The notes beneath the pieces were generated by a model, which saw only the letters and a program-made list of their open reading frames with translations, was not told the origin of the DNA and did not search any database. The translations under genes and the position numbers were made by a program. From a virus, in the IMG/VR virus record IMGVR_UViG_3300029893_000010, positions 1 through 55,960 of that record: a stretch of 55,960 bases of DNA; one strand, written 5' to 3'. Of this stretch, positions 1-55,960 are shown piece by piece. Every line of letters starts with the position of its first letter. The stretch's first letter is position 1.

Positions 1-622
1 TGCGGGCGGTCGTTGAGTTATGCGGCACACAAAACACACGCCCATCGGGCAACAATACCCCACCGGCGAACGCATTACTTCCCGGGTAGGTTCCGGTCGG
101 GGTGGAAAGGGTGTCGGTTGTCGGATCGTAAATGCGGGCGGTCGTGGAATCTCTTGGCACACAAAAGACCCGCCCGTCTGGTAACAACACACCTCCATAC
201 ATCGCACCAACGCCGGGGTAGGTTCCGGTCGGGGTGGAAAGGGTGTCGGTTGTCGGATCGTAAATGCGGGCAGATGTGGAGTTTCTTGGCACACAAAAGA
301 CGCGCCCGTCTGGAAGAAGAACTCCTCCTAAAAAGGCATTACTTCCCGGGTAGGTTCCAGTCGGGGTGACAACTGCACAAGATGGCAGGCCTCTGTCTCT
401 GTTTTGATCCACAAGGTTTTGTAATGACGCGAAGAATGAAGGATTATCTATCTGCTCATTCGGGTCATCGCGCCAATTGGCAAACGAAATGAACGCTCCT
501 GCGCTGCCCTGTGCGTGAAAAACACTGCGGTGGTCGCGCACGAATGCCTCAAGGTCTCCTATCTTCCTGACAAGTTCGGAGGTCAATCCTCCGTTTTTGA
601 CATCGTCCATGATGTTTGACAT
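1..622 (-). CDS. Repeat-rich tail tip / receptor-binding protein, N-terminal part (runs off window start)
   Basis: The gene starts at ATG 622, two bases after the stop of the Gp37-like gene, and is still open at base 1. About 90 non-repetitive residues (including FISFANWRDDP) precede tandem 44-residue units of the type TYPGSN-FxGGVLLPDGRVFCVP-NSTxARIYDPTTDTLSTPTG. These resemble kelch/beta-propeller blades. The last gene of a tail-tip operon is usually the fibre or receptor-binding protein, which is the inferred role. The C-terminal part lies at the other end of the window (55422-55960). Joining base 1 directly to base 55960 keeps the frame but drops part of a repeat, so about 60 bp may be missing at the junction. 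Confidence 0.75.
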   Translation of the reverse strand, partial: MSNIMDDVKNGGLTSELVRKIGDLEAFVRDHRSVFHAQGSAGAFISFANWRDDPNEQIDNPSFFASLQNLVDQNRDRGLPSCAVVTPTGTYPGSNAFLGGVLLPDGRVFCVPRNSTSARIYDPTTDTLSTPTGTYPGVGAMYGGVLLPDGRVFCVPRDSTTARIYDPTTDTLSTPTGTYPGSNAFAGGVLLPDGRVFCVPHNSTTAR

Positions 623-623
623 G

Positions 624-1757
624 CTATACTCCCAGGCTGTTCATGCCGGTAATGTTCTCCACGCCATCCGAATTGAAGGCGACATACACCACCAGAACTT
701 CCACATTGAATATCTTTCCTGCGTACCGAACAGGCAAAAGGTCTCCCAGATCCCAATCGATACCATACAGAGAACGGGGTTGTCTCGGACCTCCAGGCGA
801 ATTGACAAAGGTCACATTCAGCCTTTTTTCCGCAGAGCCCTTTTGCAATGACGAATGGGCCTTCCCAAGGTTTGCGCTGGCGTCCGCCACACTTGAGGTT
901 TCGGCGACCCGCGCGGTATTCCAACGGGACAGATACCTGTCCGGGCTTTCCGCTGTGGCGTTCGTGGCGGGCACGTTCTTGTTGACGACATCCTGCACAG
1001 TGGTCTTGTCGTTATAGTCCTCATAATAGGACGGGTCTTTGATGTTCCCGTTATCAAGCGAGAATGTAACTCCCTGGCTTCGATCCGCACCGTACAGTCC
1101 GGTCAGGGTGCGGAAGGTATATCCGAATCCGTTCGATACAAGCGCCTCGTTCTCCACAACATCAAAAAATACTTTCGGCTGGCTTTCATCCTCAAAGTGG
1201 CGCGATTCGGTCTCCTCCTGGATGGCCTTGAGCGCGTCGATCAGGTTGTTGAGCGAGAACGACTTGGTGATCTGCGGTCCGGCAGATACATCACCCTCGA
1301 CCGTAAACTCCCCCGATGGTACCGTTGCGTATCCTGCTGGAGCACCCAGCAGGTAATCCGACACCAGTTGTTTCATCAGGTCGTCGGCATATCCCGTATA
1401 GGTCGTATCCTCCGCCTCATCCACATACTGCCTGCGCACGATGTCGAGGGGAGTGCGCCCATACAGGGTCAACATCGTCACGCCATCATCGCGGGTCTGG
1501 ACATTGTATTTTCTCAGCAGGAAGGATTTTTCGCGTCGTGCAGGCACGCCCTCCAGAGGGCTGCGCCACACGTCCAGCCTCCAATCGACAGAAAACACCT
1601 GCGGCGCCACGGCCTGCATTTCTGCAAGGGGGATGCCAAGTTCGATGTATCCGTAGCCTTTTACGCTACGGGCGTACGAACAATAGGCAAGTTTGTTGAG
1701 CAGCGCCAGGCGTCTGCCATTATCCCCGCAAAGCCATACTTCGTATCGGGCTCCCAT
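624..1757 (-). CDS. Tail hub / baseplate protein, ReqiPepy6 Gp37-like
   Basis: The product has 377 residues. The N-terminus (ARYEVWLCGDNGRRLALLNK...SYARSVKGYGYIELGIP) and the segment LRKYNVQTRDDG...LYGRTPLDIVRRQYV are typical of the siphovirus Gp37-like protein found after the distal tail protein; family members are thought to form the tail-associated hub. The gene overlaps the upstream Dit-like gene by one base (TAATG) and is followed directly by the repeat protein, the usual order Dit, hub, fibre. No lysozyme or peptidase motif is visible in it. Confidence 0.7.
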   Translation of the reverse strand: MGARYEVWLCGDNGRRLALLNKLAYCSYARSVKGYGYIELGIPLAEMQAVAPQVFSVDWRLDVWRSPLEGVPARREKSFLLRKYNVQTRDDGVTMLTLYGRTPLDIVRRQYVDEAEDTTYTGYADDLMKQLVSDYLLGAPAGYATVPSGEFTVEGDVSAGPQITKSFSLNNLIDALKAIQEETESRHFEDESQPKVFFDVVENEALVSNGFGYTFRTLTGLYGADRSQGVTFSLDNGNIKDPSYYEDYNDKTTVQDVVNKNVPATNATAESPDRYLSRWNTARVAETSSVADASANLGKAHSSLQKGSAEKRLNVTFVNSPGGPRQPRSLYGIDWDLGDLLPVRYAGKIFNVEVLVVYVAFNSDGVENITGMNSLGV

Positions 1758-4207
1758 TATTCCTCCACTTCCGCGATGGCGTCCGCGCTCCAGTGACTAG
1801 GACTCCAGCGCAATTGGATCGAGGGCGTCACTTCGTTGTCCATCAGGATGGCAAACTCGTTGCTTCCAGGCAGCAGGTACACGGCACGAAGTTCCGAGCC
1901 GGGTTGAAGGCTGGAAAGCAGGCTTCCACGCGAGTAGGATTGTATCGTTCCGCGTGCGAAATCGATCTCCACTTCTTCGCCCTCGAAAATCGACAGGTTG
2001 AGGTAGATCGCCTGTTTGGTCGCAAGGTTTTCGATATACCTCACGGTCGCCTGCCCGAGCACATACAGGATCGGGAACACACCATACGAGCCGGAATTTG
2101 TGACCATGTTATAGGCAGAGGTGTAGGGGGCAAAGGCGGCATCCAAATCGGTAGCCACATAGAGGACGCCACGGATCTTCGAGAAAAGCAGCCTGCGGAC
2201 GTAGCCGCTCCCGAACAGGTTGCCTTCCAGGTTCGTCCATGCCCCGTTCGTGTATTTTGCCATTTTATAGAGCGCGCCGTATTGAGGCGAGGCGGTGAAG
2301 TTCCCGCCGATGTACAATTCTCCAAACTCTCCAATGTCCATGGTCAATGCGTAATTATCCGAGAGCGACAGGATCTCGAACCACGAGCCGCCTCGGTACT
2401 CCCAAATCTTTCCGAGCACATCCCCGCTTTGGACAGTGGAACAATAGGCGATGCCATCGTTGCGAACAATGATGCTGTGTCCACGGGATATTGAGGCGTC
2501 TGTCAGCCCATCCCCAAGCGGGGAGATCAAGTTGGTGGTCGTGTCTATCTGCGCAACATGTTCGTAGACGGGAGTTCCTCCAACCGCTCCGGTGAACCCG
2601 CCACAAACATACAGGATGTTCGGGTCGGTCGTTTTTGTGATCCAGTTTACTGACAAATTGAAACCGCTCACCGCGCCAACTGTCCGATATTGAGTTCCAT
2701 CCCAGCGTGCAATGCGATAATATGGGGTTGCTCCACTCCATAGTGTTGTAAAAGTTCCACCAATGTAGAGTTGTCCGTTGTCTGCAACACATAATGTGTT
2801 TACGGGACCGCCAAGTCCAACCCCTACGGCGCTCCAAACACCGGTGTTGAGGTTGTATTGGGCGATGCTTACGGAACTAACTGCACCATTGACCTGCGTA
2901 AAGTTTCCCGCCACATACAGGATGCCGAGAGGGTGAATGGCAAGGCATGTTCCGCCATTATTATTCACATATCCCAGCAGGGTGACGGTCTCGCCGTCAA
3001 ACGAGATGATGTTCGAGTTTCCGCCTGAATTGACGCTGGCATACAATGTTCCGTCTGGTCCCTCTACAATCGCCAGTACGTCACCAGTGATGTAGGACCG
3101 CAGGCTGGACCATTTGTCGTTCTGGTCACGCACCCAGATCGTGCCGTCGCTTACGGACGGGTAATTCGTTTTCCAGTTCAATTGCAGGACATCCTGGCTG
3201 TCCTCCTGCCAGTCCGGGTCAACCGCCAGAAAACGGACAGGCATGGAGTTCGTCCAGGCATTGCGCACATCCCATGATCCATCCAAGCCGCCGTCATAGC
3301 GCAGGCGGATGTACAAAGGCCGGTCGCCTTCGGTGTCCGAATATTCAAAGAGGAACGCTTCTCCGCCTACGGTGCGGTCCGGCTTGAACAGGTCGACCAA
3401 TTGCTGCCGGAGTGCGTGCAGGGGAGTGAGGTCTGGTTCGGGCTGGCGTTGTTGCGCCTCCTCCTTGACGTAGAAGTTCACGGTCATGACACGCGAGTTG
3501 ATCTTGGTGTTGTCGTACCAGGCGCCCGGAGCATTGCCCCACGATTGGGTGTTGTTGGTGATGGGCGCCATGCCGAAGCCGGTCAGGGCGGTTACGTAAA
3601 TATTGCTGTTCTGCCTGCATGGTCCAGCCAGGTCAACCCATTTGCCGCCAAGCCGCGTATCCCCGTCACGTCTGGAGGTGCTTGCGCCACGCGTGATGTT
3701 CCAGACACATCCGGGCTGGTCTCCATCACAGTAGGTGGTGGCATACGCCTTGCGCTCCAACTGCGCTCCATCCACGTAGAACGTTTCGATCTGTGGAGAC
3801 GCATCGGAAGTTTCCACATAGAGACGCAGGTCGTTCGTTCCGGTCGAGAACCCGGAAACGCTCAAGCGCGTCCATTGACGGTCGTTGACTGCCACGGCAT
3901 CCGATGAATACGAAGTTCCGCCACCGTCCCGCAGACGCACCCGCAATTTTCCCGTGCCGCGCACATATACACTGACCGTGATCGGCTCGCTGACCCCATT
4001 GAGACCGCTGACACGATAATATATGCCTTCGTTGACCGCCGATCCGGCTGTCACGACCCTGCCGCTTGCAATTCCAAATCGGGCGCGATCCAGCGAGCGG
4101 GTCAGGGTCGCCCCAGAGGTCGTCCAGCCGGTCGTGTTCTTTCCGAAGTTCGGGTTTTTGATGTAATTGATGGTGCTTTCAGGTACGAGTACGCGTAGAT
4201 TTATCAT
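1757..4207 (-). CDS. Large distal-tail (Dit-like) protein with carbohydrate-binding-like domain and beta-propeller
   Basis: The product has 816 residues and three visible parts. Residues 1-180 look like a jelly-roll carbohydrate-binding module (NPNFGKNTTGWTTSG...RFGIASGRVV). Residues about 190-330 resemble a distal tail domain, with repeated aromatic and beta-strand patterns. From about 350 to 720 there are propeller blades such as GTLYASVNSGG, GILYVAGNFTQVNG, GQLYIGGTFTT and GELYIGGNFTAS. It follows the tape measure gene by 9 bp. The domains suggest sugar recognition at the tail tip; that function is inferred, not shown. Confidence 0.6.
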   Translation of the reverse strand: MINLRVLVPESTINYIKNPNFGKNTTGWTTSGATLTRSLDRARFGIASGRVVTAGSAVNEGIYYRVSGLNGVSEPITVSVYVRGTGKLRVRLRDGGGTSYSSDAVAVNDRQWTRLSVSGFSTGTNDLRLYVETSDASPQIETFYVDGAQLERKAYATTYCDGDQPGCVWNITRGASTSRRDGDTRLGGKWVDLAGPCRQNSNIYVTALTGFGMAPITNNTQSWGNAPGAWYDNTKINSRVMTVNFYVKEEAQQRQPEPDLTPLHALRQQLVDLFKPDRTVGGEAFLFEYSDTEGDRPLYIRLRYDGGLDGSWDVRNAWTNSMPVRFLAVDPDWQEDSQDVLQLNWKTNYPSVSDGTIWVRDQNDKWSSLRSYITGDVLAIVEGPDGTLYASVNSGGNSNIISFDGETVTLLGYVNNNGGTCLAIHPLGILYVAGNFTQVNGAVSSVSIAQYNLNTGVWSAVGVGLGGPVNTLCVADNGQLYIGGTFTTLWSGATPYYRIARWDGTQYRTVGAVSGFNLSVNWITKTTDPNILYVCGGFTGAVGGTPVYEHVAQIDTTTNLISPLGDGLTDASISRGHSIIVRNDGIAYCSTVQSGDVLGKIWEYRGGSWFEILSLSDNYALTMDIGEFGELYIGGNFTASPQYGALYKMAKYTNGAWTNLEGNLFGSGYVRRLLFSKIRGVLYVATDLDAAFAPYTSAYNMVTNSGSYGVFPILYVLGQATVRYIENLATKQAIYLNLSIFEGEEVEIDFARGTIQSYSRGSLLSSLQPGSELRAVYLLPGSNEFAILMDNEVTPSIQLRWSPSHWSADAIAEVEE

Positions 4208-4216
4208 GGTTCCTCT

Positions 4217-6823
4217 TTATGAGTTCATCGCCTGCAACATCGCAAAGTCGGCAAGAATCGGTTCTATCGGCGCAGACGTATGGACGCTCAAGTTGTAATT
4301 TGACGTATTGTTGATCGTGGAGGATTGCGACGGTGCGGCGGTCGAGTACATGGCGGACGGGATCACGGACGCCTGCATCACTGCCGATGCTGCAATGGTT
4401 TTCATGGTGCTGGTCAACAGTCCACTGGTGTTGGCGATGCCTTCCACCATGCCAAGCATGGCGTTGCGCCCGATGCCATAAAACACCTTGGAGGGGGATC
4501 GGATGTTCCATAGTTTCATGATGGCGTTCGTGGCGCTGTTCGCGGCAGATGTAGCCGCGGACGCCAGCGATGCGCCCATGCTCTTGATGCCGTTGATGAT
4601 TCCGGTCACAACCTGGACACCCAATGCAAACCAGTTCACATCCCGCACAGCGGATTCCGCCTGCTTGAATTTGCTCGAGAATACACTTGAAAGTTCATCA
4701 AGTTTTGTAGTGGCCGCCTCGATCAGGGTGGTCAGAACAGTTCTAAGGGCTTCGATCAATACGTCCGCGGCATTCGTAACACCTTCGGCAAACCCGGTGA
4801 CAAGATCAATGCCTATGCCGATGAACACAGTGGACGGAGACGAGATCCCAAGTGCCGTTTTGACGGCGTCTATTGCATTCTGGACAAGTTGATACAACGC
4901 GTTGATGACAAGGTGCATGTTTATGATGATGCCGTTGTACATCCCATCGATGATCGCCTTGGCGGCTCCAAACCAGTCTCCGTTCTTGATCGATTCGACC
5001 GCTTGCGTAATCGTGTTCACGATATTCGATTTTATAAGGCTGAACCAGGTGATGACCGTTGTGGCAAATATCTGTACCGCGCCGATCACGGACCGAAAAC
5101 CTATTTCGAGAACTTTGAACATCATGATCGCGCCGACAATGGCAACGATCAACACCAGAAAAGCGGTTGACACACTTGTCATCAGAAGAGCCGAAAGCCA
5201 GTTGAAGGCAGTGTACACCAGCCCGATAACCTTTACGACAACGAGGAATACATTTTGCAGGATGGCAAATGGTGTAATCACTGCGGTAACAGCCAGAGCC
5301 AGGGCAAGAAGGACGCTAACCAGAACCTTGGCTATAAGATCAAGGATCGTCAAATATACGACAACCTTTGCGATGGCTTCTGTCCATTTGATGATCTCGT
5401 CCTTATTCTCGATCACGAAATCCATAAATGTTTTTAGACCATCCAGCAGGGCGCCCAAAGGATCTTCTCCCTCAAGCCCACTGGTTGCATCCGCAAAGAG
5501 TTGTCCAAATATCTCTCCAAGGGTGGAGAAGAATTCATCGATGGTTCCGCCATTTTCATCGACCCACTGGCTGATACGGTCAAACGCAGGAATGATCTTG
5601 TTTTCGATGAACGAAGAGATCTTGTCCGCCATTTCGCCAACCTTGGCAATGGCATCCTGCACCCAAACCACAATGTCATCCTTGTGTTCGATCAACCAGT
5701 CCGAGAATGCCCCAAGCCCATCCACCAAACTTTGGGCAAGGTCATCCGCAGACGGTCCAAGCCCGAGGATGTCCGCAACAATACCCTGAATGGTCTTGCC
5801 GATCTTCTCGGATGTTTCTACGATCTCCCCAAAGGGGTCGCGGAGTTCCACCCCTTCCATCTCCGCAACAACGCGTTCGGCTTCTGAGGGCACGCGTGTG
5901 AACACATCGAGGAAGTCGGCAATGTATCCGCCTACCGTGTCCATGACGGGCATAATCACGTCGAGCCCAACGATGGACGAAATAAAGTCCTTTACGTTGT
6001 CGGTGGCGCCCTTCCATGTGCGCGCCATGGCTTGTGTGCTTCCTGCAAAGCGGCGTCCGGTCAGGCTGTTGAATGCCTCCATAAAGGCCTGTACGCCTTC
6101 TCCCGAGTTGCGGAAGGCATCAAAGGCTTTTCCGGTCAATCCGGTCTGCTTTTGCATCTCGATGAGAACGTCATTGACAGGCACAAAGGCGCCACGTGCC
6201 AGGTCGTTCATTTCACGCTGGGTGACTTTGCCCTGTTGGACCATCTGGCCAAAGTTGACCACGATACGCTCGATCTCGGTTCCACCCAGCCCCATGCCCG
6301 CCGCAAAGTCGGCAATACTGGAGGTCAACTGGCGAGCCTCTTTGTCTGCAAAATTGTAGGAACGCGCAAGGGAGTACACATTGGAGATGTCGGTCAAGTC
6401 GTATGGGGTTGTGGCGGCCAGTTTTTGCAGCCACGTCATCTGTTCCTTGGTGGCTTTTGTGGCGAACTGCATGGCTTCCTGGAATCCCATCCCTGATTCT
6501 GTGGCGGCGTTGAAGTTGAAATTCTTGAGACGGATCTGCAATCGCTGGAATTCATTCCCAGCCTCGATGGCAGCCCCTATAAGTTCCTGTAAACTGGAGA
6601 CGACCTTTTGGATGGCACTGGCAAGCAAAGAACCGAGTGTGTATTCCAGTATCCTGAATACAGACCCGGTAAGCCATTGCACAACATTTCCAACGGCCTC
6701 AAATGCCTTGCCAAGCATTGAAGCTTTGGGGCTGAGATCTGTAATGCTTGAGTCTATTTTGTTCATACTGGAAAGGAATTGAACCAATCCAGTTACGATT
6801 GCCTCGACACCGATCTTCTCCAT
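4217..6823 (-). CDS. Tape measure protein
   Basis: The product has 868 residues, by far the longest hydrophobic/alpha-helical protein in the tail block. Residues about 110-270 match the phage tape-measure domain (ATTPYDLTDISNVYSLARSY, VVNFGQMVQQGKVTQREMND, ARGAFVPVNDVLIEMQKQTG). Strong hydrophobic segments lie around residues 490-580, and the C-terminal half repeats the motif LGISSPSTVF / WNIRSPSKVFYGIGRN. Such proteins set tail length and can take part in DNA passage through the membrane. It sits between the tail chaperone genes and the Dit-like gene, as expected. Confidence 0.9.
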   Translation of the reverse strand: MEKIGVEAIVTGLVQFLSSMNKIDSSITDLSPKASMLGKAFEAVGNVVQWLTGSVFRILEYTLGSLLASAIQKVVSSLQELIGAAIEAGNEFQRLQIRLKNFNFNAATESGMGFQEAMQFATKATKEQMTWLQKLAATTPYDLTDISNVYSLARSYNFADKEARQLTSSIADFAAGMGLGGTEIERIVVNFGQMVQQGKVTQREMNDLARGAFVPVNDVLIEMQKQTGLTGKAFDAFRNSGEGVQAFMEAFNSLTGRRFAGSTQAMARTWKGATDNVKDFISSIVGLDVIMPVMDTVGGYIADFLDVFTRVPSEAERVVAEMEGVELRDPFGEIVETSEKIGKTIQGIVADILGLGPSADDLAQSLVDGLGAFSDWLIEHKDDIVVWVQDAIAKVGEMADKISSFIENKIIPAFDRISQWVDENGGTIDEFFSTLGEIFGQLFADATSGLEGEDPLGALLDGLKTFMDFVIENKDEIIKWTEAIAKVVVYLTILDLIAKVLVSVLLALALAVTAVITPFAILQNVFLVVVKVIGLVYTAFNWLSALLMTSVSTAFLVLIVAIVGAIMMFKVLEIGFRSVIGAVQIFATTVITWFSLIKSNIVNTITQAVESIKNGDWFGAAKAIIDGMYNGIIINMHLVINALYQLVQNAIDAVKTALGISSPSTVFIGIGIDLVTGFAEGVTNAADVLIEALRTVLTTLIEAATTKLDELSSVFSSKFKQAESAVRDVNWFALGVQVVTGIINGIKSMGASLASAATSAANSATNAIMKLWNIRSPSKVFYGIGRNAMLGMVEGIANTSGLLTSTMKTIAASAVMQASVIPSAMYSTAAPSQSSTINNTSNYNLSVHTSAPIEPILADFAMLQAMNS

Positions 6824-7110
6824 TATTTTCGTCCTTTACCTTTCGCGGCTTTGATCTCGGCTTCCATTTGTAGATTCTGCATGGCGTTGCCGATCCTGCG
6901 TACCGCGATCACCATGGCGCGCTCGAGCGGGTCAAGCGCATACCACGCGTCCATGGTGTAGTGCGCCTCGATCCGCGCCACCTGCTCCTCGTAGAGAGGG
7001 ACAAATTCACCGGATATGGCGCCCCAGCGGATCCCCGCCGAAACCGTATTCGCAGGCTCGATCTTCGTCACCGTCTCTTCGGTGTACCCAATCGATTTAG
7101 TTACCCGCAA
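6823..7110 (-). CDS. Tail assembly chaperone, downstream frame (possible frameshift product)
   Basis: The reading frame runs from a TTG at 7110 to a stop that overlaps the tape measure start, about 95 residues. It overlaps the end of the upstream gene by 14 bp in the +1 (equivalently -2) frame and has no convincing Shine-Dalgarno of its own. In many siphoviruses the two genes before the tape measure encode tail assembly chaperones, the second made as a frameshift fusion to the first. Position and overlap fit that. No classical -1 slippery heptamer is visible. The sequence is rich in charged residues and ends AAKGKGRK. Confidence 0.6.
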   Translation of the reverse strand: MRVTKSIGYTEETVTKIEPANTVSAGIRWGAISGEFVPLYEEQVARIEAHYTMDAWYALDPLERAMVIAVRRIGNAMQNLQMEAEIKAAKGKGRK

Positions 7111-7666
7111 GAAAGTTCTCCCCGTTCCGCACGTCCGCCTCCTTGACGCCAGAGAGTGCCATTACGGCTTCGGATATTTTTTGCGTATCATCAGTGGTAG
7201 GCGCGGCGATATACATCACCCATGTGATGTACCTCCATGCGGGGGAGGTGGGGATTGTCGGAAGTCCGTACGAGGCATATTCTCTAATCCAGTTCGGCAT
7301 TTCGCCACCCTTCTTTGGGTGCGGTCCTTCAATGCCCTTCGGGATCGATTCCAGTTCGGTTCCCAACCCGACCAGTACATTGAGCATGGCGCTGGAATAT
7401 TCCATTTGCCATGCCCGCTTACGGGCAATGTAATCCGGGTCGTCCGGGTTTTCGATCTCACGCCCCATCTCCTTGGAGTGGAACGTGGGTACTTTTGGCG
7501 CCGGATGCGCTGTCATGGCGCGGATCAACACGTTCGGGTTCGCCAGCTTTGCACGCAGGATGACGCCGGAGGACAGGCGGATCAGTCCATCATTCGCCTG
7601 TCCCATTTTGTCAATTTGCTTGGCGATATTTTCGTCAACGTCGGTAATTCTCGGTTGTTCTTCCAT
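7097..7666 (-). CDS. Tail assembly chaperone (upstream frame)
   Basis: The product has 189 residues. It starts MEEQPRITDVDENIAKQIDK after an AGGAAG site, lies between the tail tube gene and the tape measure, and contains LIRLSSGVILRAKLANPNVL and DDPDYIARKRAWQMEYS, a pattern common in siphovirus proteins of this position. The function is assigned from position and size. Its end overlaps the next frame, see that entry. Confidence 0.6.
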   Translation of the reverse strand: MEEQPRITDVDENIAKQIDKMGQANDGLIRLSSGVILRAKLANPNVLIRAMTAHPAPKVPTFHSKEMGREIENPDDPDYIARKRAWQMEYSSAMLNVLVGLGTELESIPKGIEGPHPKKGGEMPNWIREYASYGLPTIPTSPAWRYITWVMYIAAPTTDDTQKISEAVMALSGVKEADVRNGENFLAGN

Positions 7667-7690
7667 TGCTTCCTCTTTGCTTCCTTTTTT

Positions 7691-9199
7691 TTATCCAGCC
7701 ATCTTGACAGCGATGCCGGATGTTCCGTTCTGTGCAAGACCGGCAGCGTAGGCGGTGTTCGCGTACTTGCTGCACACAGCGATGTCGCGCAGGTATGAAT
7801 TGGCGACCGGAGTACCCTTCTTGCCCTGCGGCAGGACGGTCCACTCGCTACCGGCAGTGATCGTGCGGAGGATGTACGACTGACCACCACCGCGCGCCGA
7901 GATATACCCTTCGGCGTCACTGACAAAAACGATCCTGTCGATGCGGTTGTAGGTGGCGGGCAGTCCGATCTGTGACCAGGACGAGCCAGCATTGACGGTC
8001 AGCCAAAGTTTTCCGCTTCCGCCAGCGCCTTCACCGACAAGCCATGTTTTTGCGTCCCACATCCAGCACGCCTCGAGGTTGATACCAACCGCCGGACCAG
8101 TCACACTTTCCCATGTCAAGCCGCCGTTTGAGGTGACGATCACACTGTTGGAATTTCCAACCGCAAGGACATTCTGCGTGTCATGCGCATGGACGGCATT
8201 GAGGTTCTGTGTGGTCGCCACGCCAGCATCCTGCACGGTCACACCGCTTTTGAAATTCTGAGAGTAGTAGATGTAACCACCATCCCCGACGATCCAGACG
8301 TGCCGGATGTCCAGAGCCGCCATGGCGTTCGGACCCTTCGCGGCGACAAAGCCGGAGACAACCTCCTGCCAGGTGTTTGCACCGACCAGCAGGTCATCGA
8401 TCTGCGTCCAGTGGATCGAGTTGGATGTGTTCGACACAAGCGCGAACACTCCAGCAAATGCCGCGGCATCCGAGATGGTTTCGTTGGAGAACAGGCTGTC
8501 AATCGTGTCGCTGCTCCATGTCTTGCCGCCATCCTGCGAGTAGAGCAATGCAGGCTGCGTACCGGGAGTGGCACTTGCGCCCAGCATGGTCATAAAGACA
8601 CGCTCACAGGGGTTGTCACAATCTTCACACGCGTCACCCTGGTAGGTATCGATGGTGCGGATCTCGCGGGTGGTGGAAGATGACGCGATCTGATCCTGCC
8701 GCATGTAGCGGAATTCCCAGTAATCTTCGGCTGTCATGTCCACCATTTCGTTGGTGGCATTGTTCTCATCGCGCCCATACGCACCAAAGTTCTCGTAACT
8801 GTGGCTGGAGATGCGCCCGTCACGGAAGAACACCCATTTTTCACCGCCTTCGGTAAAATCCTGCGGGTTGCCGCACTTGCCGGAAAGGGCAAAGATGTCC
8901 ACGCGGCAACGACGGTTCGCCCAATCCAGCAGGGTGGACATTTCAGATGTTGAGCGACTGCCAATGCCAAGCGTGGCGCGTTCGGTCTCTCCCGGAACAG
9001 TCCCAACCTGTATATCGCGGTCGAAATTGTTCGGGTCTGGTGCGCTGATGCGCGTCTCCTCTCCGAGGGTCTTGCTCGGGTCATCGGAGAATTTCGCCAA
9101 CGGCATAAATTGAGGAACGCGGGAGGGATGCACACCTCCAACAACGTGCCAAACTCGTTGGTTCAGGGCAGTAAGGGCTTTCAAATCGGTCATGGTCAA
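7691..9199 (-). CDS. Probable major tail (tube) protein fused to a BNR/Ycf48-type beta-propeller
   Basis: The product has 502 residues. The first 180 or so (VGGVHPSRVPQFMPLAKFSD, FDRDIQVGTVPGETERATLG) occupy the tube-protein position immediately before the tail chaperones. From about residue 205 there are Asp-box/BNR-like blades: LLYSQDGGKTWSSD, VIVTSNGGLTWESV, LWLTVNAGSSWSQIG, plus VWIVGDGGYIYYS. A short Cys-rich linker (CEDCDNPCERV) joins the two parts. A tube subunit carrying a complete propeller would display it along the whole tail. The propeller call is firm, the tube call rests on gene order. Confidence 0.6.
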   Translation of the reverse strand: MTMTDLKALTALNQRVWHVVGGVHPSRVPQFMPLAKFSDDPSKTLGEETRISAPDPNNFDRDIQVGTVPGETERATLGIGSRSTSEMSTLLDWANRRCRVDIFALSGKCGNPQDFTEGGEKWVFFRDGRISSHSYENFGAYGRDENNATNEMVDMTAEDYWEFRYMRQDQIASSSTTREIRTIDTYQGDACEDCDNPCERVFMTMLGASATPGTQPALLYSQDGGKTWSSDTIDSLFSNETISDAAAFAGVFALVSNTSNSIHWTQIDDLLVGANTWQEVVSGFVAAKGPNAMAALDIRHVWIVGDGGYIYYSQNFKSGVTVQDAGVATTQNLNAVHAHDTQNVLAVGNSNSVIVTSNGGLTWESVTGPAVGINLEACWMWDAKTWLVGEGAGGSGKLWLTVNAGSSWSQIGLPATYNRIDRIVFVSDAEGYISARGGGQSYILRTITAGSEWTVLPQGKKGTPVANSYLRDIAVCSKYANTAYAAGLAQNGTSGIAVKMAG

Positions 9200-9498
9200 C
9201 CTCCTACGGTTTCCGTTTCATAAGCGGAAAACTTCTCCGCTAATTTCTGTGCGTCTACATTCAACGCTTCCTGCAATGCGCCAAAGGCGGCGCCGGGACG
9301 CGAGATGTCCTTGTATGTGAATAGCCTGCGCGCGTATAGGATGTTGTGCAGGCGTGTGGCTGTCTCGGGTGGAAGCCCAAGTTCATCCACGAGCCCTGCG
9401 GGAGGTCCGATGATAATGGTCGCTCCCGGTGTTCCAGCCTCGGGCGAGACGTGCGCAAGATACTTCCTGCCTTCGATCTCTATTTCCTGTTTTTCCAT
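9196..9498 (-). CDS. Small protein before the tail tube gene
   Basis: One hundred residues starting MEKQEIEIEGRKYLAH after a GAGGAAG site. The stop overlaps the tube gene start by 4 bp (ATGA), which suggests translational coupling. The sequence has a beta-rich N-terminus and a helical C-terminus with ARRLFTYKDISRPGAAFGA. No family recognised; a head-tail or tube accessory role is possible from position only. Confidence 0.6.
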   Translation of the reverse strand: MEKQEIEIEGRKYLAHVSPEAGTPGATIIIGPPAGLVDELGLPPETATRLHNILYARRLFTYKDISRPGAAFGALQEALNVDAQKLAEKFSAYETETVGG

Positions 9499-9505
9499 TG
9501 CTTCC

Positions 9506-10714
9506 TCATTTGATAACTCGCACACCGTTCTGGTTGATGCGTCTCCATGCGTAGAGAGCACCCATTGAAGTCCCGAGTCGGTTTGCGGCGATTTCTGCGG
9601 TGACGGTAAATCCGCCTTCTTCCTGGGATGCGAATGCGCTGTCCCTGCGCCACTTCTCGATGAACTGATTGACGTTGCTGCATCCACACACAGGGCGCTC
9701 GAACTTCGATGCGGCGAAGTATGCGATGGCTGTTTTCCAGTAATTTGACAGGTCTGCGTAAGGACGTTCGTCTGACGGATCCATGTATCCCGAGACGTAC
9801 CAAAACCTCGCCTGATCCGGCTCACGGCAAACGCTCCACTCCTGAGATTCCCAAACGCCATTCGCATAGGTGGCAGGGGAGGGAACTACATACCCAAGCC
9901 GCTGGTCACGGATGTGGAAACATCCAGCCTGTGTTCCGAGTTGGCAGGCGGTACACGTGCCGCAGTTGCAAAAGTTTGGTTCACTTTCCCAAAGGAACTG
10001 GACCTGCGTAGAGGGGTCATTGTAGACACGATAGATGTCAACGGTCGTTTCGTAGGACGAAGCGGCCGCATGGTCAAGAGGGGAGGGGTTAAGCGAGTCC
10101 AACTGGTTGGCTGCGACAATCTGCCATGCCTTGAACGTAATGATGGCATTGCCACCGCTGAAACGGACTTTGATCGGTCGTATCTCCCATCCGTCCGCGC
10201 CATTCTTGCCGGGGTAGTAAGCGCGCACCTCGTTTGCGTCCGTCAACGACGACACAACAGTTACCGTGCATGTTTCCGCATAGTTGTCCGTATCCTCATC
10301 GGTTCGCTCGATGGTTGCGCCAGCCTCGATCAAACTCTTTGATCGAACACCGCCATAACGCACGTACGCCTTGTTGAGTTCGAGGCTCTTGAGTTGAAAG
10401 CGGACATTGACACCCATGCCGTATACCTCGGGCACACCGGGTCGCGGATAGGGCAATCTCTCCTCGACAGTCCAGTCAGGCATGAGGTTGAATCCAGCCT
10501 CGCGCGCCATTTCCTGTTCTGCGTCCTGGATCGCCTGCGCGATGGTATCTCTCCCGATCCTGTCAGAGTGTTGCCAGTCTGACTGGAAGAAGATGTCACT
10601 ACACACGTTATTGTTAGACAACGGAGTAAGTTGGTTGAATACTAAGGGCGAAATTCCAATGATGCGGGCAAATTCATCCAGAGACAACCAGGTTTTGATG
10701 TCGGAGCGAGCCAT
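9506..10714 (-). CDS. Head-tail connector-region protein, Cys-rich, function unknown
   Basis: The product has about 402 residues beginning MARSDIKTWLSLDEFARIIG; a GTG 36 bp upstream is an alternative start. A cluster NFCNCGTCTACQLG around residue 250 plus later CGCSN could bind metal. It overlaps the upstream zinc-finger gene by 41 bp out of frame. It lies among the head-completion genes, between the glycosylation block and tail tube, so a connector or adaptor role is likely but unproven. Confidence 0.55.
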   Translation of the reverse strand: MARSDIKTWLSLDEFARIIGISPLVFNQLTPLSNNNVCSDIFFQSDWQHSDRIGRDTIAQAIQDAEQEMAREAGFNLMPDWTVEERLPYPRPGVPEVYGMGVNVRFQLKSLELNKAYVRYGGVRSKSLIEAGATIERTDEDTDNYAETCTVTVVSSLTDANEVRAYYPGKNGADGWEIRPIKVRFSGGNAIITFKAWQIVAANQLDSLNPSPLDHAAASSYETTVDIYRVYNDPSTQVQFLWESEPNFCNCGTCTACQLGTQAGCFHIRDQRLGYVVPSPATYANGVWESQEWSVCREPDQARFWYVSGYMDPSDERPYADLSNYWKTAIAYFAASKFERPVCGCSNVNQFIEKWRRDSAFASQEEGGFTVTAEIAANRLGTSMGALYAWRRINQNGVRVIK

Positions 10715-10988
10715 CGGTATCCATTCCGCGCTTCTGGATGTCCTGCGCACGCTTGATCGCCTTCAAAAAGTGCCAGGCGAACGATGCATGACGCGGAGGC
10801 ATGGATTCCAGTTTGCGCAACGCCTCCTCAAGGAGGCGGTTGGAGTACCAGCAGGGCTTCCACCGATTACATTGCTGGCATGTATATCCCTCCACCCAAA
10901 TGACCTTGGAGAGTGGCCTTCTCTCCAATTTCGTCCAGTCAATCATGTTGACCGTCCCGCAATGCGGGCAGATGTCGGGAATGTCCAT
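10674..10988 (-). CDS. Small zinc-ribbon protein
   Basis: About 104 residues from MDIPDICPHCGTVNMIDWTK. Two Cys pairs, CPHCG and CQQCNRWK, make a treble-clef or rubredoxin-like zinc ribbon in the first 45 residues, followed by a basic helical tail. Its gene is divergent from the small membrane-protein gene at 11035. Function unknown; it is the first gene of the tail block below the plus-strand island. Confidence 0.55.
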   Translation of the reverse strand: MDIPDICPHCGTVNMIDWTKLERRPLSKVIWVEGYTCQQCNRWKPCWYSNRLLEEALRKLESMPPRHASFAWHFLKAIKRAQDIQKRGMDTDGSLRHQNLVVSG

Positions 10989-11034
10989 AAATGGATTATA
11001 ACCCGAAAAAAAACGGTCGTGGTAAGATTCGGGG

Positions 11035-11337
11035 ATGATACCTCTTATTTCCGCAGAAACCATAGCGGGGCTGGCGTTGTTGGCTGGCGCGTTGTGCCTG
11101 TTGACGTTCCGAAAAGTCCCGAACATGACCAGATCGTCCATTGTGACCATGTTCCAGATCGGCATGGCCATCATCGGTCCAGGATGTGTGGTGGTCGGGT
11201 TCGTATATGCGTATTTCGGTATCATAAATCCACCAGAGATCATTCGGCAAAGCATGGTCCGGCTTTTCCTTTCGTACCTGCTTTGCGGCATAAATCTCTG
11301 GCAAATCATCCTTCTCTGGAAAGGCAAGAGCCTATGA
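11035..11337 (+). CDS. Small membrane protein with three or more transmembrane helices (holin-like candidate)
   Basis: One hundred residues with hydrophobic segments at about 4-24 (LISAETIAGLALLAGALCLL), 38-62 and 72-95. It opens a plus-strand island of small membrane proteins, overlaps the next gene by 4 bp (ATGA), and could be a holin or superinfection-exclusion protein. There is no sequence motif to decide. Confidence 0.5.
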   Translation: MIPLISAETIAGLALLAGALCLLTFRKVPNMTRSSIVTMFQIGMAIIGPGCVVVGFVYAYFGIINPPEIIRQSMVRLFLSYLLCGINLWQIILLWKGKSL

Positions 11338-11654
11338 CACCCGAAGCCGCAGACATCATCATCCCTCTGATCGTATCAAGCCTGGTGTCGTTGACGGGGA
11401 TATTTGCCGTCTACTACAACCAGAAATCAAGGAACAAAAGCCAGAACTTCCACGACGACATGGACACCGCCAAGAACGCGCTGGAGATCGCAGAGCGCGC
11501 TACGAAAAAGAACCTTGAACTCTCCAGGGAGGTGGAGAGCCTCAAATCCATTCTGAAAGACAAACACTACAAGGTGACGGTAGTGTTTACGCTGGGGGAA
11601 ACACCGCACATCCTCTCCTCGACAATCGAGGCGATCCCATCACACACAAAATAA
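11334..11654 (+). CDS. Membrane-anchored coiled-coil protein
   Basis: One hundred and six residues. An N-terminal transmembrane helix (AADIIIPLIVSSLVSLTGIF) is followed by a long charged coiled coil (residues 30-85) and a short beta tail. Starts within the stop of the upstream membrane protein, so both are probably co-translated. The pairing of a holin-like protein with an anchored coiled coil recalls lysis or spanin-type modules, but no such motif is certain. Confidence 0.5.
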   Translation: MTPEAADIIIPLIVSSLVSLTGIFAVYYNQKSRNKSQNFHDDMDTAKNALEIAERATKKNLELSREVESLKSILKDKHYKVTVVFTLGETPHILSSTIEAIPSHTK

Positions 11655-11684
11655 GAGTGGGGGATGAATTTTCTCATAATTCCC

Positions 11685-11712
11685 TTGACCTTTCAAAATA
11701 GGTAGATATAAT
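11685..11712 (+). promoter_or_regulatory. Sigma70-type promoter upstream of the recombinase operon
   Basis: TTGACC at 11685-11690 and TATAAT at 11707-11712 with a 16-bp spacer, 38 bp before the ATG at 11751. Confidence 0.65.
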
Positions 11713-11750
11713 TACAACTATATGGAACTATTCAAGAAAAGGAAAACATC

Positions 11751-11915
11751 ATGAGAACAGCAATATTTTTAGGACTTTTGTACGTTGGCGATGCAATAAG
11801 AACCATATCAGGAGTCTCCACAACATCTCTGGCGTACGCAATACTTATCGTAATTGTCCTTGCGGTTTGTATTGTCATGGACATTGGCGATTTTTTTGAA
11901 ATCCAAAAACGATGA
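11751..11915 (+). CDS. Small membrane peptide upstream of the recombinase
   Basis: Fifty-four residues with a hydrophobic stretch (SLAYAILIVIVLAVCIVMDI). Begins after an AAGGAAAACATC site just downstream of a good promoter, and its stop overlaps the recombinase start (ATGA), so it is probably the first gene of the recombinase transcript. Function unknown. Confidence 0.5.
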   Translation: MRTAIFLGLLYVGDAIRTISGVSTTSLAYAILIVIVLAVCIVMDIGDFFEIQKR

Positions 11916-12790
11916 ACATCCAATCCTTCCTTTCCTCTCTCAATCGCTCCCCTCGCACCATCCGTGCCTACGGTTACGCATTGCTGCGTTTCGAGGCCAT
12001 TGTCGGCGCGGATGCCGAGTTGACAGAGGATACCTATACGAAGTTCCTGAAAGCCATCAAGAACTTCTCCCCTTCCACGCAACAGCAGTGGACGACAGCC
12101 GTGCGGACGTTCTACCGTTTCCACCGTGCAGGAAATGATAGCGTTATGAAGGATCTGTCACGGCATTACCTTCGCAGGAAGGGGAAAAACACGCAAGAGC
12201 CCAACATGGAGAGTGTACAAAAGGTCATCGATTATTGCTCCACATTGCAGGGCGATCTGGCTGCCCTGCGCGACAAGGCATTTGTTCTCACCGTGTCGGA
12301 TTCAGGATTGCGCATTTCGGAGGCTTGTGCGTTATTGCGCGGTGATGTGGACTGGAAACGAAAACTGGCGAACATCGTCGGCAAGGGAGAAAAACGGGCA
12401 ACAGTTCACTTCTCCGACAGGGCGATGGATGCCATACAGCAGTATCTTGCAGCCAGATCCGCGGTCGAGCCGGATTCTCGAAAACCATTGTCCTCACAAC
12501 CTCTCTTTGCACGACACGACATCTCCGCCAGCAAGCGTATTCTTCCTGTGCGTTCTGGCGGGATGTGGAAGTCTATAAAATCCAGAATAAAAGAGGCTGG
12601 GGTTGAAAAAACGATCCGTATCCACGATTTCAGGCACTACTTCGTCTCGCGTCTCTACAACGCGACACGAGATATGATGATAACAAAAGAGGGCGCGCGC
12701 CATGAGTCCATCCAGACTACCGCAAGGTATACTCACCTTGACGAGACGTTTGGAGATGTATACAACAAGGTTTTCAATGATGGAGGTTGA
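11912..12790 (+). CDS. Tyrosine recombinase / phage integrase (XerC/D-like)
   Basis: The product has 292 residues. An N-terminal SAM-like core-binding domain (RSPRTIRAYGYALLRFE) is followed by the catalytic domain with Arg134 (SGLRISEAC), Lys158 (GKGEKR), the HxxR box His238-Arg241 (HDFRH), His264 (ARHES) and the nucleophile Tyr273 (ARYTH). Length and motif spacing are those of a simple phage integrase or Xer protein. The extra helix between patch II and patch III that marks integron integrases is not evident, so it should not be called IntI. It could integrate the phage; whether it also acts on the attC-like sites that begin 0.6 kb downstream is open. Confidence 0.9.
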   Translation: MNIQSFLSSLNRSPRTIRAYGYALLRFEAIVGADAELTEDTYTKFLKAIKNFSPSTQQQWTTAVRTFYRFHRAGNDSVMKDLSRHYLRRKGKNTQEPNMESVQKVIDYCSTLQGDLAALRDKAFVLTVSDSGLRISEACALLRGDVDWKRKLANIVGKGEKRATVHFSDRAMDAIQQYLAARSAVEPDSRKPLSSQPLFARHDISASKRILPVRSGGMWKSIKSRIKEAGVEKTIRIHDFRHYFVSRLYNATRDMMITKEGARHESIQTTARYTHLDETFGDVYNKVFNDGG

Positions 12791-12791
12791 T

Positions 12792-12917
12792 GTGGATTGG
12801 GAAAGCAAATACCATAAGGCATCTCGTTTTTTGACGAAACTATCGTTCCCTCTTGAATTGTTTGTTTCTGGAGCAGGGATCGTTTGTGGAATTGTTTTGG
12901 GAGGCTTCTATGGATAG
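12792..12917 (+). CDS. Small membrane peptide after the recombinase
   Basis: About 41 residues from a GTG at 12792, placed 5 bp after a GGAGG that overlaps the recombinase stop. The C-terminus is hydrophobic and glycine-rich (ELFVSGAGIVCGIVLGGFYG). It overlaps the next gene by 8 bp. Function unknown. Confidence 0.4.
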   Translation: MDWESKYHKASRFLTKLSFPLELFVSGAGIVCGIVLGGFYG

Positions 12918-13074
12918 TGCGGGATTCTTCGCAAAGCGATCCAGGTATTACAGAGATCTGTACTACAAAACCGTTCTCAAGGTTTTGATACGTCTCGTGA
13001 CTCTGGTTCTGTTTTTTGTCGTGTTCTTCGGTTTAGGTGTGATTATTTCGTCACTCCTATTAGGAGTGCTATGA
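12910..13074 (+). CDS. Small membrane protein
   Basis: Fifty-four residues from ATG 12910 with a basic N-terminus and one long hydrophobic segment (VLFFVVFFGLGVIISSLLLG). The stop overlaps the start of cassette gene A1 (ATGA). The bases just before the stop contain the near-palindrome CACTCCTATTAGGAGTG. Function unknown. Confidence 0.45.
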   Translation: MDSAGFFAKRSRYYRDLYYKTVLKVLIRLVTLVLFFVVFFGLGVIISSLLLGVL

Positions 13075-13484
13075 AAGCAAAAAAAGGTAAACACTTCCCG
13101 ATAGTTGGTGGCAATATTGCAGATGAATGTCCTGTTTGCAGTAGCGTCATCGTTGGCATAGGGCACAATCGCGGTATTTGCCCATCATGTGCACGTGAAG
13201 AAATTATTGCATTGCGCAAAGAAGTAGCACGCCTCCATATTGTGGATAAAGAAAAGGTACGAAAAGAATTGCATGAAAAGGTAAATAAGTGGTTCTCGGA
13301 ACAACCGCAACGCCCTATCGCTCAATTCATGCTTGAAACAATGTGGCAATACATTGAATCCGCCCCAAAAAGCGTGCAGGCGGACGAAACTAACTGCACT
13401 TGCAAAGATGGTTACGGTAGTGTTTTAGATGTTGGTAATTGTGGTCGTTGCGGCAAACCGTTTCGCCGTAACGCAAACCGTTAG
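13071..13484 (+). CDS. Cassette-type gene A1: zinc-ribbon protein ending in an attC site
   Basis: The product has 137 residues. It opens with a zinc-finger-like segment (CPVCSSVIVGIGHNRGICPSC), continues with a helical region and ends with a second Cys-rich segment (CTCKDG...CGRCGKPFRR). The last 40 residues are encoded by an attC-like site: the peptide SVQADE comes from the L'' arm and RRNANR from the L' arm. The same SVQADE segment appears in cassette B1. Its own cassette start is not clear, so the left boundary is degenerate. Confidence 0.6.
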   Translation: MKAKKGKHFPIVGGNIADECPVCSSVIVGIGHNRGICPSCAREEIIALRKEVARLHIVDKEKVRKELHEKVNKWFSEQPQRPIAQFMLETMWQYIESAPKSVQADETNCTCKDGYGSVLDVGNCGRCGKPFRRNANR

Positions 13485-13487
13485 GTG
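13361..13487 (+). repeat. attC site A1
   Basis: The left arm CCCCAAAAAGCGTGCAGGCG and the right arm GCCGTAACGCAAACC match the L boxes of the other sites; the R' core GTTAGGT is at 13480-13486 with the predicted exchange point after G13480. The R'' box (CCCCAAA) is degenerate. About 127 bp, within the known attC range. Confidence 0.65.
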
Positions 13488-13492
13488 CTTAT

Positions 13493-13729
13493 ATGCGTAT
13501 TCTTGATCTGTTCGCTGGCAAGGGGTTACAGCGCAAAGATAAAAGCGTTCCGCGTTTGATCGTTGCCCCGCGTGGTCGTCATTCCGCAAAGCCGATTGAA
13601 GCCTATGAAAGAATTGAGAGGCTTTTCGGTAATGTAAGCAGGGTTGAATTATTTGCCCGCAATAATCGTCAAGGCTGGTCAGCGTTTGGTAATCAGGTAG
13701 AAGGTTCTATACACCTTCCAACAAGTTGA
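13493..13729 (+). pseudogene. Cassette A2: remnant of an MT-A70-like adenine methyltransferase
   Basis: Seventy-eight residues. The N-terminus MRILDLFAGKG looks like motif I of a SAM-dependent methyltransferase, but the following segment (APRGRHSAKPIEAYERIERL...ELFARNNRQGWSAFGNQVEG) is the C-terminal end of MT-A70-type adenine methyltransferases. The central catalytic DPPW region is missing, so the gene is probably an internally deleted or fused fragment. It begins 12 bp after the A1 core site, as cassette genes do. A degenerate CACCTTCCAAC at its end may be a decayed R'' box. Confidence 0.5.
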
Positions 13730-13736
13730 AGTCTCG

Positions 13737-14069
13737 TTACCGTTTCAATCTGCCAAATATGAACGCATCGATCATGAGTGCCCCTGCACTCATCGCAAAT
13801 GGAACCGCAAACCTCAACGCAAATTCATGATCGATCAACCATAGCCCCGTAAACCAAAACGCCACCCATACGGACGAACACCACAAGCACGATAGCACTT
13901 GCGAGAAAAATCCATCCGGTATCTCGACGGAAACACCCTCTTCGTCAACACTGTGACCCGCTGCGACACGGAGTTTTGAAAATACATCGAAAGGACCGCG
14001 CTCGTTCACAAAAAGGTTTGCAATTCGCCATACGGCAAGAATGTAGATGATGAGTTCTGTAAGTGACAT
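13737..14069 (-). CDS. DUF1360-like membrane protein
   Basis: The product has 110 residues. IYILAVWRIANLFVNERGPFDVFSKLR followed later by LWCSSVWVAFWFTG and an alanine-rich helix are the hallmarks of the DUF1360 membrane family, of unknown function but common near phage lysis genes. Three hydrophobic segments are visible. It ends 7 bp from the end of the plus-strand fragment A2. Confidence 0.65.
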   Translation of the reverse strand: MSLTELIIYILAVWRIANLFVNERGPFDVFSKLRVAAGHSVDEEGVSVEIPDGFFSQVLSCLWCSSVWVAFWFTGLWLIDHEFALRFAVPFAMSAGALMIDAFIFGRLKR

Positions 14070-14075
14070 GTAATT

Positions 14076-14084
14076 ATTATAACA
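14076..14084 (-). promoter_or_regulatory. Extended -10 promoter with no room for a leader
   Basis: On the minus strand TGTTATAAT ends 6 bp before the ATG at 14069, so transcription would begin at or next to the start codon. No -35 box is obvious; the TGn extension may substitute. Confidence 0.45.
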
Positions 14085-14115
14085 AAATAGGACTGGAGAA
14101 ATCCAGTCCTATTTT
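14084..14115. terminator. Bidirectional intrinsic terminator
   Basis: A 14-bp perfect stem (AAAATAGGACTGGA and its complement) with a GAAA loop and T-rich ends on both strands, between the holin-like gene and the DUF1360 gene. Confidence 0.8.
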
Positions 14116-14132
14116 TATTTCCTTGTGATATT

Positions 14133-14435
14133 TCAATTCTTCAACGGCTTGGTCGCCTTGTGGAAGCCGTACATGACGGCGACGGCAAGGACAATGCCGT
14201 AGAACAGATCCCAGCCGCTCTTGACATCACATACCAGGTTTGTCTGGAACAAACCATAGCATTGCGCGGCGAAAGAGGCGGCGCCAAGCACGACGGCAAG
14301 ACCGACCGTGATGATACGCTTGTGTTCAATGGCAAGGGCGTCGAAACGCTGCGCGACACCGGGAAGGTAGTCAAAGACAAGCGACATCGCCGCCAGCACG
14401 ACCATCAGTACAATATCGGGGGTGATCTCAAACAT
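14133..14435 (-). CDS. Small membrane protein, putative holin
   Basis: One hundred residues from an ATG preceded by AAGGAGAATTCAC. Hydrophobic segments at about 8-22 (IVLMVVLAAMSLVF), 44-60 (TVGLAVVLGAASFAA) and 77-93 (LFYGIVLAVAVMYGF), a short charged tail. Three helices, small size and flanking terminators suit a class I holin or similar lysis protein; no endolysin gene is recognisable next to it. Confidence 0.5.
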   Translation of the reverse strand: MFEITPDIVLMVVLAAMSLVFDYLPGVAQRFDALAIEHKRIITVGLAVVLGAASFAAQCYGLFQTNLVCDVKSGWDLFYGIVLAVAVMYGFHKATKPLKN

Positions 14436-14454
14436 GTGAATTCTCCTTTTCTGC

Positions 14455-14460
14455 ATTATA
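14455..14460 (-). promoter_or_regulatory. -10 element for the holin-like gene
   Basis: TTGTATAATGCA on the minus strand directly follows the T-run of the preceding terminator and lies 19 bp before the start codon. Very similar GTATAATGCA and TTGTATAATGG elements occur at 36526-36531 and 23726-23731. No convincing -35. Confidence 0.4.
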
Positions 14461-14464
14461 CAAC

Positions 14465-14500
14465 AAAAAGCCAGAAGGGGTTGCGAACCTTTCTTCTGGC
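14465..14500 (-). terminator. Intrinsic terminator after the glycosyltransferase gene
   Basis: GCCAGAAG stem (14470-14477 with 14493-14500) extended by GGGTT/AACC, followed on the minus strand by TTTTTG. Confidence 0.75.
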
Positions 14501-14579
14501 ACAAAAGCGTCACACTCGGCTGTCAAGTCCGGTCGCCACGTTCGGATGTTATAGGACGCTTTATGATTTCAAAATTCTA

Positions 14580-17396
14580 CTACGCGACTAGCGGTTCTCC
14601 CAAAAATGACGAAACATCATTGCTCTCCCCCACCGCCGCATTGGAGATAACGCGGTAGGTAGGATCGCCATCCGAATTCACAATGCCGAGCAGGTACGCA
14701 GCATCCCCCACAAACACGGTTTTTAGTCTGTGATAATCGTTGTTGGCGAAACGATACGTCACACTCGGGTCCACACGAGACCGTATCGAGAACGGCTCGC
14801 CACGATCTCCGATGTATTCAATAGTCACCATCACGCTCTTGTCGTTGGTTTCAATGGCAGCCTTGAGGCTTTCCATCGTGAAATTCCCAGACGATTTTAG
14901 CAGTGATGCCGGGACGGTGGTCACTGGTGTTTTTGGTTGAGAACATCCACACATGATCTGTTTTTCTCCTCTCCGATATACACTCCACTTTTCGTCAATA
15001 TATCGGACGATCTCATCTATTTTATCATGGTCTTTTTCTCGTTTTGTAGATGTGTTCATTCGATAAACAAAAAGAGGCTCCGGTATCCTATATGCACAAT
15101 ATCCAAGATGGTGCACACCGATCTGGAAATCCCAATCCTCCATTCCAGGAATGCGCTCATCAAAGCCACCCTGCATTTCCATCATCGATTCTACAATGGC
15201 TCTTGGAAAAAGGATGGATGATCCAGGATACTGCATGGTATGGATAACAAGGGTTGAGTCAAATTCATTGTACGAATTTATCCTGGTTCCTTCCAGTGTT
15301 GAAAGTACAATGTCTGAAAAGATCACTCCGTAATTATGTTCCGCAGTGGACACCATTCTCTCAAGGAACCATGGCATCCAATAATCATCGGCGTCCATCC
15401 AGACAATATATCTTCCTCTGGTGTGCTTGAAACCTTCGTTTCTGGCTGCCGAAGCGCCTCGGTTTCCGTCCATGTTTATGACGCGCGCCCACGGTGCGCC
15501 CATGATGTCGTTTTCCCATGCTTCTCCTGTATCGTTCACCACTACAACCTCCCAATCAGGGTAGGTCTGCGCCTGAATGGAGTCCAGCGCATCGATCAGA
15601 TATTTTCTGTGACCTGGTCCGCATGTCACAACGATGGAAACAATCGGGTTGGCGTAGTCGTGGACATACCAAAAACCGAGGTTTCTTGGTGGGTTTCCCT
15701 GCGCGCCAAATGGAACAAGATACGAATTCCTCGGGCTCTCTCCACGCTGACGAAGTACATCCCGCGCCTGATCGAAGTTTGTAGCGCCCATCCGCCAGGG
15801 GAACCAGGCTGTCCAATCCGGTTCGGCGACTTCGTTCTGCCACTCGGTCGCGCCCTTGCTGTCGTGGCGCTCCCGGTGATAATAGGTTACGGCTTCTGTG
15901 AACTTATGTGCCCGAAACCCCAATGAGGTCACGCGGCACCAAAATTCCGCATCTTCATTGCGCTTCATGCGTTCCCGATAGCCGCCAGAGCGTTCGTAGA
16001 CCTCCCGTCGTGCCATCACACAGGATGGAAGTTGGTTGAGGTGCGCCATCTGATGATACCAATTGTATTTTGCTGGAGGCCACCCGCCTCTTACCGGCTC
16101 TCCATGCTCAAGAACTCTGCTTCCATCTGTACGGACGACCTCGAGATGACCATAGACAATATCAACAGAACGGTTGGTGTCCAGTTCATGCGTCTCAAGT
16201 TCAAGAGCGGACGGGGAAAGAAAATCGTCAGCGTCCAGATGTCGAACATACCGTCCGCTTGACAGCGATAGCCCGTAATTCCGAGCACCGGGAAGTCCAA
16301 GATTTTCCGGGGTTGGAGCGTAACGGATACGTTGATCTGTTTTTGCATGGGTTTCCACGATCTTTCTGGTGGACGCAAGGTTGGCGTCATCCACCACGAT
16401 GCACTCAAAATCCCTGAATGTCTGCTCCTGAACACTGTCCAGGCATTGATCGATGTATTCATCCAGTTTGTATGCGGTCACGATCACGGACACCTTCGGC
16501 GCAGGCGTGTTCCATTTCCGATACACATCCATAAAGAGTTCGGCATACTGCTGGATGCGCGGTTCCCAACTCCAGTTTTTTCTGGCATCCTCCACACAAT
16601 TGGCAGATAGTCGGTCACGCTCCGACAGACAGAGTTGTATGCACTCCCTGAGTGCCCTGTAGTCTCCGGGAGGGGCAAGGTATCCGGTTTCGCCCTGTAC
16701 GATGATCTCAGATTGGCCTCCCCAATTCCAGCCAGCCACAGGCACACCGCTTGCCAGCGCCTCGAGCGTTCCAATACCAAATGTTTCCCGTGCAGTGGCA
16801 AGGTACACTCCCGCTCCTGCAACGACAGGTTTCATCTGCTCGTATGGCTTGACACCGATGATCTTCACGTTCGGTGTGTGGGTGTACATTTTGTTTTGTG
16901 AACCAATCGTGGTTCGGAATTCTACGTCCTGTGTCATTTCCGCGATACGGATCATGTCTCCGGGATCAGAAACATAATCGGCGCGAGCCTTGTTCCACAA
17001 GACATAGTTTCCATGATCTTTGGACGGCTTGAACTCATCGGCGTTGACACCGTGATATATGACCTTCGGATACCAAAATCCGCCGCGGCGGATGGCGCGT
17101 GCCACCCATTCGCTCGGAGCGGTATGTGCCGTGGCGGTGTGCATCGCTTCCACGACCTGCCGGTTCACTTCCATGAACCCATCTCCCCACGGCTGCCTGC
17201 TCCACATGAACCCGTGCCCGACATGCACGACAGGAATTCCAGGGAGGTGCTCGTTTGCACTTCCATGGTTGCAGATCACGTCGGCGGATCGAATGTCGTC
17301 CACAACCTCGACTCCGAACGATGGCAGGTAGCGCACCTGCGCATCGATCACGCGCCGGATGCCGTCAATGGCCTTCTTATTGATATAAACTTTCAT
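14580..17396 (-). CDS. Three-domain glycosyltransferase (GT4 + GT2 + GT2)
   Basis: The product has 938 residues from ATG 17396. Residues 1-295 form a GT-B (GT4-like) enzyme with YLATARETFGIGTLEALASG and GWNWGGQSEIIVQGETGYL. Residues about 300-560 are a GT-A/GT2 enzyme (VSVIVTAYKLDEYIDQCLDS, VVDDAN, and the metal-binding DAD at 387-389). Residues about 583-860 are a second GT2 (VSIVVTCGPG, VVVVNDTGEAW, DAD at 667-669). A small beta domain ends the protein. Next to sugar-biosynthesis genes and virion genes, it probably builds an oligosaccharide on the virion or the host surface. Acceptor and sugars cannot be told. Confidence 0.85.
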   Translation of the reverse strand: MKVYINKKAIDGIRRVIDAQVRYLPSFGVEVVDDIRSADVICNHGSANEHLPGIPVVHVGHGFMWSRQPWGDGFMEVNRQVVEAMHTATAHTAPSEWVARAIRRGGFWYPKVIYHGVNADEFKPSKDHGNYVLWNKARADYVSDPGDMIRIAEMTQDVEFRTTIGSQNKMYTHTPNVKIIGVKPYEQMKPVVAGAGVYLATARETFGIGTLEALASGVPVAGWNWGGQSEIIVQGETGYLAPPGDYRALRECIQLCLSERDRLSANCVEDARKNWSWEPRIQQYAELFMDVYRKWNTPAPKVSVIVTAYKLDEYIDQCLDSVQEQTFRDFECIVVDDANLASTRKIVETHAKTDQRIRYAPTPENLGLPGARNYGLSLSSGRYVRHLDADDFLSPSALELETHELDTNRSVDIVYGHLEVVRTDGSRVLEHGEPVRGGWPPAKYNWYHQMAHLNQLPSCVMARREVYERSGGYRERMKRNEDAEFWCRVTSLGFRAHKFTEAVTYYHRERHDSKGATEWQNEVAEPDWTAWFPWRMGATNFDQARDVLRQRGESPRNSYLVPFGAQGNPPRNLGFWYVHDYANPIVSIVVTCGPGHRKYLIDALDSIQAQTYPDWEVVVVNDTGEAWENDIMGAPWARVINMDGNRGASAARNEGFKHTRGRYIVWMDADDYWMPWFLERMVSTAEHNYGVIFSDIVLSTLEGTRINSYNEFDSTLVIHTMQYPGSSILFPRAIVESMMEMQGGFDERIPGMEDWDFQIGVHHLGYCAYRIPEPLFVYRMNTSTKREKDHDKIDEIVRYIDEKWSVYRRGEKQIMCGCSQPKTPVTTVPASLLKSSGNFTMESLKAAIETNDKSVMVTIEYIGDRGEPFSIRSRVDPSVTYRFANNDYHRLKTVFVGDAAYLLGIVNSDGDPTYRVISNAAVGESNDVSSFLGEPLVA

Positions 17397-17413
17397 GCTT
17401 CCTCGTTGATGAT

Positions 17414-18136
17414 CTAATATACAGGATAGGTCTTTGGTGGAACAACATGAGAACGGGTGTGGATGACCCCGTTCAGCCACACATTTCCATCTCCATGGAA
17501 TTCCCAATCCATCTCCCTGCCTCCCTCGAGCGGCACGACCCGGCTCTTTTGTATCCAGAACTCGGAAGGTTCCGGTTCTTCGATGGCGGGTTGAAGGATC
17601 GGGATATACACATCCCATGCCCGACCCGGGTTGATGATCTCGGTTCCGTTCCGAAGAATTGCGACAGCCTTCCAGAAACGATACGGTCGAAAGAACCAAT
17701 TATCGATACGGGGGTCAAGCAAATCCGTGTTCTGCTCGTTCGGGTAGGTGAGAACCTTGTAGTGTGTTGCTGTTTCTCCGGTAATGGCAATGATTCCGCC
17801 TCCACACACAACAGGTTCCGCCCGGCCGGTGGTGTATCTGTCATCGGGACGATACGCCCCATCCCCATCCACATTGATCCACATCAGATCGACACTGCGA
17901 GCATACCGAAATCCATCCTCATTGTTGATCTTCTCGATGTATCTCCACCAGTTCGCCTTTACGGAAAACCGGTCTCCTTTTTGCTCTCCATATCCATAAT
18001 TTTGCATACGGATGACATCCGGGAAATATGTGAGTTGAGGAAAACCCGTGCGGTTCGGGTCGTGCTTGACAAGCGCAAGACGAAGGCGTTCACGAACGAT
18101 CCTTTTTCTGGTGTAACGCACCTGGATGGTCTGCAT
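17414..18136 (-). CDS. Hypothetical, possibly virion-associated protein
   Basis: Two hundred and forty residues, rich in aromatic and beta-strand patterns (MQNYGYGEQKGDRFSVKANW, YIPILQPAIEEPEPSEFWIQ). Starts after a GGAG 8 bp upstream, 3 bp from the end of the next gene upstream and 17 bp before the glycosyltransferase. No family recognised. A structural protein or a glycosylation target is possible. Confidence 0.5.
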   Translation of the reverse strand: MQTIQVRYTRKRIVRERLRLALVKHDPNRTGFPQLTYFPDVIRMQNYGYGEQKGDRFSVKANWWRYIEKINNEDGFRYARSVDLMWINVDGDGAYRPDDRYTTGRAEPVVCGGGIIAITGETATHYKVLTYPNEQNTDLLDPRIDNWFFRPYRFWKAVAILRNGTEIINPGRAWDVYIPILQPAIEEPEPSEFWIQKSRVVPLEGGREMDWEFHGDGNVWLNGVIHTRSHVVPPKTYPVY

Positions 18137-18139
18137 TGC

Positions 18140-18565
18140 CTACTCCATGCCGTACGGTTTTCCGTCCACGAATATTTCCCAATCTTTCAGGTCGATCCCG
18201 GTGGGAGATTGGAGATTAATCTGCTTCGCGTCCGGGTCGATCATGAAACCAAAAATAACAGTGGAACCAATTGGAGCAGGAGGCTCCGGCTGTTCTTCAC
18301 CCGCGGGCAGAGGAAGATCACCAGACAACGAAGTGGCAAACCATTCGGGGTGCGGCTTCGTTCCGCGATATTTGACCGCAACATAACGCCCTGGAAACAC
18401 CGAAGTGAGTTGAACCCACATCTCATCTGCGGTGTTCTTGACGATGATGCCTGAGAATTTTTGAAGCGATGAAAGGGTTCCAACCTGGTCAAGGGCAGCC
18501 ACCTGCGCAGCCTTTCGCACGGTGATCTTTGCTCCGGCATTCACCTGAAATTGATAGTCAGTCAT
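18140..18565 (-). CDS. Hypothetical protein with beta-rich N-terminus
   Basis: The product has 141 residues; it begins MTDYQFQVNAGAKITVRKAA and has a proline-rich linker (GEEQPEPPAPIGS) before a second beta-rich part. Small size, beta content and position in the structural operon suggest a decoration or tail accessory protein. No family recognised. Confidence 0.5.
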   Translation of the reverse strand: MTDYQFQVNAGAKITVRKAAQVAALDQVGTLSSLQKFSGIIVKNTADEMWVQLTSVFPGRYVAVKYRGTKPHPEWFATSLSGDLPLPAGEEQPEPPAPIGSTVIFGFMIDPDAKQINLQSPTGIDLKDWEIFVDGKPYGME

Positions 18566-18568
18566 GTT

Positions 18569-19480
18569 TCACTCTCCTTTTTTCTGCCACCAGTCTATCG
18601 TTTTTTTCAATCCATCACGCAGGGGTGTGAACTTCATTCCCGTGCATGTTCGGATCGCCCAATTATCCATGTACACGCTTCCGCGTGGGTCATGCGAGTT
18701 TGTGTGTTCCCATTTATAACCCCGAACATCACAAAGATCTGCAATCTCGTCAACAACCTCGTTGACAGAATGGCTTTTTCCGGTCGCAAGGTTCATCGTT
18801 CCGTCCAAATCGTCCACGGTGGCTAATAGGTGTGCATACGCAACATCCTCGACGAACACAAAGTCCCGTTCCTGCCGTCCGTCACCCACGATTTTGAAGT
18901 CTGTTCCGTTGAAAAAATGGGACAATGAGCGGGCGATCACCTGGTTTTCACCAATGGACACCTGTTTCGGACCATAGACATTAGCGTAGCGAAAGATGCA
19001 ATGCGGAACATCGCTTTGCCGGATATACCATTCGGCAGCCAGTTTGCTGATGCCATACGGGCTGTCAGGCATAAGGGTCGAGTGCTCCTTCAATCGCCCC
19101 CAACGCTTCCGACCATACACTGCCGAGGTGCTCGAGAACACGAACCGTCTCACATTGTATCTTTTTGCCATGGCAAGCAGGTTGAGGGTCCCGACGATGT
19201 TGACCCGTGCGTCCTGCGCCGGGTTTTTCTCGGATACGGATATTGCGGACTGTGCTGCAAGATGGTGGATGATGTCCGGCTTGTAGATCGAGAATTTCCG
19301 CTGGAGCAATTGGTTGTCGGCAACATCGCAGATCTCGATGCTTCCGCGAAATCCTTTCAGGTTCTCGGTTCGTCCGGTGACAAAATTGTCGATCACTACG
19401 ACCTTATGACCATATTCTTCCAATGTTTTGGCGACATGGCTTCCGATAAAGCCAGCGCCACCAGTAACCATGATGTTCAT
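18569..19480 (-). CDS. NAD-dependent epimerase/dehydratase (GalE-like)
   Basis: The product has 303 residues, an extended short-chain dehydrogenase. The nucleotide-binding motif TGGAGFIG is at residues 6-13, the Asp that selects NAD follows in VVVIDNF, and the catalytic YxxxK appears as YGISK with Ser/Thr in SSTSAVYG. The family interconverts nucleotide sugars, for example UDP-glucose/UDP-galactose. It overlaps the cREC gene by 4 bp. Exact substrate not determinable. Confidence 0.85.
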   Translation of the reverse strand: MNIMVTGGAGFIGSHVAKTLEEYGHKVVVIDNFVTGRTENLKGFRGSIEICDVADNQLLQRKFSIYKPDIIHHLAAQSAISVSEKNPAQDARVNIVGTLNLLAMAKRYNVRRFVFSSTSAVYGRKRWGRLKEHSTLMPDSPYGISKLAAEWYIRQSDVPHCIFRYANVYGPKQVSIGENQVIARSLSHFFNGTDFKIVGDGRQERDFVFVEDVAYAHLLATVDDLDGTMNLATGKSHSVNEVVDEIADLCDVRGYKWEHTNSHDPRGSVYMDNWAIRTCTGMKFTPLRDGLKKTIDWWQKKGE

Positions 19481-19884
19481 AGCGGTTTTCCGTTCGTATC
19501 GTAAGTCATATTTTCCTTCTCGTAAACGATGGTGTCTTTGAACACCTCGAAGCCAAGAGCCTTCAAGCGGACGATCATCAGGTGTGCGGCGAAAATGTTG
19601 CTGGAGTGGACGCGCATGACCGGCTTTTTCTTTCCGAACGGCCAGCCTGTCTTTTCAATATAACGCACGATCTCCATCCCGCAGGTTGGCGTGTCAGGGT
19701 CCTGAAAGTCATGCCCATTCAGGTCGTGGTCAAGAGAGACAAAGTCCCAATCGCTGCTGGACATCTGCTGAAGCGCCTCGGGTACGCAGGTGGCAATCGT
19801 CACATCGTAACCCTTGAGGTTCTCCAGCGCCCAATGAATTCGCTTTGTGCGGTCATCCACGAAGAGGAGTTTCTTCATCATCAC
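19477..19884 (-). CDS. cREC-type (cyclic-phosphate processing receiver) domain protein
   Basis: The product has 135 residues. The pattern LLFVDDRTKRI, VPEALQQM, FVSLDHDLNGHDF, CGMEIVRYIE and RVHSSN matches the receiver-like cREC family (SLDHDL plus HSxN), proposed to act in nucleotide or RNA-end metabolism rather than in classical two-component signalling. ATG 19884 is followed by two more ATG codons, so the exact start is uncertain. It overlaps genes on both sides by 4 bp. Confidence 0.6.
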   Translation of the reverse strand: MMMKKLLFVDDRTKRIHWALENLKGYDVTIATCVPEALQQMSSSDWDFVSLDHDLNGHDFQDPDTPTCGMEIVRYIEKTGWPFGKKKPVMRVHSSNIFAAHLMIVRLKALGFEVFKDTIVYEKENMTYDTNGKPL

Positions 19885-20117
19885 ATCTCACCTCTCATCC
19901 TTGCCATCGTCCGAAGGTAACGACGACGGTGGCGATTTTTCCTTATCTGCCTTTCTATGCTTTCCGGGTCGTTCATGAAATCGAATATATCAGGGTGCAT
20001 TACCGAGAACAATTTCATTCCGTTCTGTGTGGATTCTTTGGCGGCGTCCGCGGCTTTTTTGAAAGCGTTCCCAAGTTCCTGCAATGCCTTCACTAGGGAT
20101 TCCATATCAATTTCCAT
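19881..20117 (-). CDS. Small coiled-coil protein
   Basis: Seventy-eight residues, mostly helical and charged (MESLVKALQELGNAFKKAAD), ending in a basic tail IRKNRHRRRYLRTM. Coupled by overlaps to the kinase gene upstream and the cREC gene downstream. Function unknown. Confidence 0.5.
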   Translation of the reverse strand: MEIDMESLVKALQELGNAFKKAADAAKESTQNGMKLFSVMHPDIFDFMNDPESIERQIRKNRHRRRYLRTMARMRGEM

Positions 20118-21078
20118 AGATGATTTTACTTCCTTCCATTTCTATTCCAAAATCGACCTTACGCAGACCTGTTTCGCGCAGAATGTCACGGTGGGTTGAC
20201 ACAGGCGCCAAAACGAACATAAATCCGCCTCCTCCGGCGCCAAGAAGTTTTGCGCCCCATCCTCCGCATCGCAAAATGTCCTTATGCCATTTGTCAACAT
20301 TGGGGTTGGTGATTCCGGATGCAAATGTGCGCTTGAGACGCCAGCCCTCATCCATGATGGCTGCAAGATATTTTATGGAAGCACCGCTGACCATGGCTTG
20401 ATGGAATTCCTGCGCAAGTTCTGTCATCTTTTTCATGGACGAAACCGAACGCCCTTCATGGGCATTGAGAGACTGTTCCTTGAGGATTTCGTTCGCAGAA
20501 CGTCCACTGCCTGTCCATAGAAGAAGGGCATGTCTTTCAAAGTCGTCCACCCACTCCTGTGAGACGTTCAACCTGCGTATGCAAACGTTCCGCTTTCCAA
20601 AGGTGATGTAGTTTACGCCACCGTAAGCGGCCGCATATTGATCCTGCTTTCCAACCGATGCGCCGCACTCTGTCTCGACCGTCCATGCCCGTTCCGCAAG
20701 GATGGCGCGCGGGTCAAGATCTTCGGGGTCTTTCAGGAGAGCCTTGAGGAGTCCAACCGTGAAGGAACTTGAAGATCCCAGCCCGCTGCCATGCCCCGGG
20801 ATGTCCGCCACGGACGTGATCTCAAGATGGTTGAATATTTTCGTCATACCAAGCGCGGTACGGACCAGATCGTGCTGGATCTGGTTGCGGCTTTCCACGT
20901 CCTCGGTCTTGGAGTACGAAATGCGAAACCCATCCTCGAAGCGTTTGTTGCATGAAACATACACATATTTCTTGATTGCAAAGTTCACGACCGCGCCAAG
21001 GTGTTTTTCGTAGAACGACGGAATGTCCGTTCCGCCTCCGATCAGGGAGATCCGCAGGGGTGTGCGTGTGATTATCAT
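20107..21078 (-). CDS. hddA: GHMP kinase, D-glycero-D-manno-heptose 7-phosphate kinase-like
   Basis: The product has 323 residues from ATG 21078. MIITRTPLRISLIGGGTDIP is the characteristic start of HddA-type kinases, the ATP-binding GHMP loop is PGHGSGLGSSSS (residues 94-105), and LLGAGGGGFMFVLAP is the third GHMP motif. HddA phosphorylates heptose 7-phosphate at C1 in the GDP-heptose pathway. The GmhA-like isomerase encoded at 35962 would supply the substrate. The later phosphatase (GmhB) and guanylyltransferase (HddC) steps are not present here and would have to come from the host. Confidence 0.8.
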   Translation of the reverse strand: MIITRTPLRISLIGGGTDIPSFYEKHLGAVVNFAIKKYVYVSCNKRFEDGFRISYSKTEDVESRNQIQHDLVRTALGMTKIFNHLEITSVADIPGHGSGLGSSSSFTVGLLKALLKDPEDLDPRAILAERAWTVETECGASVGKQDQYAAAYGGVNYITFGKRNVCIRRLNVSQEWVDDFERHALLLWTGSGRSANEILKEQSLNAHEGRSVSSMKKMTELAQEFHQAMVSGASIKYLAAIMDEGWRLKRTFASGITNPNVDKWHKDILRCGGWGAKLLGAGGGGFMFVLAPVSTHRDILRETGLRKVDFGIEMEGSKIIYGN

Positions 21079-21767
21079 TGCCAACTCTTTTCTGTGCCAA
21101 TGTGCTTCCAGGCGCCCCACACAGAAATTCCAGCCGGTCTCCATATCCACGGACCCGTATTCAGGCGGTACTGGTCATCCATGTGCAGTTCGATATTCCC
21201 TGGATTCCTGTCCTCCGCAAACCATCCGTATGCTTTTGTAAATCTTGCATGACGGATATAGGGATTGCCAGAGTAGGCATATTGGGTACTTTCCATGTAT
21301 TGCAGGAACATTTCGCCGTTACAGCCTACGGTGTGGACATCGGCTCCAGACGAAAGGATGCGATAGGTGATCGCTCCAACATCCTCCCGATCCGAAAGGA
21401 TGCGCATGTGCCGGGTGATGTCAAGAGTCTCGTCAAGGTTCCAGTCGTCCTCCAGCCAAAGTACATAATCGCTGAATTGATGGCAGATACCGAGCCCTTT
21501 GTTCCAGCCAATCCCGGCGTTGTGAGTATCCTCTTCGCCTTCATTGCGTATCCTGGCACTATGGAATCCGATGATGCGTTCGTTATTCTTCTCTAGCAGT
21601 TCCATGATTGACGCCATGTGATCCTGCGGGGATCCATCGTCCGCAATGTACCATCCGCGATTTTCCTTTGGATAACAAAGGTTTTCGCATGTCGATTTTA
21701 TTGTTTTCAGCGCCACTTCGGTGCGCTTGTATGTTGCAATGCAGATCGCAAGGTTAGGCGATGTCAT
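21075..21767 (-). CDS. Family 2-like glycosyltransferase
   Basis: The product has 230 residues, a single GT-A domain: LAICIATYKRTEVALKTIKS, WYIADDGSPQ, NKGLGICHQF, and the metal-binding acidic motif WLEDDW. Overlaps the kinase gene by 4 bp and the PseB-like gene by 14 bp. It would transfer a sugar from one of the nucleotide sugars made by the neighbouring enzymes; acceptor unknown. Confidence 0.75.
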   Translation of the reverse strand: MTSPNLAICIATYKRTEVALKTIKSTCENLCYPKENRGWYIADDGSPQDHMASIMELLEKNNERIIGFHSARIRNEGEEDTHNAGIGWNKGLGICHQFSDYVLWLEDDWNLDETLDITRHMRILSDREDVGAITYRILSSGADVHTVGCNGEMFLQYMESTQYAYSGNPYIRHARFTKAYGWFAEDRNPGNIELHMDDQYRLNTGPWIWRPAGISVWGAWKHIGTEKSWQ

Positions 21768-22701
21768 TCTTCAACAACTCCGCAAGTTCTTCCCTGGTAA
21801 GCCGCTCTGCGTTCTCGCTCGTGAACGGGATTCCCAATTCTGTTACGACCCTCTGTGTCGTTGTCGGTCGGACGACAAAGAAATCGTCGTGACTGCGAAC
21901 GAACTCAGCCTCCTCGAGAGACACAAGCGTTTCGTGTTTCTTCTCTCCGGGACGCATCGGAACCTGCCGATTGCCATGTTCTCCAATGGTGTAATCGAAT
22001 AACTGCTGGATGGACAATGACTTGAGTTTCGGAACGTAGATCTCACCGCTCTCCAATTCCAAACAATCCTCCACGATCTTTGCGGCGTGTGCAGGGGAAA
22101 GCCAGAAGCGGGTCATCTCCGGGTCTGTGATGGTCGGGGTTTCACCGCGCTCGATCTGCGCCTTCCACACCTCAATGACAGAGGCGGTGGACTCCAGTAC
22201 ATTCCCATACCGGACAAGGTGAAACTTTGTGTGAACAGGCAGGCGCGAGTATTCCTGAAAGATCTTCTCCATCAGATACTTTGTGGCGCCGTAGGCATTG
22301 GCTGGATGACAGGCTTTGTCGGTCGAGATGCCGATCACGCGATCAATTCCATGCTGGATGGCTGCGTTGGCAACATTGATTGACCCTTCTACATTGATAT
22401 GGTATGTGTCAATTGAGTTGTATTCACTTGTTGGGATCTCTTTCACTGCCGCAGCGTGAATAACGATGTCGTGTCCCGCCATTGCGTTATAAAGCGTGGT
22501 GTAGTCCCTTACATCACCAACAACTGTATGTATAAATGGAAAAAACCTTTTTATCCGAGCGTGCTTTGTTGGATCTGTTGAGAAAATGGTTATGTGATTC
22601 CCGTAATCCCTCTCTATACACCTTCTTATTATTTCCGTTCCAAGGGTGCCACACCCTCCAGTCACGAAAAGTCTTGCGTTATTGAAAGCATTTTTACTCA
22701 T
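21754..22701 (-). CDS. Nucleotide-sugar 4,6-dehydratase, PseB/CapD-like
   Basis: The product has 315 residues. FVTGGCGTLGTEIIRRC is the Rossmann motif, HAAAVKEIPTSEYN is the segment typical of UDP-GlcNAc 4,6-dehydratases (PseB, FlaA1, CapD), then ISTDKA, and YGATKYLMEK holds the catalytic YxxxK. The family makes keto-deoxy-hexosamine precursors for pseudaminic or bacillosamine-type sugars. Starts after AAAGAAAGGATAATGT. Confidence 0.8.
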   Translation of the reverse strand: MSKNAFNNARLFVTGGCGTLGTEIIRRCIERDYGNHITIFSTDPTKHARIKRFFPFIHTVVGDVRDYTTLYNAMAGHDIVIHAAAVKEIPTSEYNSIDTYHINVEGSINVANAAIQHGIDRVIGISTDKACHPANAYGATKYLMEKIFQEYSRLPVHTKFHLVRYGNVLESTASVIEVWKAQIERGETPTITDPEMTRFWLSPAHAAKIVEDCLELESGEIYVPKLKSLSIQQLFDYTIGEHGNRQVPMRPGEKKHETLVSLEEAEFVRSHDDFFVVRPTTTQRVVTELGIPFTSENAERLTREELAELLKNDIA

Positions 22702-22749
22702 TACATTATCCTTTCTTTAATATTATAATAACAGGTGGAAGGAGAAAAA

Positions 22750-23613
22750 ATGACACCTGGTATATATATGTTCACATGCTCTAAAAATGGAGATAGATAC
22801 ATAGGCTCATCGTCAAACATTGAAAACAGAAGGCGGAATCATGTTATTTTACTTAAAAATAAGAAGCATCACAACAAACACTTCCAAAATATATGGAATA
22901 AATACGGAGAAGATTCGTTTTCGTTTGAACTAATTGAGGTGGTTGATGACTTATCAAAGTTAATAGAGAGAGAGCAATTCTGGATTGATTTGTGGAAACC
23001 AGAAATAAATAAGGCAATAAAAGCAGAAAGTGGATTTCTTGGATTGAAACATAAGAAAGAAACAAAGGAGATGTTGAAAAATATTCAAAAAAACAGACTA
23101 AAATCACAGGAGTTAATTGAAGCCTTACGGAGAGCCGCCATAGAACAAAATAAAAAGCACCCAAACCCAATGAAGGGAAGATCTTTATCGGAAGATCAGA
23201 AAAAACATTTACGCGAGATGGGGAAAAGGCAATTCGAGAGCGAAGAATCGAGAAAAAAGCATTCTGACTTGATGAAAAAATGGATGACACCAGAAATGCG
23301 AAAACGAATAAGTAAAGCGAAAATAGGAAAGAAGCAATCCGAAGAAACAAAGAAAAAAAGGAGTAAGTCTCTTCAAAGAGCCTGGAATAATTATACAAAT
23401 GAACAAAAAGAAAACAGAATAAATAAAACAAAAGAAAAAGTAGTGTCAGCGAGGGCGAAATTATACGAAGGATTTGTTTCTCCGAGCGGAGAAGTGTACG
23501 AAAATGTTTATAACATGGCTGAGTTTTGCAGAATTCACGGATTAACTCATTCAAGTATGATACGCCTTGATAAAGGATTTTCAAAAACGCATAAGGGATG
23601 GAAAAAAATATAG
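22750..23613 (+). CDS. GIY-YIG homing endonuclease (Seg-like, with NUMOD3-type repeats)
   Basis: The product has 287 residues from ATG 22750, behind GGAAGGAG. GIYMFTCSKNGDRYIGSSSN gives the GIY and YIG motifs, then NRRRNH and the catalytic Glu region LIEREQFWIDLWKP. Repeated segments (NPMKGRSLSEDQKKHLREMG, ISKAKIGKKQSEETKKKRSK) are NUMOD3 DNA-binding modules and a C-terminal NUMOD1-like helix ends it. The gene is strongly AT- and Lys-rich compared with its neighbours and lies on the opposite strand to them, between two operons, which indicates a mobile free-standing endonuclease. Confidence 0.9.
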   Translation: MTPGIYMFTCSKNGDRYIGSSSNIENRRRNHVILLKNKKHHNKHFQNIWNKYGEDSFSFELIEVVDDLSKLIEREQFWIDLWKPEINKAIKAESGFLGLKHKKETKEMLKNIQKNRLKSQELIEALRRAAIEQNKKHPNPMKGRSLSEDQKKHLREMGKRQFESEESRKKHSDLMKKWMTPEMRKRISKAKIGKKQSEETKKKRSKSLQRAWNNYTNEQKENRINKTKEKVVSARAKLYEGFVSPSGEVYENVYNMAEFCRIHGLTHSSMIRLDKGFSKTHKGWKKI

Positions 23614-23628
23614 ACATACTTCCTCTTT

Positions 23629-23731
23629 CGCTTCCCATAAGGGTGACATAGGAACGCAGGAGCGGGGAAGCGGCGCCATTTCGTCAGAGGCCAGGACTGA
23701 CGATACCTTTTGCTCCTATGCCACCATTATA
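23629..23731 (-). ncRNA. Candidate structured RNA between capsid terminator and homing endonuclease
   Basis: Minus strand: TATAAT (23731-23726) is directly followed by a 12-bp arm GGTGGCATAGGA (23725-23714) that pairs with 23653-23642 (one G-T pair). A small hairpin GTCAG/CTGAC lies inside. A second 8-bp inverted repeat, CGCTTCCC (23672-23665) with 23636-23629, interleaves with the first, so a pseudoknot could form. No coding frame. The promoter would start inside the first arm, which weakens the RNA interpretation. Confidence 0.35.
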
Positions 23732-23742
23732 CAACGAAAAAA

Positions 23743-23766
23743 GGGAGTGCCGCGAACGGCACTCCC
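23743..23766 (-). terminator. Intrinsic terminator of the capsid gene
   Basis: A perfect 10-bp stem GGGAGTGCCG with a 4-base loop, followed on the minus strand by TTTTTT; 12 bp after the capsid stop codon. Confidence 0.9.
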
Positions 23767-23777
23767 AATCGTTATCG

Positions 23778-25274
23778 TTAGGCGCCTGAACCGGGTCCGC
23801 TCAGATTGTACTCACTGAACGGGCTGGGGAACGGGCGTCCGGTCTTGACACCGCCATTGACGTGGTAATACTGCGAGGGCAGCGGGTCATCGGTGTGCTG
23901 GAGCGGGACGTAGACAACATCGGTCAGACGACCGGCCAACTGCGGGGTGCGCAGGATCAGGCGCGGTTCGGTCTTGGCGATGGCTTCCATACACCAGTTG
24001 TCAGGGGCTTTCATCGACCAGAGGAATGCGCCGTTGTCGCTCCAGTACCAGGTCGGGAGACCGCTCATCTGCGGGATGACATCGTTGCGATAGTCATAAT
24101 ACTCCCAATACAGGGTGCGAAGCGATCCGCCGCGGGCGGTCAACGGGACGATGTAGATGTCGGAGGCGAATCCGCCGATAGGCATGGCGGCGTTGGCGGA
24201 ATGGTTCTCTTCCATGATACAGTCGTCGAGGACGACCTGGTACGGTTTGCTGTTGATGAGCAGGTAATTCCCTTCACGCATCGCATCACGCATACGAACA
24301 TTCTCAAGGTAGAGGGAGTCGTAAGCAGCGGAGGTCACACCCGTGCCGTCCGTGTTGTACTGGACAGGCCAGAATCGGGTGAGTTCCCAGAACAATTGCG
24401 AGCGCATGACGAGCGCAAACTTCACAGGCGAGAGGTTCTGTTGTTTCGCCTTGTTCTCAAGGATATACATCATCGTGGAGAGGGTGCGGTAGATGTCCGG
24501 GTCGGTGGAGGATGAGATGTTCTTGTACCCAAAGGACTTGATGTCCGAGTACAGCGACGGACAGGCAGCGCCGGTCAGCGCATCCACCTTGGTGCGCGAG
24601 ATCAACAGGTCAAGACCCATGAACTCTTTGTAACCACCGCCAGCCGAGGAGTTCGCCGGATTGCCGGTGTAGACCTGCGGGCAATACCACCGCTGGAACG
24701 CCACAGCCACTTCGACCATGCGCATGGCGATCTCGTTACCGGCAAGGATGGAGTTCTGTGCATTGAGGTTGAAGGCGCCCTGCATGAGACCCGCCATGCC
24801 GTTCACAAGCGGACCATTCACGAGGCGCAGATCGGTAAACTCACCACGGTTGATTCGTTGTCCGATCTTGTTCACCTCGACCTGACGCGTTTTGAATTCC
24901 TTGCGCCCGAACACAGTGGTCTGGATACAGGTCTTGAAGTTCCCGGCTTCTTCCGGGTCATCACAGACACCGTTCTTTTCCTGCTGGTCACTGCGGAGGA
25001 ATCCGGTGATGTACGGGAAAAGCGGGTTGGTGTCACTGGACTCAACGATGGGGAGCATTTCGCCCAGAGAGCCGGTGATCTGCGTGAAGGTCGAAATGAC
25101 ATCACGCTCAAGACCACGGACACCGAACAGACCGCCAGGACCGTGAACATACGGACCGACAGGAGCGCCGACCGTTTGTGCCTTCTGGATGGTTCCGCCC
25201 CCCGCTTCTGCAAGCGCGCGGGCAAAGGCCTCACCAAAGGCAGCGGGATCAATATTTTGAGTCTTAGGGAACAT
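23778..25274 (-). CDS. Major capsid protein
   Basis: The product has 498 residues. It follows the protease/scaffold gene by 15 bp, has its own terminator, and shows features of HK97-fold capsid proteins: a helical N-terminal arm (AFGEAFARALAEAGG), a long alpha/beta body with MVEVAVAFQRWYCP and YLENVRMRDAMREGNYLLIN, and a conserved C-terminal nucleotide-like domain. The assignment relies on order, size and lack of another candidate; it is larger than the common 300-400 residue capsid protein. Confidence 0.8.
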   Translation of the reverse strand: MFPKTQNIDPAAFGEAFARALAEAGGGTIQKAQTVGAPVGPYVHGPGGLFGVRGLERDVISTFTQITGSLGEMLPIVESSDTNPLFPYITGFLRSDQQEKNGVCDDPEEAGNFKTCIQTTVFGRKEFKTRQVEVNKIGQRINRGEFTDLRLVNGPLVNGMAGLMQGAFNLNAQNSILAGNEIAMRMVEVAVAFQRWYCPQVYTGNPANSSAGGGYKEFMGLDLLISRTKVDALTGAACPSLYSDIKSFGYKNISSSTDPDIYRTLSTMMYILENKAKQQNLSPVKFALVMRSQLFWELTRFWPVQYNTDGTGVTSAAYDSLYLENVRMRDAMREGNYLLINSKPYQVVLDDCIMEENHSANAAMPIGGFASDIYIVPLTARGGSLRTLYWEYYDYRNDVIPQMSGLPTWYWSDNGAFLWSMKAPDNWCMEAIAKTEPRLILRTPQLAGRLTDVVYVPLQHTDDPLPSQYYHVNGGVKTGRPFPSPFSEYNLSGPGSGA

Positions 25275-25289
25275 AGTCTGGTTCCTCCT

Positions 25290-27002
25290 TTATTGGGAAG
25301 TCTCAAGAGGCTCAACACCAACCGCTTCGGCGAACCAATTTGCCTGCGGTTTCTGCTTGACGAGTTTGTCGTCCTCTGAAACAACGTTATCTTTGGATGT
25401 GGACGGGCGCGTCCACGCCATTTTCTGCGTGACAGGAGGCGAGATCTTTTCCGCGAGTTTTTCGTCCGCATTGCTGGAAAGCGATTTCACCAGATTTTCC
25501 AGAACCTCGACCTTCTCAAGGGCGTCCTTCGCTTCTGCAACAAATTGGTTCAAGCCGGGAACATCAAGATGCTCGCTGACCGCTTTGATGATGGCTTCCA
25601 TGTCCGGCAAAGGCGCAGGTGCATCCTGTTTCTGGTGCGTCTCGGAAGCGGGCGCAGGCGTTTCTTCCTGCGGCTTCTTTTCCTTTTCCTCCACGCCAGC
25701 GGCGCGAAGGTCAGCCTGCTTGAGTCCCGAAGCCTCGTAGTATTCCTCAGCCCGTTCGTCGCCAAGCAGTGACGCGATATATTTCTTCTTATCCATATCA
25801 GCCTCCTTGCTAATTACGGAAATATCTGTGAACGGATTGGCGGCGTTTTCAAGCGGCAAATCCGATACTTCAACCATTCTGTATTTCGTGATCTGTTTTG
25901 GATCGTTCCGGTCACGTTCCAGGACGATGGTGCCGTGGGACATGCCAAGGTCGGTTTCCTTTTCAACGCGCATCAAGGCGGCAGCCTCTTCCGGCTCCAA
26001 GGGAGCGGACATCAGCATGAATCCATTCGTAAAATCAACGAAATCCACCTGATGCTTGCGTACCAGGCCTGCTTCATGCCATGTCGTAAAAACAGGCGCA
26101 AGGTGCATGTGTTCGTTGACCCATCCGGCATATTCCTCGTGCGCTTCCTTTGTCAGGATCTCGCCGTCCGTATCCTTGAAATTGTTCGTAGGCCACATCA
26201 CAGCCCGCCATGACCCGGACGAATCCTTTTCGATCATGATCGCCCCAGCGGTTTTCTCCATTTTTCCAATACCCATCTTCTTCGCGGCGGAACGGATCTT
26301 TGGGAGCGCCGCTTTTGCATCTGACGCCCCTTCCCCACCCTCTTCGATCTGTTGCGCCGCACGGGCGAGCGCGTTGCGTACATGTGCCTTGTCGTGGATG
26401 GGGTACTTGCGAACCTTTTTTCCATCACGTTCCACAACAAAAGCAAAGTCGGCATCGGAAAGTTTTTGTTCAGCGGCGTAGGTGAGTTTCGCCTTGGAGA
26501 TAAAATCCGTAAACCGTTCAAATGTGGATGTGTGGCGGGCGTCCTTTGCAAGCAACGATGAGATCTGGAGAACCTCCAATTCATCGTCGGTAATGGACTT
26601 TTCCATCCTGCCGGTTATTTTTTTTACGCGTTCTGAGTACCCACTGCCAACACTTGCGATGGCTTTCCCCTTTTCCTCTGGTGGCATCTCGCTGTAAAGA
26701 ATGTTGCTGACAAGATCGGACACCTTCCAGGATTCGCGGCGAACCTTGTCCGCCTTGATGGTGGCTTCCTCAAGAGCGTCCATTTCCTTCCACGAGGTTG
26801 GAATATTTGCGGATTGCCGGACAAGATCCTCTTCGGCATAATATTTTTCAACAACGTCCTGATCTTCTTGAGAATCAGAATCCTTGAGAATGGAATCCTC
26901 TTCATCACTCTCAAGTTCAAGTTCATTGCTTTTGATTTTGTCTCGTTCCGTGTGGCGCTGGCGTGTAGCGCGTCGTTTTTCGCGGAGTTTCTTGTTTGCC
27001 AT
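25290..27002 (-). CDS. Prohead protease fused to scaffold-like tail (XkdF/DUF6582-type)
   Basis: The product has about 570 residues from ATG 27002 (GGAGAG upstream); ATG codons further upstream lack a ribosome site. The first 190 residues are charged and helical. FAFVVERDGKKVRKYPIHDK and AHVRNALARAAQQIEEG are the DUF6582-like segment often found in phage proteases. Residues about 250-400 (GSWRAVMWPTNNFKDTDGEI, PVFTTWHEAGLVRKHQVDFV) resemble the protease core. The C-terminus is a coiled coil with a proline/glutamate-rich linker (KKPQEETPAPASE), like a delta/scaffold domain. It precedes the capsid gene directly. Catalytic residues not assigned. Confidence 0.65.
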   Translation of the reverse strand: MANKKLREKRRATRQRHTERDKIKSNELELESDEEDSILKDSDSQEDQDVVEKYYAEEDLVRQSANIPTSWKEMDALEEATIKADKVRRESWKVSDLVSNILYSEMPPEEKGKAIASVGSGYSERVKKITGRMEKSITDDELEVLQISSLLAKDARHTSTFERFTDFISKAKLTYAAEQKLSDADFAFVVERDGKKVRKYPIHDKAHVRNALARAAQQIEEGGEGASDAKAALPKIRSAAKKMGIGKMEKTAGAIMIEKDSSGSWRAVMWPTNNFKDTDGEILTKEAHEEYAGWVNEHMHLAPVFTTWHEAGLVRKHQVDFVDFTNGFMLMSAPLEPEEAAALMRVEKETDLGMSHGTIVLERDRNDPKQITKYRMVEVSDLPLENAANPFTDISVISKEADMDKKKYIASLLGDERAEEYYEASGLKQADLRAAGVEEKEKKPQEETPAPASETHQKQDAPAPLPDMEAIIKAVSEHLDVPGLNQFVAEAKDALEKVEVLENLVKSLSSNADEKLAEKISPPVTQKMAWTRPSTSKDNVVSEDDKLVKQKPQANWFAEAVGVEPLETSQ

Positions 27003-27059
27003 CTTTCTCTCCATTTTTGGCATTGTAACGTAGAAATGGAGATTTTTGTCAAAATACGC

Positions 27060-27092
27060 AAAATGCACCCGCGAAAGGGACGGGTGCATTTT
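27060..27092 (-). terminator. Intrinsic terminator below cassette array B
   Basis: A perfect 12-bp stem AAAATGCACCCG / CGGGTGCATTTT with a 9-base loop; T-rich 3' ends on both strands. It separates the array from the protease gene. Confidence 0.75.
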
Positions 27093-27143
27093 GTCTGAGT
27101 GGAGCAGGCACGAAGCGAACTTCCTGATTTATTATAGCATAAT

Positions 27144-27317
27144 TTACGGTCTTTGCCTTGAAATGTTTATGACATCTTTTTGGTATTGAACGGTCAATAC
27201 CATTGCGTCTTTATGGGAGAATCCGCTTTCTATCAAAGCATCATAATAAGCACGAACCAAAGTAGCGAACTGGCTGACACCTTGAACAAGTTTTTCAAAA
27301 TCTGTAAGTTCTTCCAC
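27144..27317 (-). CDS. Small helical protein at the distal end of array B
   Basis: Fifty-seven residues from a GTG at 27317 preceded by GGAGGTATCAAAA: MEELTDFEKLVQGVSQFATL, then YYDALIESGFSHKDAMVLTV. Helical small proteins with the FS--EAL/DAM pattern are frequent in siphoviruses. No attC follows it, and the core site before it is imperfect (GTAGCCA instead of GTTRRRY), so it may be the phage flank rather than a cassette. Confidence 0.5.
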   Translation of the reverse strand: MEELTDFEKLVQGVSQFATLVRAYYDALIESGFSHKDAMVLTVQYQKDVINISRQRP

Positions 27318-27342
27318 TTTTGATACCTCCGCCAGTATGGGG

Positions 27343-27454
27343 CTGGCTACGGGCTTGCGCTACCTGCCGTATTTTGTGGATTTGCGCTGGGTAGTGGATG
27401 ACGACTTTTGAACCGTAGACTTGGCGATGTCAGGTGGACGCTTTGTTTGGCGGC
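27343..27454 (-). repeat. attC site B7
   Basis: L'' AAAGCGTCCACCTGAC and L' GCAGGTAGCGCAAGCC are conserved. R'' GCCGCCAAAC matches the start of its own cassette (GTTGGCGGC) with one inserted base. The R' core reads GTAGCCA, imperfect, consistent with the array end. Confidence 0.65.
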
Positions 27455-27560
27455 GCTCTGGAATAAAAGATACCACCAAAAACAACAAGACTGAAACACA
27501 AAGACCAATTGCCGACTCAATAATTTTTACTTGTCTGTAATTCTCAAGGAACCAATCCAT
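27360..27560 (-). CDS. Cassette gene B7: small membrane protein
   Basis: Sixty-six residues with one transmembrane helix (IGLCVSVLLFLVVSFI) and a basic Ser/Thr/Lys tail. The tail from RRQTKRPPD onward is encoded by the attC site. ATG lies 38 bp inside the cassette after GAGAAAGGTAAAACG. Function unknown. Confidence 0.55.
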   Translation of the reverse strand: MDWFLENYRQVKIIESAIGLCVSVLLFLVVSFIPERRQTKRPPDIAKSTVQKSSSTTQRKSTKYGR

Positions 27561-27592
27561 CGTTTTACCTTTCTCTCGGATGGCAAGGAAGC

Positions 27593-27730
27593 CGCCAACG
27601 GTTATGCTTTACCTGCGAATGCCGCAGTTTTCGCATTCCAACATTTCTGGCGTATCCAACGTACCATCCCATTTGAAAACATGAGGAAGCCCAGTGCGGC
27701 ATTTGTCAGGTGCAAGCGGTGTTAGAAGGC
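27593..27730 (-). repeat. attC site B6
   Basis: R'' GCCTTCTAAC is the exact complement of the cassette start GTTAGAAGGC; L'' ACCGCTTGCACCTGAC, L' GCAGGTAAAGCATAACC, R' GTTGGCG with exchange after 27599. About 138 bp. Confidence 0.75.
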
Positions 27731-27866
27731 GTTCTTGCTGGCAAGTTTTACACTGGCAATCTCTACCATGTAGGTGATTCGGATGCGTGAAGTATTCGCC
27801 ACATTTAGCGCAAAACCTGTTTTCAGGAAAGACAACATCAGGCAAGGTCATAAAATAATGTTTCAT
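27609..27866 (-). CDS. Cassette gene B6b: zinc-ribbon protein
   Basis: Eighty-five residues from ATG 27866, which overlaps the stop of B6a (ATGA). Three Cys pairs: CAKCGEYF, CQCKTC and, inside the attC-coded tail, CENCGIRR. The junction peptide LLTPLAPDKC corresponds to the R''/L'' arm. Function unknown, likely zinc-binding. Confidence 0.6.
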   Translation of the reverse strand: MKHYFMTLPDVVFPENRFCAKCGEYFTHPNHLHGRDCQCKTCQQERLLTPLAPDKCRTGLPHVFKWDGTLDTPEMLECENCGIRR

Positions 27867-28066
27867 TTTTTTACCTCGTATTCGTAACAATCTTGGCATA
27901 CACCCTTTTTATACACAACACCTTCACCGCAAACAGAGCAAATAGCAGATTTCTTACAATTTTCACACTTATACACGCGCAAAACTACATTGCTATCAAT
28001 TACCTTCATGTAGAAATTTAGTTTTTCGTGGCAAGACGAGCATGTTAGTATTATTGACGTTTGCAT
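27863..28066 (-). CDS. Cassette gene B6a: zinc-ribbon protein
   Basis: Sixty-seven residues with three Cys pairs (CSSCHEK, CENCKKSAICSVC, CQDCYEYE), a multi-zinc-ribbon fold. Begins 13 bp inside the cassette (TTAGAAGGCTATCATG), the same 5' leader as cassette B5. One of two genes in a single cassette, coupled by an ATGA overlap to B6b. Confidence 0.6.
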   Translation of the reverse strand: MQTSIILTCSSCHEKLNFYMKVIDSNVVLRVYKCENCKKSAICSVCGEGVVYKKGVCQDCYEYEVKK

Positions 28067-28073
28067 GATAGCC

Positions 28074-28193
28074 TTCTAACGGTTTGCGTTACCTGCGCTC
28101 ATTCTTCGCCCGAACACTCATGGCAAAGAGGGATAATTTCATCGCCACAACCTGTGCAGTAAATAGCGTCAGGTACACGCTTTGTTAGAAGGC
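28074..28193 (-). repeat. attC site B5
   Basis: R'' GCCTTCTAAC is the exact complement of its cassette start GTTAGAAGGC; L'' AAAGCGTGTACCTGAC, L' GCAGGTAACGCAAACC, R' GTTAGAA with exchange after 28080. About 120 bp. Confidence 0.8.
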
Positions 28194-28395
28194 TTATTTC
28201 ACCTTCTGATACTACGCGAGTAAGACCATAACTAGGCTGATCCCATCTGAAGTGAATGCGAGTATGCCAGTTAGTGAGATTGCCAGCCGCATCCCAAGTT
28301 GCGTCAATATAATTTTCAAGGACATAACCTACTTCGGCGTTATCGTCTATGACTTCATCGCCGCGATTGAATGGGGGAAGTTGTTTATTTTGCAT
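28099..28395 (-). CDS. Cassette gene B5: small protein with C-terminal zinc knuckle
   Basis: Ninety-eight residues. The N-terminal part (FNRGDEVIDDNAEVGYVLEN, HFRWDQPSYG) looks like a small beta barrel. The tail LLTKRVPDAIYCTGCGDEII...CHECSGEE is attC-encoded and carries the two Cys pairs. ATG lies 13 bp from the cassette start. Function unknown. Confidence 0.6.
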   Translation of the reverse strand: MQNKQLPPFNRGDEVIDDNAEVGYVLENYIDATWDAAGNLTNWHTRIHFRWDQPSYGLTRVVSEGEISLLTKRVPDAIYCTGCGDEIIPLCHECSGEE

Positions 28396-28402
28396 GATAG
28401 CC

Positions 28403-28508
28403 TTCTAACGTACTTGCGTTACTGGTTTGCGGGTTGCGCCACGAGTGCCGAATTTGCGGACGAGTCTAGCAAATCCAGTGCACGCGTAGTTGTGCCGCGC
28501 GTTTGTTG
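28403..28508 (-). repeat. attC site B4
   Basis: R'' GCGGCACAAC complements the cassette start GTTGTACCGC at 9 of 10 positions; L'' TACGCGTGCACTGGAT, L' CCAGTAACGCAAGTAC, R' GTTAGAA with exchange after 28409. About 106 bp. Confidence 0.75.
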
Positions 28509-28711
28509 GCAAGTTCAACAGCCGCGCCATCGTGCGGGGCTGTAATCACAAACGATTTTCCTTGCGCCATGTGGACGGTATATTTTGAGTTACGCCCGAC
28601 GCGGCGTCGCCCAAATGAACGCCTGATATAAGACCCATCGGCAGCGGTGCAAACACGTTGCGCCAATGCCTGCTCAATTCGCTGACCTGTTTCTGTTGGC
28701 AAAGTAAACAT
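28466..28711 (-). CDS. Cassette gene B4: small basic protein
   Basis: Eighty-one residues from ATG 28711 (GGAG 5 bp upstream): MFTLPTETGQRIEQALAQRV, then a basic stretch RRSFGRRRVGRNS and a beta/helix end (SFVITAPHDGAAVELANKRA). The last residues LRVHWIC are attC-encoded. An in-frame TTG at the exact cassette junction (28732) is less likely as a start. Function unknown. Confidence 0.5.
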   Translation of the reverse strand: MFTLPTETGQRIEQALAQRVCTAADGSYIRRSFGRRRVGRNSKYTVHMAQGKSFVITAPHDGAAVELANKRAAQLRVHWIC

Positions 28712-28726
28712 ATTTCTCCAAGAGCG

Positions 28727-28858
28727 GTACAACGGCTTACATTACCCGCTTATGGGCGGGACGAGACGAACTACGGGAGGAGTAAAATCTTCGGGCGTAG
28801 TCCACTGCATGGGAGCCGCAGACTCCCCATAAGTCGGGTGCATGTTTTGTTGGGCGGC
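28727..28858 (-). repeat. attC site B3
   Basis: R'' GCCGCCCAAC complements its cassette start GTTGGGCGGC exactly; L'' AAAACATGCACCCGAC, L' GCGGGTAATGTAAGCC, R' GTTGTAC with exchange after 28733. About 132 bp. Confidence 0.8.
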
Positions 28859-28969
28859 TTGCCTGCCTGCCAGATACGCTGCGTGCGCGATTTCACGCAA
28901 ACCGACATCAACATTTTCCATCAGGCGAAATTTATTGATAGTCCACCATGTTTCAAATTCTTTATCCAT
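28742..28969 (-). CDS. Cassette gene B3: small protein
   Basis: Seventy-five residues from ATG 28969 behind AAGGAGTCTT. The N-terminus MDKEFETWWTINKFRLMENV and AAYLAGRQAAQQ resemble short phage proteins that begin with an E-W-W pattern and an alanine-rich helix. The C-terminal half from QNMHPTYG is attC-encoded and proline-rich. Function unknown. Confidence 0.55.
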   Translation of the reverse strand: MDKEFETWWTINKFRLMENVDVGLREIAHAAYLAGRQAAQQNMHPTYGESAAPMQWTTPEDFTPPVVRLVPPISG

Positions 28970-28994
28970 AAGACTCCTTCGTTGAGCGAGAGCC

Positions 28995-29111
28995 GCCCAA
29001 CGGTTTGCGTTACCCGCTTTCGGCAGGCAAGGCATTTTCAACTTTCACGAATTCGGGCAGGCTCAAAACGCCAGCCTTCAAAGAGTCGGGTACACGCGGT
29101 GTTAGGCAACC
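28995..29111 (-). repeat. attC site B2
   Basis: R'' GGTTGCCTAAC is the exact 11-base complement of its own cassette start GTTAGGCAACC; L'' ACCGCGTGTACCCGAC, L' GCGGGTAACGCAAACC, R' GTTGGGC with exchange after 29001. About 117 bp. The clearest site of the set. Confidence 0.85.
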
Positions 29112-29669
29112 TGCCCATTGCGCCGCAAATGCGTTTGCGATACCCTGATACGTGCGTGACCGCTCATGTGAACGGTTTTTACCAGGTGACATTTTATGTA
29201 TTCTTTGCTCTCTACCTTCCACGATATTTGTACTCTCCAAAAATGGCAAACCTTTTAGCCAAAGGCATGTAGCTTTTGTTTCACCATGCCCGAACTGATA
29301 CGGTTGTATTACTTGATCGTATTTTCTTCCAATGATTTCAACCGCGTATTTATGGGGTATAGGGTTTTCAACTGCAATCTTTGTGATAGGTGCGTTCAGA
29401 ATGAGTTTGAAAAACTCGGCTGCTTCCCGCATTTCCCGCCAAAGGTTTCTTTCTGCGAGCCAACGAACGCCCGAATTACATAACCTTGTGCAGGGAGGAT
29501 GTGCAACCATCAAATCCCACCCGCTGTATAGAATATCTCGGATGTCACCCTGATAGTGATTGCCTGGTATTTCCGTAGGCAATAAATCACACGACCAGGA
29601 TTCATGACCGAGCGCGGAGAACGCTTCACGAACCACACCACTGAACTCACAAGCTACAAGGATACGCAT
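29010..29669 (-). CDS. Cassette gene B2: C5-cytosine DNA methyltransferase-like protein
   Basis: The product has 219 residues. MRILVACEFSGVVREAFSAL is a SAM-binding start, HPPC at 57-60 is the motif IV Pro-Cys with the likely nucleophile Cys60, and ENPIPHKY at 101 stands for motif VI (ENV). It is shorter than full C5 enzymes and lacks a clear target-recognition domain, as in a widespread phage group. ATG is 13 bp inside the cassette with no good ribosome site. The tail LTPRVPDS onward is attC-encoded. A role in protecting phage DNA from host restriction is plausible. Confidence 0.65.
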   Translation of the reverse strand: MRILVACEFSGVVREAFSALGHESWSCDLLPTEIPGNHYQGDIRDILYSGWDLMVAHPPCTRLCNSGVRWLAERNLWREMREAAEFFKLILNAPITKIAVENPIPHKYAVEIIGRKYDQVIQPYQFGHGETKATCLWLKGLPFLESTNIVEGREQRIHKMSPGKNRSHERSRTYQGIANAFAAQWAGCLTPRVPDSLKAGVLSLPEFVKVENALPAESG

Positions 29670-29675
29670 AGGGTT

Positions 29676-29802
29676 GCCTAACGGTTTGCGTTAGCGGCGA
29701 GTGCCGCACTCTGAACAAATATCGGGATACGTTTGCTGGTCGGTGTACGCTGGCTTGGCGTGACAATGTGGGCACTCGTCCGCCTGCACGCTTTGTTCTA
29801 CC
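29676..29802 (-). repeat. attC site B1
   Basis: R'' AGGCGGTAGAAC is the exact 12-base complement of its cassette start GTTCTACCGCCT; L'' AAAGCGTGCAGGCGGAC, L' GCCGCTAACGCAAACC, R' GTTAGGC with exchange after 29682. About 127 bp. Confidence 0.85.
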
Positions 29803-29996
29803 GCCTTCCTGCTATTGCGCATTACAACACGAGCGGCAAGGCGACCGATTGCAAGCAACTTCTGACGCTCAACCTTATCAGCCAGCGTAGATAATTCATT
29901 TGCCAATTTGCTGTTTTCGTAGCCATCATTCGCGCGGATGAAAAAAGCCGCTTTGCGTGCTGCTTCAATCAATTGATTTAATTCTTCGTTTGCCAT
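29691..29996 (-). CDS. Cassette gene B1: helical protein with attC-encoded zinc ribbon
   Basis: The product has 101 residues: a helical N-terminal part (LNQLIEAARKAAFFIRANDG) and a C-terminal zinc ribbon CPHCHAKP...CSECGTRR. The ribbon with the preceding SVQADE is encoded by the attC site, closely resembling the end of A1. It is the first cassette after the attI-like element and has an AAAGGAGTGAT ribosome site. Function unknown. Confidence 0.6.
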   Translation of the reverse strand: MANEELNQLIEAARKAAFFIRANDGYENSKLANELSTLADKVERQKLLAIGRLAARVVMRNSRKAVEQSVQADECPHCHAKPAYTDQQTYPDICSECGTRR

Positions 29997-30025
29997 ATCA
30001 CTCCTTTTGCCAAGAGGCGGTAGAA

Positions 30026-30048
30026 CTAGTGTTTAACCAGAATGTACA
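30026..30048 (-). other. attI-like element at the head of array B
   Basis: Minus strand, between the stop of the 77-residue gene and the first cassette: TGTACATTCTG, two bases, TTAAAC, A, CTAG, then the cassette TTC. It shares 20 of 23 positions with the element in front of array C (43620-43642). The last base is the G of the predicted G|TT exchange. Confidence 0.55.
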
Positions 30049-30282
30049 TTATATTTCCAAGTCCTCTATCCGAACCTTGAGCATATCCAAGGCTTCCTGC
30101 GGTACCGATGTGTATCCAAGATGTCTGAAATAGTGGATGATGGCGTGGCGGGAAACATCCGTCGGGTTAATCGTAGTTGACAGAATTCCTTTATTCTTAT
30201 CGGATGCGATCTTTTCAAGAATCCAGTCAAATGGATCCCCATTTTGAATTCTCTTTCCTTGATTTTTGTGTATCTTCTTCAT
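30049..30282 (-). CDS. Small protein upstream of array B, possible DNA-binding regulator
   Basis: Seventy-seven residues, basic N-terminus (MKKIHKNQGKRIQNGDPFDW) and a helical body with TDVSRHAIIHYFRHLGYTSV that could be a helix-turn-helix. It has its own promoter, in which the palindrome ATAATGTACATTAT fills the spacer, and a near copy (ATAATGTACATTCT) overlaps its stop codon. Autoregulation is plausible. No terminator separates it from array B, so its promoter may also serve the cassettes. Confidence 0.5.
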   Translation of the reverse strand: MKKIHKNQGKRIQNGDPFDWILEKIASDKNKGILSTTINPTDVSRHAIIHYFRHLGYTSVPQEALDMLKVRIEDLEI

Positions 30283-30289
30283 GCCATCT

Positions 30290-30318
30290 AGTGTATCGCA
30301 TAATGTACATTATGTCAA
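30290..30318 (-). promoter_or_regulatory. Sigma70-type promoter with palindromic operator, leaderless
   Basis: Minus strand: TTGACA (30318-30313), 17-bp spacer, TACACT (30295-30290). The spacer and the last base of the -35 are covered by the 14-bp perfect palindrome ATAATGTACATTAT (30300-30313). The ATG at 30282 begins 7 bp after the -10 box, so the transcript has little or no leader. Confidence 0.65.
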
Positions 30319-30321
30319 CAC

Positions 30322-30822
30322 TTACATCTTCCTTCTGGCAACTTCCGTAACAGCCTCCTGCATATCCATGGCAAATTCACTGGCGTATGTCTGAGCGATC
30401 TGTTCTGTGAAATTCCTTGCTTCAAACCCTGGATGATTTATCGAATACGCCACACGCGGTCGTCCAGATCGATACTTTCTGCTGGATTGCAACGATCCCG
30501 GTCGTGTGGCTGCTTTATACCCTGGTCTATACACCATTCTTGTGAACCCTGTTTTTGGAATGCGGTGCGGAGGAGAGCCAGCGTTTACCAAGTTCCATAT
30601 ATCTGCGCCCTCTCCACGTGGATATACGTTGATGGTGATCTCATCACTTCGGACGGTTTGTGCCCATCCGAAGTCGGGCTTCTTGCTCCATCCAAACACC
30701 GTCTTTTTAAATAACTCCCGAAGTTTCGGAAGAGACTTGGCGCGTTGTTTTGACGCAATGGCATTGAGCCATCCGCGTTTCGCAAATTCAACCTTTGGAA
30801 GTGAGACCTTGACGCTAATCAT
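30322..30822 (-). CDS. HK97 gp10-like head-tail protein
   Basis: The product has 166 residues. It follows the portal gene with an 8-bp overlap. Features such as the internal VNAGSPPHRIPKTGF (the family's N-x-GT-xxxxxP segment), RPGYKAATRPGS and the helical end FTEQIAQTYASEFAMDMQEA fit gp10-like head-tail joining or minor capsid proteins. Moderate certainty. Confidence 0.6.
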   Translation of the reverse strand: MISVKVSLPKVEFAKRGWLNAIASKQRAKSLPKLRELFKKTVFGWSKKPDFGWAQTVRSDEITINVYPRGEGADIWNLVNAGSPPHRIPKTGFTRMVYRPGYKAATRPGSLQSSRKYRSGRPRVAYSINHPGFEARNFTEQIAQTYASEFAMDMQEAVTEVARRKM

Positions 30823-32281
30823 TTCCCATCAACACTTCCATCGCCTTGCGTAATCGTCCTCCAGCGTTCACTTCCTGACGACCGTTCTCAACACGTCTGG
30901 CATCCTCGCCAGCGGTCGATCCACCGACCTGTCCGATCTTATTCTTGCTGTCCGGGTCATTCTCTTCCTTCCAGAATTCTTCCGGGATGCCGTCCAGGGT
31001 CGGGAAGATCCCCCTTTCCACCAGCTGCTCGGCAATGAACCTGCGCGGGAAGATCTTTGCGCGCGACGCCATGACAGCCTCCTCCATGGCTTTTGTGCGC
31101 ACTTCCTGACGCTCCATTTCCTCCTGCTCGTTCTTGTCGTTGAACACCATCTTCACACCACGAGGAAGGACTCCGTAATTTCTGAATGCTTCCGTCAGGG
31201 AGTCCATCCAGTTGCGCGGACCTTTTCCGCTGGATTTTTTGTTGAGGATGACGGACTGTGAAGCCGACCCGATGTTGCCGCCCGGCAGCGGGGCGAGATC
31301 CTGATAATCAAGTCCAAAGTTCAATGCCAGACCGGATATATACCACTGCATGTCCTCATCCAGATTGTATCCATCTGGAAGAGAAGCCAATTCCACCGTG
31401 ACGAGAGAGACGGGTTTTTCAGGGTCAAGAGAGGCCAGCACTACGTTTTCGGTAAACCGTGCCTGTCCCTTATTGCCGGAGTTGTAACTTGTCCTCGAGA
31501 TCGCATCTGTGACAGATTTCTGCGAAACACCGCCGACAATGTGCAGATCCTTCGGATTGCGTCCTGAGATCTTTTCATCCTTGTAGATCAACAGGGAGCG
31601 CATGATCTGCGCCAGTCTCAGAGAGCGTGTCACGGAGCAATACCCAACCCCGTTCATGCGTTCTATTGGCGATGGAAATTCTGAAAACGGGATCACCTCC
31701 CACCACCGCATTTTGTGGATGCGGCCATCTCTGTCTGTGTAGAGGATGGGAGTTTCTGGATTTCCTGTGCGCTGACATTGATTGGAATCCAAATGCGCAA
31801 TTCCGATGACGGGCGCGTTCTGGTCCTTGAACCTCGAATTCGCATCAACGCCAGGGTCGCGGATAAGTTCGATGAAAGAGCCATTGTCCTGGGTCGATCC
31901 ATCCATTGAGAACTTCTTGACGAATTCGACCCATCCGATCTTGTCTCCGGCAATAGCCGTGTTCAACATTTCGGTGACGGCTTGTTCCACCCGATCCGAT
32001 CCGGCTTTGATCTCCCAATCGAACGCGGCATTGCGGGACGCGACGTTCGTGACCGCTCCAGCCAGGTATGGTTCGGTCGGCCAGAAATCACGCAACTCCC
32101 TGTCGCGCCGTGCCTGGTTCTTCCCCCACGGGGTTATGGCGTCCGCTGCCGTAGCAAGGAATAATGTAAATTCACTTCCCTGCCACGGGAGGTTTTGTAC
32201 TGGAGGTTGCACCTGCTTGCTCCCCGCCAGAGCCTCCGTTGGGAATTGTTCCTCCGGGATCAGTTTGGGTGTGTTTGCCAT
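30815..32281 (-). CDS. Portal protein
   Basis: The product has 488 residues. RRDRELRDFWPTEPYLAGAV, then a long helical/beta body with ALNFGLDYQDLAPLPGGNIG and SASQSVILNKKSSGKGPRNW, a typical portal stem/crown pattern, and a C-terminal acidic and glycine-rich tail. Located directly after the terminase. The start at 32281 has AGAAGGAAAATAAAA upstream and overlaps the preceding gene by 110 bp out of frame. Confidence 0.8.
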   Translation of the reverse strand: MANTPKLIPEEQFPTEALAGSKQVQPPVQNLPWQGSEFTLFLATAADAITPWGKNQARRDRELRDFWPTEPYLAGAVTNVASRNAAFDWEIKAGSDRVEQAVTEMLNTAIAGDKIGWVEFVKKFSMDGSTQDNGSFIELIRDPGVDANSRFKDQNAPVIGIAHLDSNQCQRTGNPETPILYTDRDGRIHKMRWWEVIPFSEFPSPIERMNGVGYCSVTRSLRLAQIMRSLLIYKDEKISGRNPKDLHIVGGVSQKSVTDAISRTSYNSGNKGQARFTENVVLASLDPEKPVSLVTVELASLPDGYNLDEDMQWYISGLALNFGLDYQDLAPLPGGNIGSASQSVILNKKSSGKGPRNWMDSLTEAFRNYGVLPRGVKMVFNDKNEQEEMERQEVRTKAMEEAVMASRAKIFPRRFIAEQLVERGIFPTLDGIPEEFWKEENDPDSKNKIGQVGGSTAGEDARRVENGRQEVNAGGRLRKAMEVLMGND

Positions 32282-32759
32282 TTTTATTTTCCTTCTGGAA
32301 GTAGTAGCCGAGGATGACGCCGGTCAGGGTTCCATCCGGTTGAACCTCCTCGACCGCCATGACTTTTCCAAATATATCTTCAAGTCTGGATCGAATGAAT
32401 CCATTACGGTGGTAGACCCATTCCGCAAGTCTCGAGAACTTTGGCGGTTCTATCGGTGTGCGGATGCTTGGGTCGCAATCCGGGGTGTGAATAAAGGCAT
32501 TATGCCACAACACCATCGTTCCACCGCCTTTATGACATTTCGCGCATATCATCTTTTCGTTGTATTTCGCCTTGAAAACAGGCTGCTCGGCTGTGACGAC
32601 AACCCTTGTTCCGCATGGAGATGGAACGTAGGGCGACACCGGATGGGGTTCCGCGCAGAACGGACACATCAGGATGTTCGCTCCATGTTCGTCCTTTACG
32701 ACTTTTGGGACGGCTGTCCGTGTGCTCACCGGCGGTTTGACGTTGTTCTTTTTACTCAT
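32172..32759 (-). CDS. Zinc-finger protein between terminase and portal
   Basis: The product has 195 residues. Cys pairs CPFCAEPH and CAKCHKGG with an intervening CGTR form a zinc ribbon, followed by a helical part (RLAEWVYHRNGFIRSRLEDI) and a disordered Gly/Thr tail. The tail is the part that overlaps the portal gene by 110 bp. Function unknown; a packaging or head accessory role is possible. Confidence 0.6.
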   Translation of the reverse strand: MSKKNNVKPPVSTRTAVPKVVKDEHGANILMCPFCAEPHPVSPYVPSPCGTRVVVTAEQPVFKAKYNEKMICAKCHKGGGTMVLWHNAFIHTPDCDPSIRTPIEPPKFSRLAEWVYHRNGFIRSRLEDIFGKVMAVEEVQPDGTLTGVILGYYFQKENKNGKHTQTDPGGTIPNGGSGGEQAGATSSTKPPVAGK

Positions 32760-32766
32760 GCTGACC

Positions 32767-35292
32767 TCACAAGTTCAATCTCATAACCATGTAACTTCCC
32801 ATGCTCGCCGTGACCGCAAGGTCAACCTTTAGGTTTTCGGCGCGCTTGACGATCCTTATGCGTGTGCTTTCCGTGTCGATCTTGGCGTCCGCGTTCTGAA
32901 AGTGTTCGCGGTCGAACGGTTCGCCGCGATGCCAGTATCTACGGTCACGGATCAAGTCCTTCATCTGGCTGTCCGCAAGGAGACGTAGAGACACCTGGTT
33001 GAACGAGAAGAACCATGCGAGACCTTCCTTCCGCAACCGTCCTGCCATATCATGTAACTGGAATGGATCGTACGCCACGCAGATGACATTATAATCTTTT
33101 ATCCACCTGCGTAACATCAATTCGGGTCCAGGGTTTTCCTCTGTTCCCTGGTAGTCGATCTTATTCCCTTTTGGGACCCACAACATCGACTGCAATTTAA
33201 CAACGTGTTCCGGTTCCTTTGGATGACGACATCCCATCCACATGCCGAACGAGTCGCCTGAGACAGAGGCGTCCATGGCGATCACAACGGGATGATCCTT
33301 TGGTATTTCAGGATACTCGCTTCTCTTGCAGGCGTCATACCACTCCATCGGCAAAAATGTCTCTGTGCTTGTCACCCACTGATTGCGGTGCATTCGCTGG
33401 AATTGATTGTCCTCAAGAATTGATGCCTCGGATTGATAGTATTCCTTTGTCTGCCAAGGGCAGCGTGGTTTCGTGTTCCATAAACAGATCATGCCTGCCT
33501 TTTTATTGACGTACACCTCCAGCGGGGCAGGTTCTCCATCGGTCACAGGGTACAACCGGTCAGGCCATAACATCTCACCTTGTTTGACGCCGAGGTCGTA
33601 CAGCGAATATAGCAGGTTACTCTCACCGGCGAAGCCTGCGTAACTTTCAACCCAGCGGAATGCTTTTCCGTATTTCGTTGGGGGTATGGTCATCTCCGAA
33701 TTTCCTGTCACAAACGGTCTACCTTCCCGTCGAGCGACGAATAATCCGCTTGAAACAGTTGGACACCATACTTTTCCCTTGTATTTTTTCAACTTCCAAT
33801 TGCTCTTATGTATTGATACCTGAACATTTCCAGTTGTGAGATTTACCCTCCACCATTTTTGATGAGGACGCACCGACGACCTGATCCCTCTCCGAAATGC
33901 AATTTCCTGCAAGTCATCAGCCATTCCCTTGGATGCACACGTTATCTGGAATGACCCGTCTTTTTTGATGTGCCCATCTCCAAGAATATACGAGTGAAGA
34001 AATATATCCAGTATCTCGCGGTCGGCATGAATTATTTCACGCGGGACACGTTTCTCGAAAGTCTTTCCAAACTTCTTCGTTATCGCCGCCAATTCCGTGC
34101 TGCTTATCTTGAATCCATCGCGTTTTGAAACCTTCACCCAATCCCCGAAAATATCCACCAAGATTGAGTGTATCTCGTCGTACTTCTCAGGATGTGGTTC
34201 CCGCAATTGAGATATTTTTACATGGCATGGTTTTCCTCTATAATCCGATGTGCTCCCTTCTGTCAGATACAGACCCAGAAACGCAGCCCACTTCTTGAAA
34301 GGAATATAGAGCGGTTCGTGGAATTTTGTTCGTTTGAGCCACACGCCCGGAGGATTTTCGGGAGAATGCGATACATAAAGCGGAGTTGTTACCGGGTGGT
34401 AATAACTGTATTTTGAATTTCTCAACTCCTCTGATGTCATCACAAAATTTTTCCCTTTTTCGTCATTCGCGCCAGAGAATGTGTAACCTCCATACAGACG
34501 GTGCTTGCTTGTACATGCAATTGAAAAAATCCTGTGCTCATACAGGTGAAGTTCCCCATCAAAATCAGACTTGAAGATGTTTTCCGGTTTCTCCCATTCT
34601 ACATATCCATTCCGATACGCGGCGATGTAATCATCATGCGTCAGGTCGATTCCTTTTTTCCATCCGTCGAACGTCAAAACGTCAGTTTCCTCATCAAGAC
34701 ACCACATATTTTGCTTCGCGGTTTCGTTCGCGCCCCACAACTCCGAGAAGGTAATCATGTCAGCATTCGAGCCAGCCTCGCCGCTCGGGTCAATAGGGAT
34801 GGCTTCAATGTACGATCCACTCGGGACGACGATCTTGTACCCGGTCATCTTGCACGACTTCTTGTGTTTATCGTTCAACTGGATGTTACGGCGGAGATAA
34901 TGCGCGACGCGGCTGTCCGCCTGCTTGAGATCGTTAGCGATCACATACAGCTCGCCAAATTCTGAGTGCGTGGCTATCGCAAAGTTGACCGCCGCGGCAA
35001 TCGTTGATTTTCCAGATTTCTTGATGTCAGACCACACCACGATGGAATATTTATAATTTCCGTTCTCGTCGGTCGTCAGGATCTCCCGCAGGACATCCTC
35101 CTGATATTTCTGGAGTCCGATCCTGCCTTTCAGCACCGGGTCATGTTTCGTCTCGGGGATGTAGAAGTTCCGTTTGATCCAGTCAACCAGATCCTTCCTC
35201 CCCTCGCTCCTCTTCGTCTGTTCCCCAATCATCTCCGCGATCTTCTTCTCCAGCAAGGTCGCTGCGGTCTCCGATGATCCTTGAGTATTCAT
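32767..35292 (-). CDS. terL: Terminase large subunit, interrupted by an intein
   Basis: The precursor has 841 residues, extein about 507 after splicing. ATPase: Walker A KKSGKST at 91-97; Walker B region ADMITFSELWGA at 177-188, with Ser where an Asp is usual before the Glu. Nuclease: VIAMDASVSGDSFGMWMG, VAYDPFQLHDM and a late DLAVTASMG give the acidic RNase H-like residues. The intein (residues 198-531) sits just after Walker B and must be removed for function. It packages DNA into proheads. The first 110 bp overlap the upstream gene; GAGG lies 8 bp before the ATG. Confidence 0.9.
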   Translation of the reverse strand: MNTQGSSETAATLLEKKIAEMIGEQTKRSEGRKDLVDWIKRNFYIPETKHDPVLKGRIGLQKYQEDVLREILTTDENGNYKYSIVVWSDIKKSGKSTIAAAVNFAIATHSEFGELYVIANDLKQADSRVAHYLRRNIQLNDKHKKSCKMTGYKIVVPSGSYIEAIPIDPSGEAGSNADMITFSELWGANETAKQNMWCLDEETDVLTFDGWKKGIDLTHDDYIAAYRNGYVEWEKPENIFKSDFDGELHLYEHRIFSIACTSKHRLYGGYTFSGANDEKGKNFVMTSEELRNSKYSYYHPVTTPLYVSHSPENPPGVWLKRTKFHEPLYIPFKKWAAFLGLYLTEGSTSDYRGKPCHVKISQLREPHPEKYDEIHSILVDIFGDWVKVSKRDGFKISSTELAAITKKFGKTFEKRVPREIIHADREILDIFLHSYILGDGHIKKDGSFQITCASKGMADDLQEIAFRRGIRSSVRPHQKWWRVNLTTGNVQVSIHKSNWKLKKYKGKVWCPTVSSGLFVARREGRPFVTGNSEMTIPPTKYGKAFRWVESYAGFAGESNLLYSLYDLGVKQGEMLWPDRLYPVTDGEPAPLEVYVNKKAGMICLWNTKPRCPWQTKEYYQSEASILEDNQFQRMHRNQWVTSTETFLPMEWYDACKRSEYPEIPKDHPVVIAMDASVSGDSFGMWMGCRHPKEPEHVVKLQSMLWVPKGNKIDYQGTEENPGPELMLRRWIKDYNVICVAYDPFQLHDMAGRLRKEGLAWFFSFNQVSLRLLADSQMKDLIRDRRYWHRGEPFDREHFQNADAKIDTESTRIRIVKRAENLKVDLAVTASMGSYMVMRLNL
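33700..34701 (-). mobile_element. Intein with LAGLIDADG homing endonuclease in terL
   Basis: Residues 198-531 of the terminase precursor, 334 residues. Block A starts at Cys198 (CLDEETDVLTFDGW), block B contains TSKH (261-264), the DOD endonuclease repeats are FLGLYLTEGS (338-347) and FLHSYILGDG (431-440), and block F/G reads VWCPTVSSGLFVARREGRPF followed by VTGN with Ser532 as the +1 residue. The penultimate residue is Gly530 instead of the usual His, a known but less common variant. It lies between Walker B and the coupling region of the ATPase. Confidence 0.9.
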
Positions 35293-35965
35293 ATTGCAAC
35301 CTCTTTAGTTTTTTTGCGTCGTCGCCAATAACGTTCATGCTCGCTGCCAGTAATTTCGCCGCCAGTTCCATGGCGTCCTCGGCGGTGATGATGGCTTTGA
35401 TCTCTTTCAAAACCTTCATCTCGCTTTCCACCATTTTCCGCCGTACGTCCAGTGCGCCAAATATCTGCTCCCATGCCTTGTAGTCATGGTACACATCCTC
35501 AAAGGCGCTGTCGATCTGGACACGCAATATCATCTCTTCGTCTGTGCGCCCGGACGCCTGCGCTTCCCGATACTCCTGCCACAGTCCGTACAGTTTTCCA
35601 ACCCTGTCCGGTGCCTCTCCAATGTCCACACGCTCCAACAACTGCCTGACGCGCGTATCCACAATATCTATGGCGGCTCGGTTCGACAGGACACTTCCGT
35701 TATTTTGAACCTCCCTGTACTTCGACGCCAACCTGGTGATCTGGAACGATGAAGAGGCTCCACTGCTCATTGTGCCCGACCCATAATAATTGTTCTCAGG
35801 ATTCGGTCCACCATGGAACTTGCAACGCGCGTACCCAGCCACAGGATAGTTCCCGCAACGAAGATCAACGCCGCAATTCGGACAATTTCTCTCCCGCTCG
35901 GGATTGTCGGTGTTGCAAGACTTACACTTCTTTTTGATGTATGTGCATTTTGGTCTGCCATTCAT
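35183..35965 (-). CDS. Probable terminase small subunit-like protein with N-terminal zinc fingers
   Basis: The product has 260 residues. The first 60 hold CKSCNTDNPERERNCPNC and a second Cys/His set (CGNYPVAGYARCKFHGG), a GcrA/HNH-like or zinc-finger region common in phage small-terminase proteins. The rest is helical (MVESEMKVLKEIKAIITAED). Position just upstream of terL supports a small terminase role. The acidic C-terminus (EEDRGDDWGTDEEERGEE) is the part overlapping terL by 110 bp. Confidence 0.6.
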   Translation of the reverse strand: MNGRPKCTYIKKKCKSCNTDNPERERNCPNCGVDLRCGNYPVAGYARCKFHGGPNPENNYYGSGTMSSGASSSFQITRLASKYREVQNNGSVLSNRAAIDIVDTRVRQLLERVDIGEAPDRVGKLYGLWQEYREAQASGRTDEEMILRVQIDSAFEDVYHDYKAWEQIFGALDVRRKMVESEMKVLKEIKAIITAEDAMELAAKLLAASMNVIGDDAKKLKRLQYEYSRIIGDRSDLAGEEDRGDDWGTDEEERGEEGSG

Positions 35966-36504
35966 GCCATCCCCTGTAACTGCCGTACCACCGCATGTGC
36001 CACCATCAGGTGCAGATCCTCCTGCACCCGGATGTCGTCCGCCATCACATGCACCAGCGCGTTCAGCCCAATATTGTTGATCTCACTGGACAGCGACGGT
36101 CCAGTCATCCCAACCGACAGGATGCCCTCGTCAACCCCATACGACAACGTACGAAGAACGTTCTCAGAATTTCCTGAACACGAGATGCCCACCAATCCGT
36201 CCTTCGGACGAACCAGACCACGCACCAGATCCGAGAACATGTTCCGCCACCCATTGTCATTCCCATACGCGAATACAGAACTGCTCATATCCCCCACGCA
36301 CATTGCCTTCACCTTCGCCACCTTCACAAGGTCGTTCGCCAGATGACTCGCTGTGGCATGACTCCCTCCGTTCCCGAACAGGTACACCGTGCCTCCGTTC
36401 CGCTTTACCACTTCCAACATCATCACCATCTGGTCGATCTCGTCCATGTTCAACAATGTCATCGCTTCGCTGACTTCCGATAGATGCTTCCTGATCTGTG
36501 TCAT
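35962..36504 (-). CDS. gmhA: SIS-domain phosphoheptose isomerase
   Basis: The product has 180 residues. LFGNGGSHATASHLANDLVK and VGISCSGNSENVLRTL are the two sugar-binding loops of GmhA-type sedoheptulose 7-phosphate isomerases, and DDIRVQEDLHLMVAHAV is the family's C-terminal active-site helix. It makes D-glycero-D-manno-heptose 7-phosphate, the substrate of the HddA-like kinase at 20107. First gene of the minus-strand packaging operon, with 4-bp overlap to the next. Confidence 0.85.
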   Translation of the reverse strand: MTQIRKHLSEVSEAMTLLNMDEIDQMVMMLEVVKRNGGTVYLFGNGGSHATASHLANDLVKVAKVKAMCVGDMSSSVFAYGNDNGWRNMFSDLVRGLVRPKDGLVGISCSGNSENVLRTLSYGVDEGILSVGMTGPSLSSEINNIGLNALVHVMADDIRVQEDLHLMVAHAVVRQLQGMA

Positions 36505-36525
36505 ATTATTCTCCTTTTGATGTGC

Positions 36526-36531
36526 ATTATA
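36526..36531 (-). promoter_or_regulatory. -10 element for the packaging operon
   Basis: Minus strand GGTATAATGCA, 21 bp before the gmhA start, followed by AAGGAGAATAAT. A weak TTACCT lies 16 bp upstream. It resembles the element at 14455-14460. Confidence 0.5.
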
Positions 36532-36679
36532 CCGTTTTATTCCTGTTAGGTAATGGGGTTTGGATTGAAATTTGAGATATTTTTTATTTCAGGTAGTGCG
36601 TGTTGGAGAGAAAAGAAAAGAATAATTTTCGTTTTTAGAACATTTGTTCATTCCAGGGGTTGACCAGGGGATTTTTTTC

Positions 36680-36723
36680 TGCAATGTTTCTGCAATGAAA
36701 TTGCAATGAAAAACACTTGCAAT
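36680..36723 (+). repeat. Iterated TGCAAT boxes in the divergent control region
   Basis: TGCAAT occurs at 36680, 36691, 36702 and 36718; the first three are followed by G and spaced exactly 11 bp, one helical turn. The fourth overlaps the -35 box of the plus-strand promoter. The rest of the 448-bp gap (36505-36952) holds a promoter on each side and the ribozyme; no gene seen. Confidence 0.6.
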
Positions 36724-36744
36724 TTATATCATTTGTGCTAAAAT
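36717..36744 (+). promoter_or_regulatory. Promoter for the plus-strand early region
   Basis: TTGCAA (36717-36722), 16-bp spacer, TAAAAT (36739-36744). The -35 lies inside the last TGCAAT box, so the boxes are well placed to act as operators. Confidence 0.6.
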
Positions 36745-36879
36745 ACATACAGATAAGAAAAACAGCACACTGACAACTGAATAACCTGTACTGAAAAAGG
36801 AACGATCTATGATTGACTAGCAAGATTGAGCGAGCGGATCATAAATCGGAGATGCAAAACCTACCAGTGATAACAGGAT

Positions 36880-36936
36880 GATAGTCTGGTGAATAAATCA
36901 CCACTGAGGAGCGGTAGCACGATCCGCGAAACTATC
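36880..36936 (+). ncRNA. Type III hammerhead ribozyme in the early-gene leader
   Basis: All conserved parts are present in order: stem III GATAGT (36880-36885), cleavage-site C36886 after GT (NUH = GUC), stem I TGGTGA-ataaa-TCACCA (36887-36903), core CTGAGGA (36904-36910, fits CUGANGA), stem II GCGG...CCGC (36911-36927), GAA (36928-36930) and the closing ACTATC (36931-36936), where A pairs with the T before C36886. Self-cleavage is predicted between 36886 and 36887, leaving a 66-nt leader before the ATG at 36953. Confidence 0.85.
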
Positions 36937-36952
36937 AAACAAAGGATACCCA

Positions 36953-37117
36953 ATGAACCGATACACAACCGAGATCCTCCCTAATGGCTATATCCGCATA
37001 TACGACCGCCGCAGCCAGTGGGCGGGGCTGTACACCACAGACGGAAAGTACCAAAACGGGAACCTACGCCTTTCATGGGCGGATGCTATCAAGATCATTA
37101 TGGGAGTCGTGAGATGA
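36953..37117 (+). CDS. Small early protein
   Basis: Fifty-four residues (MNRYTTEILPNGYIRIYDRR, then a WADAIKIIMGVVR end), with an AAAGGATACCC ribosome site. First gene behind the ribozyme. Overlaps the next gene by 4 bp. Function unknown. Confidence 0.5.
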   Translation: MNRYTTEILPNGYIRIYDRRSQWAGLYTTDGKYQNGNLRLSWADAIKIIMGVVR

Positions 37118-37290
37118 CAATCACTCTCTTTGGCTATCGCGTAACTATTTTCAAGTTTGAAAAACTGGAAAAATTCGCAGCAAGCATTGACACTGCCGGC
37201 GCCCGCCGTGACGCAGAACAGATCAAGAATTCGGCGCAATTCGCCGACCTCAAAGCAAAGGCCGCAGCGATCCGCGCGGCGAGAGGATAA
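37114..37290 (+). CDS. Small early protein
   Basis: Fifty-eight residues, beta N-terminus (MTITLFGYRVTIFKFEKLEK) and an alanine/lysine-rich helix ending AAAIRAARG. Coupled to the gene before by ATGA. Function unknown. Confidence 0.5.
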   Translation: MTITLFGYRVTIFKFEKLEKFAASIDTAGARRDAEQIKNSAQFADLKAKAAAIRAARG

Positions 37291-37293
37291 ACC

Positions 37294-37446
37294 ATGAAAA
37301 AAAATACTTATTACCCTACAAATAAAGGCACGACATTACAAGAAAAGCGGGCGATCCGGCGCGGGTGGATCAACTATGTTTTGCAAAGTGGCAAGTACTC
37401 ACTGTCAGAGATCAAAAAAGCCGTCAGATTTTACGAAATGCGATAG
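37294..37446 (+). CDS. Small basic early protein
   Basis: Fifty residues: MKKNTYYPTNKGTTLQEKRA then RRGWINYVLQSGKYSLSEIK. Basic and helical, starts 4 bp after the previous stop behind GAGAGGATAAACC. Possibly nucleic-acid binding; no family recognised. Confidence 0.5.
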   Translation: MKKNTYYPTNKGTTLQEKRAIRRGWINYVLQSGKYSLSEIKKAVRFYEMR

Positions 37447-37471
37447 TTTGTCATAACGAAAGGAAAAAATC

Positions 37472-37684
37472 ATGAACCAAGTAAGCCGCCTTTGTTGGAT
37501 TATTGAACAGCATATCGGACACACTCGAAAATTCACATCCACAAAAAGAACCATTGAACTGTACCGCTTTGTTGGGACCCGTATACAAAGCGTCTCACTT
37601 GTTGTAGACCTAAAAAACCCGCGACTATTATCACTGCGCCGTGAAGTTAGGCGCATGGTAAAAGCGGGGTGGAGAGTTTACTAA
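37472..37684 (+). CDS. Small basic early protein
   Basis: Seventy residues with a Lys/Arg-rich C-terminus (LLSLRREVRRMVKAGWRVY). AAAGGAAAAAATC precedes the ATG. Function unknown. Confidence 0.5.
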   Translation: MNQVSRLCWIIEQHIGHTRKFTSTKRTIELYRFVGTRIQSVSLVVDLKNPRLLSLRREVRRMVKAGWRVY

Positions 37685-37742
37685 TTTTATCCCCTGCTCG
37701 TGACTATCACCCGCGTGATAGTCATCATGGAAGGGATAAACC
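37685..37742 (+). other. Structured intergenic element 1
   Basis: Inner stem TGACTATCAC / GTGATAGTCA (perfect, loop CCGC or shorter) and outer stem TTTATCCC / GGGATAAA around it, with ATCATGGAA between. Same arrangement as the next intergenic element. No T-run, so not a simple terminator. Confidence 0.6.
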
Positions 37743-37787
37743 CGACCCGCCGAAAGGCGCAAACCTAACCCCGAAAGGATAAAGATC

Positions 37788-38174
37788 ATGTTTCAAAAGA
37801 ACTACAAAAAAGCCCTACGCGCAGAGATTATCGCCCGCATCAACTTTGACGGCTATCTCTCCACCGACGAACAGCCAAAGACCGCCGACGAAAAAATCAT
37901 CCTGCTTGTCAACACCGCCAAGGCAGAAGTTGGTCACGAATTCGAGCGACATGGAACCCATGCCGGCCTCAAATATTGGTTGTCTGGTCTCCCGTCTGTG
38001 ATCGACCTGCCGGTTTATAACGGCGAAGTTGTAGAATTTGCCGAGAAAATCGGGTCCGTTGTCAATCCGACCGAAAAAGAAGCCGAAAAAATCACCGAGA
38101 ATTTCTACGGCTTTATGGCTTCGGCTATTTACCAGATGTACTATGAAGCGACCCGCCGAATGTCTCGCAAATAA
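37788..38174 (+). CDS. Hypothetical early protein
   Basis: The product has 128 residues, helical (EIIARINFDGYLSTDEQPKT, FYGFMASAIYQMYYEATRRM). CCCCGAAAGGATAAAGATC precedes the ATG, as for the next gene. No family recognised. Confidence 0.55.
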   Translation: MFQKNYKKALRAEIIARINFDGYLSTDEQPKTADEKIILLVNTAKAEVGHEFERHGTHAGLKYWLSGLPSVIDLPVYNGEVVEFAEKIGSVVNPTEKEAEKITENFYGFMASAIYQMYYEATRRMSRK

Positions 38175-38175
38175 T

Positions 38176-38235
38176 TTGCCCCGTGCTAGTGCCTATAATC
38201 TCCCGCCGATTGTAGGCATTATGGACCGGACAAAC
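38176..38235 (+). other. Structured intergenic element 2
   Basis: Inner stem GCCTATAATC / GATTGTAGGC (one T-G) and outer TTTGCCCC / GGACAAA-type pairing, with ATTATGGA between. Flanks TGCTnGTG and TAACCCCGAAAGGA are shared with element 1, while paired bases differ together, which argues for a conserved RNA structure. Confidence 0.6.
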
Positions 38236-38275
38236 ATCCGCCACTAACCCCTAACCCCGAAAGGAAAAAAAGATC

Positions 38276-38554
38276 ATGAGAGACCGAGTCAAGCAATCCG
38301 ACCTTGAAGCCCTTGTATACACGATCAACCAACTGACAGGATCGCCTACCGAATACTCAACCAAGCAATCAGACGGCACGCATAAGACCAACGTTGGCCA
38401 CTACTGCCTTTCATACGCCTATGGTGGTGTGAATCTTCATCGCGTCGTGTCTGACGGCGGCGGCGTCACCACCCCTTTGGGCGGCGGTTATCACACCAAG
38501 CGTGAACTTTACTACCGCCTGCAATCCTTCATCAACGGATTGACCGCCCGATAA
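38276..38554 (+). CDS. Small phage protein
   Basis: Ninety-two residues. LEALVYTINQLTGSPTEYST, HYCLSYAYGGVNLHRVVSDG and YHTKRELYYRLQSFINGL form a pattern seen in small phage and archaeal-virus-like conserved hypotheticals. Function unknown. Confidence 0.55.
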   Translation: MRDRVKQSDLEALVYTINQLTGSPTEYSTKQSDGTHKTNVGHYCLSYAYGGVNLHRVVSDGGGVTTPLGGGYHTKRELYYRLQSFINGLTAR

Positions 38555-38557
38555 TCT

Positions 38558-38620
38558 GACAGGATAACCCGCCCGGCGCAAGATCGCGCACTCGAAAAGC
38601 CGGGCGGCATTCCTGAATTA
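38558..38620 (+). other. Structured intergenic element 3
   Basis: Inner stem GCCCGGC / GCCGGGC and outer CAGGA / TCCTG. Analogous in position to elements 1 and 2 but not alike in sequence. Confidence 0.45.
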
Positions 38621-38646
38621 TTCCCAAACCCGAAAGGATAACCACC

Positions 38647-38865
38647 ATGACCACCCAGACCACCAAAGTTATTTTCAAACGCTGCCCCGAAGGGGATGTG
38701 ATCGCCCTCTTCCCCACCCTGCCGGGCACTCGTGACCCGTACTCGACCTGCATGTCCTACATGCACACCGGACAACACGGTCACGCATCCACCGACCTCT
38801 TCACCCTCCCGCCCGCACAACCCGCCGAATACGCCGACCTCGCCGCACGCAAGAACGCCCTCTAA
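38647..38865 (+). CDS. Small phage protein
   Basis: Seventy-two residues: VIFKRCPEGDVIALFPTLPG, then a SYMHTGQHGHAS segment and an alanine-rich end. The central segment resembles small conserved hypotheticals in many phages. Function unknown. Confidence 0.5.
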   Translation: MTTQTTKVIFKRCPEGDVIALFPTLPGTRDPYSTCMSYMHTGQHGHASTDLFTLPPAQPAEYADLAARKNAL

Positions 38866-38874
38866 GGAGACATC

Positions 38875-39168
38875 ATGAGAGGCTTATTGACCCTACTCTA
38901 CACCCTGCAAGCCCTTGGCAATGCCTACCTCGCTGGACAGAAAAAACAGCGAGAGATCGACCGGCATAACCAGGAACGCATCATCCGCGACCAACGCATC
39001 CAGCAGGAACACAACCGCACGCTCGTCTCCGATATGAACATCGAAGAACGCGCCCTCGTCCTGAAGGAACGCGAACTCGAATTGCGTAAACGCGAACTGG
39101 AGATCATCAAGGCGGAACGCGCCCTCGGTCTCAATGGCACCGAATTTACCCCGGATAACTACGATTAG
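38875..39168 (+). CDS. Coiled-coil protein
   Basis: Ninety-seven residues. A short hydrophobic N-terminus (RGLLTLLYTLQALGNAYLAG) precedes an almost continuous charged coiled coil (ALVLKERELELRKRELEIIK). Starts 9 bp after the previous stop. Function unknown. Confidence 0.55.
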   Translation: MRGLLTLLYTLQALGNAYLAGQKKQREIDRHNQERIIRDQRIQQEHNRTLVSDMNIEERALVLKERELELRKRELEIIKAERALGLNGTEFTPDNYD

Positions 39169-39182
39169 TTTGCGCCCTGCTA

Positions 39183-39440
39183 TCACCCTGCTTTGATCGC
39201 CCGCTCCATGTTGCGCTTGACACGCACATTGCCAAGGATCTCATCAAAGCGTTTTCGTTCGGCGGGAGTGAGACGTGCCAGCCACTCCCGCACGTAGGAT
39301 GCGCACGCATCCCGCACCGGACCCGCATACGATCCGCCATCCCCGCGAAAATAGGCAATGGCCGTCAACGCCTCTTTCGTCCCATCATCGCGCAACAACA
39401 CCGTGATCTGCTCCGTAAAATCTTGACCCTTCTTTGGCAT
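39183..39440 (-). CDS. Small minus-strand protein, possible repressor
   Basis: Eighty-five residues from ATG 39440 behind GGAGGATGTC. EQITVLLRDDGTKEALTAIA and a helical C-terminus (FDEILGNVRVKRNMERA). It is the only minus-strand gene in the early half, divergent from the promoter at 39513, the usual arrangement for a regulator of the next operon. No DNA-binding motif is certain. Confidence 0.5.
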   Translation of the reverse strand: MPKKGQDFTEQITVLLRDDGTKEALTAIAYFRGDGGSYAGPVRDACASYVREWLARLTPAERKRFDEILGNVRVKRNMERAIKAG

Positions 39441-39512
39441 GACATCCTCCAGTTTGGTACGTATCGGAATTACGCCCCAATTATAACCTCGTAACCCTGT
39501 CATTTTCTGCTA

Positions 39513-39541
39513 TTGACAGTTTAGACTATATATGCTAATAT
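39513..39541 (+). promoter_or_regulatory. Strong sigma70-type promoter
   Basis: TTGACA (39513-39518), 17-bp spacer, TAATAT (39536-39541); 20 bp before the ATG at 39562, with AAAGGA between. Confidence 0.85.
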
Positions 39542-39561
39542 ACACAACGAAAGGATACACC

Positions 39562-40020
39562 ATGGCACGCACACGCAATAACCAATTCATCGGCATGGCA
39601 GCCCATTACGAAAAACGCGATCAACGCGATCTTATCGACTGGCAGAACCGTCTCGCACGCAAACGCGCCGAAGAACGGGAGTGCGTCCGCGAACGCAAGA
39701 TCATGCAGGGATGCGTCAACGTCTTTGGCGACCTGTTCGTCCAGTGGTATGACTCCCCTGCCGTCCCGGATGAGGGATACGCCCGCGACCGCATCGCCCT
39801 CATCCGCGCATGGGCGCGTGAACAGTTGCGCATCGCGCACTCCATCACCCCGCAAATGGAAGAGGATATGGACATCATTCACGAACTGGTCCGGGCGTCG
39901 GCGTATTCGGACGCCCAAACCTCCTATGACCAGCCCGACCCGCACGCCGTCATCGAATCGTATCTGATCGACCGCCAGATCACGGACGCCTGGGCGGACA
40001 TCCCGGAGATCGAACTATGA
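39562..40020 (+). CDS. Hypothetical protein, first gene of the middle operon
   Basis: The product has 152 residues, basic and helical (AAHYEKRDQRDLIDWQNRLA, RDRIALIRAWAREQLRIAHS), acidic C-terminus. Overlaps the next gene by 4 bp. No family recognised. Confidence 0.55.
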   Translation: MARTRNNQFIGMAAHYEKRDQRDLIDWQNRLARKRAEERECVRERKIMQGCVNVFGDLFVQWYDSPAVPDEGYARDRIALIRAWAREQLRIAHSITPQMEEDMDIIHELVRASAYSDAQTSYDQPDPHAVIESYLIDRQITDAWADIPEIEL

Positions 40021-40550
40021 CCGCCATCGTCCAGGACATCCCGTTTGCCATTGTCCTCGACACCGACCATTCCTTCACGCCCGCCGAAGTGCAGCCCGTG
40101 ATCGACGGCTACGTCTGCGCGATCTGCCACGCCGAACTCGTTGAGGTGCAGGTGCCGAACGAACAGCGCCGTCTCATCGTCTGTCCCGAACACGGCAACG
40201 TCTGCGACTGCGGACGCGTCACCCGCGCCACGGTTTCCATCGAATACGAACGCGCGTACAGGTCCTACCATGAGGTCATCCGAAACCTCTCCGATCTGTG
40301 GGGTCATCTCGCAGATCAGGGCTTCGACCGCAACAAGGCGTCCATCATCACCAAAAATTACGTCTGCGCCGTCTGCGGAGGAACCCTGTATATGTTCATC
40401 CGCTCCGATGATCGCTTCGGCGACATCATCGACATCAAGTGCTCGTCTCACGGCAATATCAACCTTTGCGGGCACACCAAGAAATCCGAATTCGTCTATG
40501 ACTTCCAGCGCATCCGCGCATGGGAGCGAGAAAACAGAAAAAGGAGATAA
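40017..40550 (+). CDS. Protein with duplicated zinc-binding module
   Basis: The product has 177 residues, made of two related halves: YVCAICHAELVEVQ...CPEHGNVCDCG and YVCAVCGGTLYMF...CSSHGNINLCG, each followed by a basic helix (IEYERAYRSYHEVIRN; DFQRIRAWERENRKRR). The CxxC/C-x2-HGN/CG pattern suggests one zinc per half. Function unknown. Confidence 0.6.
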   Translation: MTAIVQDIPFAIVLDTDHSFTPAEVQPVIDGYVCAICHAELVEVQVPNEQRRLIVCPEHGNVCDCGRVTRATVSIEYERAYRSYHEVIRNLSDLWGHLADQGFDRNKASIITKNYVCAVCGGTLYMFIRSDDRFGDIIDIKCSSHGNINLCGHTKKSEFVYDFQRIRAWERENRKRR

Positions 40551-40552
40551 TC

Positions 40553-41608
40553 ATGCCTATCGCAAACCTCACCACCGGAACCAATCAGACCTTTATGAAA
40601 CTCGGAAAGATCCGCAAAGGCGACCGCGGCGGAAAGAACGGCGCTCCGCGCGACCTCGACCACTTCCGCGTCACCTTCATGGACGGCGCCAAGGCGAAGG
40701 AACTGGAGGATGCCTTCCGCTCCATCTACGGACCGGAACCCACCGAGATCAACGTGCGTGTCCCGTACAACGACATTCCCCGCTTCTGGGACGCCAATTA
40801 CGAATGCTACAAGCAGGGCGGACTCGTGGCGCAGGCTGGATCGACCGCGGATGGGGATTACTGGATCTTCTACCGAGACCCCGAATCCTCCGAGGTGCTC
40901 GTGCGCAACGGTCAGTCGGTTGGAGAGGCGGGACGCATGTTCCTTGCCAACAACCCATGCGACGTGACCAAGCCGATCTACTACAACGCCGCCAACGAAC
41001 CCGTCATGATGAAACCTGCCGGACGCCTGCAAGTCGTGATCCCCGAACTGGCGGGAATCGAGGTCGGGTACTTCGAGTTCACTCCCACCTCCCCACGCGA
41101 CATCCGTACCCTCTCCGCCGAACTGGCAGCCTTTGACGCCATCGCCAAGTCGTTCGGCAAGGGCTTGGCGGGTGTGCCGTTCAAACTCATCCGTCGCAGG
41201 GAGACCGTCACCAAGAAGATCAAGGATAAACTCACACAGGGCGAATCATGGGTCGTGCATATCACGACCGGCGGAGATTGGGGCACAAAAGCCCTGGAAG
41301 CCGTGGAACGCATGGCGCTCCCGGACGTGGTGGACGTGGAGCCGGAGGACATCACCGACTACGAAACGACCGACATCATTGACATCACTCCCCCGCAGAT
41401 CCCTCCCACGGTCGGCGCACTCACTCCCATGCCGTACGAACAGGCAGTGAAGGTCACGATCCAAGGCAGGGATAAGACCGTCAAGCGCATCGCGGACCTG
41501 GACCGCACCAAGATGGAGTGGATCGTCCGCAACCCGGACAAAACCTCAAAGGAACAGCAGGACGCCGCCCGCACCATCTTGATCGTCGATCATGGAGTGC
41601 AACTCTAA
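40553..41608 (+). CDS. Gp3-like (recombination directionality factor-like) protein
   Basis: The product has 351 residues from ATG 40553 (AAGGAGATAATC). LGKIRKGDRGGKNGAPRDLD HFRVT, then YGPEPTEINVRVPYNDIPRF with YECYKQGGLV and GYFEFTPTSPRDIRTL follow the pattern of the phage Gp3-like family, one member of which (mycobacteriophage L5) is a recombination directionality factor. The C-terminus has VTIQGRDKTVKRI and a helix. A role in excision by the tyrosine recombinase or in replication is possible. Confidence 0.5.
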   Translation: MPIANLTTGTNQTFMKLGKIRKGDRGGKNGAPRDLDHFRVTFMDGAKAKELEDAFRSIYGPEPTEINVRVPYNDIPRFWDANYECYKQGGLVAQAGSTADGDYWIFYRDPESSEVLVRNGQSVGEAGRMFLANNPCDVTKPIYYNAANEPVMMKPAGRLQVVIPELAGIEVGYFEFTPTSPRDIRTLSAELAAFDAIAKSFGKGLAGVPFKLIRRRETVTKKIKDKLTQGESWVVHITTGGDWGTKALEAVERMALPDVVDVEPEDITDYETTDIIDITPPQIPPTVGALTPMPYEQAVKVTIQGRDKTVKRIADLDRTKMEWIVRNPDKTSKEQQDAARTILIVDHGVQL

Positions 41609-41934
41609 TGTCCACCGTCTACCTCATCCACTTTGAGCGCCCCATTGGCAGCAAACGCCATCACGCGCAGCACTACGTCGGATTCACGACGCGTCCCATC
41701 GAGGAGCGAATGGCGGAACATCGCGCGACACGCTGGCAGCCGACCAGAGAATGCAACGGCGCCCACCTGGTCGGCGCAGCCAATTACAACAACATCCCCT
41801 TCCACGTCTGGGCGACATGGAAGGGGGGAAGGAGTCTCGAACGCAAACTCAAATCAACACGAAACCTCAAACGATACTGCCCGATCTGCTCGAACAAACC
41901 CCGCATCTATACCCCAAAAGGAGACACGGAATGA
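41608..41934 (+). CDS. GIY-YIG nuclease-domain protein
   Basis: The product has 108 residues. STVYLIHFERPI and QHYVGFTTRPIEERMAEHRA correspond to the GIY and YIG motifs with the following Arg and helix; GRSLERKLKSTRNLKRYCPI has the Glu and the basic end. A minimal single-domain enzyme without DNA-binding repeats, unlike the homing endonuclease at 22750. One-base overlap with the gene before it. Confidence 0.65.
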   Translation: MSTVYLIHFERPIGSKRHHAQHYVGFTTRPIEERMAEHRATRWQPTRECNGAHLVGAANYNNIPFHVWATWKGGRSLERKLKSTRNLKRYCPICSNKPRIYTPKGDTE

Positions 41935-42134
41935 CCAACCCCCCTATTGTCCGATTTACCCCAGACGAAACTCTGGACCTCTCTGATGTGCGCCAGATGA
42001 CCTACAACGAACCGAATGACGCCCTGCACATCACGTTCAAGAACGGCGACACATTCGACATCTCGCTCTCCAGTGGCGGGCAACGCATCTGGGACGCCTA
42101 CCTGCTTTACACGTTCCTGATCGTGGAGGAATAA
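41931..42134 (+). CDS. Small DUF2442-like protein
   Basis: Sixty-seven residues: VRFTPDETLDLSDVRQMTYN, then NDALHITFKNGDTFDISLSS, a compact beta protein. Overlaps the gene on each side. Function unknown. Confidence 0.5.
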   Translation: MTNPPIVRFTPDETLDLSDVRQMTYNEPNDALHITFKNGDTFDISLSSGGQRIWDAYLLYTFLIVEE

Positions 42135-42463
42135 TGCCGCAGCCGCTCACTCATATCTCCGAGGGCGAAGAATATCCAGCCCACCTTGAGAGGATGTACG
42201 CCTGGATGCAGGCGTACATAGAAAATAACGGATTCCCGCCCACCACCCACGAACTCGTCGATGCCGGGTTTGCTCGATCCACCAGCGTGGTGGTCTACTA
42301 CCTGAAAAAAATGCAGGAATTCGGGATGCTCGCCCGCACGCACCGCATCGTCCGCGGCATCCGCCTGCATCCGCGAAAGGTGTGGAAAAAACACGCCACC
42401 TCCGTCCCGCACGTGTACCAACAGACCCCAGAAAGGAAACCGAAATATGCAAACACTGATTGA
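42134..42463 (+). CDS. LexA-type winged-helix protein
   Basis: The product has 109 residues. MYAWMQAYIENNGFPPTTHE, ELVDAGFARSTSVVVYYLKK and MQEFGMLARTHRIVRGIRL match the LexA N-terminal winged helix (IGYPPTVREI...S-sS-V-hhl-xLe-xG-I-R). No peptidase domain follows, so it would be an uncleavable DNA-binding protein. Likely regulator of the operon. Confidence 0.7.
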   Translation: MPQPLTHISEGEEYPAHLERMYAWMQAYIENNGFPPTTHELVDAGFARSTSVVVYYLKKMQEFGMLARTHRIVRGIRLHPRKVWKKHATSVPHVYQQTPERKPKYANTD

Positions 42464-42890
42464 CCTGCTGAAACATCTGCACAACGCCCGCCGTGACGCC
42501 GAAAAGGCAAAGGAAACCATGAAAGCCGTCCTCGACGCCGCGAAGGAGGGAGATGTGTACCGAAGCGCCGACCTGGTGCGCGAAATGGCAGAGAAAGACA
42601 TCCAGACCCTTGAGGAACGCATCCACCAACAGGGTCTCGCTGCCTATCTCGAGACCGGAGAAAAGACGGTCAACAAATTCGTGAAAGTCCGCGAAGAGTC
42701 TGTGTTCACCATCACCGACGCCGCAGCCATGCGGACATTCGTCGAAACACGACTGCCCGACGCACTCATCGTGGATGAAAAGAAGGTCAAAAACTACGCG
42801 ACCAAGATCGGCGCGGTGGACGGAACGACCGTCACGAAAGAGCCGAAGGTCACAATCGCCACCGACCTGTCCGAGGTGGAAAATGAGTAA
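42447..42890 (+). CDS. Helical hypothetical protein
   Basis: The product has 147 residues: helical first half (HNARRDAEKAKETMKAVLDA, DIQTLEERIHQQGLAAYLET), then FVKVREESVFTITDAAAMRT. Starts inside the previous gene. Coiled-coil plus a small alpha/beta part, as in some nuclease-inhibitor or Gam-like proteins, but not enough to assign. Confidence 0.5.
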   Translation: MQTLIDLLKHLHNARRDAEKAKETMKAVLDAAKEGDVYRSADLVREMAEKDIQTLEERIHQQGLAAYLETGEKTVNKFVKVREESVFTITDAAAMRTFVETRLPDALIVDEKKVKNYATKIGAVDGTTVTKEPKVTIATDLSEVENE

Positions 42891-43176
42891 CGACAATACC
42901 CTCCACCTTTTGACCCAGCAGGACATCCACCCCACCGCAGAGGATTATCCCTATGTGCGCCTGCTCGAATTGGATGACCTGCTCGAATTGGATGACCTGC
43001 TCGCGGAACTCAACCTGTGCGCAAAATCGTATGGATATTTGGATCTGACCGCAAAAGAGAAACAGCAACGCGCATTGCTGGATTATCGCCAGCAGATCGA
43101 GGCGGACGGGCGAACCTTCGTCCCGCTTGCCGAGCCGGATGAGGTCAGCGGGCTGTATTTTGAGGTGGTGTCATGA
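42883..43176 (+). CDS. Small protein with an in-frame 18-bp duplication
   Basis: Ninety-seven residues. An exact tandem 18-bp repeat at 42961-42996 gives LLELDDLLELDDLL. Helical, acidic. Overlaps genes on both sides. Function unknown. Confidence 0.5.
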   Translation: MSNDNTLHLLTQQDIHPTAEDYPYVRLLELDDLLELDDLLAELNLCAKSYGYLDLTAKEKQQRALLDYRQQIEADGRTFVPLAEPDEVSGLYFEVVS

Positions 43177-43397
43177 GATTCCAACACATGCGTCAGCCAA
43201 CCCCGCTCGAGAACCGCGTCCTGCGATACATCTCCGAGAATCCGCGCTGCAATGCCGAGGACGTGTGCAACCACTTCGAGAGTGAGATCGACCGATCCGT
43301 TACCGCGCACGCCTGTGGCTATTTGATAGCCGACTTCTGGGTGGACAGCAACCCGGACACCGACCAGTTGACCGTCATCGAGGAGGTGCCATCATGA
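43173..43397 (+). CDS. Winged-helix-like small protein
   Basis: Seventy-four residues: PLENRVLRYISENPRCNAED, VCNHFESEIDRSVTAHACGY, LIADFWVDSN, the spacing of a small winged helix. Probably a DNA-binding regulator. Confidence 0.5.
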   Translation: MRFQHMRQPTPLENRVLRYISENPRCNAEDVCNHFESEIDRSVTAHACGYLIADFWVDSNPDTDQLTVIEEVPS

Positions 43398-43576
43398 CCC
43401 TGCAAGAGAAGGTGGACTATCTCATGAAAAACACCGACAAACTCTCCGGCTACATGGTCGGGATCGTCCAGAACGCAGCCGAATGTATCAGGACCGGACG
43501 GATCGGGTCCATCGGGTACAATACCACCAGATTTATCGACCGCGCCTGCAACAACATCAGGTATGGTCGGAAATAA
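43394..43576 (+). CDS. Small helical protein before array C
   Basis: Sixty residues: MTLQEKVDYLMKNTDKLSGY then two helices. Last phage gene before the array; a weak stem (about 43585-43618, TATTGGGAGG/CCTCTCAATA) follows it. Function unknown. Confidence 0.45.
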   Translation: MTLQEKVDYLMKNTDKLSGYMVGIVQNAAECIRTGRIGSIGYNTTRFIDRACNNIRYGRK

Positions 43577-43619
43577 CGAGACGTATCGGTATTGGGAGGG
43601 TGCGATCCTCTCAATATCG

Positions 43620-43642
43620 TGTACATTCTGTATAAACCCTAG
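43620..43642 (+). other. attI-like element at the head of array C
   Basis: TGTACATTCTG, two bases, TAAAC, one base, CTAG, followed by the cassette bases TTCGGC. Same as 30026-30048 on the other strand at 20 of 23 positions. Exchange point predicted after G43642. Confidence 0.55.
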
Positions 43643-43674
43643 TTCGGCGCTTACTTGCAAAAGGAGATAAAAAC

Positions 43675-44199
43675 ATGCCCGACACAATCGAAGATATTGA
43701 AGCCGATATTATGTGGCTTGAAGAAGCAATCGGCGAAAATGAAGAAAGGCTTGAAGAACTTACCAGCGAAAATTACAAGCCAGAAGAAAATGCGGATGAT
43801 GAATACCGTGAAAAAGACATCGAAGAACTCACCGAAGGTATTGCGGAATACCGCCGTGAGATTGCAAAGTGTCAAAGAAAAATCGAAAGGCTGAAACGCG
43901 CCGAGCGTGAACGCCAAAATAAAAAGTGGGGTGAGCAAAACCACGATGATTATCGTTGGCTTGCTATCCTCACAGAAGAAGTAGGTGAATTGGCACAGGC
44001 TATTTTGCATGATGAGTTTGGCGGTTCGCACGCTGGCACTGCTAAAACTGAACTCGTTCACGTCGCCGCTGTTGCGGTTCAATGGTTGGAGTGCATGGAA
44101 AGGCGGCAACTAACACAGCGTGCACCGGACGCTACGCCACAGCCGCCATTGCGTGGCGAGGTATGGCGTAGCGATGAAGAATTGCCAACAGGCGTCTAG
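43675..44199 (+). CDS. Cassette gene C1: MazG-like nucleotide pyrophosphohydrolase
   Basis: The product has 174 residues. An N-terminal acidic coiled coil (residues 1-80) precedes an all-alpha NTP-PPase segment: WLAILTEEVGELAQAILHDE, then ELVHVAAVAVQWLECMER, with the EExxE metal ligands. It lacks the second Asp-rich helix pattern of full MazG (His replaces Asp in ELVDVAA). The tail QLTQRAPDAT onward is attC-encoded. MazG-type enzymes degrade ppGpp or modified nucleotides in several phages. Confidence 0.65.
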   Translation: MPDTIEDIEADIMWLEEAIGENEERLEELTSENYKPEENADDEYREKDIEELTEGIAEYRREIAKCQRKIERLKRAERERQNKKWGEQNHDDYRWLAILTEEVGELAQAILHDEFGGSHAGTAKTELVHVAAVAVQWLECMERRQLTQRAPDATPQPPLRGEVWRSDEELPTGV

Positions 44200-44226
44200 T
44201 CGCGCCAGTAACGCAAACCGTTAGCC
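44107..44226 (+). repeat. attC site C1
   Basis: R''-like CAACTAAC, L'' ACAGCGTGCACCGGAC, L' GCCAGTAACGCAAACC, R' GTTAGCC with exchange after 44220. R'' does not complement the start of this cassette (GTTCGGCGC) well, so the site may have recombined. About 120 bp, with an internal stem around GGCGTAGC/GCTACGCC. Confidence 0.7.
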
Positions 44227-44252
44227 TGCTCCGCGCTTTTGAAAGGTGTCTT

Positions 44253-44771
44253 ATGGAAAAAGACGAACACGAAAGATTAGTAAATCTTGCAATGCAAGTA
44301 GTTAAAGGATTAATGGAAATGCCGCCTGTAAATATAAATTGCAAATGTGGTCATAGTGCTTTTGACCATTCCGACGATACTGGATGCGACGCAAAGGGAT
44401 GCTCCTGCTCAGAAGGGTTTGAGGAGGTCGCCAGCGGTGCGTTGACAAAACTTGAAACAGAGATTGACAATTTACACAGAGAAATCAATCTACTCAAAGC
44501 AACAAATCATCGCCTACGCACAGAGAAGGATAACGACTACGATGCCGCGCTTGAATGGGCGGCGGATTGGGTCACTGGGGCACAGTTATCTGGTCACAGT
44601 GATGAAGTCCAAGAATATGCTCGCAACATGGCAATGTCCATTCGGGCAGCAAAGCGCGGGCTAACAAAGCGTGCACTGGACGGGGCTTGCGAGTCTTGCA
44701 AATTAGAACTCACCCCGTCATGTCCAATCCGCACTGGTAATGGCTGTGATTTATTCCAGCCCCGCCAGTAA
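44253..44771 (+). CDS. Cassette gene C2: helical protein with Cys-rich segments
   Basis: The product has 172 residues. NCKCGHSAFDHSDDTGCDAK plus CSCSEGFEEV is a zinc-binding segment, then a coiled coil (LETEIDNLHREINLLKATNH) and a helical part. The end LTKRALDGACESCKLELTPS...CPIRTGNGC is attC-encoded and Cys-rich again. Ribosome site AAAGGTGTCTT. Function unknown. Confidence 0.6.
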   Translation: MEKDEHERLVNLAMQVVKGLMEMPPVNINCKCGHSAFDHSDDTGCDAKGCSCSEGFEEVASGALTKLETEIDNLHREINLLKATNHRLRTEKDNDYDAALEWAADWVTGAQLSGHSDEVQEYARNMAMSIRAAKRGLTKRALDGACESCKLELTPSCPIRTGNGCDLFQPRQ

Positions 44772-44787
44772 CGCAATCCGTTCGGCG
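44658..44787 (+). repeat. attC site C2
   Basis: R'' GCGGGCTAAC complements the cassette start GTTAGCCTGC at 9 of 10 positions; L'' AAAGCGTGCACTGGAC, L' GCCAGTAACGCAATCC, R' GTTCGGC with exchange after 44780. About 130 bp. Confidence 0.8.
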
Positions 44788-44816
44788 GACTGCTCAACAG
44801 CATAAAGGAGATTTCA

Positions 44817-45086
44817 ATGAGTGAATTAGAAAAATTATTACAGGCTATCGAACAAGAAGTTGAGGATGGGAATCTTCCTCGCGGTTATCTTGCTAACGTT
44901 GATCGTGTGCGCGAAGAAGCCGCCCAGCGAAACACGCACCCTGATGGAAAATGGAAATGTCGTGCCTGTAAATCTGTCTGGGATGGATCGCAATTGGTTC
45001 TTGATCCGATGTCCACGGAAGTCAAGTGGACGTGTGGAGATTATTTTTGTGGCGGCTCTTGTGATCGTATTGTAATCGGCGAGTGA
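44817..45086 (+). CDS. Cassette gene C3: small zinc-binding protein, array end
   Basis: Eighty-nine residues. Helical start (MSELEKLLQAIEQEVEDGNL), then AAQRNTHPDGKWKCRACKSV...CGDYFCGGSC, a zinc ribbon. NTHPDG corresponds to the L'' peptide of the other cassettes, but no right half of an attC follows, so the site is truncated or the cassette is fixed. Ribosome site AAAGGAGATTTCA. Confidence 0.55.
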   Translation: MSELEKLLQAIEQEVEDGNLPRGYLANVDRVREEAAQRNTHPDGKWKCRACKSVWDGSQLVLDPMSTEVKWTCGDYFCGGSCDRIVIGE

Positions 45087-45113
45087 AGGCACAAAGCCCA
45101 GAAGAGTGATCGA

Positions 45114-45159
45114 TTTTTGAACTGGAGGTCAAGATCAACCCCGATCTCCAGTTCAAAAA
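45114..45159 (+). terminator. Stem-loop after array C, possible terminator
   Basis: A 14-bp perfect inverted repeat TTTTTGAACTGGAG / CTCCAGTTCAAAAA with an 18-base loop. It separates array C from the promoter at 45176. The terminal U-run is on the minus strand sense; efficiency uncertain. Confidence 0.45.
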
Positions 45160-45175
45160 TTCGTCGTCAAAATTC

Positions 45176-45204
45176 TTGACTTTTACGCGGAAAAAGCGTA
45201 GAAT
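45176..45204 (+). promoter_or_regulatory. Sigma70-type promoter of the replication operon
   Basis: TTGACT (45176-45181), 17-bp spacer, TAGAAT (45199-45204). Drives the leader and the genes from 45379. Confidence 0.8.
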
Positions 45205-45210
45205 AATTGA

Positions 45211-45378
45211 GTGATGGCGATAAAGCCACGCCCGCTGAGGCAGAGCGGAAATATACGAAACCAGACAGAATCACCATTTTTGATGTGTTTCTGTCAAAGT
45301 TAAGGCACTCGTACCTGGTTTCACGAGCCTGCCCCCGCCAAGACAGAGACAGAGGCACATCAAAGAAGGTGATTTTTT
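45211..45378 (+). promoter_or_regulatory. Structured 5' leader with mutually exclusive pairings
   Basis: Hairpins GGCgataaaGCC and CCGCTgaggcagAGCGG near the 5' end, then GAAACCAG (45258-45265 region) with CTGGTTTC, and GACAGA with TCTGTC. AATCACC (45269-45275) can pair with GTGAT at the 5' end (45211) or with GGTGATT (45368-45374) just before the ATG at 45379, hiding its ribosome site. This is an arrangement expected of a cis-acting translational switch. No known riboswitch class recognised. Confidence 0.45.
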
Positions 45379-45573
45379 ATGTCCAAATACATCCTCAAGC
45401 GAAAAAACAAATATCTCAACGAACGCTATAAGTGGACACCGATTCCATGCCTGTTCCCATGGTGGCACTTCAAGGACATATTACCTGTGGCAATGCAGTA
45501 TAGAGACCGTCCGCTTGAGATCGGGGAGACGCAGGACGCCACACTCAAGAATACGATCTGGACAAAAGCGTAG
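45379..45573 (+). CDS. Small protein behind the structured leader
   Basis: Sixty-four residues: MSKYILKRKNKYLNERYKWT, then PIPCLFPWWHFKDILPVAMQ. GAAGGTGAT lies in front of the ATG and can be sequestered by the leader. Ends 9 bp before the initiator gene. Function unknown. Confidence 0.5.
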   Translation: MSKYILKRKNKYLNERYKWTPIPCLFPWWHFKDILPVAMQYRDRPLEIGETQDATLKNTIWTKA

Positions 45574-45582
45574 GAGATCAAC

Positions 45583-46494
45583 ATGAGCGAAAAGAACACA
45601 AACTACACAACCGACGACGACGTGCGCGAAGCAATGGAAATGCTCGGGAGGGGATATAACACAGACCCGGTGCGGACTGAATTTGTTTCAGTTATGAGCG
45701 GTTTTACTCCCGTTCCCGATGTGATTGTTAGGGAACTTGGTTATGTTACCGCCCTTGTTTGGGGGAGGGTGTGGAGATATTGCCAGATGTCAGACGGAGT
45801 TTGCCGCGCGTCTTTGGAAAAGATTTCATCCAGTGTCGGCATGTCCGAGCGGACGATAATCAGGCACCTGGAAATCCTTTGTGACGGCGGTTATTTGTAC
45901 GACACAACGCCAGAACTGAAAAACAAACCTCATATCTACGCCGACACAGGCAAGGTGCGCGTCAGAGTTAGTGTAGAGGCTGGGGTGACAGAGAGTCAAC
46001 GTGCTATGACAGAGAGTCAACGTCAGGGTGACAGAGAGTCAGTTGAAGAAAGTATTAAGAAACAAAATAAGAAAGATTCAAAACCCGACCTTGTAGACCT
46101 CGAACTGCAAAAGAAGGCAAGGCGTGATGAATTTGAACCTGCTTTGCTTGCCTTTGAGAGGGACATGCGAACCCCTGGAAACTGGACATGGTATCCATCC
46201 AAGACTACTCAGGAACCCGAATGGCGTGCTCTACGGAACTTTATTGTCAAACTCTATGCAGAGGACGAAAAATGCTTTGAGAAATACAACACGTGGCGCA
46301 CACAGCCATACGTCAAGGGTGCCATGTCAAACCGCCAGATCAAGAACTATCCTGCCGATTTTGAGGCATCCTGGTCGGACTACGTTGCGCACTCCACGAT
46401 GTACCCGCCGAAGAGTAAGGCGGCCGAACCGATAGTCCGACGCGACCCACAACCCATCCGCGAAAGTGAGAGCGGGATACCCATCTCGTATTAG
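45583..46494 (+). CDS. Replication initiator / helicase-loader-like winged-helix protein
   Basis: The product has 303 residues. Residues about 42-115 form a phage replisome-organizer winged helix: ELGYVTALVWGRVWRYCQMS, ASLEKISSSVGMSERTIIRH, LEILCDGGYLYD. A charged linker with the repeated peptide AMTESQRQG follows, then a C-terminal alpha domain (FEPALLAFERDMRTPGNWTW, YPADFEASWSDYV). Directly upstream of the DnaB-like helicase. Confidence 0.7.
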   Translation: MSEKNTNYTTDDDVREAMEMLGRGYNTDPVRTEFVSVMSGFTPVPDVIVRELGYVTALVWGRVWRYCQMSDGVCRASLEKISSSVGMSERTIIRHLEILCDGGYLYDTTPELKNKPHIYADTGKVRVRVSVEAGVTESQRAMTESQRQGDRESVEESIKKQNKKDSKPDLVDLELQKKARRDEFEPALLAFERDMRTPGNWTWYPSKTTQEPEWRALRNFIVKLYAEDEKCFEKYNTWRTQPYVKGAMSNRQIKNYPADFEASWSDYVAHSTMYPPKSKAAEPIVRRDPQPIRESESGIPISY

Positions 46495-46496
46495 CC

Positions 46497-47483
46497 ATGT
46501 ACACGAACACATTCAACCCTGCTCATTACGTCCTTACCGCCCGCCAGACGTGGGACAAACGCGAGGAGTTCCTTGCCTACATCCAGGCGAACCGGCACCT
46601 GGCACTCCCCTTCCACGTGGAGGGACTGCAAAAGGACATACCGCCTGTCTATCCCGGCGAATGCGCCGTCATCCTTGCCAGAGGGCACCACGGAAAATCC
46701 ACTGTCATGAAGGACATCGTCTGGAAGGCGCAGCAACTCGTTGAGGGGAGAAGCGGATACGCCGTTGCATTGGTTTCGCACGAGGATGTCGCCGAGCGCA
46801 CCGCTGGTCAAATGGCGCGACGGTACAAGTCCGAACTTGAGTATCAGGACGACCAGTTCATCCACATCGGACGCTCGTTCGGCATGAAGTCGGAACAGGT
46901 AGCCGACCTGCACATGACGAACATCATTACGGCACTTGAATACGGACAGCGCCGGTTTGGGGAGGACCTGCGTTATTCGTTGATCGCAAACGACTACATC
47001 CAGATCCAGCCTCCCGATCCATGGCGGCGAGAAATGACCAACAAGGAACAGCGCCGGTTGCAGATCGCCGATGATGTCAAACGCTGGTGTGATGTGGCTG
47101 TCCAATTCTCATCCCCTGTATACTTGGCATCCCAAGCCTTGATGAAAACTCAAAAAATGAACTATACCGAGACCATGAAGATCCCAGGGGCGGCGGACGT
47201 GGAAGAGGCGAAGGAGATATATAACTATCCCGATGTCGTTTATGCCTACTGGCAGCCGAAGCACGATTATCCGGTCTGGTCGTGGGTGGAGGATGGATCG
47301 TGGAATTTTCAGGTCCTTCCCAATCTGGCTTTTGTGCGCATCCTCAAGCGCCGTTACGCCGAGGAACTTGGATACAACGAGGTCGTTGGACGTGTGTTCC
47401 CGCTGCTCATCCAGCCCGATGGAGATTTTGTGTACGACAAGGACTATCATCAAAAGATACTCGTCAGAAAGGAAACCGAATAA
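46497..47483 (+). CDS. DnaB-like replicative helicase (RecA fold)
   Basis: The product has 328 residues. Walker A is GHHGKST at 63-69 (ARGHHGKSTVMKDI), followed by VALVSHEDVAERTAGQMARR (the DnaB H1a-like segment with SxE), a Walker B-like YSLIANDYIQIQ and the DnaB loop LASQALMKTQKM...IPGAADVEEA with the Gln/Ser sensor and the late KRR motif. No N-terminal DnaB domain, so it is a minimal phage helicase. It unwinds phage DNA together with the primase encoded downstream. Confidence 0.75.
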   Translation: MYTNTFNPAHYVLTARQTWDKREEFLAYIQANRHLALPFHVEGLQKDIPPVYPGECAVILARGHHGKSTVMKDIVWKAQQLVEGRSGYAVALVSHEDVAERTAGQMARRYKSELEYQDDQFIHIGRSFGMKSEQVADLHMTNIITALEYGQRRFGEDLRYSLIANDYIQIQPPDPWRREMTNKEQRRLQIADDVKRWCDVAVQFSSPVYLASQALMKTQKMNYTETMKIPGAADVEEAKEIYNYPDVVYAYWQPKHDYPVWSWVEDGSWNFQVLPNLAFVRILKRRYAEELGYNEVVGRVFPLLIQPDGDFVYDKDYHQKILVRKETE

Positions 47484-47518
47484 TGGACATCAAGCAGAAA
47501 AGGAGAAAAAAGCGATGA
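47483..47518 (+). CDS. Very small basic reading frame coupling helicase and next gene
   Basis: Eleven codons (MDIKQKRRKKR). Its ATG overlaps the helicase stop (TAATG) and its stop overlaps the next ATG (ATGA). Probably only spans the AAAAGGAG ribosome site of the next gene; a coupling peptide is possible. Confidence 0.2.
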   Translation: MDIKQKRRKKR

Positions 47519-47895
47519 TTATCATAAATAGAAACTCAACAAATCATAATTTCGAGAAGCAAAACCTTGTCACTCAGTTCGACAGGCGTGGGCAATACGA
47601 TGTATATAAATGCTCGCTTTGCGGTCTTTCTGGAAAGTCGCGCGACTTGGTAAATGTCGTTGTCGGAAGCAATAATAAAAAACGGGCGCACAACTGCCCG
47701 AAGGCAGGAGCGATTCGGCGCGTTCGAATTACCAAATGTCAGGCGGTTGGTAAATTGTTCGAGAACCTAAAGCCTGGAAGTTTACACGATGTAATTCCCG
47801 CTCCCGCTGGTCACGATAACTCGCGTGGCGTTTGGGTTATGGGAGTCGGTGAGCCCGTAAAGGTGCTTTTTGAAGAATTTGAATTTGTTGAATAA
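47515..47895 (+). CDS. Small zinc-finger-like protein
   Basis: The product has 126 residues. YDVYKCSLCGLSGKSRD and later HNCPK/KCQ give a CxxC zinc-binding pair. The region 47515-48102 is richer in A+T and lysine than its neighbours and resembles cassette genes in style, but no attC was found here. ATG has AAAAGGAG upstream. Function unknown. Confidence 0.55.
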   Translation: MIIINRNSTNHNFEKQNLVTQFDRRGQYDVYKCSLCGLSGKSRDLVNVVVGSNNKKRAHNCPKAGAIRRVRITKCQAVGKLFENLKPGSLHDVIPAPAGHDNSRGVWVMGVGEPVKVLFEEFEFVE

Positions 47896-47910
47896 ACTGC
47901 CATAAAAATC

Positions 47911-48102
47911 ATGCACAAGACGATTGACGATTCAATTGAAAAAGCAATTTGCACGGAAATTGCGAAAAGAAGCCCGTTCTCTGTGGATCAGGTTTATTTT
48001 GCGTACAAAGCGTACAAATCTTTTGATGCGCTTATCAAGGCGGTTGATTTTTGCGCTACGATTGGGATAAGTCAGATCATTATTTTTCCAAAGGAAAATT
48101 AG
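47911..48102 (+). CDS. Small protein between helicase and primase
   Basis: Sixty-three residues, helical (DDSIEKAICTEIAKRSPFSV, FAYKAYKSFDALIKAVDFCA). Weak ribosome site. Two bases before the primase gene. Function unknown. Confidence 0.45.
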   Translation: MHKTIDDSIEKAICTEIAKRSPFSVDQVYFAYKAYKSFDALIKAVDFCATIGISQIIIFPKEN

Positions 48103-48104
48103 AC

Positions 48105-49100
48105 ATGGACATGCTACCCATTGAATTTCAGGCGCTTGCAGGGAAGGTGAGTTTTGTAAAACAGATCAACGAGAATGAATGGCATTCCTCGTGCCCGAAC
48201 TGCGGTGGAGAGATGCACCAGGATGGTTCCTACCCGGACCGTTTCATCATGTGGCGCGTCAGCCATCGCGGAACACCGTTCGGGATGTGCGTCCGAAAAT
48301 GCGGATACAAGTGGTCTCCAGAAAAAGCCGACGCCGAATGGACCCCCGAGGAACGTGCAGAATTCGCCCGCAAACAGGCGTTGATCGAGGCGGAGTGGAT
48401 GGCTGGCGAGGCGGAGCGCCTGCGGAAATTGACGGAATTGGTCGAGGCGCAATTGGTGTGGAAGCGATGTCACGAAGGCATGAGCGCCGCGGACAGGGAA
48501 TATTACGAACAAAAACGATACATCCCGCGCGAGTGGCAGGATAGTTTTATGCTCGGTGTGATGCCAGACTACACTGTCCGCAATCACCTCACGACCTACA
48601 AATCAAAGGCGTACACGGTGCCTGTGTTCGGACTGCATGGCGGGATCGAGAATATCACATTGCGCGTGGCAAATCCGATTGACTCCAATGATCGCTACCG
48701 CAGATTGTACAAGTCCAAAATGCAGCACCTCTACAACCCCGAACGCCGCAAGGCGAACAAGGTTGTTCTCATGGAAGGAGAGTTCAAGGCGCAGATCGGA
48801 TCGATCTATGGATGGCTGCCGAACGACCATGTGATCTATGGCGTGCAATCCAAGTCGCCGGAACGGCGCATCCTGAAAATGCTTGACTTTGCAGAAGTGG
48901 TCTATCTCGCCTTTGACCCGGATGCCTACATCCCCGACCCGAAGTCTGGACGGGTTGCCGTGGTGGAAGCCGCAAAACAGATCGGCATGGAACGAGCCCG
49001 ATATGTTGTCCCTCCCAAGAACCATAAATTTGACGACGCCATCATTCGTGGGTACAAATTCAGGAATGCCATAAATCTGGCAGTAAAGAGCCTGTCATGA
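48105..49100 (+). CDS. DNA primase (zinc ribbon + TOPRIM)
   Basis: The product has 331 residues from ATG 48105. Zinc ribbon: CPNC (30-33) with Cys62 and Cys66. TOPRIM core: Glu224 in VVLMEGEFKAQ and the DxD at 271-273 in VYLAFDPDAY. Between them, RYIPREWQDSFMLGV and PVFGLHGGIENITLRVANP are the usual primase N-subdomain. It makes primers at the phage fork. Confidence 0.85.
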   Translation: MDMLPIEFQALAGKVSFVKQINENEWHSSCPNCGGEMHQDGSYPDRFIMWRVSHRGTPFGMCVRKCGYKWSPEKADAEWTPEERAEFARKQALIEAEWMAGEAERLRKLTELVEAQLVWKRCHEGMSAADREYYEQKRYIPREWQDSFMLGVMPDYTVRNHLTTYKSKAYTVPVFGLHGGIENITLRVANPIDSNDRYRRLYKSKMQHLYNPERRKANKVVLMEGEFKAQIGSIYGWLPNDHVIYGVQSKSPERRILKMLDFAEVVYLAFDPDAYIPDPKSGRVAVVEAAKQIGMERARYVVPPKNHKFDDAIIRGYKFRNAINLAVKSLS

Positions 49101-49273
49101 ACGATATGGAGGAACTTGCCGAGGAAGCAAAGCAAATCCTTGTCAACAAACGCAAGGCGTATGAAGCCGGATATTTGACGTATGAGCAATATGTTGAGTT
49201 GAGAAGCCAGACTCTACGAGATGTCGGCTATCAAATGGAAATTATTACAGAACCCACAATGGAGGAAGTATGA
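49097..49273 (+). CDS. Small helical protein
   Basis: Fifty-eight residues: MNDMEELAEEAKQILVNKRK, EAGYLTYEQYVELRSQTLRD. Overlaps the primase and the next gene by 4 bp each. Function unknown. Confidence 0.55.
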   Translation: MNDMEELAEEAKQILVNKRKAYEAGYLTYEQYVELRSQTLRDVGYQMEIITEPTMEEV

Positions 49274-49518
49274 AGGTCGTTGCAGTGTTGCCAACACAGG
49301 TGGTGCAACCCGGTGTAGAGTTCTACGCCTACTCCAGCAATTTGCAGGTTGGAGATGAGGTCAATATTTGCCGGAGCATCGGTGTGTACGTCGGAAAGCC
49401 CATCGCCCGCGGACGCGTCGTGGCGGCAGGGTCGCAGGATGCCCGCGCCAGCGTGGAGCATTCCTCCAACGGTAATGCCAGAGCGTGGGCGAATTACTGG
49501 AAAGTGAAGGTGCTGTGA
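49270..49518 (+). CDS. Small beta-rich protein
   Basis: Eighty-two residues: VVAVLPTQVVQPGVEFYAYS, DEVNICRSIGVYVGKPIARG. Coupled by overlap to both neighbours. No family recognised. Confidence 0.55.
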   Translation: MKVVAVLPTQVVQPGVEFYAYSSNLQVGDEVNICRSIGVYVGKPIARGRVVAAGSQDARASVEHSSNGNARAWANYWKVKVL

Positions 49519-49997
49519 TGGGAAAACTGAAAACGTCAGTAATATATCTTCCGCGCCCAGCCGCAAAATATCACGGTTGTTATCCTGCGCATTTTGAGAA
49601 AAGACTCCCGTCCATCCTTGAGACAGAAAAGTATGTCCACTTCTTCGCAGGACTATCTGTCACCGGTTTCAGGATAGATTGCAACCCGTCCACAAGACCG
49701 GATATGGTCGCTAATGTCGAAAAAACACCCATTGCCTCCGAGACGTTTGAAGGCGGAATGGCAGATCCTCCATACACGCCAGAGTTTGCGGAAAAACTGT
49801 ACGGAACCCCGTATCCAAGATGGTCTATGTGGACGCAGGAACTTGTCCGTGTGGTAAAGATTGGAGGTCGTATCGCTATTATGCAAAATTACATTGTCCC
49901 AAGACTTCCAAAATGCAGAATGGAGGAGATTATTGTCATCCTTACCAGAATCAAACAGTACCCAAAGATTGTGACTGTTCAACGGAGGATCCAATGA
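49518..49997 (+). CDS. DNA methyltransferase-like protein with DPPY motif
   Basis: The product has 159 residues. FEGGMADPPYTPEFAEKLYG contains the catalytic DPPY (83-86) of N6-adenine or N4-cytosine methyltransferases, FFAGLSVTGFRIDCNP resembles the SAM-binding strand, and VVKIGGRIAIMQNYI the following motif. It is short and has no target-recognition domain. The type occurs in phages without a restriction partner. Adjacent to a C5 enzyme. Confidence 0.65.
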   Translation: MGKLKTSVIYLPRPAAKYHGCYPAHFEKRLPSILETEKYVHFFAGLSVTGFRIDCNPSTRPDMVANVEKTPIASETFEGGMADPPYTPEFAEKLYGTPYPRWSMWTQELVRVVKIGGRIAIMQNYIVPRLPKCRMEEIIVILTRIKQYPKIVTVQRRIQ

Positions 49998-50248
49998 ACC
50001 GTGGAACATGGCGAGAACGGGCACGTCCCGTCATCCAGCGTGTCCTGAAAGAGACAGCCGGACAGCCTGAGAATGTCATCCGCGCGGCACTTCGGGATGC
50101 CTATCCGTTCGGACCACGCGAATACTATCCCTATCAGGTCTGGCTGGACGAGATCAAGGCTCAACGCGGATCAAAGAAAAAGAAACCGCGCAAACCGAGA
50201 AATAAAAAGACCGTTCCTGCGCAGGAAAAACAACCCGTTTTGTTTTGA
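49994..50248 (+). CDS. Small basic protein
   Basis: Eighty-four residues: NRGTWRERARPVIQRVLKET, FGPREYYPYQVWLDEIKAQR, then a Lys-rich tail (KKKKPRKPRNKKT). Overlaps the methyltransferase by 4 bp. Probably nucleic-acid binding. Confidence 0.55.
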   Translation: MNRGTWRERARPVIQRVLKETAGQPENVIRAALRDAYPFGPREYYPYQVWLDEIKAQRGSKKKKPRKPRNKKTVPAQEKQPVLF

Positions 50249-50262
50249 AAGGAGAATAAACC

Positions 50263-50604
50263 ATGAAACATCTGGACGCGCAAGCCATTATTGCTGCATT
50301 CCATCATCGCGTGGATTCGTTCATTTCCGGCGAGACATTCCACCGCGGCACGATCATCGGTGTCCTCAAAAAGGCCTGCCGCAATGACGCACGGTATCGT
50401 CAGGTTCTCAAGATACTCACCGGACGCACCACCTCGAAACTTCTCAACGAGGCGCAGTGGTACGCCCTGTTCCGCTTCGTGCATCCGGTCAAACCGGAAG
50501 GTGGTCACTGGCAGAGCGGACACGGGGATGATGTCCTGGACGCCTGGTGCAACACGCTGGTTCGACATGCCGACAGCCTGAACGGACAGATGGTGATGGC
50601 ATGA
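50263..50604 (+). CDS. Helical hypothetical protein
   Basis: The product has 113 residues: DAQAIIAAFHHRVDSFISGE, LNEAQWYALFRFVHPVKPEG, GHGDDVLDAW. Behind AAGGAGAATAAACC. Overlaps the C5 methyltransferase by 4 bp. Function unknown. Confidence 0.55.
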   Translation: MKHLDAQAIIAAFHHRVDSFISGETFHRGTIIGVLKKACRNDARYRQVLKILTGRTTSKLLNEAQWYALFRFVHPVKPEGGHWQSGHGDDVLDAWCNTLVRHADSLNGQMVMA

Positions 50605-51692
50605 AAACATTCGCAACCATGTTCTCAGGAGGGGAGTTGTTCGGGATCGGCGCGGAACAGGCAGGATACAAACACCTGTGGGGCATTGAATACGAGGACA
50701 AGATTGCCTCTGTCGCGCGGCTCAATGGGTTCAATGTCCTGACTGGAAGTGTTTTGGATGCCACCCTTCTGGAAGGGCTTCCTTCCCCGGAACATCTTCA
50801 TGCCTCCCCTCCCTGCCCAAACTTTTCCGTCGCAAAGACGAACAATGGCGAAACCGAACATGATATTGCATTGGCGCAAGCCGTATGCAACGCCATCCTT
50901 ACACACAAACCGGCAACATTCTCACTGGAGAACGTGCGCGGATACGTCAAATCAGAATCCTACAAAATGATCCTTGCAACCCTTGAGGGTTCCGGCTATA
51001 TGGTGGATGTGCAGGTTCTTGATGCCGCGGACTTTGGCGTCCCGCAGAACAGGATCCGCCTGTTCATGCGCGCCAGAAAAGATGGACGGGTGGTCGGTGC
51101 GTTGCCTCAACCTGTCAAATGGGTTGGATGGTACTCGGCTATTGAAGATCTTCTGGGAACGCTCCCGGAAACGGAATTCGCTCCATGGCAGATGGAACGG
51201 CTTCCGCAGGAATACCGCGAATTCCTGATCGGTCAGGGGTCTAGGTCAAGCCCAAAAGAAAAAGACGAACCCGCAGATACGGTCACTGCGAACAGCAACC
51301 AAACAGGGATGAAGGCGTTTGTTGTGAACGTGAAAGATCCACACGGAGACACACAACGCTTCACTGTCCCGGACAGTGAAGCACCGATATACACGATTCT
51401 CGCAGGTGCTACGGAAGCAAGAACAAAAGCCTTCATCGTGGACGGACAACCTACCAATTACGGAAAGACGATGACCATCCGGGATGGTCACGAGCCGATG
51501 ATGACCGTGCAATCCTCGCAGGACAAAAAACCGCTCAGAGCCTACGCAACCGGACGGGTCGTGAAGATGACCGTGCAGGCACTTGGAAGGTTCCAGACGG
51601 TGCCGGATACATACAAAGGTCTTACTACAAAGATCAACGGGAATGGCGTTCCCTGCCTTATGGCTAGGCGGATCATGGAGTCATTGATATAA
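50601..51692 (+). CDS. C5-cytosine DNA methyltransferase
   Basis: The product has 363 residues. Motif I: TMFSGGELFGIGAEQAGY. Motif IV: SPPCPNFS with catalytic Cys72. Motif VI: ENVRGY at 110. Motif VIII: PQNRIRLF at 148-155. Target-recognition region about 190-330 and motif IX/X at the end (NGVPCLMARRIMESL). Complete enzyme, no restriction endonuclease beside it, so it likely protects phage DNA. Confidence 0.85.
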   Translation: MKTFATMFSGGELFGIGAEQAGYKHLWGIEYEDKIASVARLNGFNVLTGSVLDATLLEGLPSPEHLHASPPCPNFSVAKTNNGETEHDIALAQAVCNAILTHKPATFSLENVRGYVKSESYKMILATLEGSGYMVDVQVLDAADFGVPQNRIRLFMRARKDGRVVGALPQPVKWVGWYSAIEDLLGTLPETEFAPWQMERLPQEYREFLIGQGSRSSPKEKDEPADTVTANSNQTGMKAFVVNVKDPHGDTQRFTVPDSEAPIYTILAGATEARTKAFIVDGQPTNYGKTMTIRDGHEPMMTVQSSQDKKPLRAYATGRVVKMTVQALGRFQTVPDTYKGLTTKINGNGVPCLMARRIMESLI

Positions 51693-51760
51693 ATCGCCCA
51701 GACCCCCTGTTTTTTTCGTTCTGGGGCATTCTGGAGGCGTCTCGGAAACTCATAAAAACC

Positions 51761-51789
51761 TTGACACGCACAAATATTCCTAGTATATA
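51761..51789 (+). promoter_or_regulatory. Sigma70-type promoter, leaderless
   Basis: TTGACA (51761-51766), 17-bp spacer, TATATA (51784-51789). The ATG at 51796 starts 7 bp after the -10 box, so the transcript begins at the start codon; no ribosome site is present. Confidence 0.8.
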
Positions 51790-51795
51790 CGTTTC

Positions 51796-52032
51796 ATGCC
51801 AAGAAAATTACACAAACCACGGGACGACGGAACGGAACGACGCGATGCGATCATGCAATATTTGAAGGAGCATTCCGATATGATCGCATCCGTCTCCATC
51901 CGCGAACTTGCCGACCATATCGGAACTTCCACGTCAGTCATCACGTTTCACCTGGACCGCCTGGAGCGGGAGGGAAAAATATCGCGTGAACGCGAGAAGG
52001 CACGCAGCATCCGAATTTTGGAGGAAGAATGA
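51796..52032 (+). CDS. Winged-helix DNA-binding regulator
   Basis: Seventy-eight residues. RRDAIMQYLKEHSDMIASVS, IRELADHIGTSTSVITFHLD and RLEREGKISREREKARSIRI make a LexA/GntR-like winged helix with recognition helix STSVITFHLDRL. It is the first gene of the late-early operon and probably controls it. Overlaps the next gene. Confidence 0.7.
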   Translation: MPRKLHKPRDDGTERRDAIMQYLKEHSDMIASVSIRELADHIGTSTSVITFHLDRLEREGKISREREKARSIRILEEE

Positions 52033-52181
52033 GCAACGTATTGGAATATTTCATCGTCGTTCTTGCGGCTGCGTTCGTGGCGTTCCTTTTGGTTTTTGTG
52101 CGTGTCAAGATCGGATGGACGCACCTTTCCATCGTCGTCGGGAAATGGCAACTTGTCGTCTTTGATGTGAGGAAGCAGTAA
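52029..52181 (+). CDS. Small membrane protein
   Basis: Fifty residues with one transmembrane helix (YFIVVLAAAFVAFLLVFVRV). Overlaps both neighbours. Function unknown. Confidence 0.5.
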   Translation: MSNVLEYFIVVLAAAFVAFLLVFVRVKIGWTHLSIVVGKWQLVVFDVRKQ

Positions 52182-52489
52182 TGCCTCCACGTTTTGCAAG
52201 AGGGAACAGGGACAAGAACGAGCCGCAGATCACCGAGGTCTTGCGCCGGATGAACGTCCGCTACGTCCTTTTACCGGAGGGCGCAGGCGCCGACATCCTG
52301 GTCTACCTCTCCCCTCTCATGCTGGTGGAGGTCAAGAACCCGAACGTGCCGAAATCGGATCAGGAACTCAGTTCGCTGGAAAAGGAGGTGCAGGAATATT
52401 GCAAAGAAAGGAACATCCCGTATCATGTCGTAAAGCAGCCGGAGGAAATGGCTGCCATTGTCAATGAATGGATCGAAAGGAATTCATAA
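52181..52489 (+). CDS. VRR-NUC-type nuclease
   Basis: The product has 102 residues. NEPQITEVLRRMNVRYVLLP, GAGADILVYLSPLMLVEVKN gives the PD-(D/E)xK residues (Asp in GADI, Glu and Lys in VEVK), and QELSSLEKEVQEYCKERNIP completes the VRR-NUC fold. These small phage nucleases are thought to process recombination or replication intermediates. Confidence 0.75.
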   Translation: MPPRFARGNRDKNEPQITEVLRRMNVRYVLLPEGAGADILVYLSPLMLVEVKNPNVPKSDQELSSLEKEVQEYCKERNIPYHVVKQPEEMAAIVNEWIERNS

Positions 52490-52650
52490 TGAACCAATAC
52501 AACATATACATCCTCGCTGACGGTCAACACCATCATTTGACCGTGTTGGAAGCGGAAAGCAAGGAAAAAGCGGAACAGTTGGCATACGAACTGTATCCGT
52601 CTGGAAATACATATGTCGCAAAACGCGCGGACGGGGTGGTGGAAGAATGA
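52489..52650 (+). CDS. Small alpha/beta protein
   Basis: Fifty-three residues: YNIYILADGQHHHLTVLEAE, KEKAEQLAYELYPSG. One-base overlap with the nuclease gene. Function unknown. Confidence 0.5.
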   Translation: MNQYNIYILADGQHHHLTVLEAESKEKAEQLAYELYPSGNTYVAKRADGVVEE

Positions 52651-52766
52651 AAAAGATCGAAGGTTTGCTCCTGCTCGTGCTTATCATCCTGCTTCTCGTC
52701 GCCGTGATTTTTGTCCTTGGCGAAAACCCTGCTGGGCTCAAGTGCCTGGATGTGTGGTGCTTATGA
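52647..52766 (+). CDS. Small membrane peptide
   Basis: Thirty-nine residues: one transmembrane helix (EGLLLLVLIILLLVAVIFVL) and a short tail with two Cys. Overlaps both neighbours by 4 bp. Function unknown. Confidence 0.45.
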   Translation: MKKIEGLLLLVLIILLLVAVIFVLGENPAGLKCLDVWCL

Positions 52767-53071
52767 ACGCATATCGTCAGCGCCGCCAAAAGGAGCGCCA
52801 ACAGGAACAGGAATGGGAGGCGCAATACTGGAAGGATTACGCCGCATCCGAACAACTGGACAGATTCGGGAACGCCTTGGGAGTTATCGCCATCGTTCTG
52901 CTCGTCATCGGCGTTTTTCCGGCTTTTCACTTCCTGTTCTCCGCCCCCGCCGTTACCATCTGGGACAGGCTGCATGGGCTGTGGTTTCTTCTCCCTGGAG
53001 CGATTTTTGCAACCGCAAGCCTTGCGATTTCAACGCGGTACATCGAAGGAAGCGAAGGGACGCAGTTATGA
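52763..53071 (+). CDS. Two-helix membrane protein
   Basis: The product has 102 residues: charged N-terminal coiled coil (RQRRQKERQQEQEWEAQYWK) and two transmembrane helices (GVIAIVLLVIGVFPAFHFLF; WFLLPGAIFATASLAI). Function unknown. Confidence 0.5.
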   Translation: MNAYRQRRQKERQQEQEWEAQYWKDYAASEQLDRFGNALGVIAIVLLVIGVFPAFHFLFSAPAVTIWDRLHGLWFLLPGAIFATASLAISTRYIEGSEGTQL

Positions 53072-53163
53072 ATAAGCGCCTGATTATCATACTGGCATGG
53101 CTCGTCACGGTCGGCACCATGTTGTGCGCGACTACAATCCTACTTGAAAGAGGTGCATCATGA
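53068..53163 (+). CDS. Small membrane peptide
   Basis: Thirty-one residues, a single hydrophobic helix (RLIIILAWLVTVGTMLCATT). Overlaps both neighbours by 4 bp, so it is coupled to them. Function unknown. Confidence 0.4.
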   Translation: MNKRLIIILAWLVTVGTMLCATTILLERGAS

Positions 53164-53855
53164 ATGATATTGAAGAACTTGAGAAACTTGTAACAGAGGA
53201 AGCCCCCGAACCGCCCCCCTCTCGATCTGAATTGACCCGCGCCAAGATCGCATATCATGCGGCCGTTGTTCTGATCGATCTTGTTACCGCCTACACGGTC
53301 GGCATGTTGACGTTCTGGTATTACGGGGTCATCTGGTTCATCGGCAATGCGGTTGTATTCTTCCTGCATCACGGCAATTGGGAGCGCCCCGAGAGCAACG
53401 ACAATCAAAGCAAGACCTCGATTGTCGGCATGATCGTTGCAGTTTCCTCGATGTTTGTTCTGGCGATCTTTTCTGGTGCAATGGCGCTGGTTGGAAACAC
53501 GAAAACCTGGGTGCAACTGACCATTGAGATCTTCTCGGTGGTTGTGTTTTTCTTCCACGCCGTCTCTTTTGCGGTTTATTATTTCCAGGATGACGAATGG
53601 AAGATCAATCGTCAAATCGCAAAGGCGAAGGCGAACGCCAGAAAGAAGGTTCAGATCGCCAAGGCGGCAGGGAAGGTCATTGAAGCCAACAAAGACGCCC
53701 TGCGTGAGCGCAATACCCAATACGGCAAACACGGACAAAAGGTCGTCGATGCCGCTCTAGCCAAGGTGGAAAATCGTCAAATTCAGCCATCCCATCAATT
53801 CGGGTCGGAAACCAAGACGCCCGAAAACCCTACCAAGGGCGGGAGTGGCAACTAG
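53160..53855 (+). CDS. Four-helix membrane protein with basic C-terminal tail
   Basis: The product has 231 residues. Transmembrane segments at about 28-48, 51-70, 87-108 and 118-140, then a long Lys/Arg/Ala helix (RQIAKAKANARKKVQIAKAA) and a disordered tail. Could be a superinfection-exclusion or membrane-anchoring protein; no motif to decide. Confidence 0.55.
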   Translation: MNDIEELEKLVTEEAPEPPPSRSELTRAKIAYHAAVVLIDLVTAYTVGMLTFWYYGVIWFIGNAVVFFLHHGNWERPESNDNQSKTSIVGMIVAVSSMFVLAIFSGAMALVGNTKTWVQLTIEIFSVVVFFFHAVSFAVYYFQDDEWKINRQIAKAKANARKKVQIAKAAGKVIEANKDALRERNTQYGKHGQKVVDAALAKVENRQIQPSHQFGSETKTPENPTKGGSGN

Positions 53856-53870
53856 CCCCGCCCGAAAGAG

Positions 53871-53898
53871 AGCCAGCCTTGAAAGAGGCTGGCGTTTT
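53871..53898 (+). terminator. Probable intrinsic terminator
   Basis: Stem GCCAGCCT / AGGCTGGC (53871-53878 with 53886-53893), 7-base loop, then GTTTTGG. Confidence 0.55.
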
Positions 53899-53904
53899 GG
53901 CTGC

Positions 53905-54530
53905 GACAACACCGACAACACTGTTGTCGGAAGTGGAATTATCACTGGAGGACGAAGAAAATGAGTACGACACCCTTATCCAAGGCTCCGACAGAGCCTA
54001 CCCAGCCATTGTCCTCCGTAGAAAAAGTCGCGGAGTCGGAGCCACCATCAAAACCATCAGCAAGTTCGGAAAATATTCCGAACTCTACAAGGACTACCAG
54101 GAAGTCATCGATGCCTACCTTGCACGGAAGCGTAAGCGACAAGAGCAGGGATCACGCATTGCTCATGAAGGCCTCATTGTTGCAACTAAAGAAGGCTGGC
54201 TTGGTGAAGTTGCTAGCAGTGTTGTCGGAGGACGGACAGGTGAAGGAAATGAAGGCGGTCTTTGACCCGAGTATATGGACAAAAAATCTGGAGTTGATCG
54301 AACATGAAGCGCACGAATCGTAGTGTTGTCAGTGTTGTCATGACTGTTGTCGGTGTTATCGTCATGGCTTGTTCCATCATGGGAACTGTTGTCGGGGATG
54401 GCGCATTGGAAAAAGAGCACGAAAAAACGCCGACAACAGTGGATTCTCCGGTGAAAAAGACCGACAACACTGTTGTCCTCGGGGATGTGAACATCCGTTC
54501 GTGCCCTTCAACCGCCTGCGGTGTTGTCGG
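53905..54530. repeat. Cluster of TGTTGTC / GACAACA motifs
   Basis: Twelve exact copies in about 625 bp: GACAACA at 53905, 53914, 54432, 54463; TGTTGTC at 53922, 54220, 54324, 54333, 54345, 54387, 54471, 54522. Most are followed by GG (or preceded by CC). Two pairs form palindromes with a central C (53912-53930 perfect over 9-bp arms; 54463-54477). They fall in the coding and intergenic DNA of two genes. Confidence 0.75.
53961..54323 (+). CDS. Disordered small protein within the repeat-motif region
   Basis: The product has 120 residues. GGAGG 8 bp before ATG 53961 decides for this frame over a TTG-initiated frame from 53879. Ser/Pro/Thr-rich N-terminus (KAPTEPTQPLSSVEKVAESE) and a helical C-terminus (LLQLKKAGLVKLLAVLSEDG). 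Overlaps the next gene by 20 bp. Function unknown. Confidence 0.45.
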   Translation: MSTTPLSKAPTEPTQPLSSVEKVAESEPPSKPSASSENIPNSTRTTRKSSMPTLHGSVSDKSRDHALLMKASLLQLKKAGLVKLLAVLSEDGQVKEMKAVFDPSIWTKNLELIEHEAHES

Positions 54531-54660
54531 ATGGCTGTATGCAGGTCAGCACGTGGAGGTTTCGGGCTGTCTCGGAAACTGGTGCGAAGTGGTGGTAGAA
54601 GAGCAGGAATATTACATTTATGCTCCCTGCGTCGGGCAGGGAAAAGGAGTCTGCAAATGA
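54304..54660 (+). CDS. Lipoprotein-like secreted protein with bacterial SH3 domain
   Basis: The product has 118 residues. The N-terminus MKRTNRSVVSVVMTVVGVIV with MAC is a signal peptide with a lipobox-like Cys. After a Thr/Lys-rich linker, NIRSCPSTACGVVGWLYAGQ and VEVSGCLGNWCEVVVEEQEY is a bacterial SH3 (SH3b) domain. Exported SH3b lipoproteins of phages may bind the cell wall, for superinfection exclusion or lysis. Confidence 0.65.
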   Translation: MKRTNRSVVSVVMTVVGVIVMACSIMGTVVGDGALEKEHEKTPTTVDSPVKKTDNTVVLGDVNIRSCPSTACGVVGWLYAGQHVEVSGCLGNWCEVVVEEQEYYIYAPCVGQGKGVCK

Positions 54661-54815
54661 AATTGTTTGTGCAATATTCGTCATGGATTTCGATTGTGGC
54701 GATCCTGTGGCTTCGGATGACAGGAGTGCTTCCGAATGACTTGTTCATCTGGTTCGCGTTCTTGTTCTTCTGCCTGATCGGGCTTGCCGCATGGGGAACG
54801 GGATACAGACGATGA
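54657..54815 (+). CDS. Small membrane protein
   Basis: Fifty-two residues with two hydrophobic helices (VQYSSWISIVAILWLRMTGV; LFIWFAFLFFCLIGLAAWGT). Overlaps both neighbours by 4 bp. Could be a small holin; no firm evidence. Confidence 0.5.
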   Translation: MKLFVQYSSWISIVAILWLRMTGVLPNDLFIWFAFLFFCLIGLAAWGTGYRR

Positions 54816-55390
54816 CCCCCATTGTCGATCTACATCGCGTTCGTGTCCAGCAGGTCATCAAGGCCGAGGGCAAGGCGAATAAAGAGACATGGAAATCATG
54901 TCTCTTTTGCTGGCAGGTGGCGGGCAATTATACAAAGGACGCCGTCAAGGGGTTGGCTTCCGATATTGGAAAATCGGACGACACGGTCTATGACCGCGCC
55001 CATGCCTACGAGATGTTTCACGACATCTGCAAGTTTGATGACGGTCAGTACAGGCAGTTCGCATTCATGGCGCGCAGGGCGCCGTACATCACCTGGTCAC
55101 ACTTCCGTGCCCTGTGGGACATCCGCAAATCGACCAATGCGCACATGGCGCAGATCATTTCCCTGCTCATGGACATTGTGCAGGGAGAGGGAGAACTATC
55201 ATCTCGCAATCTGGCAGATCATGCCCGCAGCCGCTACGGGCTGGACAGAACTTGGGAATACTACATATCCAGGTCAATGTCTCCGCTCGAGCGTGCGATG
55301 TCCGACCCGAACATTCCGATTGAGATCCAGCGGGACGCAAAGGAGTTCCGCGAAAAGATCATCGCACGGATGAGTGAAAGGCACAAATAG
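54812..55390 (+). CDS. Helical hypothetical protein, last gene of the plus-strand operon
   Basis: The product has 192 residues from ATG 54812. Helical with a possible helix-turn-helix (GLASDIGKSDDTVYDRAHAY) and a later SRNLADHARSRYGLDRTWEY. Possibly DNA-binding; no family recognised. A strong terminator follows. Confidence 0.55.
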   Translation: MTPIVDLHRVRVQQVIKAEGKANKETWKSCLFCWQVAGNYTKDAVKGLASDIGKSDDTVYDRAHAYEMFHDICKFDDGQYRQFAFMARRAPYITWSHFRALWDIRKSTNAHMAQIISLLMDIVQGEGELSSRNLADHARSRYGLDRTWEYYISRSMSPLERAMSDPNIPIEIQRDAKEFREKIIARMSERHK

Positions 55391-55392
55391 GA

Positions 55393-55416
55393 AGCACCCG
55401 AAAGGGTGCTTTTTTT
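55393..55416. terminator. Intrinsic terminator between convergent operons
   Basis: AGCACCC / GGGTGCT stem with GAAA loop followed by TTTTTTG, 3 bp after the plus-strand stop and 6 bp from the minus-strand stop. Confidence 0.9.
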
Positions 55417-55421
55417 GTTTC

Positions 55422-55960
55422 CTACAACTTGTTGACGAACGGAGACATCGTCAGATTGGAGTCCAGCCAGAGATGGGATCTTGAGAAAATGATCCTTGCA
55501 GTCGTGGAACTAAAAGGCACACAAAACACACGCCCGTCGGGCAACAATACTCCTCCAGCGAACGAAGCGCTCGCCGGGTAGGTTCCAGTCGGGGTGGAAA
55601 GGGTATTGGTTTCTGGGTCGTAGATGCGGGCGCTTGCAGAACTAAAAGGCACACAAAAGACGCGCCCGTCTGGAAGAAGAACTCCTCCTAAAAAGGCATT
55701 ACTTCCCGGGTAGGTTCCGGTCGGGGTGGAAAGGGTGTCGGTTGTCGGATCGTAAATGCGGGCGGTCGTTGAGTTATGCGGCACACAAAACACACGCCCA
55801 TCGGGCAACAATACCCCACCGGCGAACGAAGTGCTCGCCGGGTAGGTTCCAGTCGGGGTGGAAAGGGTATTGGTTTCTGGGTCGTAGATGCGGGCGCTTG
55901 CAGAACTAAAAGGCACACAAAAGACGCGCCCGTCTGGAAGAAGAACTCCTCCTAAAAAGG
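55422..55960 (-). CDS. Repeat-rich tail tip protein, C-terminal part (runs off window end)
   Basis: The frame is open from base 55960 to a stop at 55422, about 178 residues. It holds four 44-residue units (GGVLLPDGRVFCVP...ARIYDPETNTLSTPTGTYPA) and ends with a non-repeat tail SHLWLDSNLTMSPFVNKL. It is the continuation of the gene at 1-622. Units exist in two DNA versions (for example CGGCACACAAAACACACG and AGGCACACAAAAGACGCG) that alternate, so the array has been shuffled by recombination. Confidence 0.75.
   Translation of the reverse strand, partial: FLGGVLLPDGRVFCVPFSSASARIYDPETNTLSTPTGTYPASTSFAGGVLLPDGRVFCVPHNSTTARIYDPTTDTLSTPTGTYPGSNAFLGGVLLPDGRVFCVPFSSASARIYDPETNTLSTPTGTYPASASFAGGVLLPDGRVFCVPFSSTTARIIFSRSHLWLDSNLTMSPFVNKL

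Follow-up and report, generated by a model that had tools for sequence, protein, structure and literature searches.

Integron-type cassette arrays behind attI-like sites in the genome of a putative Anaerolineae phage

The window, by which the whole stretch of 55,960 nucleotides of the IMG/VR virus record IMGVR_UViG_3300029893_000010 is meant, carries in its head region a minus-strand array of seven integron-type gene cassettes. Their attC sites were scored with a covariance model (R1) trained on 44 attC sites of other phages, window sequences being excluded. The array and its surroundings are as follows.

30322..30822, minus strand: conserved head-region gene, "gp10-like" by position, upstream of array 1 and collinear in the relatives L001, G022, G045, and L357
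30024..30046, minus strand: attI-like site 1, TACATTCTGGTTAAACACTA|GTT, directly after the stop codon of a 77-aa gene
27351-30026, minus strand: array 1, seven cassettes, each with an attC whose R'' is complementary to its own start
29683..30026, minus strand: C1, 101-aa CxxC zinc-ribbon-like protein (ORF 29691-29996); attC 29674-29804 (R1 57.1 bits, E 1e-13; R'' 10/10)
29002..29682, minus strand: C2, 219-aa DNA methyltransferase (phrog_757, E 1e-59); attC 28993-29110 (R1 E 1e-14; R'' 10/10)
28734..29001, minus strand: C3, 75-aa protein, function unknown; attC 28725-28858 (R1 E 2e-13; R'' 10/10)
28410..28733, minus strand: C4, 81-aa protein; attC 28401-28498 (R1 E 3e-9; R'' 9/10)
28081..28409, minus strand: C5, 98-aa protein with CxxC pairs; attC 28072-28193 (R1 E 7e-15; R'' 10/10)
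27600..28080, minus strand: C6, two CxxC proteins of 67 and 85 aa; attC 27591-27730 (R1 E 3e-11; R'' 10/10)
27351..27599, minus strand: C7, 66-aa protein containing a single hydrophobic segment; attC 27343-27454 (R1 E 1e-7; R'' with a one-base insertion, 8/10 ungapped; R' degenerate, GTAGCCA)
25290..27089, minus strand: DUF6582 gene (PF20223), downstream of array 1

On the minus strand each cassette starts at the G of its G|TT junction, which is its higher coordinate (30026 for C1, 27599 for C7), while at the right end of the array, at 27350, the junction is G|TA and not GTT. The sequence-only reading had proposed these seven cassettes with attC, and all are present at coordinates right within a few bases; the constant L boxes are as it described, and its statement that R'' complements the start of its own cassette holds perfectly over ten bases in five of the seven. 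When starts were permuted against R'', only 2 of 5,040 arrangements equalled the true pairing, the tie arising because the starts of C5 and C6 are identical. The place given for the array (27343-30048) was correct, but its confinement there was not, a second array and an attC at 13359-13488 lying outside. The flanks had been named as gp10-like and protease genes; HMM support in the head region extends to TerL (phrog_9) and the DUF6582 gene only, the latter being the supposed protease, and gp10, protease, portal, and capsid are putative designations by position and synteny.

In the whole window R1 found exactly ten attC, with E from 7e-17 to 1e-7, and gave no further match at E up to 10: the seven of array 1 (E 7e-15 to 1e-7), two in array 2, and the one at 13359-13488, all far above background. 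The same model recovers the attC of Anaerolineales chromosomes and of class 1 integrons (aadA1, E 2e-4; aadA2, E 1e-3); this reverse test replaced a class 1-based attC model, for which few and closely similar sites had been extracted. Of 17 attC stem pairs 14 vary on both sides, 93.6% of cells are paired, and the covariation score is 0.47 versus at most 0.12 in slid controls. A weight matrix built from 70 Anaerolineales chromosomal attC sites gave 38-60 for four of the seven array-1 sites, where 20 shuffled windows yielded no score above 16; it missed C4, C6, and C7 owing to deviations in their boxes, while the covariance model detected all three. An Rfam search of the window found nothing. 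Folding of the bottom strands in circular form, which had been proposed as a check together with the covariance search, produced in all seven cases a long hairpin whose extrahelical bases lie on the L'' side. The attC stretches in the window are largely protein-coding.

The second array, the third cassette zone, and the recombinase gene of the window lie as follows.

43622..43644, plus strand: attI-like site 2, TACATTCTGTATAAACCCTA|GTT, located by pattern search
43642-~45090, plus strand: array 2, two attC found by R1 and a last unit with decayed attC
43642..44219, plus strand: D1, 174-aa protein, possibly MazG-like by eye; attC 44105-44228 (R1 E 1e-13)
44220..44779, plus strand: D2, 172-aa protein; attC 44656-44788 (R1 E 7e-17; R'' 9/10)
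44780..45089, plus strand: D3, last unit, 89-aa CxxC protein, delimited by sequence
11912..12790, plus strand: sole tyrosine recombinase of the window, XerA/phage-integrase type, the only PF00589 match
13071-13484, plus strand: E1 ORF, which runs into the third-zone attC
13359-13488, plus strand: third-zone attC (R1 42.3 bits, E 1e-9; weight matrix 39.7)
13480..13729, plus strand: E2, 78-aa remnant, C-terminus of an MT-A70 methyltransferase (PF05063, E 2e-8), directly 3' of the attC

With 6/10 the R'' of D1 fails to match the start of the array, and D1 may therefore be a fused cassette. The D2 protein has partial relatives in three other viral arrays (L006, L033, and L046). In D3 the attC is decayed (GCCGCCCAGCGAAACACGCACCCTGA at 44919), with a best R'' match of 7/10 and no match to R1. 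The third-zone attC has the same L'' as C1 (AAAGCGTGCAGGCGGACG), its R'' is decayed and without self-match, and no attI was seen in this zone at 13.4 kb.

Both arrays begin at one motif, TGTACATTCTGNNTAAACNCTA|GTT, which was overlooked in the sequence-only reading; that reading was thus right about the cassettes and missed the attI-like start and the second attI-headed array. Pattern search with the 23-base motif returned both array starts with 0 mismatches, where 0.01 matches were expected. The motif resembles the attI beside intI in Anaerolineales chromosomes, and a matrix made from ten IntI-adjacent host sites and applied to 22,315 GTT sites ranked site 2 third and site 1 twelfth. By their attI-related sequence and their position at the array start the two sites are candidate attI. 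With the same matrix 12 of 31 viral array starts fall within the top 0.1% of the GTT sites (0.03 expected), while several others score poorly; two further records (L061 and L005) have two attI-like sites each. The host palindrome ACAGCGNGCTGT is absent from the phage attI sites, and among the loci fetched the form TGTACATTC occurs in viral loci only. The chromosomal attI pattern CTGTATAAANNNTAGTT was also tried on viral contigs and dropped as too unspecific.

No IntI was found in the window, which accordingly lacks the intI beside attI of a complete integron; its recombinase scores 52.7 bits against TIGR02249, where the cut-off is 265, and is not IntI. With seven and two clustered attC and no intI the arrays correspond to CALINs (at least two clustered attC, no intI). 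In 9 of 16 attC-bearing genomes IntI is present above the cut-off, and attI and arrays adjoin it. The earlier view of integron-type cassettes with no adjacent IntI is thus borne out by R1, covariation, the self-match, and a related chromosomal system with true IntI.

Cassette arrays within a phage structural operon and with no IntI beside them had been called very rare, which does not hold among viral records with this attC type: of 65 IMG/VR records with this attC half-site 58 have detectable attC, many of them with attI-like starts. The other seven pattern-matched loci gave no attC by weight matrix; some may be chance pattern matches and others contig ends. Relatives of the window were found via the DUF6582 gene (L001) and via attC loci (G022 and G045), while a portal-gene search in IMG/VR gave no pattern match. 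For the capsid-region protein that was tested, 50,697 phage records yielded no relative; its gene gave no match in the 48 attC-bearing genomes searched and 5 matches among 396 genomes of the class. Phage genes flank array 1, and these flanks are collinear in four relatives, among which gain or loss of the array is observed, as the sequence-only reading had suggested comparing. In L357, a MAG contig belonging to the class of an Anaerolineales genome, the DUF6582 gene directly follows the gp10-like gene across a 9 bp gap, and attC lie elsewhere; in G022 and G045 the site is likewise empty and arrays stand at other places; L001 has other genes there. In two related phages the arrays are antiparallel to the neighbouring structural genes, and read-through expression from the phage operon is therefore not general.

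One cassette is shared end to end between phages. C2 is 95% identical to a cassette of L003 over exactly 681 bp, with flanks at 43% and 32%, and since the identity stops at the borders the cassette appears to move as a G|TT-bounded unit; C4 has a counterpart of 77% identity in the array of L043. Relatives of window cassettes were found in viral arrays, but a search of 124 host loci gave none. The median cassette length is 374 bp in phages versus 801 bp in chromosomes, and 111 phage cassette ORFs include 9 C5- and 8 N6/N4-methyltransferases versus at most one of each among 109 host cassette ORFs.

The cassettes behind docking sites of the phage's own, the lack of an IntI, and the arrays of this kind in 58 or more further viral sequences suggest that these phages use the gene-shuffling machinery of their hosts to acquire genes such as DNA methyltransferases. 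We consider, with a probability of roughly 0.78, that the window is a temperate Anaerolineae phage with integrase-less, attI-bearing integrons that would be loaded in trans. It would possess two attI-type docking sites, each with a co-directional cassette array, and a third zone with a remnant cassette. The IntI of the host integron, or one encoded by a second phage infecting the same cell, would recombine the folded bottom-strand attC of a free cassette into the phage attI or a resident attC, and capture would presumably continue. The phage would thus gather small genes, notably DNA methyltransferases, which may shield its DNA from restriction. The type of the attC and attI sites, together with a single MAG contig, points to the probable host. 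For Anaerolineae phages at large, it seems about an even chance that integron capture belongs to the life cycle, with dedicated attI docking sites, an integrase provided in trans by the host or another phage, and a shared, phage-specific pool of compact cassettes that have genes extending through attC and are rich in anti-restriction methyltransferases; this would amount to a site-specific system for acquiring counter-defence genes.

It is doubtful that a phage-encoded recombinase, either the IntI of a co-infecting phage or the XerA-like integrase of the window, is responsible. Of 50 viral records carrying this attC, 4 encode an IntI above the cut-off and two more come near it, and in L034 and L044 the array starts are close to their own IntI; however, 44 of the 50 records, many of them fragments, have no evident IntI, the window enzyme is far below the cut-off, and its best counterpart in the relative G022 is only 22% identical. 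It is unlikely that fragments of host integrons (attI with cassettes) were acquired passively by homologous or illegitimate recombination, with no capture on the phage. Such routes were proposed by Qi et al. 2023 (PMC9892861) for phage CALINs and would agree with the decayed units C7, D3, and the 13.4 kb zone, but they are opposed by the attI form seen in viral loci only, by cassette relatives in viral arrays and none in host loci, by phage cassettes distinct in length, cargo, and ORF layout, and by C2 being common to two phages exactly to its borders. Assembly artefact or host contamination, in which chromosomal integron DNA was misjoined to phage contigs, is very improbable: nearly all the viral records are metagenome assemblies, but phage genes stand on both sides of the arrays at different places in the window, G022, and G045, the 58 records come from many samples, and phage cassettes differ from chromosomal ones. 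The reading as recurring terminators or hairpins, or as small genes ordinary for a phage and similar by chance, which could appeal to the protein-coding attC stretches, can be dismissed in view of the ten covariance-model matches, the strong covariation, the self-matching starts, and the same sites in chromosomal arrays beside IntI.

Integrons have been studied as bacterial gene-capture devices, and to our knowledge reports of phage-borne cassettes have so far been isolated ones. Should phages maintain attI for the host IntI to fill, integrons would serve phages as well as bacteria; phages would be a recurrent cassette vehicle and would have a site-specific route to anti-restriction (counter-defence) genes. 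Phage CALINs themselves are known: Qi et al. 2023 (PMC9892861) reported CALINs and integrons in cultured phages, 21 phages from 10,705 genomes screened, and showed that phage attC are recombined by IntI1, the attI-headed case being a cryptic Shewanella prophage with intact IntI. The present arrays share with those CALINs at least two attC cassettes without intI and DNA methyltransferase cargo; in contrast, they belong to phages of Anaerolineae type that have attI-like sites themselves (two in some genomes), occur in tens of records, reach ten attC in one genome, and have genes running through attC. Phage morons similarly place accessory genes among conserved genes for the head or tail, in some cases in the reverse direction, but here the inserted unit is an attC cassette behind an attI-like site, with a defined site-specific mechanism. 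The sedentary chromosomal integrons of Anaerolineales share the attC R and L boxes, the G|TT junctions, and a related attI core (TATAAANCATA|GTT); they have intI, unlike the window phage, and their cassettes are longer, with attC mostly of ~126 nt, long genes that end before attC, and diverse cargo with few DNA methyltransferases.

The phage cassettes would represent a class whose recombination hairpin at the same time encodes the end of the gene. Among ORFs of at least 200 aa 26 of 31 in phages read through into attC versus 1 of 103 in hosts, while in cassettes up to 600 bp (106/138 versus 8/12) the difference is gone. The idea that phage attC are unusually stop-free was rejected: host attC are equally open (an open frame in 96% versus 93%), and the read-through thus depends on how the genes are laid out.

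Array 1 of the phage is composed of seven minus-strand units (C1-C7) of 249 to 681 bp, each with GTT at its start and an attC site at its end, and is flanked by two genes, the first of which is named by position and synteny and the second by HMM support:

30322-30822, minus strand: gp10-like gene, one flank of array 1
25290-27089, minus strand: DUF6582 gene, other flank of array 1

In five of the seven units the R'' box reverse-complements all ten opening bases of its own unit; in C4 it complements nine of the ten and in C7 the pairing includes a one-base insertion. When starts were permuted against R'' boxes, only 2 of the 5,040 arrangements equalled the observed self-match, and the ties arise because C5 and C6 begin identically. 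Folded as circles, the bottom strands of all seven units gave long hairpins in which the L'' side has unpaired bases. According to these data the sequence-only reading, which described seven consecutive cassettes with cassette-specific self-matches, was correct in both respects.

The half-site GTAACGCAAACCGTTRG occurs in 65 IMG/VR loci; among genomes it is present at 120 loci at least, most of them from Anaerolineales or Chloroflexi. An attC weight matrix built from 70 chromosomal sites gave 38-62 at most attC sites of the window versus at most 16 in 20 shuffles. The covariance model R1, derived from 44 attC sites of viral records other than the window, detected ten window sites with E values from 7e-17 to 1e-7, including all seven of array 1, and no further match up to E 10. 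In the R1 alignment 93.6% of cells pair, 14 of the 17 stem pairs vary on both sides, and the covariation score is 0.47 versus 0.08-0.12 with a slid partner, the structure being taken from the same alignment. R1 thus tests the membership of the window sites in this attC family. The model also matches attC from Anaerolineales chromosomes, and its weaker matches to the class 1 integron attC of aadA1 and aadA2 link the family with textbook attC. Outside the range first noted lie three of the ten sites, which make up a second array, beginning at 43642, and a lone site:

44105-44228, plus strand: attC of the second array (R1)
44656-44788, plus strand: attC of the second array (R1)
13359-13488, plus strand: lone, partly decayed attC close to the phage integrase (R1)

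The absence of an adjacent IntI was also borne out, as the sole tyrosine recombinase of the window is of XerA/phage-integrase type and reached 52.7 bits versus the integron integrase cut-off of 265. IntI above the cut-off was found in 9 of 16 attC-bearing genomes and in 4 of the 50 viral records that carry this attC (two more were near it); its absence from the others is suggestive only, since many of these records are fragments. Two viral records, L034 and L044, encode TerL as well as a full IntI, have array starts near that IntI, and represent phage-borne complete integrons.

Both window arrays open with TACATTCTGNNTAAACNCTA directly before GTT (0 mismatches at each, 0.01 expected by pattern search), and the intI-adjacent sequence of Anaerolineales chromosomes approximates TTATACAGCGYGCTGTATAAANCATA before GTTRGGC. 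With a 16-base attI matrix from ten IntI-adjacent chromosomal sites, each of the 22,315 GTT sites in 66 viral loci was given a rank. The top 0.1% holds 12 of the 31 viral array starts (0.03 expected), of which 30 were defined by R'' self-match alone and window site 43642 was added for its motif; any start located at a contig end or right after an attC-like L' box was excluded by hand. The window sites rank 3 and 12, and the records of L061 and L005 likewise have a pair of attI-like sites followed by attC. The palindrome AATGTACATT, which forms half of the phage attI sites, is also spanned by a promoter-like site of a 77-aa gene (30290-30318, minus strand; TTGACA-17-TACACT); a shared regulator or derivation of attI from a promoter is possible. 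attI-like sites bearing the host palindrome, which phage attI sites lack, also head arrays in chromosomal loci L070, L075, L134, L140, L163, L172, and L185, with no IntI in the locus examined, and chromosomes may therefore also hold several attI sites.

The head-region genes are collinear in four relatives, none with attC at the array 1 position. L357 is a contig from a MAG in the class of an Anaerolineales genome. On it the match to the gp10-like gene runs to 7061 and that to the DUF6582 gene begins at 7070; no attC was found on this contig, and other contigs of the MAG carry attC. The flank genes are separated by about 80 bp in G022 and about 310 bp in G045, and in L001 the position is filled by other genes, one an HNH endonuclease by eye. 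G022 has its array among tail-side genes (49.8-52.0 kb), and G045 has one between TerL and the next gene, where an attI-like start precedes it. Thus related phages have acquired or lost arrays at differing positions. Cassettes are also shared: C2 is 95% identical to a copy in record L003 across exactly its 681 bp, with 60-base flanks only 43% and 32% identical, and is the only DNA common to the window and the compared 20 kb of that record. C2 further matches L029 (86% over 598 bp) and C4 matches L043 (77% over about 250 bp); no window cassette protein matched the chromosomal loci searched.

The comparisons establish the sites, their homology, the gain or loss of arrays and the sharing of cassettes. 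Most likely, a host or co-phage IntI, acting in trans, would insert cassettes into the attI of the phage or into attC sites already present, and their expression would presumably bring a benefit. Since the first attI directly follows a phage gene, array 1 may share a transcript with the head region; the orientation of the G022 and G045 arrays, opposite to neighbouring genes, argues against co-transcription as a rule. Phage CALINs with working attC sites were already described by Qi et al. (PMC9892861), whose examples include a Shewanella prophage that has both attI at a CALIN and an IntI, while the window arrays have attI-like sites and are integrase-less. A literature search, with subscription journals and preprints mostly outside its coverage, returned no paper on Anaerolineales integrons or their phages. 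What is new is that integrase-less arrays have attI-like sites of their own and are frequent in this phage group, together with the read-through cassette layout and the methyltransferase-rich cassette pool.

The median cassette length is 374 bp in viral versus 801 bp in chromosomal arrays. The longest ORF stops within attC in 137 of 187 viral versus 12 of 201 chromosomal cassettes, a difference not seen up to 600 bp, where the chromosomal set is 12 only, and in the L' box (GTAACGC) in 83 versus 2. As the two groups do not differ in how open their attC sites are, the pattern reflects gene layout and not a special attC; among ORFs of at least 200 aa it occurs in 26 of 31 viral versus 1 of 103 chromosomal cases. 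The 111 viral cassette ORFs, a few of them taken from irregular window units, include nine C5- and eight N6/N4-DNA methyltransferases and three MT-A70 members, in agreement with PHROGs, versus varied cargo with at most one member per DNA methyltransferase family among 109 chromosomal ORFs. Besides the cassette methyltransferase, the window contains a C5-methyltransferase gene (50547-51692, plus strand; PF00145) with no attC site detected nearby. In L335:19-4012, from the viral record behind L005 and G018, the second attI-like site directly precedes type IV CRISPR effector genes Csf2, Csf1, and Csf3 (PADLOC), among which lies a probable radical-SAM gene and after which come attC cassettes.

The 841-aa terminase large subunit (32767-35292, minus strand) contains a LAGLIDADG stretch, and since the G045 terminase aligns contiguously to residues 8-197 and 532-841, the segment at about 198-531 appears to be an intein. 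Along with the integrase, a Gp3-like recombination directionality factor (40520-41608, plus strand; PF18897) points to a temperate phage. Also conserved in relatives are a 1,039-aa multi-domain glycosyltransferase-like protein (14580-17699, minus strand) and a polysaccharide-type epimerase (21754-22701, minus strand).
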